From positions 1 through 46,111 of the forward strand of contig VFKA01000018.1 in assembly GCA_009885795.1 (NCBI GenBank): DNA of 46,111 bases, given 5' to 3'. The DNA comes from Rhodospirillales bacterium. Its GTDB lineage: Bacteria; Pseudomonadota; Alphaproteobacteria; Dongiales; Dongiaceae. Shown here piece after piece: positions 1-46,111 of this stretch (position 1 is the stretch's first letter; every line of letters starts with the position of its first letter). The notes beneath the pieces were generated by a model. That model was given only the letters and a program-made list of their open reading frames with translations. It did no database searches and was not told where the DNA came from. Both the position numbers and the translations under genes were made by a program.

Positions 1-745
1 CGCCGACGATCGCCATCTCGCCCCATTTCACGCCTTGCGTGGTGATCAGCGTCGGAATGGCGACCGGCAGGGTCTTCACCGATTGCCCGCCCAGCATGAA
101 GGCATAGAGAAATTCGTTCCAGGCGAAGATGAAGCAGAGCACCGAGGTGGCGACGATGCCCGGGCGCAACAGCGGCAGCACCACGCGCAGCATCACCTGC
201 AGGCGCGAATAGCCCTCGACCATTGCCGCCTCCTCGAGATCGACCGGCAGGTCGCGGCAGAAGCTGCGCAAGACCCAGACATAGAAGGAGAGGTTGAACG
301 TCAGATAGACGATGACGAGGCCGATATGCGTGTCGATCAGGCCGATCTTGGAATAGATCAGGTAGAACGGAATCGTAAGGCACACCGGCGGCGCCATGCG
401 CGTCGCCAGGATGAACAGGAAGAGATCGTCGCGGCGCCACAGCTCGAACCGCGCGAAGGCATACGCCGCCGGCGTGCCGATGAGGACGACCAGCGCGGTG
501 CTGACAAGCGCGATGCCGAGCGAGGTCAGCAGGTTCCAATGGAACCCCTGCTCGATGATGTAGACGAAATGGTCCAGGGTCGGCTCGAACAGCCACACCG
601 TCGGGCGCTGGAACATGATGGCTTCCGGTTTCACCATCATCGAAGCCATCCAGAACACGGGGAACAGGATGACTCCGGCATAGAGGAGAACCAGCAGCGT
701 CACGACGTTGCGCCGGCGGTTGCTGGCTTCGAATCCGACCATCAT
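1..745 (-). CDS. CUT1-type ABC importer permease, MalG-like (3' end outside window)
   Basis: Inner-membrane permease of a binding-protein-dependent sugar/polyol-type importer. The reverse-strand reading frame is open from an ATG pair at 745/742 to the window edge, about 248 residues, so the C-terminus is missing. Visible are an N-terminal membrane segment (VVTLLVLLYAGVILFPVFWM), several further hydrophobic segments, and the cytoplasmic EAA loop (LEEAAMVEGYSRLQV) followed by the LPLLRPG stretch that docks on the ATPase. It is the last gene seen of a five-gene operon on this strand (ATPase, ATPase, binding protein, permease, this permease). The REP-like repeat upstream separates it from the first permease gene. 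Substrate unknown. Confidence 0.9.
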   Translation of the reverse strand, partial: MMVGFEASNRRRNVVTLLVLLYAGVILFPVFWMASMMVKPEAIMFQRPTVWLFEPTLDHFVYIIEQGFHWNLLTSLGIALVSTALVVLIGTPAAYAFARFELWRRDDLFLFILATRMAPPVCLTIPFYLIYSKIGLIDTHIGLVIVYLTFNLSFYVWVLRSFCRDLPVDLEEAAMVEGYSRLQVMLRVVLPLLRPGIVATSVLCFIFAWNEFLYAFMLGGQSVKTLPVAIPTLITTQGVKWGEMAIVG

Positions 746-790
746 CAACTCTCCTAGCGGACCGCTGAAAAAACCACGCTCGCCATTTCA

Positions 791-884
791 CCCTTCGAGA
801 CGGCCGCTGGCGCGGCCTCCTCAGGGTGAGGTACCTTGTCGATGACAAACGACCTCATCCTGAGGAGCGAAGCGTCTCGAAGGA
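791..884. repeat. REP-like inverted repeat between the two permease genes
   Basis: Two related arms in opposite orientation: CCTTCGAGACG at 792-802 pairs with CGTCTCGAAGG at 873-883, and the inner segment at 819-831 pairs with 852-866 with one mismatch. The layout resembles the short palindromic intergenic elements scattered in many alphaproteobacterial chromosomes. It lies inside the transporter operon, so it may form a stem-loop in the mRNA. Confidence 0.8.
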
Positions 885-920
885 GGAGGTCGTTTGCCGG
901 CATCATCTTTCAGGGGCTTG

Positions 921-1841
921 CTAAAACGCCTTCAGGCGTTTCTTGGCGATCTGGTAAAACAAGCTGCAGAAAACGAAGAACACCAGCCAGACCAGCACCG
1001 CCAGCGCGGTCGCCTTGCCGATCTCCCAGTATTCGAACACGATCTTGTAGGCGAGGATGCTGGGCGATTCGGTCGCCGTGCCCGGCCCGCCGCCGGTCAG
1101 GATGAAGATCGAATCGAAGATCTTGAAGGCGTCGATGAGGCGCAGCAGCCCGACCACGGCCAGCACCGGCGCCAGCATCGGCAGCGTGATCCGGAAGAAC
1201 ACCTGAACCGGGTCGGCGCCGTCGACCGCGGCGGCGCGATAGGGATTGAGCGGCAGGGCCTGGAGCCCCGCGAAGAACGCCAGCATCATGAACGGCGTCC
1301 ATTGCCAGATATCGACGAAGATCAGGGTATAGAGCGCCAGAGTCGGCGAAGCGAAGGCCGAGGTCTCCGACAGGATGTCGAAGCGCTCGAGTATATTATA
1401 GGATAGAATACCCCAAGACCCCGCGAGCATGATCTTCCACAGCAAGCCGACGACGATCGGCGCCATCATCGTCGGAATGAAGAGGAAGGGCACGACGAAG
1501 CGCTCGAAGCGCACGCCCTGCTGCAGCACGAGCGCGCCGACGAGCCCCAGCATGAACTCGATCGGCACGGCGATCGTCACGAAGACGAACGCCACCCACA
1601 TGCTGTTCCAGAACCGTCCATCGGTCAGCAGCGCGGCGTAGTTGTCGAACCAGGCAAAGCCGCGCACCTGGCCGTACTTGACCTCGTGCAGGCTGAGATA
1701 GGCGGCATAGAGAAACGGCACCAGGCTGACGATCGTGAGCGTGATCATCGTCGGCGCGATCAACAGATAAGGGTACCAGAGCCCGCTGTCCCGCCGGGCG
1801 GGCTTGGCCGGTGCGACCGGCGCGGCGTCGATGGTGCTCAT
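921..1841 (-). CDS. CUT1-type ABC importer permease, MalF/UgpA-like
   Basis: 306-residue inner-membrane permease. An N-terminal cytoplasmic tail rich in Ala/Pro (residues 1-22) is followed by a first membrane segment (LLIAPTMITLTIVSLVPFLY) and about five more. The EAA loop reads YRAAAVDGADPVQVFFRITL and is followed by the family motif FILTGGGPGTATE. Length and topology fit MalF/UgpA-type permeases. It pairs with the MalG-like permease downstream to form the translocation pore. It follows the binding-protein gene, from which it is separated by a strong stem-loop. Confidence 0.93.
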   Translation of the reverse strand: MSTIDAAPVAPAKPARRDSGLWYPYLLIAPTMITLTIVSLVPFLYAAYLSLHEVKYGQVRGFAWFDNYAALLTDGRFWNSMWVAFVFVTIAVPIEFMLGLVGALVLQQGVRFERFVVPFLFIPTMMAPIVVGLLWKIMLAGSWGILSYNILERFDILSETSAFASPTLALYTLIFVDIWQWTPFMMLAFFAGLQALPLNPYRAAAVDGADPVQVFFRITLPMLAPVLAVVGLLRLIDAFKIFDSIFILTGGGPGTATESPSILAYKIVFEYWEIGKATALAVLVWLVFFVFCSLFYQIAKKRLKAF

Positions 1842-1878
1842 GGGAGTCGAGGCTTCATGGGGATGCCGGCCCGCGAAA

Positions 1879-1908
1879 GGGCCGCCGGCTAACCGATGCC
1901 GGCGGCCC
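1879..1908 (-). promoter_or_regulatory. intercistronic stem-loop downstream of binding-protein gene
   Basis: Perfect 11-bp GC-rich arms, GGGCCGCCGGC at 1879-1889 and GCCGGCGGCCC at 1898-1908, with an 8-nt loop. It starts 20 nt after the stop codon of the binding-protein gene. No T-tract follows, so it is more likely an mRNA-stabilising or attenuating hairpin (as known between malE and malF) than a full terminator. The second importer has a similar structure at 25629-25656. Confidence 0.75.
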
Positions 1909-1928
1909 GTCCGGAGCCTATGCCGCCG

Positions 1929-3338
1929 CTAGGGCAGCAGGCATTTTTCGCAGATGGCCAGCATCAGTTCCTGGCCTTTCTTGGCACCGTCCTCGGGCGA
2001 CAGCGTGCCGAGGCCGACTTCCTGGGCAATGCCACCGATCGCATCGTAGAGCTCGTAGATCTTCGGTGCGCGCGGCTTGGCAACGCCGTCCGACAGCGAC
2101 CCCTTCATGGCCACGAACAACTCGGCGAGCGGCGTGTCCGTGTAGACCGTCTGGTTCCACATGCTGTTTCGCATTGGCACCGCGCCTTTCATGCTTTCCG
2201 CCAGTTTCAGTTGGGTGGCTTTGTCCGTCATCCATTGCAAGAAGAGATAAGTCGCCTCGGGATTCTTGCTCGCCTTGCTGAGAATGAGGATCGAGGGTTC
2301 CGTTTCCGCCGAGCGAGCGCCCTTGTATTCGCCGTTGTAGGGAACCCGCCGGTAAGTGAACTGCCCGGTGAGAGGCGACGCGCCGGGGCGATCGACGCCA
2401 AGGACGAAGTCACTCCAGGCGATCGTCTGGGCGACGATGCCTTGCCCCATGATCGTCGGCACATCGATCAAAGAAGCTTCGGCTTGGCCTGGAGGCGCGA
2501 ACTTCCACAATTCCGCCCAGAACTTGAGGGCCGCGACGACTTCGGGCGTATCGAAGCTCGGCCGCCCTTCGGCGTCGAACAAGTCGCCGCCGAAATTCTT
2601 GATGATCCCGTTCCAAAGGAGCGGCACGGTGGAGCCGCCCTTGATGCCCTCTTGCAGCATCCCGTAGAAATCGCTCTCCAGCGCCTTGCCGGCGAGCTTT
2701 TCTCCCTTCTTGCGGGTGAAGAACTCGGCGATGTCGCGCATCTGCTGCATGGTTTCGGCCGGCGCCAAATCGTAGCCGTACTTGGCCTTGAACGCCGCCT
2801 GCTCATCCGGGTGTTCGAGCAGATCCTTGCGCGCCCAGTAGATCGAGTTGTACGCCCAGGTGAGGAACGCGTAGGTCTTGCCGCCGTATTTGGAGGACGA
2901 GCTCCAGCCCGGCTCGATGATGTCGGCAAGGTCGATGTCGGGGCTGGTCAGTTTCTCGTTGGCAAGATAATCGTCGATCGGAGCCAGCACGCCGGCATCG
3001 AGCAACAGGCCGGCTTGCGCCGAGTGCAGCAGGATGGCATCGAATTCGCCCTGGCCCGACAGCAGATCGGCCTGGCCGCGGCTGATGACCTCGAAATGGT
3101 TGAGCAGCTGATAGTTGACGTTGATGCCGGTCTCCTCGTTGAACTGAGGCACCAGCTTGGCGAAGGCTTCCTGAAGCGGCGTAATCTCGTCGAGAATAGT
3201 GACCGTCGTGCCCTTGTAGGGTTCCGCCGCCTCCTTGTAGGACCAGGCGCCGGCGGTTCCGGCCCAAGCCACCACGCCGAGGCCGGCCAGGACCGTGGTC
3301 GCGGCGCGGAGCCGGCTCAACTTACCCTTGGTGCGCAT
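1929..3338 (-). CDS. extracellular solute-binding protein, family 1 (CUT1 importer)
   Basis: 469-residue periplasmic binding protein that delivers substrate to the importer. The start at 3338 is chosen because an AAGGAGGGG ribosome site lies just upstream and it begins a proper signal peptide (MRTKGKLSRLRAATTVLAGL, then a hydrophobic run ending TAGA|WSYKEAAEPY). The rest has the mixed alpha/beta pattern of family 1 binding proteins, such as GQGEFDAILLHSAQAGLLLDAG and a late LFLQWMTDKATQ segment. The mature N-terminus pattern AWS-x2-EAA-x-PY-x-G is shared with the second binding protein at 24172. Gene order is two ATPases upstream and two permeases downstream. The ligand cannot be read from sequence; neighbours suggest an amide or organic-acid-like molecule (inference). 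Confidence 0.93.
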   Translation of the reverse strand: MRTKGKLSRLRAATTVLAGLGVVAWAGTAGAWSYKEAAEPYKGTTVTILDEITPLQEAFAKLVPQFNEETGINVNYQLLNHFEVISRGQADLLSGQGEFDAILLHSAQAGLLLDAGVLAPIDDYLANEKLTSPDIDLADIIEPGWSSSSKYGGKTYAFLTWAYNSIYWARKDLLEHPDEQAAFKAKYGYDLAPAETMQQMRDIAEFFTRKKGEKLAGKALESDFYGMLQEGIKGGSTVPLLWNGIIKNFGGDLFDAEGRPSFDTPEVVAALKFWAELWKFAPPGQAEASLIDVPTIMGQGIVAQTIAWSDFVLGVDRPGASPLTGQFTYRRVPYNGEYKGARSAETEPSILILSKASKNPEATYLFLQWMTDKATQLKLAESMKGAVPMRNSMWNQTVYTDTPLAELFVAMKGSLSDGVAKPRAPKIYELYDAIGGIAQEVGLGTLSPEDGAKKGQELMLAICEKCLLP

Positions 3339-3383
3339 TCTCCCCTCCTTTGCTAGCGTTACGCCGCGGATGCCGTTCATCGG

Positions 3384-4499
3384 TCACCGCGCCGGTTCGA
3401 TGCTCTTGCCCGTCACGGCATCGAAGAGCACCAATCTCACATTGTTGACTGTGACGGTAATCGCTTGCTTCGTCTCGAATCGCTCGGGCCGCGTCGACTT
3501 TGCCTTGACGATGCTATCGCCCAGCCGCGCCGAGATGAGATTATACTTGCCGAACGGCTCGAAGGTATAGATCTCGCCCGGCGCGCCCTTGCCGCTTCCG
3601 GCGGGGTCGACTTCGATCTCCGTCGCCCTGACGCCGAGATAGACGTCGCCCTCGCCCGGGCGCCGCTCGCTGGCGCGCCCGAGCGCATCGGGCAGCGTCA
3701 CGTTCACGGCCTCGTTGACAAAGGCAAGCACGCCGTTGTTCCGCTGTATCCGGCCCCGCAGCAGATTCATCGCCGGGTCGCCGATGAGCCGCGCCACCTT
3801 CGTGTTGGCCGGCGCGTTGTAGACCTCCTGTGGCGTTCCGACCTGTTCGAGCACGCCGTCGATGAGCACGCCCACGCGGTCGCCCACCGACAACGCCTCG
3901 AGGCCGTCCGGCGTGCTCCAAAGCGTCGGCACCGCGATTCCGGTCAGGCGCCGGCGGATCGCCGCGCGCAGCTTGTGCCGCAACTTGGCATCGAGATGCG
4001 AGATCGGCTCATCGAGCAGGTGAACCGACGGTTCTTGCACCAGCAAGCGGCAGAGCGCCACGCGCTGCTTCTGGCCGCCCGACAATTGGCTGGGCAGGCG
4101 TCGATCCAGATTGCCGATTTCCACGAGTTCAAGCACCGCGCGCACGCGTTCGCCGATCGCCTTCTCGTCGTAACGGCCGGCATTGACCGGCGAGCGCAAC
4201 GGAAAGGCGACGTTGTCGAACACGCTGAAGCGCGGATAGAGCGCATAGGATTCGAACATGTAGCCGACGCCGCGCTGCTGCGGGGCGAGGCCGTCCATGG
4301 CACGCCCGGCCAGCATGATCCCGCCGGCGGTCGGTCTATCGATGCCGCTGATCAAGCGACAGGTCGTGGTCTTACCGGCGCCCGACGGGCCGGTCAGCGC
4401 GACGATCTCGCCGGCCGCGATGTCAAGATCGAGGCCGCGCAGCGCATGGACCTTGCCATAGCGCATTTCGACCGCTCGAAGGCAGAGATCTTGCGGCAT
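3384..4499 (-). CDS. ABC importer ATPase 2, MalK/UgpC type with altered H-loop
   Basis: 371-residue ATP-binding subunit. It has Walker A GPSGAGKTT (about residues 38-46), signature LSGGQKQRVALCRLL, Walker B VHLLDEP with its Glu, and a C-terminal regulatory (TOBE/MalK-like) domain. The switch histidine expected in a VTHD-type H-loop is absent: the aligned segment reads LWSTPDGLEAL. It is adjacent to a second, canonical ATPase gene (18 bp upstream), so the transporter probably uses an ATPase heterodimer with one impaired site. A pair of ATPases with two permeases and one binding protein recalls the GlpSTPQV glycerol-type importers (family knowledge). Substrate not assigned. Confidence 0.92.
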   Translation of the reverse strand: MPQDLCLRAVEMRYGKVHALRGLDLDIAAGEIVALTGPSGAGKTTTCRLISGIDRPTAGGIMLAGRAMDGLAPQQRGVGYMFESYALYPRFSVFDNVAFPLRSPVNAGRYDEKAIGERVRAVLELVEIGNLDRRLPSQLSGGQKQRVALCRLLVQEPSVHLLDEPISHLDAKLRHKLRAAIRRRLTGIAVPTLWSTPDGLEALSVGDRVGVLIDGVLEQVGTPQEVYNAPANTKVARLIGDPAMNLLRGRIQRNNGVLAFVNEAVNVTLPDALGRASERRPGEGDVYLGVRATEIEVDPAGSGKGAPGEIYTFEPFGKYNLISARLGDSIVKAKSTRPERFETKQAITVTVNNVRLVLFDAVTGKSIEPAR

Positions 4500-4517
4500 C
4501 GGTCTAGGCCCCGCCCC

Positions 4518-5648
4518 TCATTGCCGCGCCACGAGATTGGCGCCGCTGGCCCGGTCGAACAGATTGATGCGCTCCGCCCGCAGTCGAACCGTAACCGCTT
4601 CGCCCATGGCGGCGCTGCCGGAGGCCGGCACTTCCAAGGTGACGCTCGGGGACGCCCCTGTCTGTCCGCCCGTTGCCAATTTGACCGTGAGTACGTCGCT
4701 GTCGCCGCGCGACTCGCGCCAATCGACGATGCCGGCCAGCGTGCCGTCCCCGGCGCCAGCCGACCCCCGCATCAAGTCGATGTGCTCCGGCCTGATGCCA
4801 AGAATGAGTTCGCCACCGGCCCCGACCCCGCCGAGCGTGCGCGCGACCTGCCCGCCGATGGCGACCCGCCAGCTGCCGCCGTCGAGCAGCACCGCGTCGG
4901 CGTCCTGGCGAACGGTGACCGGCAGCAGGTTCATCGGCGGCTCGCCGATGAAGTCGGCGACGAACATGTTGGCGGGCCGGTCATAGAGCGCCTGCGGTTC
5001 GTCGACCTGCTGCAGCACGCCATGATTCATGACCGCGACGCGGTCGGACATGGCGATGGCCTCGGTCTGGTCGTGGGTGACCAGAATGGCCGTCAATCCG
5101 GCGGTCTTCTGCAGGCGCTTGATCTCGGCCCGAAGCTGGACTTTCTGATCTCCATCGAGATGGCTCAACGGCTCGTCGAACAGGATGAGTTCCGGATCGC
5201 GCACCAGCGCCCGGCCGATCGACACGCGCTGTTGCGCCCCGCCGCTGAGGCCCCTGACGTTTTCATGGCGAAGCGATTGGAGCCCCAGCAACTCCAGCGC
5301 GCCATCGACGCGCTCCTTGAGCGCCTGTTCCCGAACCCTTCGGATGCGCAGCGGAAAAGCGACGTTCTCGAACACCGACAGGTGCGAATAAAGCGCGTAA
5401 TCCTCGAACACCATCGCGATGTTCCGTTCGCGGGGCGCGAGCTGGCTGACCGGCCGGTCGTCGAAAAGGATCTCGCCCTTCGATACGACCTCGACGCCCG
5501 CGATCATCTTCAGGGTCGAGCTCTTGCCGCAGCCGGACGGCCCCAGCAACGCCAGCATTTCGCCGTCGCCGCAGGTCAGGCGCAGGTCCTTCACGGCCGC
5601 GAGAGGGCCATAAAACTTCCACACGCCGTCGAGCGTTATGCGCGCCAT
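4518..5648 (-). CDS. ABC importer ATPase 1, MalK/UgpC type (canonical)
   Basis: 376-residue ATP-binding subunit and first gene of the minus-strand importer operon. Start at 5648 (MARITLDGVWKFYG) is chosen because homologous ATPases begin here; an open frame extends upstream to 5780 but would overlap the divergent cupin gene. It has Walker A GPSGCGKSS, Q-loop region VFEDYALYSHL, signature LSGGAQQRVSIGRAL, Walker B LILFDEP and an intact H-loop VTHDQTEA, then a C-terminal domain with GIRPEHIDL. Unlike its neighbour at 3384 all catalytic motifs are present. The 122-bp divergent gap to the cupin gene must hold promoters for both directions, but I see no clear consensus boxes there. Confidence 0.93.
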   Translation of the reverse strand: MARITLDGVWKFYGPLAAVKDLRLTCGDGEMLALLGPSGCGKSSTLKMIAGVEVVSKGEILFDDRPVSQLAPRERNIAMVFEDYALYSHLSVFENVAFPLRIRRVREQALKERVDGALELLGLQSLRHENVRGLSGGAQQRVSIGRALVRDPELILFDEPLSHLDGDQKVQLRAEIKRLQKTAGLTAILVTHDQTEAIAMSDRVAVMNHGVLQQVDEPQALYDRPANMFVADFIGEPPMNLLPVTVRQDADAVLLDGGSWRVAIGGQVARTLGGVGAGGELILGIRPEHIDLMRGSAGAGDGTLAGIVDWRESRGDSDVLTVKLATGGQTGASPSVTLEVPASGSAAMGEAVTVRLRAERINLFDRASGANLVARQ

Positions 5649-5770
5649 GCGCCGACCCCGCCGCCACGACCCGCTTCCCGCCGCCAAGCCAATGCGCCAG
5701 TATCCACGCGGCCGCCGGGGCCGGTCCCTGTACCGGGCCGCCGCCGGCCTGTGACAAAAGGAGAGACACG

Positions 5771-6190
5771 ATGATCGCATTCAAGCTTGGCGGCGAACGC
5801 TTGGCGCTGGACGTCTGGGGACCGCCGGAACGGCTGTCGGCGGTCACGCTGCAGGGTTCGCCGATCATGCACGGCAAGCAGCTTTACAACGCCGGCGAAG
5901 GCGCCATCGCCACCGGCATCTACGAAGTCACGCGGGGCAAGTTCAAGGTGATCTATCCCTTTCACGAACACGCCACCGTTCTTTCCGGTGAGGTCGTGCT
6001 TTCGGACGAGGCCGGCAATAGCGTCACCTATGGTCCCGGCGATTCCTGGTTCTGCCATCAGGGCGAAGTCATTACCTGGGACGTGAAGTCCGAGCGACTG
6101 CGCAAGTGTTTCTTCGTGGTGACCTCGGACCGCTTCGTGACGGTCGCTCCGACGCGAAACCCTGAATCCCGTTACCAAGCGGTCGGATAA
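5771..6190 (+). CDS. cupin-domain protein (DUF861/ureidoglycine-aminohydrolase-like cupin)
   Basis: 139-residue single-domain cupin preceded by a good ribosome site (AAAGGAGAG, 5757-5765). The two cupin motifs are visible as the PFHEHATVLSGEVVLSDEAG region, including the HEH metal-ligand-like pair, and YGPGDSWFCHQGEVITWDV. Small cupins of this type are often isomerases, lyases or metabolite-binding proteins in catabolic operons; none of these can be chosen from sequence. It is transcribed divergently from the importer and lies 218 bp before the operator-controlled amidase gene. Confidence 0.82.
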   Translation: MIAFKLGGERLALDVWGPPERLSAVTLQGSPIMHGKQLYNAGEGAIATGIYEVTRGKFKVIYPFHEHATVLSGEVVLSDEAGNSVTYGPGDSWFCHQGEVITWDVKSERLRKCFFVVTSDRFVTVAPTRNPESRYQAVG

Positions 6191-6319
6191 GCCGATCATG
6201 CGCGCCGCCGGCGCGGAGCGGCGTGCCGGTGACCCAGCGGCGGCAACAGGGTATGCCTCTCGCATCGCTTCTCAGACCCGCACTTGTTCCCGGATACGCG
6301 CGCCGTTGGAACCCTAACA

Positions 6320-6349
6320 TTTACATGTATAGACAATCACGCCTAGACT
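6320..6349 (+). promoter_or_regulatory. putative promoter with GntR/HutC-type operator upstream of amidase
   Basis: TTTACATGTATAGACAA at 6320-6336 is identical over 17 bp to 11036-11052. It contains GTATAGAC, which fits the GT-N-TA-N-AC pattern described for HutC-subfamily GntR operators. A -35-like TTTACA (6320-6325) and a -10-like TAGACT (6344-6349) are 18 bp apart, so the operator would cover the -35 box and spacer, as expected for a repressor. Confidence 0.65.
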
Positions 6350-6407
6350 GCGGTGGCAAGCCGTTATGCGCCGGCCGGCCAGGCGGGCGGAGCGAGGGAG
6401 GCCGACA

Positions 6408-7343
6408 ATGAAACACCATGAACTGGCATCGACACCCGACACCGTCAGGTGGGGCTGCTTCGATGCCACGTTTCCGCCGGTGCTGGAAGTCGAATCCGGC
6501 GACCGGGTGACCATCCACACGGTGTCCGGCGAACCCGAGGATATGCCGCCGGCCGGTTTCACCCTGCTTCCCGAACACAAGGCCATACTGAAATCGGTCG
6601 AGCGCGGTCCCGGACCCCACTTCACGACCGGGCCGATCTGGGTGAACGGCGCCAAGGCCGGCGACGTTCTCGAGGTCCGCATCCTCGATATTCAACTGCG
6701 CCAGGATTGGGGCTGGAACCTCATTCAGCCGCTGCTCGGCACCCTGCCGGAGGACTTCCCCACGCTGCGCCGGCTTCATATCCCGCTCGACCGTAACGCC
6801 GGGACCGCGCGGCTGCCCTGGGGCCTCGAACTGCCGCTACGCCCCTTCATGGGCATCCACGCGGTGGCGCCGCCAAAGGAGTGGGGTCGCGTCACCTCGG
6901 TCATTCCCCGCGCCCATGGCGGCAACATGGACAACAAGGAATTCATCCCGGGCACGACGATCTACTTCCCGGTCTTCAACGACGGCGCGCTTTTCGTGGC
7001 CGGCGACGGCCACGGCGTGCAGGGCGATGGCGAAGTCTGCCTGACCGCGATCGAGACCGCGCTCACCGGTACGTTCGAACTCATCGTGCGCAAGGATATG
7101 CATCTGGCCGGCCCGCGCGCGGAGACGCCGACCCATTTCCTGACCATGGGATTCGACACGGATTTGGACGATGCCGCGAAGATGGCGTTGCGCGACATGA
7201 TCCGGCTGATCAAGGAGAAGCGCGGGTTGTCGAGCGAGGACGCCTATACGCTGTGCAGCCTCGCCGCCGACCTGCGGGTGACGCAGACGGTCGACGTGAA
7301 CAAGGGCATCCACTGCATGCTGCCGAAATCGACATTGATCTGA
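6408..7343 (+). CDS. acetamidase/formamidase family protein (FmdA/AmdA)
   Basis: 311-residue cytoplasmic amidase that would hydrolyse a short-chain amide to its acid and ammonia. Start at 6408 is chosen by its GAGGGAGG ribosome site; an upstream in-frame start at 6366 has none. Family signatures are GDRVTIHTVSG near the N-terminus, AHGGNMDNKEF, and GDGHGVQGDGEVCLTAIE, which matches the GD-x-H-x2-QGDGEVC-x-TAIE block of the second amidase at 23184. A conserved C-terminal segment (EDAYTLCSLAADLRVTQTVD) is also shared. It is followed after 4 bp by the alpha/beta hydrolase, and a candidate operator lies 72 bp upstream. The actual substrate may differ from acetamide or formamide. Confidence 0.92.
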   Translation: MKHHELASTPDTVRWGCFDATFPPVLEVESGDRVTIHTVSGEPEDMPPAGFTLLPEHKAILKSVERGPGPHFTTGPIWVNGAKAGDVLEVRILDIQLRQDWGWNLIQPLLGTLPEDFPTLRRLHIPLDRNAGTARLPWGLELPLRPFMGIHAVAPPKEWGRVTSVIPRAHGGNMDNKEFIPGTTIYFPVFNDGALFVAGDGHGVQGDGEVCLTAIETALTGTFELIVRKDMHLAGPRAETPTHFLTMGFDTDLDDAAKMALRDMIRLIKEKRGLSSEDAYTLCSLAADLRVTQTVDVNKGIHCMLPKSTLI

Positions 7344-7347
7344 CGCC

Positions 7348-8076
7348 ATGTCGATCTTCGTTCTGGTTCACGGCTCGTTTCACGGGGGCTGGGCCTGGAG
7401 CCGACTCGTCCCACTGCTCGAACGCGCGGGCCACAAGGCGGTGGCGCCGAACCTGCCCGCCAGCGCCGGCGACCCGGCACCGCTCGGCGAGGCCAATCTC
7501 GCCGGATATACGAATCGTATCGCCGAGGTCATCGATCGAGAGAGCGAGCCGGTCATCCTGGTCGGCCACTCGATGGGCGGCATCGTCATCACGCAAACAG
7601 CCGAGCTGCGGCCGGAGCGGATAAGGCTGCTCGTCTATGTCTGCGGTTTCCTGCTGACGGACGGCGACACGCTCGTCGGTTTTCTCGACGCCAGCAAGGA
7701 TTTGGCCGGCGACGAGCTGGTTCTCAATAACATGCGCATCGCCGAGGACGGCCAAACCGCGAGCTTCGATCCGAACATGGCCCAGACCGTCTTCTACAAT
7801 TGCTGCCGGGACGAGGACGCGGCCTGGGCGGCCGGGCAGCTGCGCCCGCAGCCGCTGGCGGTCTACAAGGATCCGCTGCGCATCACCGACGGGCGGTTCG
7901 GGCGGACCCCCCGCGTCTATATCGAAACGCTGCGGGATCGGGCCATCGACCCCGCCTACCAGAAGAAGATGTACACGCGCACGCCGTGCCGCGAGGTCAT
8001 CGCCCTGGACACCGACCACACGCCGTTCCTGGCGATGCCCGAGGCGTTCGCGAAGCTTCTTATCGGGTTGGTTTAG
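7348..8076 (+). CDS. alpha/beta-fold hydrolase (esterase/hydroxynitrile-lyase-like)
   Basis: 242-residue single-domain alpha/beta hydrolase. The N-terminal strand with oxyanion loop FVLVHGSFHGGWAW, the nucleophile elbow GHSMGG (Ser75) and a late His224 in DTDHTPF give a plausible catalytic triad; the acid is probably the Asp in RDRAIDP. The overall pattern resembles the plant-type methyl-esterase and hydroxynitrile lyase branch, but bacterial members have many substrates. It starts 4 bp after the amidase stop, so it is cotranscribed with it. Its last 17 bp overlap the 3' end of the convergent reductase gene. Confidence 0.88.
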   Translation: MSIFVLVHGSFHGGWAWSRLVPLLERAGHKAVAPNLPASAGDPAPLGEANLAGYTNRIAEVIDRESEPVILVGHSMGGIVITQTAELRPERIRLLVYVCGFLLTDGDTLVGFLDASKDLAGDELVLNNMRIAEDGQTASFDPNMAQTVFYNCCRDEDAAWAAGQLRPQPLAVYKDPLRITDGRFGRTPRVYIETLRDRAIDPAYQKKMYTRTPCREVIALDTDHTPFLAMPEAFAKLLIGLV

Positions 8077-8953
8077 CCCGACTGCGCCGTTCGAGCGTCA
8101 GGAACAGCGCGGCGTGATCGAGGTCGCCGCGCCCTTCCGCGCAGGCCTGTCCGAGAAGATCGTGCATGAGCGTCATGATCGGCAGATCGAGGCCGTGCTC
8201 GCCGGCGGCGGCCATGGCGGCGCCCAGATCCTTGTAATGGGTGCGAACGTGGCCGCCCGGCGCGAACTCCCGCTCGATCATGCGGCGGGCATGGATCTGC
8301 AGGATCTTGCTGTCGGCGAAGCCGCCGCCGAGCGCCTCGCGCACCTTGGCCGGATCGGCGCCGCTGGCCTTGGCGAGGAGAAAGGCCTCGGAAACCGCCC
8401 CGATGGCCGCGGCCACGATCATCTGGCTGCCGAGCTTGGCGATCTGACCGCTTCCCGACGGGCCGACAAGCGTGGCGCGGCCGAGCAACGGGAACACACC
8501 CGAGGCGCGCTCGAAAGCCGCGGGTTCGCCGCCGACCATAATCGCCAGCGTGGCCGCTTCCGCGCCGTAAGGGCCGCCCGAGACGGGCGCGTCGAGGTGA
8601 TCGACGCCGCGCGCTTTCAGCCGCGCGGCGTGATCGCGCGCGGTGGGTGGCGGGATCGAACTCATATCGACGACCAGCGCGCCCCGCGGGATCGCATCCG
8701 CCATCCCCATCTCGAACAGGACCGAATCCACGACCGGCCCGTTTTCAAGAATCATCAGGACGAACTCGGCGCCGGCGACCGCCTCGGCGGGCGTATCGGC
8801 CACCTTGGCGCCGCGCTGGGCCAGCGGCCGGGTCTTCTCCGTGGTGCGATTCCACACTGTCAGCGGAAAGCCGGCCTTGAGCAGATTCAACGACATCGGC
8901 GCGCCCATGAGACCGGTGCCGAGGAAGGCGACGGGTTGCCTTTGCGACGTCAT
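8060..8953 (-). CDS. NAD(P)-dependent beta-hydroxyacid dehydrogenase family reductase
   Basis: 297-residue member of the 3-hydroxyisobutyrate dehydrogenase / tartronate-semialdehyde reductase family, which interconverts a 3-hydroxy acid and its aldehyde or keto form. It has Rossmann motif FLGTGLMGAPM (residues 10-20), substrate-binding motif DAPVSGGPYGAEAATL (121-136), and the catalytic Lys173 in GSGQIAKLGS. The Asn usually following that Lys by a few residues is not conserved. Start at 8953 has the normal N-terminus; an open frame extends to 8998 but would run to the edge of the operator palindrome. It is divergent from the GntR gene, and the palindrome at 9004-9015 lies between them. Confidence 0.9.
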   Translation of the reverse strand: MTSQRQPVAFLGTGLMGAPMSLNLLKAGFPLTVWNRTTEKTRPLAQRGAKVADTPAEAVAGAEFVLMILENGPVVDSVLFEMGMADAIPRGALVVDMSSIPPPTARDHAARLKARGVDHLDAPVSGGPYGAEAATLAIMVGGEPAAFERASGVFPLLGRATLVGPSGSGQIAKLGSQMIVAAAIGAVSEAFLLAKASGADPAKVREALGGGFADSKILQIHARRMIEREFAPGGHVRTHYKDLGAAMAAAGEHGLDLPIMTLMHDLLGQACAEGRGDLDHAALFLTLERRSRAKPTR

Positions 8954-9003
8954 GAGCGGTCCTTCGTCGTTGCTTCCGGCGACGATACTAGACAGCATCC
9001 GAC

Positions 9004-9015
9004 CTGTATATACAG
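9004..9015. promoter_or_regulatory. 12-bp palindrome between reductase and GntR regulator
   Basis: CTGTATATACAG is a perfect palindrome containing GTATATAC, which fits the GT-N-TA-N-AC operator pattern and resembles the 17-bp sites at 6320 and 11036. It sits 50 bp upstream of the reductase start and 30 bp upstream of the regulator start. This fits an autoregulatory site controlling both directions. Confidence 0.6.
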
Positions 9016-9045
9016 TCCGAATCTCGCGTGATAAGAAGGCGTGGG

Positions 9046-9822
9046 ATGTCCAAGACCAGCCTCCGCCCCTTGAGCCGGCGCTCCGCGGCCCAACTGCCGT
9101 CGCACGCGGCGCCGCTCTACGAAAAAGTAAAGCAGTACGTCGTCGAGAAGATCGGCAGCGGCGAATGGTCGAAAAGCGGCCGCCTGCCCGGCGAGCCCGA
9201 ACTCGCGCGCTCGCTCGGCATTTCGCGCATGACGATCAATCGCGCGCTCCGGGAGTTGGCCGAGGATCGAATTCTCGAGCGCATCCCCGGCGTCGGCACC
9301 TTCATCGCCGAGGCGAAGCCGACCTCCGCCATCGTCGAGATTCACAACATCGCCGACGAGATTCGCAATCGCGGCCAGACCTATGGCTGCGAGGTCGTGA
9401 CCCTCGAGAAAATCGATCCGCCTCGCCCGGTCATGGCCGGCATGGACATTCGCCCGGACCACAAGGTGTTTCGGGCCGTCATCGCGCATCGCGCGAATGG
9501 ATCGGCGGTGCAGCTCGAAGAACGCTACGTGCGGCCGAGCTTCGCGCCGAAATTCCTCGACCAGGACTTCACGCGGATCACCACCACGGCCTATCTCTTC
9601 GGCATTCAGCCGCCCAGCGACGCCGAACACATCATCGAGGCCGAGCTGCCCGACGAGGAAACCCAAAGGCTGCTCGAGATCTGGCCGCACGAACCCTGCC
9701 TCGTGGTGATGCGGCGCACCTGGGTCGGCTCGACGATCACGACCCTTAGCCGGCTCACGCATCCGGGCAGCCGCTATCGCCTGATCGGGCGAACGAGCAA
9801 GAACGGCGACGCCCAATCATGA
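9046..9822 (+). CDS. GntR-family transcriptional regulator, HutC/UTRA subfamily
   Basis: 258-residue regulator. An N-terminal winged helix-turn-helix (about residues 22-90: PLYEKVKQYVVEKIGSGEWS, LPGEPELARSLGISRMTINR, GVGTFIAE) is followed by a UTRA ligand-binding domain to the C-terminus. The end LSRLTHPGSRYRLIGR closely resembles histidine-utilisation repressors, but no hut genes are present. ATG at 9046 is chosen for its AGAAGG site (9033-9038); a GTG at 9028 is an alternative. The ligand is probably a small acid or intermediate of this cluster. Likely targets are the sites at 6320, 9004 and 11036. Confidence 0.92.
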   Translation: MSKTSLRPLSRRSAAQLPSHAAPLYEKVKQYVVEKIGSGEWSKSGRLPGEPELARSLGISRMTINRALRELAEDRILERIPGVGTFIAEAKPTSAIVEIHNIADEIRNRGQTYGCEVVTLEKIDPPRPVMAGMDIRPDHKVFRAVIAHRANGSAVQLEERYVRPSFAPKFLDQDFTRITTTAYLFGIQPPSDAEHIIEAELPDEETQRLLEIWPHEPCLVVMRRTWVGSTITTLSRLTHPGSRYRLIGRTSKNGDAQS

Positions 9823-9837
9823 GCGCGTTGGTGCGCC

Positions 9838-11028
9838 TTGCCCGCCGATAATCTGCTGACGGGGCTCAGGGTCCTCGACTTCACGCGGGTGATGGCGGGA
9901 CCGTTCTGCACCGCGCTCTTGGCCGATCTCGGCGCCGAGGTGATCAAGGTCGAACCGGCGCAGGGCGACGACTACCGGCATATCGGCCCCTTCAAGAACG
10001 GCGAGAGCGGCCTCTTCGCGCTCATGAACCGCGGCAAGAAGAGCATCACCGTGGACATGAAATCGCCTTCCGGCCTCGGCATCGTCCACGACCTCGCGCG
10101 ATGCTCGGATATCGTGGTCGAGAATTTCCGCCCCGGCGTCACCCAGCGCCTCAAGATCGACTACGCGGCCCTGAGCGCGCTCAAGGAGGGGTTGGTCTAT
10201 CTCAGCATCTCGGGCTTCGGCCAATCGGGGCCGCTCGCCCACCGGCCGGCCTACGATATCATCGCCCAGGCGATGGCGGGCCTGATGAGCGTCACCGGCG
10301 AGCCCGAGCGGCCGCCCATGCGCGCGGGCGAGGCCTATGGCGATCTGGTGTCGGGGCTCTTCGGCGCCTGGGCGGTGCTGGCGGCGCTGGTGTCGCGGCT
10401 GCGCGGCGGTCCCGGGCGCTATATCGACATCGCCATGTTCGACGCCCTGTTCTCGATGTTACCGACGCCGCTCAGCGTCTATCTCTTCACCGGCCAGTCG
10501 CCGACGCGCAGCGGCAACCGGCATCTCATTTCGGCGCCGTTCGGCAGCTTCGCCGCGGGCGACGGCCACGTCATCATCGCGGTCGCCAACAACGCGCTCT
10601 TCGAGAAGCTGATGACGGCCCTGGGGCGGCCCGAGGTGGCGCGCGATGACCGGTTCCGCTCCGACGAGGAACGCCGGCGCAATGAGCCGGAATTACGCGC
10701 CATCATCGAATCCTGGACCGCGGGGCGCAGCGTCGCCGACATCGTCGAGACCCTCGACGCGGCTTCCGTCCCGGCATCGCCGATCTGGAGCGTCGAGCAG
10801 GCCGCGACCAGCGCACAGGCCGCCTTCCGGCAGCTTCTGGCCGCCATGCCCCATCCCGTCGCCGGCGACATCCGCGTGCTCGAACAGCCGGCGCATTTCT
10901 CCGGCGTCGAACGGGGCAAGATCGGCCGCCCGCCGCAGCTCGGCGAACACACGGCGTCGATCCTCGCCGATGTCCTCGGCTACGGCGCCGACAAGATCGC
11001 CGCCTTGCGACAGGAGAACGTCATCTGA
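9838..11028 (+). CDS. CaiB/BaiF family III CoA-transferase
   Basis: 396-residue CoA-transferase that moves CoA from an acyl-CoA donor to a carboxylic acid acceptor. Typical features are the N-terminal LTGLRVLDFTRVMAGPFC, LGAEVIKVEPAQGDD, NRGKKSITVDMK, the ENFRPG block, and the region AYDIIAQAMAG with Asp140 at the position of the family's catalytic aspartate. A C-terminal RPPQLGEHTASILADVLGY is also typical. No ATG is available: an in-frame stop lies at 9820, just upstream, and the first candidate is TTG at 9838 without a clear ribosome site. It follows gntR by 15 bp. In context it could activate the acid produced by the carboxylase operon (inference). Confidence 0.92.
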   Translation: MPADNLLTGLRVLDFTRVMAGPFCTALLADLGAEVIKVEPAQGDDYRHIGPFKNGESGLFALMNRGKKSITVDMKSPSGLGIVHDLARCSDIVVENFRPGVTQRLKIDYAALSALKEGLVYLSISGFGQSGPLAHRPAYDIIAQAMAGLMSVTGEPERPPMRAGEAYGDLVSGLFGAWAVLAALVSRLRGGPGRYIDIAMFDALFSMLPTPLSVYLFTGQSPTRSGNRHLISAPFGSFAAGDGHVIIAVANNALFEKLMTALGRPEVARDDRFRSDEERRRNEPELRAIIESWTAGRSVADIVETLDAASVPASPIWSVEQAATSAQAAFRQLLAAMPHPVAGDIRVLEQPAHFSGVERGKIGRPPQLGEHTASILADVLGYGADKIAALRQENVI

Positions 11029-11035
11029 TTCGATG

Positions 11036-11064
11036 TTTACATGTATAGACAAGGCGAATAACCT
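11036..11064 (+). promoter_or_regulatory. putative promoter with second copy of the 17-bp GntR-type operator
   Basis: TTTACATGTATAGACAA at 11036-11052 is identical to 6320-6336. TTTACA (11036-11041) can act as -35 with TAACCT (11059-11064) as -10 at 17-bp spacing. It lies 130 bp upstream of the first carboxylase gene and directly after the CoA-transferase stop codon. Confidence 0.65.
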
Positions 11065-11181
11065 GACGCCAACAACAAGGGCCGCCTCCGAGCCCCCACG
11101 CCGCCACCCCGATCGGCGGCGCGCCGGCCCGGATAAAGTGCGCCAGCAAGTCAAGAGCCGTTCAAGGGGGAGGACTCGCTT

Positions 11182-13179
11182 GTGTATACGATCGATATCG
11201 ATACCGGAGGAACGTTCACCGACGGCTATCTCTGCGGTGATGGCGGCGCGGTCGGGATCAAGGTTGATACGACCCCGCACGATCTGACGACCTGTTTCTA
11301 TTCGTGCATCGAGGAAGGCGCCAAGCGCCTGGGCATGTCGACGCCGGCGCTGCTCGACCAGACGCGCGTGATCCGCTTCTCCTCCACTATCGCAACCAAC
11401 ACGGCCGTGCAGTTGAGCGGGCCGAAGCTCGGCGTCATCGTGACGGCCGGGGCGGAGGCGAATCTCTATTCCGACAAGGGCAGCAACCCCCTTCACGCCT
11501 TCATCTCGCCGAAGATGGTCATGGGCATCGACGAGCGCGTCGACAATGCCGGCGACCTCGTCCAGGCGCCGAACGAGGAGCAGGTGGACGAGAAGGTCCG
11601 TTTCCTCCTGGAGAACGGCGCGCGCATGCTGGTCATCAGCCTGCGCAACGCCCACCTAAACGCCGCCCATGAGTTGATGGTGCGCAAGTTCATCAACACG
11701 GCCTATCCGCGCCATTACCTGGGCGCGGTGCCGCTTCTGGTATCGCACCAGGTGTCGCGTGTGCCGAGCGACGAGCTCAGGACCAACACGGCGATCATCA
11801 ACGGCTATTTCCACCGCGGCCTGGTGAATTCGCTCTACAAGGCCGAGGACATGGTGCGGGCGCAGCATTACCGCCACCCGCTGATGATCGTGACCGCCGA
11901 TTACGGCGTCACCCGTGTCGCCAAGACGCGGGCGATCAACACCTATCAATCGGGGCCGGCTTCCGGCGTTCGCGGCGCCCACGTCCTGGCCGAGAAGCTC
12001 GGGCACAGCCGCGTGCTCAGCATCGACGTCGGCGGCACCACCTCCGACGTCGCCTATATCGCCGACGGCTCCTCGAACCGCGCCAAGTACCGCCCGATCA
12101 ATGGCGTCCAGGTGGCCCAGCGCGTTCCCGACATCGTGTCGTTCGGGCTGGGTGGTGGTTCCAAGATCCGCCTGGCGGGAAAGGAAATCCGCGTCGGCCC
12201 CGACAGCCAGGGCGCGGTCCCGGGGCCGGCCTGTTTCGGCCTCGGCGGGCGCATCCCGACGCCCACCGATGTGTGGCTTCAGCTCGGTTATCTGGCGCCA
12301 GACAAATATCTCGGCGGGCGCAAGAAGCTCGACGCGCAGAAATCGCGCGAGGTCGTGCGCCGCGCGCTCGCCGAGCCGCTCGGCATCAGCGAGGAAGACG
12401 CGGCCTTGAAGGCGAAAGAGGCGGTCGAGAACGAGCTGGCCCACCACGTCCTTCAGAGCGGCCCCATTCCCGACGCGGAAGCGCTGCATGGCGCGACGCT
12501 CTACGCCATCGGCGGCGGCGCCGGGTTGCTGGCGGTCGGGCTCGCGCGGAAACTGAAGATGGGCCAGGTCTACGTGCCCTTGAATGCGGCGGTGTTCTGC
12601 GCCTTCGGCGCCAGCACGCTCGATGTCAGCCACGCCTATGAGGAGATCCTGCCGATCGGCAAGAACGCGGTGGCCGCCGGCGACGTGAAGAAGGTCCTGG
12701 CCAAGCTCATGCGGAGCGCCGCAAGGGACATGCGCGGCGAAGGATATTCGGACGAGAAGATCGACTATGTCGTCGATGTCGAGTGCCTTTCCGGCATCGA
12801 CGAGATCGGCCGGGCGAGCGGGCGCCTCGCCAAGGGCGCCGTAAGCGGCGAGGTCGCGAAGTTCGTCAGGAAACCGCCCGCCGGCGGCCAATATCTCGTG
12901 GTTCGATTGACGGCCACTTGTCCGACGCCGCATCCGGTCATCAAGGCCAGCGGGCAACGCGCGAAGGCTCTCGCCGGCGCGCAAGCAGGACGGCGGCGCA
13001 TTCGCTTGGCGCGGGGCGAGGTCGACGCGCCGGTCTACGCCTTCGACAAGCTGCCGATCGGCGCCAAGGTCCAAGGCCCGGCGATCGTCGAAAACGAACA
13101 TACCTCGGTCCTGGTGCCCGATGAGGTCACGCTGGTGATCGACAGGACCGGCAGCGGGGTAATGGGGGTGAAGCCATGA
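11182..13179 (+). CDS. HyuA-family ATP-dependent subunit (acetophenone-carboxylase alpha-like)
   Basis: 665-residue hydantoinase A/acetone carboxylase beta-type protein with the ASKHA ATPase fold. Nucleotide-binding motifs are DIDTGGTFTDGY (residues 4-15) and IDVGGTTSDV (281-290), and the C-terminus ends with the usual GPAIVENEHTSVLVPDE block. The start is GTG at 11182 with a strong AAGGGGGAGGA site 7 bp upstream. It is the first gene of a five-gene operon (HyuA, gamma, HyuA, HyuB, UROD-like) whose order and sizes match acetophenone carboxylase from Aromatoleum. This subunit would phosphorylate bicarbonate or the carbonyl substrate using ATP. The alternative is ATP-dependent lactam or hydantoin hydrolysis, but the gamma-type subunit favours a carboxylase. 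Confidence 0.9.
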   Translation: MYTIDIDTGGTFTDGYLCGDGGAVGIKVDTTPHDLTTCFYSCIEEGAKRLGMSTPALLDQTRVIRFSSTIATNTAVQLSGPKLGVIVTAGAEANLYSDKGSNPLHAFISPKMVMGIDERVDNAGDLVQAPNEEQVDEKVRFLLENGARMLVISLRNAHLNAAHELMVRKFINTAYPRHYLGAVPLLVSHQVSRVPSDELRTNTAIINGYFHRGLVNSLYKAEDMVRAQHYRHPLMIVTADYGVTRVAKTRAINTYQSGPASGVRGAHVLAEKLGHSRVLSIDVGGTTSDVAYIADGSSNRAKYRPINGVQVAQRVPDIVSFGLGGGSKIRLAGKEIRVGPDSQGAVPGPACFGLGGRIPTPTDVWLQLGYLAPDKYLGGRKKLDAQKSREVVRRALAEPLGISEEDAALKAKEAVENELAHHVLQSGPIPDAEALHGATLYAIGGGAGLLAVGLARKLKMGQVYVPLNAAVFCAFGASTLDVSHAYEEILPIGKNAVAAGDVKKVLAKLMRSAARDMRGEGYSDEKIDYVVDVECLSGIDEIGRASGRLAKGAVSGEVAKFVRKPPAGGQYLVVRLTATCPTPHPVIKASGQRAKALAGAQAGRRRIRLARGEVDAPVYAFDKLPIGAKVQGPAIVENEHTSVLVPDEVTLVIDRTGSGVMGVKP

Positions 13180-13592
13180 CCGACAGCGTCGATATCACGG
13201 AATACCTGGCCATCGACCTCAGATCGGAGACATGGCTGTGCCGCAAATGCGGCCACAAGATCGGCCCGGCGCGGCGGAACTACAAGGAAGGCCTGCTTCT
13301 CGCCAACCGCGATCCCCGCGAAATCCACAACCCCGTGGTCGCCGGCGAGTACGGCTTCGCGCCCGACCCGGCCTGGTGCCGGATCGTCGAGTTCTATTGC
13401 CCCGGCTGCGCCACGCTGGTCGAGAACGAGTACCTGCCGCCCGGACATCCGATCACCCATGACATCGAGTTGGACATCGACGCCTTGAAGGCCAAGTACG
13501 GCGCGAAGGGGCGCGCGGCCAAGCCCGCAAACAAGCCGGCGGCCAAGTCCCCCGCAAGATCCCCTGGCCGAGCAAAAGGAGCACGGCGATGA
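13176..13592 (+). CDS. acetone/acetophenone carboxylase gamma-type zinc subunit
   Basis: 138-residue protein overlapping the stop of the previous gene by 4 bp. Two CxxC pairs (Cys22/Cys25 in WLCRKCGHKIG and Cys75/Cys78 in FYCPGCATLVENEYLPPGHP) form a probable zinc site. This layout is that of the gamma subunit of acetone and acetophenone carboxylases. Residues from about 105 to the end form a Lys/Ala/Pro-rich basic tail that looks disordered. It overlaps the next gene by 4 bp, implying translational coupling within the complex. Its presence separates this operon from plain hydantoinase or 5-oxoprolinase HyuAB systems. Confidence 0.85.
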   Translation: MTDSVDITEYLAIDLRSETWLCRKCGHKIGPARRNYKEGLLLANRDPREIHNPVVAGEYGFAPDPAWCRIVEFYCPGCATLVENEYLPPGHPITHDIELDIDALKAKYGAKGRAAKPANKPAAKSPARSPGRAKGARR

Positions 13593-15721
13593 GCGCGGTC
13601 ATCGACATCGATATCGGCGGCACCTTCACGGATTGCTACATCACCCGCGAGCGCGAGCAGGTCTGGTGCAAGTCGCGAACCACGGCCTACGACCTGTCGG
13701 TGTGCATGATCCAGGCGATCGAGGAAGGCGCGCGGCGCCTCAATCTCTCGATCGAGGACCTCCTGGGCGAGACCGAAATGATCCGGTACTCGACCACGCT
13801 CGCCATGAACAAGCTCATCCAGCGCAACGGCCCGAAGCTGGGGCTGATCGCCACGCGAGGATTCGAGGACACGATCTTCATCGGCCGCTGCAGCCAGTGG
13901 GCCGACGGCATTCCGTTCAAGCACTCCCGCAACATCGCGCGCGTGCAACGGCCCGTGCCGCTCATCGACCGGACCATGGTCGTGGGCGCGCATGAGCGCA
14001 TCGATTCCAACGGCAAGGTGATCTTCCCCCTGAACGAGGACGTGTTCCTCGAGCAGTTGCGGGGCCTCGTGGACAGGGGCGCGCGCAGCTTCGTCGTGTC
14101 TCTGCTGTGGTCGTTCCGCAATCCGGAGCACGAGCAGCGCATCAAGGAGTTGATCACCGAGGAATACAACGACTCTCATCTCGGCAACATGCCGGTCTTC
14201 CTGTCCTCGGAGATCGCGCCGCGCATGTATGAATATCCGCGCACGATGATGACCATATTGAGCGCCTATCTGCACCAATCCATGTACCAGGAGCTGATCG
14301 GGATCACCGAGGAGCTGCGCGACCGCGAGTACCAGAAGCCGCTGATGATGGTGCACAACACCGGCGGCATGGCCTCGGTGCTGAAGACCTCGGCGGTCAA
14401 CACCTACAATGGCGGCCCGGTCGCCGGCGTGATGGGCAGCTACTACCTGGCGCCGCATTACGGCTTCCGCAACGTCATCAGCGCCGACATGGGCGGCACC
14501 AGCTTCGATATCGGCCTGGTGGCCGAGGGCAGCACCCGCTTCTACCAGTTCCAGCCGGTGATCGACCGCTGGGTGGTCGATGCGACCATGATCGACGTGC
14601 GCTCGATCGGCGCCGGCGGCGGATCGATCATCCGAGTCAATCCGTTGCTCGGCAACCAGGTCGTGGTCGGCCCGGAGTCCGTCGGCTCGCATCCGGGGCC
14701 GGCCTGCTACAATCAGGGCGGCCTGGACCCGGCGGTGACCGACGCCGACGTGGTTCTCGGCTACATCAACCCGGAGAATTTCCACGGCGGCAAGCTGGCG
14801 CTGTCCAAGGAGCTCGCGCTGAAGGCCATCGAGGAAAAGGTGTCGAAACCGCTTGGCATCAGCCCGGAGGAAGGCGCGCTCATCGCCAAGCGCGTGGTCG
14901 ATGCCAAGATGGGGAACGAGATCTACAAGGAAACGGTGTTGAAGGGCTTCGACCCGCGCGATTTCATCCTGTTCGCGATCGGCGGCGCCGGGCCCACCCA
15001 CGCGACCGGCTTCGCCGAATTCGCGTTGCTCGACACCATCGTCGTGTTCCGTTTCGCCTCGACGTTCTGCGCCTACGGATCCTCGACCATGGACCTCGTG
15101 CATCTCTACGAGCAGTCGCTGCATTTGCACCTGCTGGATGTCAGGGGCGCCTGGCTCAAGGAGTTCGACGCCTTCAACGCGATCGTCGACGGATTGACCG
15201 CCAAGGCGCTGCAGGATTTCCGCGGCGAAGGCATGAAGGACGCGCCGATCAAGTGGCAACTCGAACTCGACATGAAATTCGGCGGCCAGCTCAATACCAA
15301 GCGCGCGGTGGTGCCGGTGCTCAAGCTCCGCTCGGAGGCGGACGTCAAGGCGGTCTACAAGGCCTTCGAAAAGGAATACAGCGAGACCTACAGCACGATG
15401 GGCCTGACGCCGGAAGCGGGCGTGGAGATCGAGAATTTCGTGCTCCGCGCCACCGTTCACCACGACAAGCCCGAGCTGCGCAAGCTGCCCGTGGTCGGAC
15501 CCGATCCGTCGGGCGCCTTGTCGGGCAAGCGGCCGGCCTACTGGCACAAGATCGGCTGGAAGGAAACGCCGATCTATGCCCTGCCCAAGCTGCAGGTCGG
15601 CAACCGGTTCAACGGGCCGGCCATCGTCGAGGCCGAGGACACGACAATCGTGGTCGAGCCGGGCTGGTCGTTCGAAGTGGACCAGTTCGGCAACAACCTG
15701 ATGAAGAAGCTCGGGGCATAG
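13589..15721 (+). CDS. second HyuA-family ATP-dependent subunit (alpha'-like)
   Basis: 710-residue protein with the same fold as the gene at 11182 but clearly diverged. Nucleotide-binding motifs are DIDIGGTFTDCY (residues 6-17) and ADMGGTSFDIGL (299-310). The end GPAIVEAEDTTIVVEPGWSFEVD is the normal HyuA C-terminus. Two different HyuA-like subunits plus one HyuB-like and one gamma subunit is the composition reported for the acetophenone carboxylase core complex, where two ATP are used per carboxylation. Overlap of 4 bp with the gamma gene and a 10-bp gap to the HyuB gene fit one mRNA. Confidence 0.9.
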   Translation: MSAVIDIDIGGTFTDCYITREREQVWCKSRTTAYDLSVCMIQAIEEGARRLNLSIEDLLGETEMIRYSTTLAMNKLIQRNGPKLGLIATRGFEDTIFIGRCSQWADGIPFKHSRNIARVQRPVPLIDRTMVVGAHERIDSNGKVIFPLNEDVFLEQLRGLVDRGARSFVVSLLWSFRNPEHEQRIKELITEEYNDSHLGNMPVFLSSEIAPRMYEYPRTMMTILSAYLHQSMYQELIGITEELRDREYQKPLMMVHNTGGMASVLKTSAVNTYNGGPVAGVMGSYYLAPHYGFRNVISADMGGTSFDIGLVAEGSTRFYQFQPVIDRWVVDATMIDVRSIGAGGGSIIRVNPLLGNQVVVGPESVGSHPGPACYNQGGLDPAVTDADVVLGYINPENFHGGKLALSKELALKAIEEKVSKPLGISPEEGALIAKRVVDAKMGNEIYKETVLKGFDPRDFILFAIGGAGPTHATGFAEFALLDTIVVFRFASTFCAYGSSTMDLVHLYEQSLHLHLLDVRGAWLKEFDAFNAIVDGLTAKALQDFRGEGMKDAPIKWQLELDMKFGGQLNTKRAVVPVLKLRSEADVKAVYKAFEKEYSETYSTMGLTPEAGVEIENFVLRATVHHDKPELRKLPVVGPDPSGALSGKRPAYWHKIGWKETPIYALPKLQVGNRFNGPAIVEAEDTTIVVEPGWSFEVDQFGNNLMKKLGA

Positions 15722-15731
15722 GAGAAACACC

Positions 15732-17786
15732 ATGTTCGATGTCGATCTGATCGAAAAAGGCCTGAAGCCGATGCCGGCAACGCCGGAAATGATCGCGGCG
15801 ATGGAAGAGCTCGGCCCCGGCGATTACGAAATCTATTCGGAGAAGCTCAACCTCATCGTCGAGGAGGGCAAGAAGGTGATGACCATGATGGGCATCTCCA
15901 GCATGCTCCATTCCGGCGACACCATGGCGGCGGTCTATACCGCCGAAGGGGATCTGGTCACCACCGCCTGCGGCACCTACTTGCACTGCGTGACCGGACA
16001 GATTCCGGTGAAGTTCATCCTCAAATATTTCCAGGATGATCCTTCCGTCGGCCTGCGAGAAGGCGACGTGTTCTATTGCAACGAGGCGATCTATGGCGGG
16101 ATCCACAATCCCGACCAGTTCGCGATCATGCCGATCTTTCACGAAGGCGAGATCTGCGGCTGGACCGTCGTCGGCGCCCACCAATCCGAGACCGGCGGCA
16201 AGGAACCCGGCGGCGAAGTGACGACCGCGGTCACGCGCCACGACGAAGGCATGAAACTGACCCCGATCAAGATCGGCGAGAACTACCTGATCAAGGCCGA
16301 TCTCCTCAAGATGATGGAAAACTTCATCTCGCGCGCGCCGCGCATGCAGGTGACGGACGTGAAGGCGCGGGTTGCCGCCTGCGATCGCATTCGCATCCGC
16401 ATGCAGCAGCTGCTGAAATCCAAGGGGCGGCGGTTCGTGACCGGCCTCTTCCGCAAGATGATCAAGGAGTCCGAGGACGGCGTGCGCAAGCGCATCAAGG
16501 ATTGGAATGACGGGATCTATCGCCACGTCGTCTTCATCGACACCACCGGCGCCGAGGCGAGCCTGTTGCGCGTGCCGCTCACCCTTCACAAGAAGGGCGA
16601 CCGCCTGACCATCGACTTCACCGGGACCTCGCCGGAGCATAATGGCAGCTTCCAGGCCCTGGCGCCCTGCGTGCGCGCCCATTGCGCGGTCAACCTCTAC
16701 CAGTCGCCATTCCACGACTTTCCCATTTCCGCCGGCACGATGGAGCCGATCGACTTCATCATACCGCACGGCACCATTCTCGACCCCGATCCGGAGGCGG
16801 CGATTTCCTGCTCGCCGACCACGGCGTCGGCGGCGTTTCCGCTGCTGGCGGTGACGCTCTCCAAGATGATGTACGCCAGCCCGCAGCGCGATCAGGTCTG
16901 CGGCTTCTGTTCGTCGAATTCCTCGGCGCCGATGATCACCTGTGTCAATCAGCACGGCGCCAAGGTGGTCGATTTCCTGGGGTTTCCCTTGAATGCCTGG
17001 GGCCTGGCCGCGCGTCACGACTGCGATGGGGTCGATGTCTTCGGCTTTCCGCACGGGCCCTGGGGCAAGGGGCCGGACGTGGAGGACACCGAGCGCGCCT
17101 TCCCGCTGATCCACCTCTATCAGCGGGGCCAGGCCGACAGCGGCGGCTACGGCAAGTATCGGGGCGGCACCGGCATCGCGCTCTCCTACATCGTGCACAA
17201 CGCGCCCTATGCCATCTTCACGGCGTCGTGCAAGGAATCGAAATTCCCGACCACGACGGGCCTCTTCGGCGGCTATTCGGAAACCGTGGTGCCGGGAATC
17301 CGCGTCACCGGGATCGACGCCATCGAGCAGATGAAGGCCGGCAAGGTCGAGCTTCCGAACAGCGATTACGAACTGCTGACGAAGAACCCGTTCAAGGGCA
17401 AGATCGTGCGCGAGCACCAGACGAGGCCGCCGCTCATCGTCAAGAAGGGCGAGATGATCTGCTCCAGCACCCAAGGAGCCGGCGGTTATGGCGATTGCCT
17501 GGAGCGGCCGGCGGAATCGGTCATGCAGGACATCCGCCAGGAGGCGCTTACCCATTGGACGGCGCGCAATGTCTATAAGGTGGCTTACGACCCGAAGACG
17601 CTGAAGGTCGACGAAGCAGCGACCGAGAAACTTCGGGCGACCGAGCGCCGCAATCGCCTGAAGCGCGGCAGGCCCTACCACAAATTCGTCAAGGAATGGT
17701 CGAAGCTGCGGCCGCACCCGCAAGCGCTCAAATTCTACGGCACCTGGCCGGACGCGAAGAAGAACCGCGAGGTCATCCGAATTTGA
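15732..17786 (+). CDS. HyuB-family subunit (acetophenone-carboxylase beta-like)
   Basis: 684-residue hydantoinase B/acetone carboxylase alpha-type protein. Recognisable blocks are DPSVGLREGDVFYCNEAIYG with GIHNPDQFAIMPIFHEGEI, DFTGTSPEHNGSFQALAPCV, GGYGKYRGGTGIAL, and the C-terminal STQGAGGYGDCLERP. A ribosome site (GGAGAAA) precedes the ATG. It would carry out the second half-reaction on the activated substrate. The family's usual NDPY/GGTHLPD block reads NEAIYGGIHNPD here, a variation seen in carboxylase-type rather than hydantoinase-type members as far as I recall. Confidence 0.9.
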   Translation: MFDVDLIEKGLKPMPATPEMIAAMEELGPGDYEIYSEKLNLIVEEGKKVMTMMGISSMLHSGDTMAAVYTAEGDLVTTACGTYLHCVTGQIPVKFILKYFQDDPSVGLREGDVFYCNEAIYGGIHNPDQFAIMPIFHEGEICGWTVVGAHQSETGGKEPGGEVTTAVTRHDEGMKLTPIKIGENYLIKADLLKMMENFISRAPRMQVTDVKARVAACDRIRIRMQQLLKSKGRRFVTGLFRKMIKESEDGVRKRIKDWNDGIYRHVVFIDTTGAEASLLRVPLTLHKKGDRLTIDFTGTSPEHNGSFQALAPCVRAHCAVNLYQSPFHDFPISAGTMEPIDFIIPHGTILDPDPEAAISCSPTTASAAFPLLAVTLSKMMYASPQRDQVCGFCSSNSSAPMITCVNQHGAKVVDFLGFPLNAWGLAARHDCDGVDVFGFPHGPWGKGPDVEDTERAFPLIHLYQRGQADSGGYGKYRGGTGIALSYIVHNAPYAIFTASCKESKFPTTTGLFGGYSETVVPGIRVTGIDAIEQMKAGKVELPNSDYELLTKNPFKGKIVREHQTRPPLIVKKGEMICSSTQGAGGYGDCLERPAESVMQDIRQEALTHWTARNVYKVAYDPKTLKVDEAATEKLRATERRNRLKRGRPYHKFVKEWSKLRPHPQALKFYGTWPDAKKNREVIRI

Positions 17787-17799
17787 CCGCCGGCATCCG

Positions 17800-18681
17800 A
17801 TGACCACGTCGCGGCAGCTTGTCCGGAGCGCCTTTTCGGGCAGCAAGTCCGAGCGCCGGCCGTTGCTGCCGCTCGCCTTCTATCACGCGGCGCGATTCGA
17901 CGGCGCGCCCTTCGATGAGTTGATCGGCGATGCGACGCGGCTCAGCCGCGCGCTGCTTCAGCAGCGGCAGTTGTTGGGCGGCGATTGCATCAGCGTCCAC
18001 TTCGACGAGGTCTGGTTTGCCGAGGCCGCCGGCGCATCCCTCGATTGGGCCGACGAAATGCCGCGGGTTCGGTGGCCATCCATCGAGGCGGAAGCGTTGG
18101 CGGCGGCGGTGGGCGACGGGGCCGGCGTGTTCGCGACGCTCGTCGAAGTCGTGGACCGGCTGGCCAAGCAGCTTCGCCGGGAAGCGCCGGTCATGGTGGC
18201 CTTCCCCGGTCCATTGCTGCTCGCCTCTCGCATCGGCGCCGGCAAGGCCGCCGCGTTGGAGCGGTTGGGGGGAATGCTGCGCGGTCTCATCGAGCGCTGC
18301 TGCCGGGCCGGCGCGGAACTGGTGCTGCTGCGCGAGGCCGGCGACGGCGCGGTCGAGCGCATGGTCGCGGCCTCGGCGCCGATCTTCAACACGGTCCGCT
18401 ACTACAACGCGACGCCGATCCTGTGGGGCCCGGGGCGACCGCAAGACCTGCTTCCCGATCCGGCATTGTTTCCAGCCGAGGCGGCGGCGGCGCTGATTCC
18501 CGGCCGCAAGTCCGGGTTGATCGTTCCCGATGCTTGCCTGGGCGATACCGGGTCCCTCGCCGCTTTCGTGGCCAAGGCCGCGGCCCTGCCCGACGCTGTC
18601 TTCCTTGCCGTCCTCGACGAAGCGCTGGTGCCGCACTCGGTGGAAGCCAACACCCAGTCGATGCAGGGATTATCTATTTAA
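17800..18681 (+). CDS. UROD-fold-like protein, candidate epsilon subunit of the carboxylase
   Basis: 293-residue protein 13 bp after the HyuB-like gene, so part of the same operon. The N-terminal part (RRPLLPLAFYHAARF, ATRLSRALLQQRQLLGGDCI, FAEAAGASLDWADEMPRV) has the pattern of uroporphyrinogen-decarboxylase-like proteins, but it is shorter than true HemE and lacks an obvious full active site. Acetophenone carboxylase also needs a separate protein of about 34 kDa encoded last in its operon; position and size here match it. Assignment as that subunit is inference. No strong ribosome site is visible; coupling to the upstream gene is likely. Confidence 0.7.
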   Translation: MTTSRQLVRSAFSGSKSERRPLLPLAFYHAARFDGAPFDELIGDATRLSRALLQQRQLLGGDCISVHFDEVWFAEAAGASLDWADEMPRVRWPSIEAEALAAAVGDGAGVFATLVEVVDRLAKQLRREAPVMVAFPGPLLLASRIGAGKAAALERLGGMLRGLIERCCRAGAELVLLREAGDGAVERMVAASAPIFNTVRYYNATPILWGPGRPQDLLPDPALFPAEAAAALIPGRKSGLIVPDACLGDTGSLAAFVAKAAALPDAVFLAVLDEALVPHSVEANTQSMQGLSI

Positions 18682-18931
18682 CCGACTCAAGCACTTAGCG
18701 CTTGACATTCGAAATCGGCCATGCGATGAAGCGCCACCCTTCGAGGGTGTCGGGTGCTCCGACCGCGTAGAAAGACGGTTTTTCGTCCTTCCTGTAGAGC
18801 GCTCCGTCCGAACCAATCACGAAAAGTCCAGTCACGCGGGGCTTCTCCCCTAAGACAAGGGCCGTCACCGGTCTGCTTGCGCCCCTGGCGCTTGCCGCCG
18901 GTCAACCGGCCCATCATGAAAGACCATCAAC
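18682..18931. other. 250-bp gap between carboxylase operon and helicase gene
   Basis: No coding frame. It holds an exact TTGACA at 18702-18707 without a convincing -10 box, and a short hairpin (CACCCT at 18733-18738, AGGGTG at 18742-18747) lacking a T-run. It is probably the leader region of the helicase gene, whose mRNA may be structured, as in other cold-induced helicases (inference). Confidence 0.4.
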
Positions 18932-20215
18932 TTGACCGATAATTTCACCACTCTCGGGCTCGCCGAGCCCATTTTGCGCGCGATCGCGCATGAAGGCTAC
19001 ACCACGCCCACCCCGATTCAGACGCGCGCCATTCCCCATCTTCTCGCCGGGCGCGATTTGCTCGGCATCGCCCAGACCGGCACCGGCAAGACGGCCGCCT
19101 TCGCGCTGCCGATCCTGCACCGCCTGGCCAAGAGCGGCGGGCGGGCGTTGCCCGGCCATTGCCGCGTCCTGGTGCTGGCGCCGACCCGCGAGCTCGCCAC
19201 CCAGATCGCCGACAGCTTCAAGGCCTATGGGCGCCACGTCGGGATCTCGGTCGCCGTCGTCATCGGCGGCGCCAGCTATGGGCCGCAGACCAAGGCGCTG
19301 GCGCGCGGCGTCGACGTGCTGGTGGCGACACCGGGGCGTCTTCTCGACCATATCGAAGCCCGCGTGGTGCGCCTGGACAAGACCGAGGTCGTCGTCCTCG
19401 ACGAAGCCGATCACATGCTCGACCTCGGCTTCCTGGTGCCGATCCGGCGCATCCTCAAGCACCTGCCGGCGCAACGCCAGAGCCTGTTCTTCTCGGCCAC
19501 CATGCCGAAGGAGATCCGGGCGCTTGCCGACCAGATGCTGCGCGACCCGGTCGAGGTCGCCATCGTGCCCTTGGCGACCACGGTCGCCAGCGTCACGCAG
19601 CAGGTCTTCTTGATCGAAGCCGACAAGAAGCGCCAGCTGCTGGTCGAGCTCCTGGGCCAGCCGAACTTCACGCGCACGCTGGTCTTCACCCGCACCAAGC
19701 GCGGCGCCGACCGTGTCGTCGCCCATCTCGAGGCCGCCGGCCTTGCCGCCGCGGCCATCCACGGCAACAAGTCGCAAGGGCAGCGCGAGAAGGCGCTGGC
19801 CGGCTTCAAGTCCGGGCGCACGCGCGTGCTCGTGGCGACCGACATCGCCGCGCGCGGCATCGACGTGGACAACGTCACCCACGTGGTCAACTTCGAGCTT
19901 CCCCATGTGCCGGAGACCTACGTCCACCGCATCGGGCGCACCGCGCGCGCCGGGGCGGCGGGCATCGCCATATCGTTCTGCGATGGCGAGGAGCAGACGC
20001 TGCTGCGCGACATCGAACGGCTGACGCGCCAGACGCTCCCCAGCGTCGACCGGCGGACAAGCGGCTGGAAAACACCCAGCGCCGGCGCCAAGCCGGCCAA
20101 TCACCGATCCGGCCGCGGCGCGCCGGGGCGCGGCTCGAACCGGTGGTCGAACCAGCGGTCGAACCAGCGGTCCGGCCCGCGTACCGTCAACGCCGGCAGG
20201 TACGCCGCAGCCTGA
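18932..20215 (+). CDS. rhlE: DEAD-box ATP-dependent RNA helicase, RhlE type
   Basis: 427-residue cytoplasmic RNA helicase that unwinds structured RNA, typically in ribosome assembly, RNA decay or cold adaptation. All motifs are present: Q motif TPTPIQ, Walker A AQTGTGKT (47-54), PTRELA, TPGRLLDH, DEAD at 157-160, SAT in FFSATMP, and motifs V/VI ARGIDVDNVTHVV and HRIGRTARAG. A short basic, Arg/Ser/Asn-rich tail follows residue 375. The N-terminus requires a TTG start at 18932; the nearby ATG at 18916 is in another frame and stops after eight codons. Its function appears unrelated to the neighbouring catabolic operons. Confidence 0.93.
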   Translation: MTDNFTTLGLAEPILRAIAHEGYTTPTPIQTRAIPHLLAGRDLLGIAQTGTGKTAAFALPILHRLAKSGGRALPGHCRVLVLAPTRELATQIADSFKAYGRHVGISVAVVIGGASYGPQTKALARGVDVLVATPGRLLDHIEARVVRLDKTEVVVLDEADHMLDLGFLVPIRRILKHLPAQRQSLFFSATMPKEIRALADQMLRDPVEVAIVPLATTVASVTQQVFLIEADKKRQLLVELLGQPNFTRTLVFTRTKRGADRVVAHLEAAGLAAAAIHGNKSQGQREKALAGFKSGRTRVLVATDIAARGIDVDNVTHVVNFELPHVPETYVHRIGRTARAGAAGIAISFCDGEEQTLLRDIERLTRQTLPSVDRRTSGWKTPSAGAKPANHRSGRGAPGRGSNRWSNQRSNQRSGPRTVNAGRYAAA

Positions 20216-20227
20216 GCGAATATGCCC

Positions 20228-20260
20228 CCGATGGAGCGTCGCTTTGAGACGCTTCATCGG
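20228..20260 (+). terminator. hairpin downstream of rhlE
   Basis: CCGATGGAGCGTC (20228-20240) pairs with GACGCTTCATCGG (20248-20260), 13 bp with one mismatch and a 7-nt loop, starting 12 nt after the rhlE stop. The following sequence is only moderately T-rich (CTTCTTGTTCC), so termination may be partial. A weaker dyad (GATGGCG 20305-20311, CGCCATC 20336-20342) follows; the rest up to 20363 shows nothing else. Confidence 0.65.
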
Positions 20261-20363
20261 AGGCAACCGCTTCTTGTTCCCATTCGAGTTCTTGATCGCC
20301 TAAGGATGGCGGCACCCGACATCTTGGGTCGATGACGCCATCATTTCCTCCGTTCTCGATCGG

Positions 20364-20501
20364 TTACGGAATCTGAATATGCGCGGCGAACGAATCCGCC
20401 GCCGCTACGGCGTTGAAAGCAAGGCGAACTTCGCCGTAATTGGCGCGGAAATCGGCTAGGTTCGGACGGACGATTGCCTCTAGATGCTCGCGTGGTGCCA
20501 T
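20364..20501 (-). CDS. 45-residue small hypothetical protein
   Basis: A short frame with a good ribosome site (AGGAAAGGA just before the ATG at 20501). The product begins MAPREHLEAIVRPNLADF and continues RANYGEVRLAFNAVAAADSF, ending HIQIP. Hydrophobic and charged residues alternate as in a short helical hairpin. The abrupt end suggests it may be the N-terminal stump of a longer protein family member, that is, a decaying gene. It is not in an operon with the PIN gene, since it lies 46 bp downstream of that gene's stop on the same strand. Function unknown. Confidence 0.45.
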   Translation of the reverse strand: MAPREHLEAIVRPNLADFRANYGEVRLAFNAVAAADSFAAHIQIP

Positions 20502-20547
20502 GGCTTGTCCTTTCCTGAACGCATCGCCTTTTGTCCGCAACCGAACA

Positions 20548-21117
20548 TCAGATGAACCGGTCGAAAGGCCCGATCGCCTTGACCGTAGCCAGGAGGCCGT
20601 GGGCTCGGAGCGTATCGAGGTAGTCCTCGGCCGTTTTCGGCGGATTCTTCAATCGCAGGCGCACCGTCCTGACGGCTTGTAGGAAGGCCGATTGGGATAG
20701 TTGAAATTGTTGCGTCAGGAACTCGTCCGGGTGCTGGGCTTCGATCCCCCAGCGATCGAGATTCTCGGGCGGAAAGTCCCTGAGGTTGACCGTCACGATA
20801 AAGTCGGCGCGGCCCTTGATCGCGGCGGCAAGGACGTGGCGATCATCGGGGTCGGGCAAGTCGAGGATACCGATGAGCGGCTCGAAATCCGTCACCAGCG
20901 CGTCACGGGTATGCGCATTCATGAGATCGCGCGTTCGCTCGAGCCGCGAGCGCGTCAGATCGCGACGGGTTCGAAGGAGGGCTTCGATCCACTCCTCATG
21001 CACCGCGTCGGACCATTTGGCGCGGTAGAGGTCCGCCACGGCGAGTTCCAGGAGGAGATCGCGCAGCGGCGCCGGATAGAGAACCGAGGCATCGAGGAAG
21101 ACGGTAAGATTGCCCAA
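20548..21117 (-). CDS. PIN-domain toxin (putative ribonuclease)
   Basis: 189-residue PIN-domain protein, probably a metal-dependent RNase acting as the toxin of a type II toxin-antitoxin pair. Acidic active-site candidates fall in the expected order: Asp9 (VFLDASVLYP), Glu41/Glu42 (VHEEWIEAL), Asp91/Asp92 (LPDPDDRHVLAAAI), and Asp114 (VTVNLRDFP). A C-terminal extension of about 50 residues follows the PIN core, longer than in classical VapC. It begins 3 bp after the stop of the HTH antitoxin gene, so the two are cotranscribed. Confidence 0.87.
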   Translation of the reverse strand: MGNLTVFLDASVLYPAPLRDLLLELAVADLYRAKWSDAVHEEWIEALLRTRRDLTRSRLERTRDLMNAHTRDALVTDFEPLIGILDLPDPDDRHVLAAAIKGRADFIVTVNLRDFPPENLDRWGIEAQHPDEFLTQQFQLSQSAFLQAVRTVRLRLKNPPKTAEDYLDTLRAHGLLATVKAIGPFDRFI

Positions 21118-21120
21118 GAC

Positions 21121-21576
21121 TCAGTAACCCATCTTCAGGTCCTGAGCCTCCGCCGTGAGTTGGTCGAGCATCTTGCGCCGCTCCGAATCGGTGTTCTCCT
21201 TGTACCGCAGGACATCCTCGAAGCTGATGCGCCGGTGGCTCCCCACCAATCGGAAAGGAAGCTTCCTCTTTTCTAGAAGCTGAACGAGAAACGGCCGCGA
21301 CACATCGAGAAAGTCGGCTGCCTGCTGAGTGGTGTATTCGGCGTTCCGCGGGACAACTGTAACCGCATGGCCAGACGCCATGTCCTCCAGGATCGTCATG
21401 AGAAGCTTCGCCGCGCTTGCCGGCAACTCGATTGTCTGCTCTTGGCCGGCATCGCGGACACGCAAGGTCAAGGAGCGCCCAGCGCGCACGAGTGGCGCGA
21501 GCCGTTGCCCGGAGGCACGTGCCAGTTCGACGTCCTCCTTCGAAAGTGGAACGCTTGTCAGTGCCGCGGTCGCCAT
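21121..21576 (-). CDS. HTH (excisionase-type) antitoxin partner of the PIN toxin
   Basis: 151-residue protein with an excisionase/MerR-like helix-turn-helix at about residues 81-124 (YTTQQAADFLDVSRPFLVQL, then FRLVGSHRRISFEDVLRY). The N-terminal half (residues 1-75) lacks a known motif, and a charged C-terminal tail (ERRKMLDQLTAEAQDL) probably wraps the toxin. It is encoded immediately upstream of the PIN gene, the usual antitoxin-first order, with a good ribosome site (AGGAGCC region at the start). The AT-rich repeats upstream are candidate autoregulatory sites. Confidence 0.83.
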   Translation of the reverse strand: MATAALTSVPLSKEDVELARASGQRLAPLVRAGRSLTLRVRDAGQEQTIELPASAAKLLMTILEDMASGHAVTVVPRNAEYTTQQAADFLDVSRPFLVQLLEKRKLPFRLVGSHRRISFEDVLRYKENTDSERRKMLDQLTAEAQDLKMGY

Positions 21577-21640
21577 GGCCAGGCTCCTTTCATTTCAAAG
21601 CCATCGCCATTAAATCGCATCCGAACTTCAAACGCAATAT

Positions 21641-21667
21641 ACGAAACAAACGAAATTAACGAAAATG
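21641..21667. repeat. three tandem 9-bp repeats ACGAAA-N3
   Basis: ACGAAA occurs at 21641, 21650 and 21659, exactly 9 bp apart (ACGAAACAA, ACGAAATTA, ACGAAAATG). The array lies 65 bp upstream of the antitoxin start. It looks like an iterated binding site, most simply for the HTH antitoxin. Confidence 0.6.
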
Positions 21668-21845
21668 AAATTCGAGCATTAACTTGGAGAATCCGGCGGT
21701 CGCGGCCGACGCCTCGCCAATTCAATGCACTCGCAAGTTCTTGCCTCGTCAAAGGGTTGACGAGCTGCCGGGCGTTTCAACCCTGCGTGGGTACATTATC
21801 GAGCGACCATAAAGAACGAAATCTTGACTAATATGTTTATAAAGT

Positions 21846-21893
21846 AAAGAATTCGTTCTTTATTATACTGACAAGGAACAAAATCGTTCCTTG
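21846..21893. promoter_or_regulatory. pair of related palindromes upstream of fic
   Basis: First palindrome: AAAGAA (21846-21851) and TTCTTT (21856-21861) around TTCG. Second: CAAGGAAC (21872-21879) and GTTCCTTG (21886-21893), perfect 8-bp arms with a 6-bp spacer. Both contain GAA...TTC half-sites. They end 25 bp before the chosen fic start and probably bind a repressor, possibly the winged-helix tail of the Fic protein itself. Confidence 0.55.
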
Positions 21894-21917
21894 CGGTGGA
21901 TGGCAGCGAGGCCGGAC

Positions 21918-23090
21918 ATGACGAAACGCACGACGGGCCGCTTTGAGCGCGTCATCGTCGGCGGCGAAGACGTCTCGGCCTTCGTGCCCTTCCCCCTGCC
22001 GCCGCGCGACCCGCCGCTTGTCATCGGCGGCCGGATTGGCGATCGGCTTCGCGCGGCCGAGCAGGCGCTGGCGCGGCTCGACCTCGCGAGCGAGTTGGTG
22101 CCGTCGCTCGACTGGTTCCTCTACGCCTTCGTGCGCAAGGAGGCCGTGATCACCTCGCAGATCGAAGGCACGCAGGCGACGCTGGTCGATCTTCTGACGT
22201 TCGAGGCCGATGGCGGGACCGCGCCGAACGCCGATGTCGAGGAGGTCTGCAACTACCTGAGTGCGCTTAGCTTCGCCCGCGCCGAACTCGGCAAGGAGAA
22301 TGGGCTGCCTCTGTCGATGCGCCTCTTGAACGAAGCGCATGGACGATTGATGCATGGCGTGCGCGGCGCGAACAAGCAGCCCGGCGAAGTGCGCCGGAGC
22401 CAGAACTGGATCGGCGGCAGCCGACCGGGCAACGCGGTCCATGTGCCGCCCCCGCCCCATGCCCTCGCCGAGTTGCTGGGCGCGTTGGAGACATACATCC
22501 ACGCCGACGACACGCTGCCGACGCTGGCGCGGGCAGGCTTGGCGCACGCGCAGTTCGAGACCATCCACCCCTATCTCGATGGCAATGGCCGCATCGGCCG
22601 CCTTCTGATCGCGCTGCTTCTGGAGCACTGGGGCTCGATCAAGGCGCCGCTCCTCTACCTCAGCCTCTTCTTCAAGCGGCATCGAGACGAGTATTACCGC
22701 CGCCTGAAAGCTGTCCGTACGGAGGGAGATTGGGAGGGATGGACGGACTTCTTCCTCGACGGCGTGGCAACGATCGCCGACGAGGCCGTCGCGTCCGCGC
22801 GGGACCTCTTCGCCGTCGTGAGCGCGGATCGTGCCCGCGTGCTTGCGCAAGCGACGACCTCGATCTCGGCCGCTCGGCTGTTTGAGCTGCTGCCGGGCCA
22901 TCCCATCGTGACGGTCGCCTCGACGATAAAGCTCCTTGGCACGAGCAAGCCTACCGCGACACGCGCCGTCGAAGCGCTGGTGGACGCCGGCATTCTCGTC
23001 GAGACGACCGGCAAGAAGCGCGGTCGCGGGTTCGCCTATCAGGCCTATGTCGACCGGCTGAGCATCGGGACCGAACTCGAGCGCCGATGA
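21918..23090 (+). CDS. Fic family protein, class II (N-terminal inhibitory motif)
   Basis: 390-residue Fic-domain protein, a probable AMP-transferase or related nucleotidyl transferase. The Fic active site HPYLDGNGRIGR is at residues 217-228 (catalytic His217). The N-terminal TSQIEG (79-84) fits the [S/T]-x3-E-[G/N] inhibitory helix, so the protein is self-inhibited (class II). The N-terminal region TTGRFERVIVGGEDVSAFVP is the usual Fic_N domain. The last about 75 residues (VTVASTIKLLGTSKPTATRA onward) form a winged helix, suggesting DNA binding. ATG at 21918 is preferred for its GAGG site; TTG 21891 and ATG 21900 are alternatives, the former lying within a palindrome. Confidence 0.92.
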   Translation: MTKRTTGRFERVIVGGEDVSAFVPFPLPPRDPPLVIGGRIGDRLRAAEQALARLDLASELVPSLDWFLYAFVRKEAVITSQIEGTQATLVDLLTFEADGGTAPNADVEEVCNYLSALSFARAELGKENGLPLSMRLLNEAHGRLMHGVRGANKQPGEVRRSQNWIGGSRPGNAVHVPPPPHALAELLGALETYIHADDTLPTLARAGLAHAQFETIHPYLDGNGRIGRLLIALLLEHWGSIKAPLLYLSLFFKRHRDEYYRRLKAVRTEGDWEGWTDFFLDGVATIADEAVASARDLFAVVSADRARVLAQATTSISAARLFELLPGHPIVTVASTIKLLGTSKPTATRAVEALVDAGILVETTGKKRGRGFAYQAYVDRLSIGTELERR

Positions 23091-23113
23091 CGGGCGCTCC
23101 GGAAGGCGGAACG

Positions 23114-23142
23114 TTGACAGCCTCCGTGGCGGCTGCGATTGT
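23114..23142 (+). promoter_or_regulatory. weak promoter candidate for the second amidase operon
   Basis: Exact TTGACA at 23114-23119 with GATTGT at 23137-23142 (17-bp spacing). The -10 is poor. The 17-bp GntR-type operator seen in region A is not present here. Confidence 0.3.
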
Positions 23143-23183
23143 CTTCGAATCATACAAAGCGAGCCGATCCTATGGAGGACACG

Positions 23184-24143
23184 ATGCAGCAGCCCGCCCG
23201 CAAACTGGGCCACCGCCACACCATTCACGATCGCGACCAGCACCTCAACTGGGACAATGCGCGTAAACCCGCGCTGACCGCCGCGCCGGGGGACACCATC
23301 GAGTTCGAGAACATCGACGCGACTTGCGGCCAGATCACCGCCCAGTCGACGGCCGACACGATCCGCACGCTGGATTTCGCCCGCGTCAACCCGATCGCCG
23401 GTCCGGTCTATATCGATGGCGCCGAACCCGGCGACGCCCTCAAAGTGACCCTGGTCGACTTCACGCCCACCGGCTGGGCGTGGACCGCCATCGTGCCGGG
23501 CTTCGGGCTGCTGGCCGAGGATTTCCCCGAGCCGGCGATCAACATCTGGAGCTACGCCAAGGACTTCAAAACGCCGGCGATGTATGGCCCCGGCGCGAAG
23601 GTTCCGTTGAAACCGTTCTGCGGCACCACCGGCGTGGCCCACGCCGAAGCCGGCCAGTTCAGCACGATCCCGCCCTATGCCACGGGCGGCAACATGGACA
23701 TTCGCGATCTCACGATCGGCGTCGATCTTTACTTGCCGGTGAGGGTGAAGGGTGCCCTCTTCTCGATCGGCGATACCCATGCCGCCCAGGGCGACGGCGA
23801 GGTCTGCGGAACGGCGATCGAGTCGCCGATGTCGGTCGTGGCCAAATTCGACCTGGTCAAGAACGCCAATCTGAAGTTCCCGTACTTCGTCACGCCGGGA
23901 CCGGTGAGCCGGCACCTGGACGGCGCCGGCTATTTCGTGACCACCGGAATCAACCCCGACCTCATGGCCGCCAGCAAGGATGCCGTGCGCGGCATGATCG
24001 ACCTGCTCGGCCGGGAGAGAAAGATGAGCCCGGAGAACGCCTACATGCTGTGCAGCGTGTGCGCGGACATGCGCATCAGCGAGATCGTGGATCAGCCCAA
24101 TTGGGTCGTGTCCTGTTACATGCCGCGTCTCGTGTTCAACTGA
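23184..24143 (+). CDS. acetamidase/formamidase family protein, second copy
   Basis: 319-residue amidase of the FmdA/AmdA family. Start at 23184 has a GGAGG site 5 bp upstream; a frame open from 23139 also includes ATG 23172, which overlaps that ribosome site. Family blocks are APGDTIEFENIDATCGQ, TGGNMDIRDL, and GDTHAAQGDGEVCGTAIESP, equivalent to the block in the first amidase. It is only moderately similar to the copy at 6408, so the two probably differ in substrate or are old duplicates. It begins the operon that continues with a complete ABC importer, which suggests the amide is imported and then hydrolysed. Confidence 0.93.
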   Translation: MQQPARKLGHRHTIHDRDQHLNWDNARKPALTAAPGDTIEFENIDATCGQITAQSTADTIRTLDFARVNPIAGPVYIDGAEPGDALKVTLVDFTPTGWAWTAIVPGFGLLAEDFPEPAINIWSYAKDFKTPAMYGPGAKVPLKPFCGTTGVAHAEAGQFSTIPPYATGGNMDIRDLTIGVDLYLPVRVKGALFSIGDTHAAQGDGEVCGTAIESPMSVVAKFDLVKNANLKFPYFVTPGPVSRHLDGAGYFVTTGINPDLMAASKDAVRGMIDLLGRERKMSPENAYMLCSVCADMRISEIVDQPNWVVSCYMPRLVFN

Positions 24144-24171
24144 TCTCAATATCCAGCAAGGGGAGAAACTC

Positions 24172-25614
24172 ATGAGAACGAACATCTGGGGCCGGGCCGG
24201 GCGAAGCCGGATCGGCCGGTTCGCGGCGGCTGGCGCGCTCGCGGCCGCCGCGGCCCTGTGGACGATTCCGGCTTCGGCGTGGTCGCTCGAGGAAGCCGCC
24301 AAGCCCTATGCCGGGGCGACGATCAAATGCGTCGGCGACGGTTATTCGCCATTCCTCGCCTACCAGAAGCTGGCGGCGGAGAAGTTCACGCCAATGACGG
24401 GCATCACGGTCGAATGGGAGGTGGGCGACGTCGGCGCCGCGCTTCGCCAGAAGATGACCGCCGACGCCATCAACAAGACCGGCGTCTATGACTGCGTCGA
24501 GCTTCCCTCGCTCGACGTCGGGCTGTGGATCGCCCAGGGTTTCGCCAAGCCCATATACGAATTGTTGGCGGACGAAAAACTGCATGACCCGACCTTCGAT
24601 CCGTGGACGGCCTATGTGCCGGAGACGTTGGCGTTCTCGTCGACCGAGAACGGCAAGATTTACGGCCTGCCCTACCACTTCATTCCGCGCTTCATGGTGG
24701 TGCGGACCGATATCGCCAGCTGCCCGACCGAGCAGGCGAATTTCAAGGCCAAGTTCGGCTACGACCTGCCGCTGAAGCCGGCGACCTGGGAGCAGTTCAA
24801 GGACGTCGCCCAATTCTTCACCCGCAAGGCCGGCGAGAATCTGTGCGATCAACCGGTGGCCGAGGATTTCTATGGCACGGCGGTGTCGATGAAGCGCCAC
24901 TGGGCGACGCAATACGACTTCGAACTCTTCCTGAATGGCTTCGGCGGTTACTTCTTCGAGGGCGACGGGCCGCTCGATACGGCCGAGGGGTTCAAGAGCG
25001 GCGGCGACATTGCCTTCGACAGCCCGACGGCGATCAAGGCGATGGAGTACTGGCTGTCGCTGCTGCCCTTCGTGCCGCCCGGATATCTCGAATACACCTG
25101 GGACAACACCTATGCGGATATGTGCCAGGGTCGAGTTTATACCTATGCGACCTGGGGCGACACGACGCCGTTTCTCGAGACGGCGAGCGACGATGGCTGC
25201 CCCAAGATCGCGGGTAAGTTGACCTACTATCCCGTGCCGGGCACGAACATGACGGGCGGCGAGGGGCAGGCTTGGATGATCCCGTCATCGTCGAAGAACC
25301 AGGAGGCCACCTTCCTGTTCCTGCAATGGCTGGCCTCGTTCGAGGTGCAGAAGGAATGCCAGAAGATCGGCTGCACGACGCCGCGCAAGGACGTCTGGTT
25401 CGAGAAGGATTTCGACGGCATCGGCGCCGTCGAGATCACACGCTGGCTGATCGAGAACGACAAGGTGATCGCGCGGGGCCATCCGCCGGCATTGTCCGAG
25501 ATCTCGACCATCCTTATCGACGCCATTCACTCGGCCGGCATGGAAGAGAAATCGGCCGAGGAAGCGCTCAAGGAAGCCGCGGAAAAGAGCCGCGCGGCCT
25601 TGTCGCAACAGTAA
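24172..25614 (+). CDS. extracellular solute-binding protein, family 1 (second importer)
   Basis: 480-residue periplasmic binding protein. A clear signal peptide (RFAAAGALAAAAALWTIP, then ASA|WSLEEAAKPYAG) follows an Arg-rich start; an AAGGGGAG ribosome site precedes the ATG. The mature protein starts with the same AWS-x2-EAA-x-PY-x-G pattern as the binding protein at 1929. Several Cys residues (CVGDG, DCVEL, SCPTE, DMCQG, GCPK, ECQKIGCTT) could form disulfides, unusual for this family. It lies 28 bp after the amidase stop, and a strong hairpin separates it from the permease genes. Confidence 0.93.
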   Translation: MRTNIWGRAGRSRIGRFAAAGALAAAAALWTIPASAWSLEEAAKPYAGATIKCVGDGYSPFLAYQKLAAEKFTPMTGITVEWEVGDVGAALRQKMTADAINKTGVYDCVELPSLDVGLWIAQGFAKPIYELLADEKLHDPTFDPWTAYVPETLAFSSTENGKIYGLPYHFIPRFMVVRTDIASCPTEQANFKAKFGYDLPLKPATWEQFKDVAQFFTRKAGENLCDQPVAEDFYGTAVSMKRHWATQYDFELFLNGFGGYFFEGDGPLDTAEGFKSGGDIAFDSPTAIKAMEYWLSLLPFVPPGYLEYTWDNTYADMCQGRVYTYATWGDTTPFLETASDDGCPKIAGKLTYYPVPGTNMTGGEGQAWMIPSSSKNQEATFLFLQWLASFEVQKECQKIGCTTPRKDVWFEKDFDGIGAVEITRWLIENDKVIARGHPPALSEISTILIDAIHSAGMEEKSAEEALKEAAEKSRAALSQQ

Positions 25615-25628
25615 GCCTTCGATTGGCG

Positions 25629-25656
25629 GGGCGGGAGGGGTTGGCCCCTTCCGCCC
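25629..25656 (+). promoter_or_regulatory. intercistronic stem-loop downstream of second binding-protein gene
   Basis: GGGCGGGAGGGG (25629-25640) pairs with CCCCTTCCGCCC (25645-25656): 12 bp with one G-U pair and a TTGG tetraloop, starting 14 nt after the stop codon. No T-tract follows. Same position as the hairpin in the first importer operon; it would favour higher expression of the binding protein than of the membrane subunits. Confidence 0.75.
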
Positions 25657-25681
25657 GTCTTCGAACCGGCCGCGGCCGTCC

Positions 25682-26605
25682 ATGACCAGATCCGGCGCCA
25701 TCCCGATCGATCCCAGCGTTCGCCGGTTTCTCTGGATCTGCATCCTTCCGGTCATTCTTTTTCTCGTTCTGGTGTCCCTGGCGCCGCTGGTGCTGGCCCT
25801 CATCGACAGCCTGAGGGAGATGAGCCTGGCCGCGATTTCGCGTCACGGGAAATTCGTCGGATTGCAGAACTTCATCACGGTGTTGAGCGCCGACTCCGGC
25901 CTGTTCGGCGCCTTGCTGAAGACGGCGCTCTTCGTGCTGATCGTGGTCCCCATCGAGTTCGCCCTTGGCCTTCTGATCGCCATGGCGCTCAATCGCGAGT
26001 TCCGGAGCCGCCGCCTCTGGGTCACGATTCTGCTGTTGCCGACGATGGTGGCACCCGTCGTCGTCGGCCTCATCTGGGATTTTCTCTTGATGCCGAATTA
26101 CGGGTTGTTCACCTGGGTGATGAACAATTTCGGCTGGTTCCAGGGCAGGCCCGTTTTCTCGCAACCCCTTTCCGCGTTCGCCGCCATCGCCATCATCGAC
26201 GTTTGGGAGTGGACCCCCTTCATGATGCTGTTCATGTTGGCGGGATTGCTCGGGCTGCCGAGGGAACCGATCGAGGCGGCGGAGATCGATGGCGCTTCGC
26301 CGTGGCGCGTGTTCTGGCACATCCAGCTGCCGCTGCTGCGCCCCATCATGATCGTGGCGCTGATGTTCCGCGCCATCGATGCCTCCAAGGTGTTCGAGAC
26401 CATCTTCGTCCTCACCGGCGGAGGACCTGGAACGACCACGGAATTGATCAGCATCTATGCGTACCGGACGGCGTTCCAGAACTGGGAATTGGGCGACGCC
26501 GCCGCGATCTGCCTGCTGATCGGATTCTTTTCTCTGCTTGCCGCCTCCATCTTCTTCAAGCTGATATCGCGCCAGCCCGAGAAAGAGGCGATGGCGGATG
26601 TCTAG
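25682..26605 (+). CDS. CUT1-type ABC importer permease, MalF/UgpA-like (second importer)
   Basis: 307-residue inner-membrane permease with six predicted membrane segments; the first is LPVILFLVLVSLAPLVLALI. The EAA loop is IEAAEIDGASPWRVFWHIQL, followed by the family motif FVLTGGGPGTTTELISIYAY. It overlaps the next permease gene by 8 bp, so the two are translationally coupled. It is similar in layout to the permease at 921. No strong ribosome site is seen before the ATG at 25682. Confidence 0.93.
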   Translation: MTRSGAIPIDPSVRRFLWICILPVILFLVLVSLAPLVLALIDSLREMSLAAISRHGKFVGLQNFITVLSADSGLFGALLKTALFVLIVVPIEFALGLLIAMALNREFRSRRLWVTILLLPTMVAPVVVGLIWDFLLMPNYGLFTWVMNNFGWFQGRPVFSQPLSAFAAIAIIDVWEWTPFMMLFMLAGLLGLPREPIEAAEIDGASPWRVFWHIQLPLLRPIMIVALMFRAIDASKVFETIFVLTGGGPGTTTELISIYAYRTAFQNWELGDAAAICLLIGFFSLLAASIFFKLISRQPEKEAMADV

Positions 26606-27425
26606 GGGATCGCGGCGCCCGTCTCTCCTCTTCTGGTTGGTGCTGCCGTTCATGGCCTTCGTGACGCTGCTGCCCTATGCCTGGACCTTCGCGACCAGCT
26701 TCAAGCGGCGCTCCGATATCCTCTCGACGCCACCGACCTGGATCAAGGATCCGAGCTGGTTCAATTACGAGAGCATGCTGTTCACGCGGGGCTTCGATCT
26801 TTACTTGCTGAACAGCGTCATCATCGGCGTATCAAGCACCCTTCTTGCCCTCACGGTCGGCACGCTCGCCGGCTATGCCTTCTCCCGCTACAAGGTGCCC
26901 GCCGGCAACCATCTCTTCTTCTATATCCTGGCGACGCGATTGGGGCCGCCCATCGCCTATGCCTTGCCCATGTATTTCCTGTTCTCGGAACTTGGGCTGC
27001 TCAACACGCATCTCGGCGTCAGTATCGCCCATGCCGCCTTCAATCTCGTGCTCGTGGTGTGGATGATGAAGACATTTTTCGACGAGATTCCGGTCGAGTT
27101 GGAGGAGGCGGCAAGCATTGACGGCTGCACGGCCGCCCAGGCGTTTTGGCGGATTTCCCTGCCGCTCGCCCTGCCGGGGTTGGTGACGGTGGCGATGTTC
27201 GTCTTCATCTTCTCGTGGAACGAAATGCTGTTTGCCTTGATGTTGTCGGCGGGCGATTCCAACACGCTGCCGGTCATGATTCCCTCGCTCATACAGCACA
27301 CGGGCACGCTGCGCGGCGAGGTCGCCGCGGCCGCGATCGTCCAGACGATTCCGGTGATCGTCTTTACTTTTGTGGCCCAGCGTCATCTTTTGCGTGGCCT
27401 CACTTTTGGCGCGGTCAAGGGCTAG
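26598..27425 (+). CDS. CUT1-type ABC importer permease, MalG-like (second importer)
   Basis: 275-residue inner-membrane permease. First membrane segment is LLFWLVLPFMAFVTLLPYAW; the EAA loop is LEEAASIDGCTAAQAFWRIS followed by LPLALPG. Length matches MalG-type permeases. It partners the permease encoded just upstream. The next gene, a very small membrane protein, begins 6 bp after its stop, which places the small proteins inside the transporter operon. Confidence 0.93.
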   Translation: MSRGSRRPSLLFWLVLPFMAFVTLLPYAWTFATSFKRRSDILSTPPTWIKDPSWFNYESMLFTRGFDLYLLNSVIIGVSSTLLALTVGTLAGYAFSRYKVPAGNHLFFYILATRLGPPIAYALPMYFLFSELGLLNTHLGVSIAHAAFNLVLVVWMMKTFFDEIPVELEEAASIDGCTAAQAFWRISLPLALPGLVTVAMFVFIFSWNEMLFALMLSAGDSNTLPVMIPSLIQHTGTLRGEVAAAAIVQTIPVIVFTFVAQRHLLRGLTFGAVKG

Positions 27426-27431
27426 ACAAGG

Positions 27432-27644
27432 ATGCGTCATCTCGAAATCGGATCGTTGCGGCCAAGCCCCGGCGACCTCGACGCCAGTCTTTGGGCGATC
27501 GCCTGCTGCTGGCTCGCCGTTTGGGGCAACTATCTCCTGCTGTCGCTCGATCTGACCGCCGCCTACATCGTGCCGTTCGATCTCTTCCTGGTTCCGCTGC
27601 TGGTCACCGGCGTCTTCTGGGCGCTCGGCCGGCTGCGTGGGTGA
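27432..27644 (+). CDS. small two-helix membrane protein within the ABC importer operon (70 aa)
   Basis: 70-residue protein with a soluble N-terminus (MRHLEIGSLRPSPGDLDASL) and two hydrophobic segments, about residues 20-40 (WAIACCWLAVWGNYLLLSLD) and 46-66 (IVPFDLFLVPLLVTGVFWAL). It sits between the MalG-like permease and another small membrane protein. No family is recognised; a small membrane protein (DUF2160) is known in glycerol-type GlpSTPQV importer operons, but I cannot show homology. It could be an accessory of the permease complex. Codon use fits its neighbours. Confidence 0.7.
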   Translation: MRHLEIGSLRPSPGDLDASLWAIACCWLAVWGNYLLLSLDLTAAYIVPFDLFLVPLLVTGVFWALGRLRG

Positions 27645-27651
27645 ACCGACG

Positions 27652-27822
27652 ATGCAGACGACACCCCTTCTCCATCTCGTTCTGCTGCTGCTGGCGCTGC
27701 CGCTGCAGCTCGGCCTGGCCGTACTCAACGGCCGGACGCGGTGGCTGACGCCGGGCGAGCTGCGTTTCTGGGGGGTGGCGATTTTCTTGATCGTGGAAAT
27801 CATCTACCTGGCGGGGAGCTGA
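27652..27822 (+). CDS. second small two-helix membrane protein in the same operon (56 aa)
   Basis: 56-residue protein with two hydrophobic segments, about 5-25 (PLLHLVLLLLALPLQLGLAV) and 37-54 (LRFWGVAIFLIVEIIYLAG), joined by a short basic loop NGRTRWLTPGE. It starts 7 bp after the first small gene, and its stop overlaps the ATPase start (TGATG). The tight coupling on both sides argues that it is translated. No known family recognised. Confidence 0.68.
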   Translation: MQTTPLLHLVLLLLALPLQLGLAVLNGRTRWLTPGELRFWGVAIFLIVEIIYLAGS

Positions 27823-28919
27823 TGGCGCGCATCGACATCGAGAACATTCGCAAGACTTTTGGCGGCGTCGTCGCGCTCCACGACGTTTCGCTGGCGATCC
27901 CCGATGGCGCCTTCGTCATTCTCGTCGGGCCGTCCGGATGCGGGAAGACGACGTTGTTGCGGCTGTTGGCCGGGCTCGAGGCGGCGAGCGCGGGTACGAT
28001 CGCGATCGACGGTCGGGACGTGACCGCGCTGCCGGCCCGCGAGCGCGACGTGGCCATGGTGTTCCAGAACTACGCGCTCTATCCGCACATGTCGGTGCGG
28101 CGCAACATGAGCTTCGCGCTGGAACTCAAGAAGATTCCGCGCGCCGAAATCGAAAGGCGCGTCGACGCGACCGCGGACATCCTGGGCATCGGGGCGCTGT
28201 TGGACCGCCGCCCCCGGCAGCTATCGGGCGGCCAGCGCCAGCGGGTGGCGCTCGGCCGCGCCATCGTTCGCGAGCCGGCGGTGTTCCTGTTCGACGAGCC
28301 GCTGTCGAATCTCGACGCCAAACTGCGGACCTCGATGCGCAGCGAATTGATCAAGCTGCACAAACGGCTGAACGCCACCATCGTCTACGTGACGCACGAT
28401 CAGGTCGAGGCGATGACGATGGGCGAGATCGTCGTCGTCATGAAAGACGGCGTGCTGCTGCAATCCGGCGCCCCGCTCGACATCTACCGCGACCCGGTCA
28501 ATCTGTTCGTCGCCGAGTTCATCGGCAGCCCGGCGATGAACTTCCTCAAAGGGAATTTCGATGCCGGGCGCGGCGAGGCCGTCGTCGCCGAGGGACGAGG
28601 CCGCCTTCGGCTCGACCCCGCTCTCGCCGGCAGCCTTGCCGAGGGCCGGCGCGTGGAGCTGATCTTCGGCGTCCGGCCCGAGCATCTCCTCGCGGCGCCG
28701 CCGCCAAGCGGCGCGTCGGCTATCGACGGCCTGGTGGAGGTCGTCGAACCGCTCGGCGCCGAAACCGTGGTCGAGATGAGCCTCGGCACTCAATCCCTGA
28801 CCGCGCGGCTCAAAGGCGACCTCTTGCCCGCCACCGGCTCGGTCCTGACGCTGCACGTCGAACCGAAATCCGTCTTCGTCTTCGATCCGGCGGATGGCGC
28901 GCGATTGCGCGCGGTGTGA
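27822..28919 (+). CDS. ABC importer ATPase, MalK/UgpC type (second importer)
   Basis: 365-residue ATP-binding subunit with all motifs intact: Walker A GPSGCGKTT, Q-loop VFQNYALYPHM, signature LSGGQRQRVALGRAI, Walker B VFLFDEP, and H-loop VTHDQVEAM. A C-terminal regulatory domain contains FGVRPEHLL. The start at 27822 overlaps the preceding stop codon; a longer frame from 27741 would lie within the small membrane gene. Unlike the first importer, only one ATPase is encoded, so a homodimer is expected. It is the last gene of the amidase-importer operon. Confidence 0.94.
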   Translation: MARIDIENIRKTFGGVVALHDVSLAIPDGAFVILVGPSGCGKTTLLRLLAGLEAASAGTIAIDGRDVTALPARERDVAMVFQNYALYPHMSVRRNMSFALELKKIPRAEIERRVDATADILGIGALLDRRPRQLSGGQRQRVALGRAIVREPAVFLFDEPLSNLDAKLRTSMRSELIKLHKRLNATIVYVTHDQVEAMTMGEIVVVMKDGVLLQSGAPLDIYRDPVNLFVAEFIGSPAMNFLKGNFDAGRGEAVVAEGRGRLRLDPALAGSLAEGRRVELIFGVRPEHLLAAPPPSGASAIDGLVEVVEPLGAETVVEMSLGTQSLTARLKGDLLPATGSVLTLHVEPKSVFVFDPADGARLRAV

Positions 28920-29046
28920 AACCCGCCAGCATGTAAATAGGGGCAGCTGTCTTTCTTTTCGAACGTGGATGGAGTATCAATGCCAATCGCCCGCTAAAAA
29001 ACTAACTACGACGTTCATTGCGCAAGACGGATCGGAGGCGCCTAAG

Positions 29047-29733
29047 GTGAAGAGCAGGAAGACCGCAGGGAAAAGGAGCGACAGAGAGATTTTTCTCGAC
29101 AAGCTCTCCGAGATTTCCAACGGTGAGCCGACGCTGATCGGAAACATTACCATTCGTAATGAACTCGGTTGGGATGATGGTCGCTACAACCGAGTGAAGA
29201 GCCAGCTTGTCGATGAGAACACAATCATAGTTGGCCGCGGGAAAGGAGGTTCAGTCGCGTTGGCGAAGGCACCAGGGACGAAGGCGCTAAACGTATTCGT
29301 GTCCTACTCCCATGCCGACGAAATTCTCAAGGTAGAATTGCTCAAACATCTTGAGCCACTACGTCGCCTGAGTCTTATTGAAACTTGGCATGACCGCAAA
29401 ATCAAAGCGGGAGACGAATGGGATAAGACGATATCAGACAATCTGGAAAACGCGGATATCATTCTACTTCTGATCAGCATCGACTTTATCAACTCAACGT
29501 ATTGCTCCGATATTGAACTCGACAGGGCTTTGGAGCTTCATGCGTCGGGTAAAGCTAGAGTTATCCCGATTATTTTGCGCAGTTGCCTTTGGTCCCACAG
29601 CCCTTTCGCGAAGCTTCAAGCCTTACCGCAAGACGCCAAGGCAATTGGCACATGGACTGATCGCGATGAGGCACTTACGAACGTTGCAAAGGGAATCAAG
29701 CTAATCGCAGACGATTTGCTGCAGTCCAAGTAG
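29047..29733 (+). CDS. TIR-domain protein with N-terminal winged-helix-like domain
   Basis: 228-residue protein. Residues about 11-73 (REIFLDKLSEISNGEPTLIG, ELGWDDGRYNRVKSQLVDEN, GRGKGGSVAL) resemble a winged-helix module. Residues about 81-225 form a TIR domain: LNVFVSYSHADE, ETWHDRKIKAGDEWDK, ADIILLLIS and INSTYCSDIELDRAL, with Glu157 where TIR NADases carry the catalytic glutamate. GTG at 29047 is chosen for its GGAGG site 8 bp upstream; ATG 28969 is an alternative. The gene has visibly lower GC and different codon use than its neighbours, indicating transfer. Bacterial TIR proteins often act in antiphage defence by depleting NAD+; that role here is inference. Confidence 0.82.
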   Translation: MKSRKTAGKRSDREIFLDKLSEISNGEPTLIGNITIRNELGWDDGRYNRVKSQLVDENTIIVGRGKGGSVALAKAPGTKALNVFVSYSHADEILKVELLKHLEPLRRLSLIETWHDRKIKAGDEWDKTISDNLENADIILLLISIDFINSTYCSDIELDRALELHASGKARVIPIILRSCLWSHSPFAKLQALPQDAKAIGTWTDRDEALTNVAKGIKLIADDLLQSK

Positions 29734-29831
29734 CTTTCGGCTCCTTGCTCGCCGGATCGGTACAGGTTCCAAAGGCCAACGCAGATTGCGAAATGGGTTA
29801 CTTCCTTCCCCAACGAGAAAACAGCTTGGAA

Positions 29832-29851
29832 CTATGCCCGATCAGGCATAG
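29832..29851. promoter_or_regulatory. inverted repeat upstream of higBA-like pair
   Basis: CTATGCC (29832-29838) and GGCATAG (29845-29851) are perfect 7-bp arms with a 6-bp spacer, 20 bp before the toxin start. This is the size and position expected for the autoregulatory operator of an XRE-type antitoxin. Confidence 0.6.
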
Positions 29852-29871
29852 ATTGATGGGGATTCACGGAC

Positions 29872-30270
29872 ATGGTGAAGGCGAGGAGCGAAGTCCAGCC
29901 CAGGCCGGTGCGTTGGATCGGCGGCAGCAAGGAAGACCTGAGTGGCTTTCCGGAGGAAGTGCGGCGGCGAGTCGGCGGCGCGCTGTGGGAGTCGCAGATC
30001 GGCCGCAAGGCGCCCTACGCGAAGCCGCTCAAAGGGTTCGGCGACGCCGGGGTGTTGGAGATCGCGGATGATTTCGACGGCGGCACCTTCCGCGCCGTAT
30101 ACACCGTGCGCTTTGCCAAGGCTATTTATGTGTTGCACGCCTTCCAGAAGAAATCGAAGCGCGGGGTTGCCACGCCCAAGACCGAGTTGGATTTGATCGG
30201 CCAGCGGCTCAAGCGAGCAAGAGAGGATTACGAGCAATGGTCAAGAAGCGAGAAGCCGACATCCCGGTGA
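29872..30270 (+). CDS. higB: HigB/Gp49-family toxin (RelE superfamily)
   Basis: 132-residue putative ribosome-dependent mRNA interferase. Family pattern: VRWIGGSKEDLSGFPEEVRR, then LWESQIGRKAPYAKPLKGFG, EIADDFDGGTFRAVYTVRF, and the terminal strand IYVLHAFQKKSKRGVATPKT. This matches the phage-derived Gp49-like HigB group, usually encoded upstream of an XRE antitoxin, as here. Its last 34 bp overlap the antitoxin gene. No strong ribosome site is seen, so expression may be low. Confidence 0.88.
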   Translation: MVKARSEVQPRPVRWIGGSKEDLSGFPEEVRRRVGGALWESQIGRKAPYAKPLKGFGDAGVLEIADDFDGGTFRAVYTVRFAKAIYVLHAFQKKSKRGVATPKTELDLIGQRLKRAREDYEQWSRSEKPTSR

Positions 30271-30587
30271 CAGCGAGCAGCGGCAACGTGTTCGCCGATA
30301 TGGGATTTGCGGAACCCGAGGAAGAGCTGACCAAGGCGCAGCTTGCGAGCCATATCCGGCGGGTGATCAAGCGCCGGCGTTTGACCCAGGTCGCGGCGGC
30401 GGCGCTCATGGGCATCGATCAACCGAAAGTGTCGGCGCTCCTTAACGGGCGCCTCGCAAACTTCTCCAGTGAGCGCCTGATGCATCTGCTGACTGGACTC
30501 GGCCAGGATGTGGACATCACTGTCAGGGCCAAGCCGCGCGACCGGGCGCACGGCCGCGTCCGCGTCATCGGCGAAGCGCATGCGTGA
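30237..30587 (+). CDS. higA: XRE-family antitoxin (HigA-like)
   Basis: 116-residue helix-turn-helix protein with GAGAGGA site upstream. The XRE domain spans about residues 33-85: LASHIRRVIKRRRLTQVAAA, ALMGIDQPKVSALLNGRLAN, SSERLMHLLTGLGQDVDI. This is the compact antitoxin type that pairs with Gp49-like HigB. It neutralises the toxin and probably represses the operon through the inverted repeat at 29832. It converges on chrA, whose 3' end is 20 bp away. Confidence 0.9.
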   Translation: MVKKREADIPVTASSGNVFADMGFAEPEEELTKAQLASHIRRVIKRRRLTQVAAAALMGIDQPKVSALLNGRLANFSSERLMHLLTGLGQDVDITVRAKPRDRAHGRVRVIGEAHA

Positions 30588-30607
30588 TGAAGCGCTGGCA
30601 CGCCATG

Positions 30608-31933
30608 TCACGCTCCGAACGCAAGGCGGAGCGCCAATCCCGCCCCGGCGCTGAGGCCGAGGGTTCGTAAGACCCCGAGCTTGAGGCGGAAGAGGGCGAG
30701 GACCGCCAGAAGCGCGATCGACATTGCCAGCGGGTCGAGGCTGGTGAGGACGGGCAAGTCCAACGCCATCGGTCCGATGCGATGATTCGCGAGCTCGGCG
30801 AACAGCACCCGCAAGCCAAACCACAGAGCGAGGTTGGCGATGACGCCCACAACCGCGGCGGTGATGGCCGCGAGCGCGCCGGAAAGCACGCGGTTGTCCG
30901 CCAGGCGCTCGATCAAGGGGGCGCCGAAAAAGACGAACACGAAGCAAGGCGCGAACGTGACCCAGAGCGTCAGCAACGACCCCGCGACTCCGCCCGGCAG
31001 ACCGGAAACGGCCCCCTCGGCGCGGTAGCCGGCCAAGAATCCGACGAATTGCAGGACCAGGATCAGCGGCCCCGGCGTGGTTTCGGCGAGCCCGAGGCCG
31101 GCCAGCATCTCCGCCGCCGACAGCCAGGCATAGAAATCGACCGCCTCCTGCGCGACGTAAGCCAGCACGGCGTAGGCGCCGCCGAAGGTGACGACGGCCA
31201 TCTTCGAGAAGAACCAGGCGACATCGGCATAGACGCCGCCCATGGGGAGGAGCACGGCCAGCGGCACCATCCAGGCCGCCAGCGCGGCCAAACCGGCCCT
31301 GCGCGCGCTGGCGGCAAGCCGCGTAGCGCGAGCTGGGTCGGCGGCCAGCACGGCATCGAGTAGGGCCGGCGGGCCGTCCTTCTCGCCACCGTGAGCGCCA
31401 CCGGTAAACCAGCGCGGGGCCAGGGCCCCGATCGACCCGGCGCCGAGTACGACGATCGGGAACGGAACGGCGAACAGGAACAGTGCCGCGAATGCGATCC
31501 CGGCCAACGCCCATGCCGCCCGCCCCTTCAGCGCGCGGCGCGCGATACGCAGCAGGGCCTCGACGACGATCACCAGAACGGCGCATTTCAAGCCGAAGAA
31601 CAGCCCGGCGACGATCGGAACATCGCCAAGCATGGCATAGACGATCGACAGCGCGAGCATTACCAGCGCGCCCGGAACGATGAACAGCAGCCCGGCGGCG
31701 AGGCCGCCCTTCGCCCCATGCATCAGCCAGCCGAGATAGGTGGCGAGCTGCATCGCCTCCGGGCCGGGCAGGAGCGAGCAGAAATTCAAGGCGTGGAGAA
31801 AACGCCGGTCGCCGATCCAGCGCCGTTCGTCCACGACCTCGCGATGCATGAGCGCGATCTGCCCGGCCGGCCCGCCGAAGGACAGGCACCCGATTCGGAA
31901 CCAGACGCGCAACGCTTCGCGAAAGCTCGGCAA
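30608..31933 (-). CDS. chrA: chromate transporter ChrA (CHR family)
   Basis: 441-residue inner-membrane chromate efflux protein made of two homologous halves. The first begins PSFREALRVWFRIGCLSFGG and contains LLPGPEAMQLATYLGW. The second has FFSKMAVVTFGGAYAVLAYV and ETTPGPLILVLQFVGF. The reading frame has no ATG near the expected N-terminus; TTG at 31933, directly after the chrB stop codon (31935-31937), gives the normal start. This implies tight translational coupling with chrB. Confidence 0.92.
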   Translation of the reverse strand: MPSFREALRVWFRIGCLSFGGPAGQIALMHREVVDERRWIGDRRFLHALNFCSLLPGPEAMQLATYLGWLMHGAKGGLAAGLLFIVPGALVMLALSIVYAMLGDVPIVAGLFFGLKCAVLVIVVEALLRIARRALKGRAAWALAGIAFAALFLFAVPFPIVVLGAGSIGALAPRWFTGGAHGGEKDGPPALLDAVLAADPARATRLAASARRAGLAALAAWMVPLAVLLPMGGVYADVAWFFSKMAVVTFGGAYAVLAYVAQEAVDFYAWLSAAEMLAGLGLAETTPGPLILVLQFVGFLAGYRAEGAVSGLPGGVAGSLLTLWVTFAPCFVFVFFGAPLIERLADNRVLSGALAAITAAVVGVIANLALWFGLRVLFAELANHRIGPMALDLPVLTSLDPLAMSIALLAVLALFRLKLGVLRTLGLSAGAGLALRLAFGA

Positions 31934-31934
31934 T

Positions 31935-32741
31935 TCAGCGGCCCGGCCAGTCGTGGGTTTCGCCGACCGCGTCGCGCGCCCAGCGGTAGAACGCGTCATA
32001 GAGCCCCATCGACGCATCGAGTTGCGCCAGGTCGTCGCGATACATGCGCGAGAGGCCGAGCGAGGCGGCAAGCAGCCCCGCCGCCTGGGGAGCGAGATCG
32101 AGACGCGCCGTGTCCGCCGCGCGCACGATCGTCGCAAGGCGCTCGATCGCCGCCGAGCGGAGCCCGAATTCCCGGACCATCGTATCGAAGGTGCAGGTCT
32201 CGCCGCGGTGGCTCCAGAACACGCCCTCGATATCGAAGGGCGTCGCCCGGAAGCGCTCCGCCACCGCCGTCACCTCCGCCGGCACCACGAACAGGAAGAC
32301 CGCGGCCGGATCGATGAAGCGGCGGATCAGCCACGGACAGGCGATGCGGTCGATCTTGGGCCGCGCGCGCGTGACCCAGATGGTACGGCCCTCTCCGTCG
32401 CGGGGGGGAACATGGTCCGGCGAGACAAGCGGGCCGCCGGCCTCGGCCCAGGCCAAGAACCCGCCTTCGAGGGATTCCGCGCGCGCGCCGGCATGGCGGA
32501 GCCACGCGGCGACACCCTGGCTGAGTTTGAGGCCGCGCTGGCATACCACCGCGACCGGGCGGCCGGCATGGGCCGCGGCCCAGGAAGCGACGGTCTCGTG
32601 GCTTTGCCGATGGCTGGCGGGAAGCATGCGCGGATCGGCGGCGCGATCCTCCGGCGTGCGCACGTCGAGGATGATCGGCGCCTCCGGCGTTCCAATGAGG
32701 CGCGAAAGCTGGGCAACGGTTATGAGATCTGGCGCGGGCAT
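31935..32741 (-). CDS. chrB: chromate resistance protein ChrB with N-terminal rhodanese-like domain
   Basis: 268-residue protein. An N-terminal rhodanese-like domain (residues 5-105) contains Cys67 in VVCQRGLKLSQ. The C-terminal ChrB domain (about 112-265) contains TRARPKIDRIACPWLIRRFI and FSHRGETCTFDTM-like blocks. The start at 32741 is set by a GGAGGGG site. ChrB proteins regulate or assist chromate export; this fused form with rhodanese is common next to chrA. It forms a two-gene operon with chrA. Confidence 0.9.
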   Translation of the reverse strand: MPAPDLITVAQLSRLIGTPEAPIILDVRTPEDRAADPRMLPASHRQSHETVASWAAAHAGRPVAVVCQRGLKLSQGVAAWLRHAGARAESLEGGFLAWAEAGGPLVSPDHVPPRDGEGRTIWVTRARPKIDRIACPWLIRRFIDPAAVFLFVVPAEVTAVAERFRATPFDIEGVFWSHRGETCTFDTMVREFGLRSAAIERLATIVRAADTARLDLAPQAAGLLAASLGLSRMYRDDLAQLDASMGLYDAFYRWARDAVGETHDWPGR

Positions 32742-32903
32742 GGGGCGTCCCCTCCATTTTTCTGGAAGCAGTGGACGCGATACTTGGGCCTCGGCCTCAC
32801 GGGGTGATCGCACCTACCCCATGGGATGAATGTGGCCGGACCGGTGGCCGCCTGTCAATACGTGGAGGAAGGCGGCGGGCAAGCCGGATCATGTTCATCG
32901 AGA

Positions 32904-34625
32904 TCAGCGAGACGTCTCGCCTGTCTTCGCCTTCAAGACAGCTTCGGCGATCGTGCTTTCGTAACTTACAAGGGGTGGCCTTATCCCATGCGCGAACAGC
33001 CTCTTCCGGGCCTCCTGCGAAGTCCCGGTCAAGAAGACCCGGGCGTGGCGACGAGCTGCCTTGCGGGCGAGCCCTTCGATTGTGTTGGCGGCCGTCGAAT
33101 CCAGGAACGGCACCGCCGCGAAGTCGATGATCATAACCCGGTGGGTATCGGAGATCCGATCGAGCACCGTGCCGATCGACGCAGCGGCGCCAAAGAAGAA
33201 GGCCCCCGAGATCCGATAGACGATCACGTTTGGATCCGTCGCGGCGGATTCGTCATAGGGCGCCCGTCCCCCATTGGCGTCGTCAGCCCTGTCCTCGGCT
33301 ACGAAGGGAGTGTGGGTCTCAATGGCGGTGGTCTTGGACATGCGGTGAATGAAAAGCACCGAACCCAAGGCAAATCCGACGACGATCGCCTCGGTCACAT
33401 CGCGGAAGATAGTCAGAAAGAATGTGCAGAGCAGGACTGCCGCATCGCCACGCGAGGCACGCAACAGGGTCGTGAAGGCATGCTTCTCGACCATGTTCCA
33501 CGCCACGATAGCGAGTACGCCGGCAAGGCCGGCCAGGGGAATGAAACCGGCGAGCGGCGCCGCCACCAGCACGAAGACGAGGAGAAAAACCGCATGTAGC
33601 ATTCCGGCAACCGGACCATGCGCGCCGGCGCGGACATTCGTCGCTGTCCGAGCGATCGTACCCGTCACGCAAATGCCGCCGAACAGGCCGGAGGCAACAT
33701 TCGCCACACCCTGTCCGACCAGCTCGCAGTTGGAACGATGACGCCGTCCGGTCATGCCATCCGCGACAACGGCCGACAACAGGGACTCGATCGACCCGAG
33801 AAGCGCAAAGGCCGCCGCGTTCGGCAGCACGGCTTGAATCTTGGCCATGCTGATTTCCGGAAGCGACGGCAAAGGCAGGCTGCTCGCGATGCCGCCGAAC
33901 CGCGTTCCGATTGTCGAGACCTGGAGGTCGAAAATCGCTGTTATCGCCGCGGCGCCCGCGATAACGATCAGCATGCCCGGCCAATGCGGCCGGACTTTCT
34001 TCAAGCCCACGATCGCGGCGATTGTCGCGAATGCAAGCGCGATGGTCACCGGATCGAGGGTCGGAAGACCCGCCCAAAGGACCGGAAGCTTTTCGAGCAG
34101 AGGCCCGGGCTCCGGCGCCGTCAAGGCGAGGCCGAGGAGCTCCTTGAGTTGGCTCGCGAAGATGATTACCGCGATGCCGGCGGTGAAACCGACGGTCACC
34201 GGATAGGGAATGAACTTTATGTAGGTGCCGAACCGCAACAGGCCGATCGCCGCAAGGATAAGCCCGGACAGGATAGTCGCCAAGATCAGGCCATCCATGC
34301 CATGGGCCTGGACCGTGGCCGCGACGAGGACGATGAAAGCGCCGGCGGGACCTCCAATTTGGAACCGGCTGCCTCCTATCGCCGAGACGAAGAAGCCGCC
34401 AATGATCGCGGTGTACAGACCTTGGGCGGGCGAAGCCCCGGAAGCGATGGCGATCGCCATCGAGAGCGGCAAGGCGACGATGGCGACGGTCAGCCCGGCG
34501 ATGGCGTCGGCGCGGAGAGCCGAGAGGCTGTATCCCTCTTGCAAGATGGTGACGAGCTTCGGCGTGAAGAGCTCGGCGAAGCTCGGGCCGGATCGATGGA
34601 GCGTCTTGGCGGTGCGCGTCATCAT
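32904..34625 (-). CDS. SulP-family anion transporter with C-terminal STAS domain
   Basis: 573-residue inner-membrane transporter for sulfate, bicarbonate or similar anions. The N-terminal membrane domain includes DAIAGLTVAIVALPLSMAIA, SPAQGLYTAIIGGF and the conserved GSRFQIGGPAGAFIVL region. The cytoplasmic STAS domain covers about residues 445-565 (VYRISGAFFFGAAASIGTVL, MIIDFAAVPFLDSTAANTIE). It lies upstream of chrB on the same strand with a 162-bp gap. Sulfate transporters take up chromate as an analogue, so the pairing with chrBA may not be accidental, though that is inference. An imperfect dyad lies just before the start. Confidence 0.93.
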   Translation of the reverse strand: MMTRTAKTLHRSGPSFAELFTPKLVTILQEGYSLSALRADAIAGLTVAIVALPLSMAIAIASGASPAQGLYTAIIGGFFVSAIGGSRFQIGGPAGAFIVLVAATVQAHGMDGLILATILSGLILAAIGLLRFGTYIKFIPYPVTVGFTAGIAVIIFASQLKELLGLALTAPEPGPLLEKLPVLWAGLPTLDPVTIALAFATIAAIVGLKKVRPHWPGMLIVIAGAAAITAIFDLQVSTIGTRFGGIASSLPLPSLPEISMAKIQAVLPNAAAFALLGSIESLLSAVVADGMTGRRHRSNCELVGQGVANVASGLFGGICVTGTIARTATNVRAGAHGPVAGMLHAVFLLVFVLVAAPLAGFIPLAGLAGVLAIVAWNMVEKHAFTTLLRASRGDAAVLLCTFFLTIFRDVTEAIVVGFALGSVLFIHRMSKTTAIETHTPFVAEDRADDANGGRAPYDESAATDPNVIVYRISGAFFFGAAASIGTVLDRISDTHRVMIIDFAAVPFLDSTAANTIEGLARKAARRHARVFLTGTSQEARKRLFAHGIRPPLVSYESTIAEAVLKAKTGETSR

Positions 34626-34974
34626 GGTGTCCGGCGAGTTCGGTCAAGGTTCCTTGGTCGAACCCGAGAAGCGCCCGCGCGGTACGGTGACTCCAACCAT
34701 CAAACAAATCCTATACAAGACATCGATCTCGTTTTCCAGGCGATCGGTGTTCATGTTACCAAAGGTAAATCTCACTATCCGTCATGTGTGCGAGTCGGGC
34801 CATCTTTTAATCCGACGAGCTACCGGGATGCTCCACCTCGCGTCAGCGGCCAGGCACTCGATCCGGAATGCGGCCATTCGACGTCGAAACAGAGGGCGAG
34901 ACCTTCGCGACGCGGTACCGCCAATGGTAACGATGTTCGGGTTCGGGTTCGGCAAGCGGCCGCCCGCCCAGCCG
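34626..34974. other. intergenic region upstream of the SulP gene
   Basis: 349 bp with no convincing coding frame on either strand. The only structure noticed is the dyad at 34638-34663. The part near 34975 borders the dead hyu chimera and may contain further unrecognisable remnants. Confidence 0.4.
34638..34663. promoter_or_regulatory. imperfect dyad just upstream of the SulP start
   Basis: GTTCG (34638-34642) pairs with CGAAC (34659-34663) and CAAGG (34645-34649) with CCTTG (34652-34656); two central positions on each side do not pair. The element ends 13 bp before the SulP ATG, so it is either an operator or a structure in the 5' leader. Confidence 0.45.
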
Positions 34975-35637
34975 TCACCGAACCTCGACCAGATAGTTGC
35001 CGTGTGGATCCACAATGGCGCCCTGGCCCCGGTGCAGGAAGATGGTCGTGGTCGGCACTTCGATGATGGCCGGCCCCTCGATAGCGGCGCCTTGCCCTAG
35101 CCGCGAGCCGTCATAGACCGGTACTTCGATCTGGCCCTCGGCCCGGCCGGCGTAGACGAGGCGGCGCGATTTCGGCCGGGCCGGGCCCCGCTGCGCCGGC
35201 AGCGGCTCGCCCCGCCGCGCGCCGCCGCCGGTATCGCCGATCGCGCGCACCTTCCAGGTTTGGCGGATCGCCGCGATGGCCCGCCGCTCGCCGTAATCCA
35301 TCCATGCCTCGATGAAGGTCTTGATGGTTTCGACGCCATAGCGTTCGACCAATTCCTTGAGCCGGCGCTCGCCCGTGCGGCAGGCGCCGACCTGGGCGCG
35401 GTAATCGCCGTACCAGATGTTGCTGACGCGGATCTTCTGATGCCCCATGCGGATGAGGTCCGCCTTGTCCTTGCCATTCTCCTGGATGCGAATACAGGGA
35501 AAATGCAGTCCCTCGCCGTAGATCGTGGCGGCATAAGGCAGATAGGTCGTCGGCTCCGGCGCTCCCAAGTCGACGTGATGCGAGCGCGCCAGCGTCCAGA
35601 ACAACGGTTCGCCCTCGTGGTAAACCGGCACGCACAA
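34975..35637 (-). pseudogene. remnant fusing a HyuB fragment to a HyuA C-terminus
   Basis: 220-codon frame in two parts. Residues about 1-125 (VPVYHEGEPLFWTLARSHHV, YGEGLHFPCIRIQENG, YGDYRAQVGACRTGERRLKE) match the middle of hydantoinase B proteins. Residues about 157-220 (RRLVYAGRAEGQIEVPVYDG, GPAIIEVPTTTIFLHRGQGA, DPHGNYLVEV) match the extreme C-terminus of hydantoinase A. The first quarter of HyuB, its C-terminal half and most of HyuA are missing. A deletion across a former hyuB-hyuA junction explains this. An in-frame stop lies just upstream. Most likely a decaying relic of a hydantoin-type locus next to the dihydropyrimidinase gene. Confidence 0.8.
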
Positions 35638-35682
35638 CGACTCCCCCGACGGGATAGACGACTAAACTGTTGCGCCGGGTGA

Positions 35683-37296
<1,614 letters not shown>

Positions 37297-37352
37297 GGCG
37301 GGGTAACACCAACAGCCGTAAGAGCTGACTCATGCGACGCGCCGACGCGCTT

Positions 37353-37456
37353 CCCCTCACCCCGACCCTCTCCCACAAGGGGAGAGGGGGAATACCCTCG
37401 CCCGCTTCGCGGCAGAGGGAGGGCCCCATCGCCTCGGGCGATGGGAGGGTGAGGGG
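37353..37456. repeat. cloverleaf-like palindromic repeat after dihydropyrimidinase gene
   Basis: Outer arms CCCCTCACCC (37353-37362) and GGGTGAGGGG (37447-37456) enclose three hairpins: CCCTCTCCC/GGGAGAGGG (37366-37374, 37380-37388), CCGC/GCGG around 37402-37412, and CCCATCGCC/GGCGATGGG (37425-37433, 37437-37445). It lies in the 333-bp gap between two convergent genes; a repeat of this design suggests a small interspersed element. Confidence 0.75.
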
Positions 37457-37527
37457 GACACTGGCGGGTTACGACTAGGGTCTTTTGGTATTACACCAGC
37501 GGACCTCGGTCCTAGCCCGTGAGGTTC

Positions 37528-37571
37528 CCCTCTCCCGCCCCTTCGTCTTCAAGGGTGATGGCGGGAGAGGG
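37528..37571. terminator. 12-bp-stem hairpin between convergent genes
   Basis: CCCTCTCCCGCC (37528-37539) and GGCGGGAGAGGG (37560-37571) are perfect arms with a 20-nt loop. It lies 58 bp past the stop of the minus-strand binding-protein gene. It may act as a bidirectional terminator or be part of the same repeat family as 37353-37456, with which it shares the CCCTCTCCC arm. No T-run. Confidence 0.5.
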
Positions 37572-37629
37572 TGCCTCTTTGCTATCGCAAGCCTTCGAGT
37601 TCGAGAAATTCCTTCGCCGACTCCAAGGA

Positions 37630-38631
37630 TCACATTCCCATCGCCTTGTTCCAGATGTCATGGGTCCAGGCGCCTTCGGGCGCCTTGGAGATCACGGGGT
37701 CCGAGCCGCCCGCGAGCAGGATTTTCACGGTGCGCTCATAAGCCGCGGGATCGAGATAGCCCGTGCCTTTCTCGGCCTTGCCGACGAGCTTGGCGATCTC
37801 GCCCATCATGCGCTTCTGGTGCATTTCGGTCTGGGCGCCGGTCTCGTCGTTTTCCAGCACGATCATGGCGGCGGCGTCCGGGTTGGCGACGGCCCAGTCC
37901 CATCCCTTCATCGAGGCCCGCACGAAGCGCACGAGCTTGTCGACCATGCCCGGGTCTTGCAGGCTGCTCTCGAGCGTGTAGATGCCGTCTTCCAACGTCG
38001 CCACGCCCTGGTCTTCGTAGGGGAAGACGACCAGTTCTTCGGCCGGCAGTCCGGCATCGATGACTTGCCAATATTCGTTGTAGGTCATGGTAGAGATGCA
38101 ATCGGCCTGCTTCTGCAAGATGGGATCGACGTTGAAACCCTGCTTCAACACGGTGACGCCATCGCCGCCCGATGTCCCGAAGCCGAGCTGGCTCATCCAC
38201 GACAGGAACGGATACTCGTTGCCGGCGAACCAGACGCCCAGCGTCTTGCCCTTGAAGTCCTCGGGCCTAGTGATGCCGGTGTCCTTGCGGCAGGTCAGCA
38301 TCATGCCCGAGCGCTGAAACGGTTGGGCGATGTTGACGAGCGGCACGCCCTTCTCGCGCGTCGCCAGCGCCGAAGGCATCCAATCCAGCACCACGTCGGC
38401 GCCGCCGCCGGCGATGACCTGGCTTGGGTTGATGTCGGGTCCGCCCGCCTTGATCGTCACATCGAGGCCGGCCTCGTCATAGAATCCCTTGTCCTTGGCG
38501 ACGTAGTAGCCGGCGAACTGCGCCTGGGTCACCCATTTCAGTTGCAGGGTCAGGGAATCCGCAGCCCAGCTTTGCGCGCCCAAACCGGCCAGCGCCACGG
38601 CCATGGTCATTGCAGCAAGAGTCTTCTTCAT
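37630..38631 (-). CDS. NMT1/THI5-like ABC importer binding protein (pyrimidine-type)
   Basis: 333-residue periplasmic binding protein. The signal peptide (MKKTLAAMTMAVALAGLGAQ, SWA|ADSLTLQLKW) is clear, and GGGAG before the ATG is a ribosome site. KWVTQAQFAGYYVAKDKGFY and the GGPDINPSQVIAGGGADVVL block are typical for the ThiY/NMT1 group that binds pyrimidine-like and related ring compounds. It is the last gene of the minus-strand operon. In the context of preTA and dihydropyrimidinase it likely binds uracil, thymine or a hydantoin (inference). Confidence 0.92.
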   Translation of the reverse strand: MKKTLAAMTMAVALAGLGAQSWAADSLTLQLKWVTQAQFAGYYVAKDKGFYDEAGLDVTIKAGGPDINPSQVIAGGGADVVLDWMPSALATREKGVPLVNIAQPFQRSGMMLTCRKDTGITRPEDFKGKTLGVWFAGNEYPFLSWMSQLGFGTSGGDGVTVLKQGFNVDPILQKQADCISTMTYNEYWQVIDAGLPAEELVVFPYEDQGVATLEDGIYTLESSLQDPGMVDKLVRFVRASMKGWDWAVANPDAAAMIVLENDETGAQTEMHQKRMMGEIAKLVGKAEKGTGYLDPAAYERTVKILLAGGSDPVISKAPEGAWTHDIWNKAMGM

Positions 38632-38656
38632 GAAAAATCTCCCATCGGATGTTGAG

Positions 38657-39517
38657 TCAGCGGTTGCGCGCCTCCGCGCGATAGGACGGGTGCCAGAAGG
38701 TCAGCGCCCGCTCCAGCAGGGCCAGGAGCCCATAGAACATCGAACCGGCGACGGCGGCAACGGCAATCGTCGCCCAGACGATGTCGACGTTCATCTTGTA
38801 GACTTCGGTCGAGATGCGAAACCCCATGCCGGAGATCGGCGAGCCGAACATCTCGGCGACGATGGCGCCGATCAGCGCCAGGGTCGAATTGATCTTGAGC
38901 GCATTGAAGACGAACGTCAATGCCGCCGGCAGCCGCAGCTTGAAGAAGGTCTGCCAATAGCCGGCGCCGTAGGAATACATGAGGTCGCGCTGCATGCGGT
39001 CGGCGGCGGCAAGGCCGGCGATGGTGTTGATCAGCATCGGAAAGAACGTCATGACCACGATCACCGCCGCCTTCGATTCCCATCCGAACCCAAACCACAT
39101 CACCATGATCGGGGCGATGCCCACGACCGGCACGGCGCCCGCCATGTTGCCGAGCGGCAGCAGGCCGCGCTGCAGGAACGCCACGCGATCGGTGAGGAGT
39201 GCCACGAGAAAGCCGAGGCCGCAGCCCATGGCGAAGCCGGCCAGCACGGATTTCAGGAAGGTCTGCTGAAAGTCCGCCCAGAGCATGCCGGCCTGGGCGA
39301 CAAGCTGATGGCCGATCTGGCTTGGGGCGGGCAACAGTATCCGGGGCACGTCGAATCCGACGACGACGACCTCCCAAATCCACAGCAGCCACAGGCCGAA
39401 CAGGATCGGGATCGCCAAGGCGACAAGGCGCCCGGCCGGTTCGCGGCGCGATAGCAGGTTGATCGCGGCCAGCGGAGCAAGAGTGATCGGGACGACGGCC
39501 AGCCACGACCAGGTCAT
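38657..39517 (-). CDS. ABC importer permease (SsuC/ThiX-like), second subunit
   Basis: 286-residue inner-membrane permease. Its ATG at 39517 overlaps the stop of the upstream permease gene (ATGA). The N-terminus MTWSWLAVVPITLAPLAAIN begins a membrane segment. The C-terminal half has the usual BPD_transp_1 pattern: PVVGIAPIMVMWFGFGWESK, GAGYWQTFFKLRLPAALTFV and NSTLALIGAIVAEMFG. The frame stays open further upstream through the first permease gene, but that is antisense-like, out-of-frame noise and not a fusion. Confidence 0.92.
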   Translation of the reverse strand: MTWSWLAVVPITLAPLAAINLLSRREPAGRLVALAIPILFGLWLLWIWEVVVVGFDVPRILLPAPSQIGHQLVAQAGMLWADFQQTFLKSVLAGFAMGCGLGFLVALLTDRVAFLQRGLLPLGNMAGAVPVVGIAPIMVMWFGFGWESKAAVIVVMTFFPMLINTIAGLAAADRMQRDLMYSYGAGYWQTFFKLRLPAALTFVFNALKINSTLALIGAIVAEMFGSPISGMGFRISTEVYKMNVDIVWATIAVAAVAGSMFYGLLALLERALTFWHPSYRAEARNR

Positions 39518-40398
39518 GGCCGCGTTCCCATGCGCCGAAGAGCGATCCGTTCGATACCGCCGACGCCATAGACCATGGCCATGCCGAGCAGTGCCGCCAT
39601 CAGCAACGCCGACCAGATTTGAATGGTTTGGCCGTAGTAGGAGCCGCTGAGCAAGCGCGCGCCCAGTCCGGCCGTGGCGCCGGACGGCAGCTCGCCGACA
39701 ATGGCGCCAATCAAGCTGATGGCGACGGAGACCTTCAGGCTCGCGAACAGGAACGGCATCGAGGAGGGCCAGCGCAGCTTGCGGAACACCTGGCTCGCGC
39801 TCGCGTTGTAGGTGCGCATCAGATCGAGCTGCAGCGGATCGGGCGAGCGCAGGCCCTTGACCATGCCGATGGTCACCGGAAAGAACGACAGATAGCCCGA
39901 GATGATCGCCTTCGGGATGACGCCGGTGACGCCGATATTGCCGAGCACGATGATGATCATCGGCCCGATGGCAAGGATCGGGATGGTCTGGGAGGCGATG
40001 ATCCAGGGCATCAGGCTGCGGTCGAGCGTGCGGACATGCACGATGCCGACGGCAAGCCCGATGCCGAGCAGCCCGCCGAGGATGAATCCAAGCCCGGTCG
40101 CCGAAGCGGTGATCCATGCATGGTACAGCAGGTTGCGCTTGCTGGCGATCTTGGTGCCGGCGGTCGTCTTCCAGAACTCCGCCAGCACTTGATCGGGCGT
40201 CGGCAGCACCGGGCGCTCCATCGACCAGGTGCCCGCGATCAGATCGGCCGTCGTCCAGGCCTGGGGGCCGCGATCGAGTTGCTCGCGCACCCGCGGCGCA
40301 TTCAGGAAGATCGCGCCGAGATACCAAAGCACGCCGACGAACAGCAAGACGGTGGCGAGCGGCAGCGCCCGTCCGGCAACCAGGCTCTTAGTCGTCAT
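39514..40398 (-). CDS. ABC importer permease (SsuC/ThiX-like), first subunit
   Basis: 294-residue inner-membrane permease beginning MTTKSLVAGRALPLATVLLF. Conserved parts include FILGGLLGIGLAVGIVHVRT, SQTIPILAIGPMIIIVLGNI, and the coupling loop NASASQVFRKLRWPSSMPFL. A large periplasmic loop (residues 35-85, RVREQLDRGPQAWTTADLIA) follows the first membrane helix. It overlaps the ATPase gene by 11 bp upstream and the second permease by 4 bp downstream. Two non-identical permeases point to a heterodimeric pore. Confidence 0.92.
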   Translation of the reverse strand: MTTKSLVAGRALPLATVLLFVGVLWYLGAIFLNAPRVREQLDRGPQAWTTADLIAGTWSMERPVLPTPDQVLAEFWKTTAGTKIASKRNLLYHAWITASATGLGFILGGLLGIGLAVGIVHVRTLDRSLMPWIIASQTIPILAIGPMIIIVLGNIGVTGVIPKAIISGYLSFFPVTIGMVKGLRSPDPLQLDLMRTYNASASQVFRKLRWPSSMPFLFASLKVSVAISLIGAIVGELPSGATAGLGARLLSGSYYGQTIQIWSALLMAALLGMAMVYGVGGIERIALRRMGTRP

Positions 40399-41185
40399 AA
40401 CTATGTCCCGCCCGCAGCGCGGCTCGCACCTTGTGGGCGATGTCGAGGAACCGCGGGCTCTCCCGCGCATCCAGCGTACGGCCTCGCGCAAGGTCGCTGT
40501 CGATGGTCTCGACGATGCGGCCCGGCCGCGGACTCATGACGACGATGCGCGAGGATAGAAAGACCGCCTCGGCGATCGAATGGGTGACAAAGACGACCGT
40601 CTTGCCGGTGGCCTCGTGGAGCCGCAGGAGCTGCTCGTTCAGGCGATCGCGGGTGATCTCGTCAAGCGCGCCGAACGGCTCGTCCATCAGCAGCAGATCC
40701 GGCTCGAAGCCGAGCGCGCGGGCGATGGAGACCCGCTGCTGCATGCCGCCCGAAAGCTGCCATGGAAATTTTCTCTCGAAGCCCTCGAGGCCGACCATCG
40801 CCAGATACTTCGCCGCCCGCGCCGCCCGCAGGCCCGGATCGAAGCCGATGATTTCCAGCGGCAGCGTCACATTGCGCGCGACGTTGCGCCACGGATACAA
40901 CGCCGGCGCCTGGAAGACATAGCCATAGGCGCGCGCCAGCCTGGCCTCGTTCGGGGACACGCCGTTGACGACAATGGTTCCGCCGGTCGGCTGCTCCAAA
41001 TCGGCAATGACGCGCAGCAACGTCGTCTTGCCGCAGCCGGACGGCCCGATGAAGGAAACGAACTCGCCGCGCCCGATGGCGAGGTCGATGTCCGCCAGCG
41101 CCGCCACCGGCCCATCCCCCGTCTGGAATACCAGCGACAGATCGCGGATTTCGACGACTGTCGCGGCGGTCGATCCCTCGGTCAC
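40388..41185 (-). CDS. ABC importer ATPase (SsuB/TauB/ThiZ-like)
   Basis: 265-residue ATP-binding subunit. Walker A GPSGCGKTT, Q-loop VFQAPALYPWRNV, signature LSGGMQQRVSIARAL, Walker B LLLMDEPFGALDE and H-loop VTHSIAEAVFL are all intact. The frame remains open upstream to 41338, but that extension translates the REP repeat and is not expected to be expressed. GTG at 41185 (TEGSTAATVVEIRDLSLV) is the most likely start, although its ribosome site is weak, so the N-terminus is uncertain by some ten residues. Confidence 0.92.
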   Translation of the reverse strand: MTEGSTAATVVEIRDLSLVFQTGDGPVAALADIDLAIGRGEFVSFIGPSGCGKTTLLRVIADLEQPTGGTIVVNGVSPNEARLARAYGYVFQAPALYPWRNVARNVTLPLEIIGFDPGLRAARAAKYLAMVGLEGFERKFPWQLSGGMQQRVSIARALGFEPDLLLMDEPFGALDEITRDRLNEQLLRLHEATGKTVVFVTHSIAEAVFLSSRIVVMSPRPGRIVETIDSDLARGRTLDARESPRFLDIAHKVRAALRAGHSYDD

Positions 41186-41266
41186 GGCTTGAACTTCGGG
41201 CACGTCGGCGGCCAGAAGCCATCGACCGATGCCCTCCACGGGGCGCCTGGACCACTCGCCTCCCTT

Positions 41267-41341
41267 GTCATGCCCGGACTTGATCCGGGCATCCAGGCTT
41301 CTTGCGGAATTCCGGATGGCCGGGTCAAGCCCGGCCATGAC
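41267..41341. repeat. REP-like palindromic repeat inside the pyrimidine operon
   Basis: Two hairpins side by side: TGCCCGG/CCGGGCA around 41271-41291 and GGCCGGG/CCCGGCC around 41318-41336, flanked by GTCATG and CATGAC at the ends. This is a frequent alphaproteobacterial intergenic element. It lies between the amidohydrolase and ATPase genes. Confidence 0.8.
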
Positions 41342-41369
41342 ATCGGTGTGTTCGAAGTCTCAACAAACA

Positions 41370-42605
41370 CTAGGCATTCGCCCGCTCGATCATGGCGCGC
41401 AAGAGCACGTCGCAGCCGGCCGCCAGGTCGCTTTGCGCGGCGTCCTCGATCTCGTTGTGGCTGATGCCGTCCTTGCACGGCACGAACACCATGGCGGTCG
41501 GCGTCACCCGCGACATGTACACGGAATCGTGGCCGGCGCCGCTGATGATGCGCCGATTGGTAAAGCCGAGTTCGCCCGCGGCCTGCTGCACCGCGTTGAC
41601 GCAAGCCGTGTCGAACTTGACCGGCGGCGAATACCAGATTTCCTTGAAGTCCAACTCGAGCTTGCGACGTTGGCAGATCGTCTCGCATTCGGCCTTCAGC
41701 TCATCGCCCATGCGCTTCAGGACGCCGGAGTCGGGATGGCGGAAATCGACGGTGAAGAACACCTTGCCCGGGATCACGTTGCGCGAGTTGGGGGTAACCT
41801 GGAGCATGCCGACCGTGGCGCAGGCGTAGGGCGGGTTGGCCAGGCCGATGCGGTTGACGGCCAGCACCATGTCGCCGACGCCGACCAGCGCGTCCTTGCG
41901 CCGCGGCATCGGCGTCGGCCCGGCATGGGCATCCTGGCCGGTCACGGTGACCTCGTACCAACGAATGCCCTGCACGCCTTCGACCACGCCGATGGTCTTG
42001 TTCTCGGCCTCCAGAATCGGCCCCTGCTCGATATGCGCCTCGAAGAAGGCGGCGACCTCGCGTCCGCCGCAGGCGCGATCGCCGGCATAGCCGATGCGCT
42101 GCAACTCCTCGCCGATGGTTTTGCCGTCGACGTCCTGGCGCGACAATCCATAGTCCAGATCGAACGCGCCGGCATAGACGCCAGACGCGATCATCGCCGG
42201 CGCGAAGCGCGAACCCTCTTCATTGGTCCACACCACCACCTCGATCGGCCGGTTGGTCTCGTAGTTGAAGTCGTTGAGGGTGCGGATCACTTCGAGGCCG
42301 GACATGACGCCGTAATTGCCGTCGAACTTGCCGCCGCTGGGCTGGGTGTCGATGTGGCTGCCGGTCATGACGGGGGCCAGCTTGTCGTCCTTGCCGGGGC
42401 GGCGCGCGAAGATGTTGCCCATCTTGTCGACGCCGACCGAGCAGCCGGCCTCCTTGCACCATCGCACCACGAGGTCGCGCGCCTGCTTGTCGAGATCGGT
42501 CAGCGCCAGCCGGCGCACGCCGCCCTTCTCGGTGGCGCCGATCTTGGCCAGGTCCATCAGGCTTTGCCAAAGCCGATCGCTGTTGATGCGGATATTGGTG
42601 GTCAT
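41370..42605 (-). CDS. Zn-dependent N-carbamoyl amidohydrolase (beta-ureidopropionase/HyuC type)
   Basis: 411-residue M20-type hydrolase that releases CO2 and ammonia from N-carbamoyl amino acids, here most likely N-carbamoyl-beta-alanine, the last step of reductive pyrimidine breakdown. Metal ligands fall in His84 and Asp95 (GSHIDTQPSGGKFDG), the EE of WTNEEGSRFA, His in FEAHIEQGP, and the C-terminal SHNE. Dimerisation-domain segment GQDAHAGPTPMPRRKDAL is typical of the carbamoylase/allantoate amidohydrolase group. An AGGGGG site precedes the ATG. It lies 29 bp after preA. Confidence 0.93.
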   Translation of the reverse strand: MTTNIRINSDRLWQSLMDLAKIGATEKGGVRRLALTDLDKQARDLVVRWCKEAGCSVGVDKMGNIFARRPGKDDKLAPVMTGSHIDTQPSGGKFDGNYGVMSGLEVIRTLNDFNYETNRPIEVVVWTNEEGSRFAPAMIASGVYAGAFDLDYGLSRQDVDGKTIGEELQRIGYAGDRACGGREVAAFFEAHIEQGPILEAENKTIGVVEGVQGIRWYEVTVTGQDAHAGPTPMPRRKDALVGVGDMVLAVNRIGLANPPYACATVGMLQVTPNSRNVIPGKVFFTVDFRHPDSGVLKRMGDELKAECETICQRRKLELDFKEIWYSPPVKFDTACVNAVQQAAGELGFTNRRIISGAGHDSVYMSRVTPTAMVFVPCKDGISHNEIEDAAQSDLAAGCDVLLRAMIERANA

Positions 42606-42634
42606 GGGGCCCCCTGCCGCCGATTTGGCGTTGT

Positions 42635-43903
42635 CTATTGCTTGCTCATCGGATTATTGGGATGCGTCGTCCAGTTCCGGTACGGCTTGCCGGTGTCGAC
42701 CTCGACCATGGTGATGCAACCTTGCACCGGACAGACATGCATACAGAGATTGCAGCCGACGCATTCGGCGTCAATCACCTCGTAATGCCGCTTGCCGTCC
42801 CGGCGCGTGGCGGCGATCGCCTGATGCGAGGTATCTTCGCAAGCGATGTGGCAGAGGCCGCATTGGATGCAACTATCCTGGTCGATGCTGGCGAGCGTTT
42901 TGTAGTTCATATTGAGATACTGCCAATCGGTGACGTTGGGCACCGCCTTGCCGACGACGTCGCCGATCTCGCGATAGCCCTTGCCATCCATCCAATTGTT
43001 CAGGCCGGCGATCATGTCGTCGACGATGCGGAAGCCATGGTGCATGGCGGCGGTGCAGACCTGAACGGTGCCGGCGCCGAGCGCCATGAACTCGGCCGCG
43101 TCGCGCCAGTTGGCGATGCCGCCGATGCCGGAAATGGGAATCCCGGCGCAAAGTCCGTCGCGGGCGATCTCGGCCACCATGTGCAGCGCGATCGGCTTGA
43201 CCGCCGGGCCGCAGTAACCGCCATGGGTGCCCTTGCCGTCCACCGTCGGCGTCGGCGCCATCGCGTCGAGATCGACCGAGGTGATGGAGTTGATGGTGTT
43301 GATCAGCGCCACGGCGTCGGCGCCGCCTTTCTTGGCGGCGCGCGCCGGGCCCAGGATGCTGGTGACATTGGGCGTCAGCTTCACCAGCACGGGCATGCGC
43401 GTGTGCGTCTTGCACCAGCGCGCCACCATTTCCACATACTCCGGCACCTGACCGACGGCAGAGCCCATGCCGCGCTCGCTCATGCCGTGCGGGCAGCCGA
43501 AATTGAGTTCGATGCCGTCGGCCTCGGTCTCGTCCACTCGTTTCAGGATGTCGATCCAACTCTTCTCCTCGCACGGCACCATCAAGGAGACGACGATGGC
43601 GCGGCCGGGCCAGGCCTTCTTCACCGCCTTGATCTCGCGCAGGTTCACCTCGAGCGGCCGGTCGGTGATCAACTCGATATTGTTGAAGCCGACCATCCGC
43701 ATGTCGTTCAGGTGGTGGGCGCCGTAGCGCGAGCAGGTGTTGACGATCGGCGGGTCCAGCCCGAGCGTTTTCCACACCACCCCGCCCCAGCCCGCCTTGA
43801 AGGCGCGCACGACATTATATTCCTTGTCGGTCGGCGGCGCCGACGCCAGCCAGAACGGGTTGGGCGACTTGATGCCGGCGAACGAAGTTCCGAGATCGGC
43901 CAT
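42635..43903 (-). CDS. preA: NAD-dependent dihydropyrimidine dehydrogenase, subunit PreA
   Basis: 422-residue FMN/iron-sulfur subunit that reduces uracil or thymine to the 5,6-dihydro form, together with PreT. The N-terminal FMN barrel has NPFWLASAPPTDKEYN, LNFGCPHGMSERGMGSAVGQ and KLTPNVTSILGPARAAKKGG. Two 4Fe-4S clusters lie at the C-terminus (CIQCGLCHIAC, 345-355, and CVGCNLCMHVCPVQGC, 381-396). Start at 43903 has a GAAGGAG site. The position corresponding to the active-site Cys of mammalian dihydropyrimidine dehydrogenase (GLACGQ) reads Val150 (GSAVGQ). Confidence 0.95.
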   Translation of the reverse strand: MADLGTSFAGIKSPNPFWLASAPPTDKEYNVVRAFKAGWGGVVWKTLGLDPPIVNTCSRYGAHHLNDMRMVGFNNIELITDRPLEVNLREIKAVKKAWPGRAIVVSLMVPCEEKSWIDILKRVDETEADGIELNFGCPHGMSERGMGSAVGQVPEYVEMVARWCKTHTRMPVLVKLTPNVTSILGPARAAKKGGADAVALINTINSITSVDLDAMAPTPTVDGKGTHGGYCGPAVKPIALHMVAEIARDGLCAGIPISGIGGIANWRDAAEFMALGAGTVQVCTAAMHHGFRIVDDMIAGLNNWMDGKGYREIGDVVGKAVPNVTDWQYLNMNYKTLASIDQDSCIQCGLCHIACEDTSHQAIAATRRDGKRHYEVIDAECVGCNLCMHVCPVQGCITMVEVDTGKPYRNWTTHPNNPMSKQ

Positions 43904-43916
43904 GGCGCGTGCTCCT

Positions 43917-45299
43917 TCACGAACGCAGGTATCGATCGATGGCGTGCGCGGCGGTCTTGCCATCCTGCACCGCCCGCACCGTCAAGTCCTGGCCCCCGGC
44001 GATACAATCGCCGCCGGCGAAGACGCCGGGCAACGACGCCGCGCGGTCGTCGTTGACGGCGATGCGCCCCGCGCTCAGGTCCAGCGGTTCGGCGCCGCCG
44101 GCACGCAGCGGATCGGGCAGGAATATCTGGCCGATCGCCTTGAACACGGTGTCCGCGAGCAGGCTGAAGCGGTCGCCCGTGCCGGTCAGCCGGTCCTTGT
44201 CGTCGAGCTGGGTATATTCGCACTCGATCTCGCGCACATGGCGTTTGCCGCCGCCATTGACGGGCCAGCCGAGCAGGCGGACCGGCCGCGCCCAATGCTT
44301 GATCTTGACGCCGTTGGTCTGGGCGAATTCCTGCTCATGGGCGGTGGCGCCCATCTGCTTCGAGCCGCGGCGATAGACGATGGTGACGTCCTCGGCGCCC
44401 AGCCGTTTCGACTGCACGGCGATGTCGATGGCGGTGTTGCCGCCGCCGATCACCACCACCTTGCGCCCGACCGCCAGGCTCGCCTTGTTCGCTGCCTGGC
44501 GCAGCCGGGCGATGTAGGCGACCGCGTCCTCCACGCCCGCCATATCCTCGCCTTCCGCGCGCAAGGCGTTGACGCCGGCCAGGCCGAGCCCGAGAAAGAC
44601 CGCGTCATGGCTACGGCGCAAGCCCGTCAGGGTAATGTCGCGGCCGAACGCCTTGCAGCAATGGGGGGTAATGCCGCCAAGCGACAGGATGAAGTCGACT
44701 TCGCGTTGGGCGAATTCGTCCGGCACCTTGTAAGCGGCGATGCCGTACTCGTTGAGGCCACCGAGCTTATCGCGCGCCTCGTACACATCGACGCCGTGGC
44801 CGAGCATGGCCAGGCGATGGGCGCAAGCCAGGCCGGCCGGGCCGCCGCCGACGATCGCGACGCGCTTGCCGCTGGAGGGCGCGCGGGCGAAGGGCTGGAT
44901 GCGCCGCTCGAACAGCCAGTCGGTGGCATGGCGCTGCAGGGCGCCGATGCGCACGGGCTTGCGTTCGGACGCGTTGCGCACGCAGGCGTCTTCGCACAGC
45001 ACCTCGGTCGGGCAGACGCGGGCGCAGGCGCCGCCCATGATGTTGGGTTCGAGAATGTCGAGCGCCGATCCCATGAGGTTGCCGCTCGCGATCTTGCGGA
45101 TGAAGTTCGGAATGTCGATGCCGGTCGGGCAGGCCTCGATGCAAGGGGCGTCATGGCAGAAGTAGCAACGGCTCGCCTCGATCAGGGCTTGATTGGCATC
45201 GAGCGGCGGCTTCACGTCGTCGAAATTGGCGGCGAGTTCCGCGACCGCCAGCCGCCCGGTCCCGATATCCGGCCCGTCGGTCGTTGCCTTGCCTGCCAT
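43917..45299 (-). CDS. preT: NAD-dependent dihydropyrimidine dehydrogenase, subunit PreT
   Basis: 460-residue flavoprotein that passes electrons from NADH to PreA through FAD and iron-sulfur clusters. The N-terminal cluster domain has CYFCHDAPCIEACPTGIDIP and CARVCPTEVLCEDAC. The FAD and NAD Rossmann motifs are VAIVGGGPAGLACAHRLAM and VVVIGGGNTAIDIAV, with GVFAGGDCIAGGQDLTVRAV near the end. It is first in the operon; preA starts 13 bp after its stop. ATG at 45299 has AGGA 8 bp upstream; a TTG at 45320 is less likely. A RutR-like palindrome lies just upstream. Confidence 0.95.
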   Translation of the reverse strand: MAGKATTDGPDIGTGRLAVAELAANFDDVKPPLDANQALIEASRCYFCHDAPCIEACPTGIDIPNFIRKIASGNLMGSALDILEPNIMGGACARVCPTEVLCEDACVRNASERKPVRIGALQRHATDWLFERRIQPFARAPSSGKRVAIVGGGPAGLACAHRLAMLGHGVDVYEARDKLGGLNEYGIAAYKVPDEFAQREVDFILSLGGITPHCCKAFGRDITLTGLRRSHDAVFLGLGLAGVNALRAEGEDMAGVEDAVAYIARLRQAANKASLAVGRKVVVIGGGNTAIDIAVQSKRLGAEDVTIVYRRGSKQMGATAHEQEFAQTNGVKIKHWARPVRLLGWPVNGGGKRHVREIECEYTQLDDKDRLTGTGDRFSLLADTVFKAIGQIFLPDPLRAGGAEPLDLSAGRIAVNDDRAASLPGVFAGGDCIAGGQDLTVRAVQDGKTAAHAIDRYLRS

Positions 45300-45306
45300 C
45301 GCTAGA

Positions 45307-45336
45307 ATCCTAGGCCGCAACCGACCGGCCGGTCAA
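45307..45336 (-). promoter_or_regulatory. RutR-operator-like palindrome and candidate preT promoter
   Basis: Read on the minus strand, TTGACCGGCCGGTCGG (45336-45321) contains the perfect 12-bp palindrome GACCGGCCGGTC. It matches 10 of 14 defined positions of the RutR consensus TTGACCA-N2-TGGTCAA. TTGACC could also be a -35 box with TAGGAT (45312-45307) as -10 at 18-bp spacing, but AGGA there may instead be the ribosome site, so the promoter call is ambiguous. Confidence 0.5.
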
Positions 45337-45370
45337 TTTTTTCCGGCGACTCGCCTTGCCAAAAGCAAAC

Positions 45371-45397
45371 GCCCGCTAACCTTTTGAGTTAGCGGGC
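45371..45397 (-). terminator. rho-independent terminator of the interrupted tRNA gene
   Basis: GCCCGCTAAC (45371-45380) and GTTAGCGGGC (45388-45397) form a perfect 10-bp stem with a 7-nt loop. On the minus strand it lies 5 nt beyond the tRNA CCA end and is followed by a T-rich stretch (GTTTGCTTTT), so it terminates transcription coming from the tRNA side. Confidence 0.85.
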
Positions 45398-45402
45398 GGA
45401 TT

Positions 45403-45447
45403 TGGTTGCGGGGATAGGGTTTGAACCTATGACCTTCAGGTTATGAG
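45403..45447 (-). tRNA. 3' half of initiator tRNA-fMet(CAU), attachment-site duplicate
   Basis: 45 nt from the anticodon loop to the CCA end. Read on the minus strand it begins CTCATAA (anticodon CAU at 45445-45443), then CCTGA (3' side of anticodon stem), AGGTC, T-arm ATAGG-TTCAAAC-CCTAT, and CCCCGCAACCA. The acceptor end with A at position 72 is the initiator-tRNA hallmark. The 5' half is absent: sequence beyond 45447 does not fold as an anticodon stem or D-arm. It is the remnant left when an element integrated at the anticodon loop. Confidence 0.85.
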
Positions 45448-45578
45448 TGCCTGCGCGTCAACTTCGCGCTATTGCGCGGAATTGCTTTTTTCTTCGCTTT
45501 TTCAATGTGTTAGTTGACTTCTGTCGGCACGGTCCCCATCCTGTTTTTCGCAGGTTCACGCCGCGGTTTTCGCCCTCT

Positions 45579-45627
45579 TGCTTCCACTGTGCTTCCACGG
45601 GCGGGCGCGGACGACGGCCTGGAAGCA
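45579..45627. repeat. TGCTTCCAC repeats upstream of integrase
   Basis: TGCTTCCAC occurs at 45579-45587 and 45590-45598 (11-bp period), and TGGAAGCA, its inverse, at 45620-45627. The position next to the integrase and att site suggests arm-type integrase binding sites or an autoregulatory operator. Confidence 0.5.
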
Positions 45628-45657
45628 GATGGAACATCGCATCGGGACCGCGCGACC

Positions 45658-46111
45658 ATGCCGAAGCTGACCAAGCGCACCGTCGATGCCGCCGAGGTCC
45701 GGGCGGGCGACTACTTCGTCTGGGACGACGAGGTGCCTGGCTTCGGGCTCCGCGTTCTTCCGAGCGGCCGCAAGGGCTACATCGTTCAGTACCGCGCCGG
45801 CCGGCGGTCGCGCCGGATCAGCCTCGGCCCGAGCACTGTGCTGGCTTGCGAGCAGGCCCGAACCCGCGCCATCACGGTTATCGCCGCCGCCAGGAACGGC
45901 GACGATCCCGCCTCCAAACGGGATGCTGATCGGCAAGCCATCACTGTCAAGGAACTCGCGGACCGCTTCGAGAAGGAGCATGTGGCGCTCCGGCTGAAAG
46001 AGAGCACGGCCAAGGGCTACAGGCGGATGCTGCAGCGTGTGATCGTCCCCGCACTCGGGCGCCACCGCGTGACCGAAGTGACACGGGCTGACGTGGCCAA
46101 GGTCCATCACG
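45658..46111 (+). CDS. tyrosine-type site-specific integrase, DUF4102 arm-binding family (partial)
   Basis: 151 codons are visible; the catalytic domain lies beyond the window. The N-terminal arm-DNA-binding domain (residues 1-85) reads MPKLTKRTVDAAEVRAGDYF, DDEVPGFGLRVLPSGRKGYI and YRAGRRSRRISLGPST. A core-binding SAM-like domain begins near residue 100 (VKELADRFEKEHVALRLKES) and continues with LQRVIVPALGRHRVTEVTRA. This class commonly integrates at tRNA 3' ends, in agreement with the tRNA-fMet fragment 210 bp upstream. Whether the enzyme is intact cannot be seen. Confidence 0.9.
   Translation, partial: MPKLTKRTVDAAEVRAGDYFVWDDEVPGFGLRVLPSGRKGYIVQYRAGRRSRRISLGPSTVLACEQARTRAITVIAAARNGDDPASKRDADRQAITVKELADRFEKEHVALRLKESTAKGYRRMLQRVIVPALGRHRVTEVTRADVAKVHH

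Follow-up and report, generated by a model that had tools for sequence, protein, structure and literature searches.

Two unnamed, conserved families of small membrane proteins mark one clade of CUT1-type importers

The importer operon and its two small genes

An importer operon lies on the forward (+) strand of the window, the whole stretch of 46,111 nucleotides that was analysed, which is exactly one contig. The operon is headed by the gene for a formamidase/acetamidase-like (FmdA-like) enzyme (23175..24143; PF03069). This is followed by genes for a solute-binding protein (SBP; 24172..25614; SBP_bac_1), a UgpA/MalF-like permease (permF; 25682..26605; BPD_transp_1), a MalG-like permease (permG; 26598..27425; BPD_transp_1), two small membrane proteins of 70 and 56 amino acids, here called s70 (27432..27644) and s56 (27652..27822), and, in last place, a MalK/UgpC-like ATPase (27822..28919). 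The set fits a CUT1-type ABC importer: an SBP_bac_1 protein, two BPD_transp_1 permeases and a MalK-type ATPase with OB/TOBE domains. The ATPase matches the UgpC subfamily model NF008653 (449 bits versus a cut-off of 432), and the best NCBIfam match of permF is the UgpA model, with a score under that model's cut-off. The usual description of type I sugar-type importers lists five components, namely one binding protein, a pair of permeases and two copies of the ATPase.

The open reading frames of s70 and s56 start at ATG codons (27432 and 27652); an alternative in-frame GTG start of s56, upstream at 27637, would give a protein of 61 amino acids. The earlier note on this DNA had described two frames of this length, with two hydrophobic segments each, closely packed into the operon. 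The frames are confirmed, both products are predicted to be two-helix hairpins, and the spacing is as had been read: 6 bp from the permG stop at 27425 to s70, 7 bp from s70 to s56, and an overlap of the s56 TGA with the ATPase ATG, as TGATG. AlphaFold places the helices of s70 at residues 13-38 and 43-69 (pLDDT 86) and those of s56 at residues 5-29 and 34-55 (pLDDT 91).

Directly downstream of the ATPase gene lies a gene for a TIR-domain protein (PF13676; 28969-29730, +), and after it a pair of the Gp49-like toxin and HTH antitoxin type (29872-30587). At 8-5780 (-) lies a second importer from the same superfamily; it has two ATPase genes (a glp-like set) and adjoins another FmdA-like gene (6366-7343), and its binding protein is 31% identical to the SBP of the s70/s56 importer. 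The absence of comparable small genes from this other importer had also been claimed. Judged from the window alone the claim is weak, because the MalG-like gene concerned (8-721) is truncated where the contig stops; genome-wide searches, which gave only one s56 and one s70, bear it out.

Conservation, selection and restriction to one importer clade

In 385 genomes of the class, orthologous operons were sought with the SBP as query, so that the search did not depend on the small frames. Matches at E<1e-100 are confined to the genome of the window (G000) and three others (G238, G275 and G302), whose SBP orthologues are 40-46% identical to it. All three carry s70-like and s56-like frames immediately upstream of the ATPase gene, in a triad s70-s56-ATPase. 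The same four of the 385 genomes give the strong matches to an s56 profile; the remaining seven, all at E above 0.001, are weak and resemble noise.

A profile of the s56 loop, a short motif, was also scanned over a collection of ~85,000 species. It retrieved 15 loci beyond the window, all in Alpha- and Gammaproteobacterial metagenome assemblies and all with s70, s56 and the ATPase gene contiguous; this list is biased toward intact triads because it was selected by the short s56 motif. Three of the 15 repeat loci already found (L022 is G302, L024 is G275 and L030 is G238), and one assembly (p16x34bins.43) holds two separate s70-s56-ATPase importers, L019 and L025. With the window, the s70 family (A4) and the s56 family (A3) thus have 16 members each.

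Close pairs give dN/dS values of 0.06-0.38 for s56 and 0.12-0.25 for s70, and third codon positions vary most. The notion that s70 and s56 are chance, unexpressed open frames in GC-rich DNA, to which the base composition of the region and a 323-codon antisense frame also present there lend some colour, is refuted by this codon-level conservation over divergent genomes, and its probability is practically nil. The earlier note had proposed looking for the small frames in orthologous operons and at the ratio of non-synonymous to synonymous change: the frames are kept both in the three genomes found with the SBP and in the 15 loci of the scan, and the ratios, well below 1 for both, are typical of coding sequence. 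s70 and s56 are real, conserved coding genes, held by natural selection in all close importer relatives found.

Their distribution follows the importer closely. Where permG is at least 59% identical the triad is present, and where it is at most 50% identical the triad is absent (the short contig of G238 does not reveal its permeases). The permG proteins of the triad loci form one clade, with support of 99/99, and every bootstrap tree (100%) recovers it. Resolution in the ATPase tree is poor, the triad label needing up to three changes on it, so that phylogeny does not establish the ATPase as an exclusive partner. In the sampled genomes the association of s70 and s56 with one importer clade is strict: the pair is always found alongside the importer and never apart from it. 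A phylum-wide sample of 398 genomes yielded no s56 relative outside this genome at E<1e-4, and a search of rhizobial and other plasmids yielded neither an s56 nor an SBP relative.

Linkage to the ATPase gene, predicted topology and proposed role

In all 16 loci the triad is contiguous, with no case in which the small pair stands apart from the ATPase gene. Around the triad, the SBP and permease genes are arranged in four ways. In the window and in L029 all genes run in the same direction, with the triad last. In 11 loci s70-s56-ATPase converges with permG on the opposite strand (and with permF where the contig reaches that far). L031 has the order SBP-s70-s56-ATPase, then permF-permG, and L030 shows the first part of it; in L018 the triad diverges from SBP-permF-permG. 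The idea that the small genes are embedded between permease and ATPase consequently needs to be narrowed: the pair directly follows a MalG-like gene in the window and L029 only, and in the other 14 triad loci, where the permeases lie elsewhere, mostly on the opposite strand, or off the contig, the constant neighbour is the ATPase gene. Since the triad stays intact through four arrangements, the ATPase gene is the one that the small genes accompany. In 15 of the 16 loci (with start codons as inferred) the s56 stop overlaps the ATPase start, as TGATG, ATGA or GTGA. The constant triad and this overlap tie the pair to the ATPase gene, more than they mark it as an insertion behind a permease, and the near-universal overlap indicates that the pair is probably translationally coupled to the ATPase.

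Charge is distributed uniformly within each family. In all 16 members of the s56 family the loop carries +3/+4 and the ends are near-neutral; in all 16 of the s70 family the termini are positive and the loop is uncharged or acidic. The positive-inside rule, which is used to orient membrane helices, then predicts opposite orientations from sequence: out-in-out for s56 (N-out/C-out) and in-out-in for s70 (N-in/C-in). The predicted cytoplasmic loop of s56 is also its most conserved part, with the motif N-x-R-x-x-x-x-T-x-G-E-x-R-F-W; it contains or adjoins eight of the 12 invariant columns of the family (N26, R28, T33, G35, E36, R38, F39 and W40). The invariant residues of s70 are W21, P48 and P55 only.

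The interpretation of the pair as uncharacterised accessory subunits, offered in the earlier note, stands as the best-supported one for these conserved coding genes, with membership in the complex suggested by linkage; gene order by itself does not prove such membership. We think it fairly probable, going by sequence, that a single clade of CUT1-type (MalFGK/UgpABCE-like) importers has s70 and s56 as dedicated accessory subunits, which always occur as a pair. They would be made together with the ATPase, their hairpins would insert with opposite topology, and the two could pack as a four-helix unit beside the permease dimer. The basic, conserved cytoplasmic loop of s56 would then face the ATPase or the permease coupling region, where it might stabilise or tune ATPase docking. 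The pair probably acts at the permease-ATPase interface; we infer both the step that leads from gene linkage to a complex and the further step to tuning or stabilisation. A more specific proposal is tentative: that this type I importer incorporates an obligate heteromeric unit of four helices, made up of s70 and s56, whose s56 loop touches the ATPase dimer or the coupling helices and adds a point of control that the MalFGK2 paradigm lacks. If true, this unit would be a two-protein CUT1 accessory module that is undescribed as far as searches show.

Modulation or stabilisation of transporters by small membrane proteins is well documented (reviewed in PMC10710835), and the size and hydrophobicity of s70 and s56 would suit regulatory micro-modulators like AcrZ, MgtS/MgtU and SgrT, binding the finished transporter conditionally to alter its specificity, block it or control its turnover by FtsH. 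The positioning of the genes for co-translation with the ATPase in 15 of 16 loci suggests coordinated production over separate induction, and the pair is never seen without its importer; modulation of this kind is accordingly unlikely. AcrZ, MgtS and SgrT do resemble the proposed s70/s56 in altering transporter activity or stability (PMC10710835), but their targets in the literature are RND, P-type, PiT and PTS transporters and not CUT1 importers, and they are unrelated in sequence to s70 and s56 as far as family searches show. Less likely again is a function in assembly or membrane targeting, in which the pair would recruit new ATPase to the membrane and then leave. The tightest linkage is to the ATPase gene, and the basic, conserved s56 loop could serve such a purpose, but evidently no such factors are needed for homologous MalK/UgpC ATPases to assemble: the importers L013 and L074-L082, when examined, had no s70 or s56.

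Likeness to known small membrane proteins and the enzymes nearby

The closest analogue of s70 and s56 is GlpU/DUF2160 (PF09928) of the glycerol importers GlpSTPQUV; from gene order, we take GlpU to be the DUF2160 protein. Like s70 and s56 of the window, GlpU is small and membrane-integral, and its gene directly follows that of the MalG-like permease of a CUT1-type importer. It is the product of a single gene and has ~97 amino acids, whereas s70 and s56 have a gene each, both linked to the ATPase gene, and no homology is detectable. The available part of one account includes a small integral membrane protein in glpSTPQUV-type importers and leaves its role undefined (PMC7912956). The genome of the window has its own glp operon (L083, G000:C22:56000-64000), in which a canonical GlpU-like DUF2160 gene lies 12 bp after the MalG-like gene. 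Short DUF2160 proteins of ~71 amino acids occur after a MalG-like gene in the same bacterial family (L012:11784-11987 and L084:7773-7985). They share with s70 and s56 their small size, two predicted hydrophobic segments and a place directly after the MalG-like gene, but they are homologous to DUF2160 (profile-profile probability 94%), not to s56 or s70. These short proteins lack the first helix of the DUF2160 family and apparently constitute a distinct sub-family; their importers adjoin a polyol-dehydrogenase-like gene.

This common site after the MalG-like gene in the GlpU and short-DUF2160 operons of the genome and family, and a resemblance by eye of T-x-G-E-x-x-F-W in s56 to T-R-G-D-R-L-F-I in DUF2160, would be explained if s56 and s70 belonged to the GlpU/DUF2160 family as split or strongly diverged members. 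The Pfam model (PF09928) matches neither s70 nor s56 nor any of the 16 members, and hhalign against the canonical profile gives probabilities of 0.5% for s56 and 2.0% for s70, as against the 94% of the short DUF2160 control. The shuffle test (p=0.07 and p=0.016) points to unrelated diagonals, with the by-eye diagonal ranking 26th. Homology with DUF2160/GlpU was rejected on these grounds (hhalign with shuffle and reversed controls, and an ungapped profile test), and such descent, already disfavoured, is very improbable. The profile tests join short and long DUF2160 and leave out s56 and s70, so that the likeness of the pair to GlpU is one of position and size, with kinship unsupported. GlpU, the short DUF2160 proteins and s70/s56 are thus small membrane proteins on importers of the same superfamily, two kinds of them related and one without detectable relation.

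A precedent for an overlooked small ABC-importer subunit, as proposed here for s70 and s56, is LucB. This small transmembrane protein turned up unexpectedly as an additional subunit of the mycobacterial Mce1 ABC importer and is a possible regulator or scaffold (PMC9882608). It differs in having four helices, in binding Mce1C and in belonging with another transporter class, and a search of PDB sequences revealed no link. That search found no convincing relative of s70 or s56; Foldseek against the PDB returned only meaningless helical-hairpin matches (E above 2), and neither the single proteins nor all 16 family members had a convincing Pfam or NCBIfam match. As a separate matter, the s56 loop was considered as a mimic of the permease EAA coupling helix and rejected (hhalign probability ~1% or less). 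Proteins of the s70/s56 kind are known, and these members and their two-gene arrangement are new as far as searched. Taken as accessory subunits, s70 and s56 would give one clade two extra, paired membrane components tied to the ATPase gene, and would show that such importers can gain parts; small genes that are easily missed in annotation thereby get a testable place in a transport machine.

The FmdA-like amidase recurs at the same place in L029 (74% identity) and was not detected at the other triad loci, which lie near Rieske oxygenases, OYE-type oxidoreductases or sarcosine-oxidase-like enzymes. Because the associated enzymes vary in this way (FmdA-like; Rieske oxygenase with OYE-type; sarcosine-oxidase-like), the pair follows the transport machinery, not one pathway. 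The neighbouring enzymes offer weak hints that amides or N-methylated amines are the substrate of the importer.

Genes for hydantoinase A/B-like proteins of normal length are present elsewhere in the window, at 11182-17786. A short frame at 34975-35637 (-) joins a Hydantoinase_B piece to a Hydant_A C-terminal piece and looks like the remnant of a rearranged hydantoinase operon. The run of genes at 35743-45320 is one of pyrimidine or hydantoin catabolism and includes a dihydropyrimidinase and, identified by eye, an NMT1-type ABC importer, an amidase and a PreA/PreT-like dihydropyrimidine dehydrogenase.
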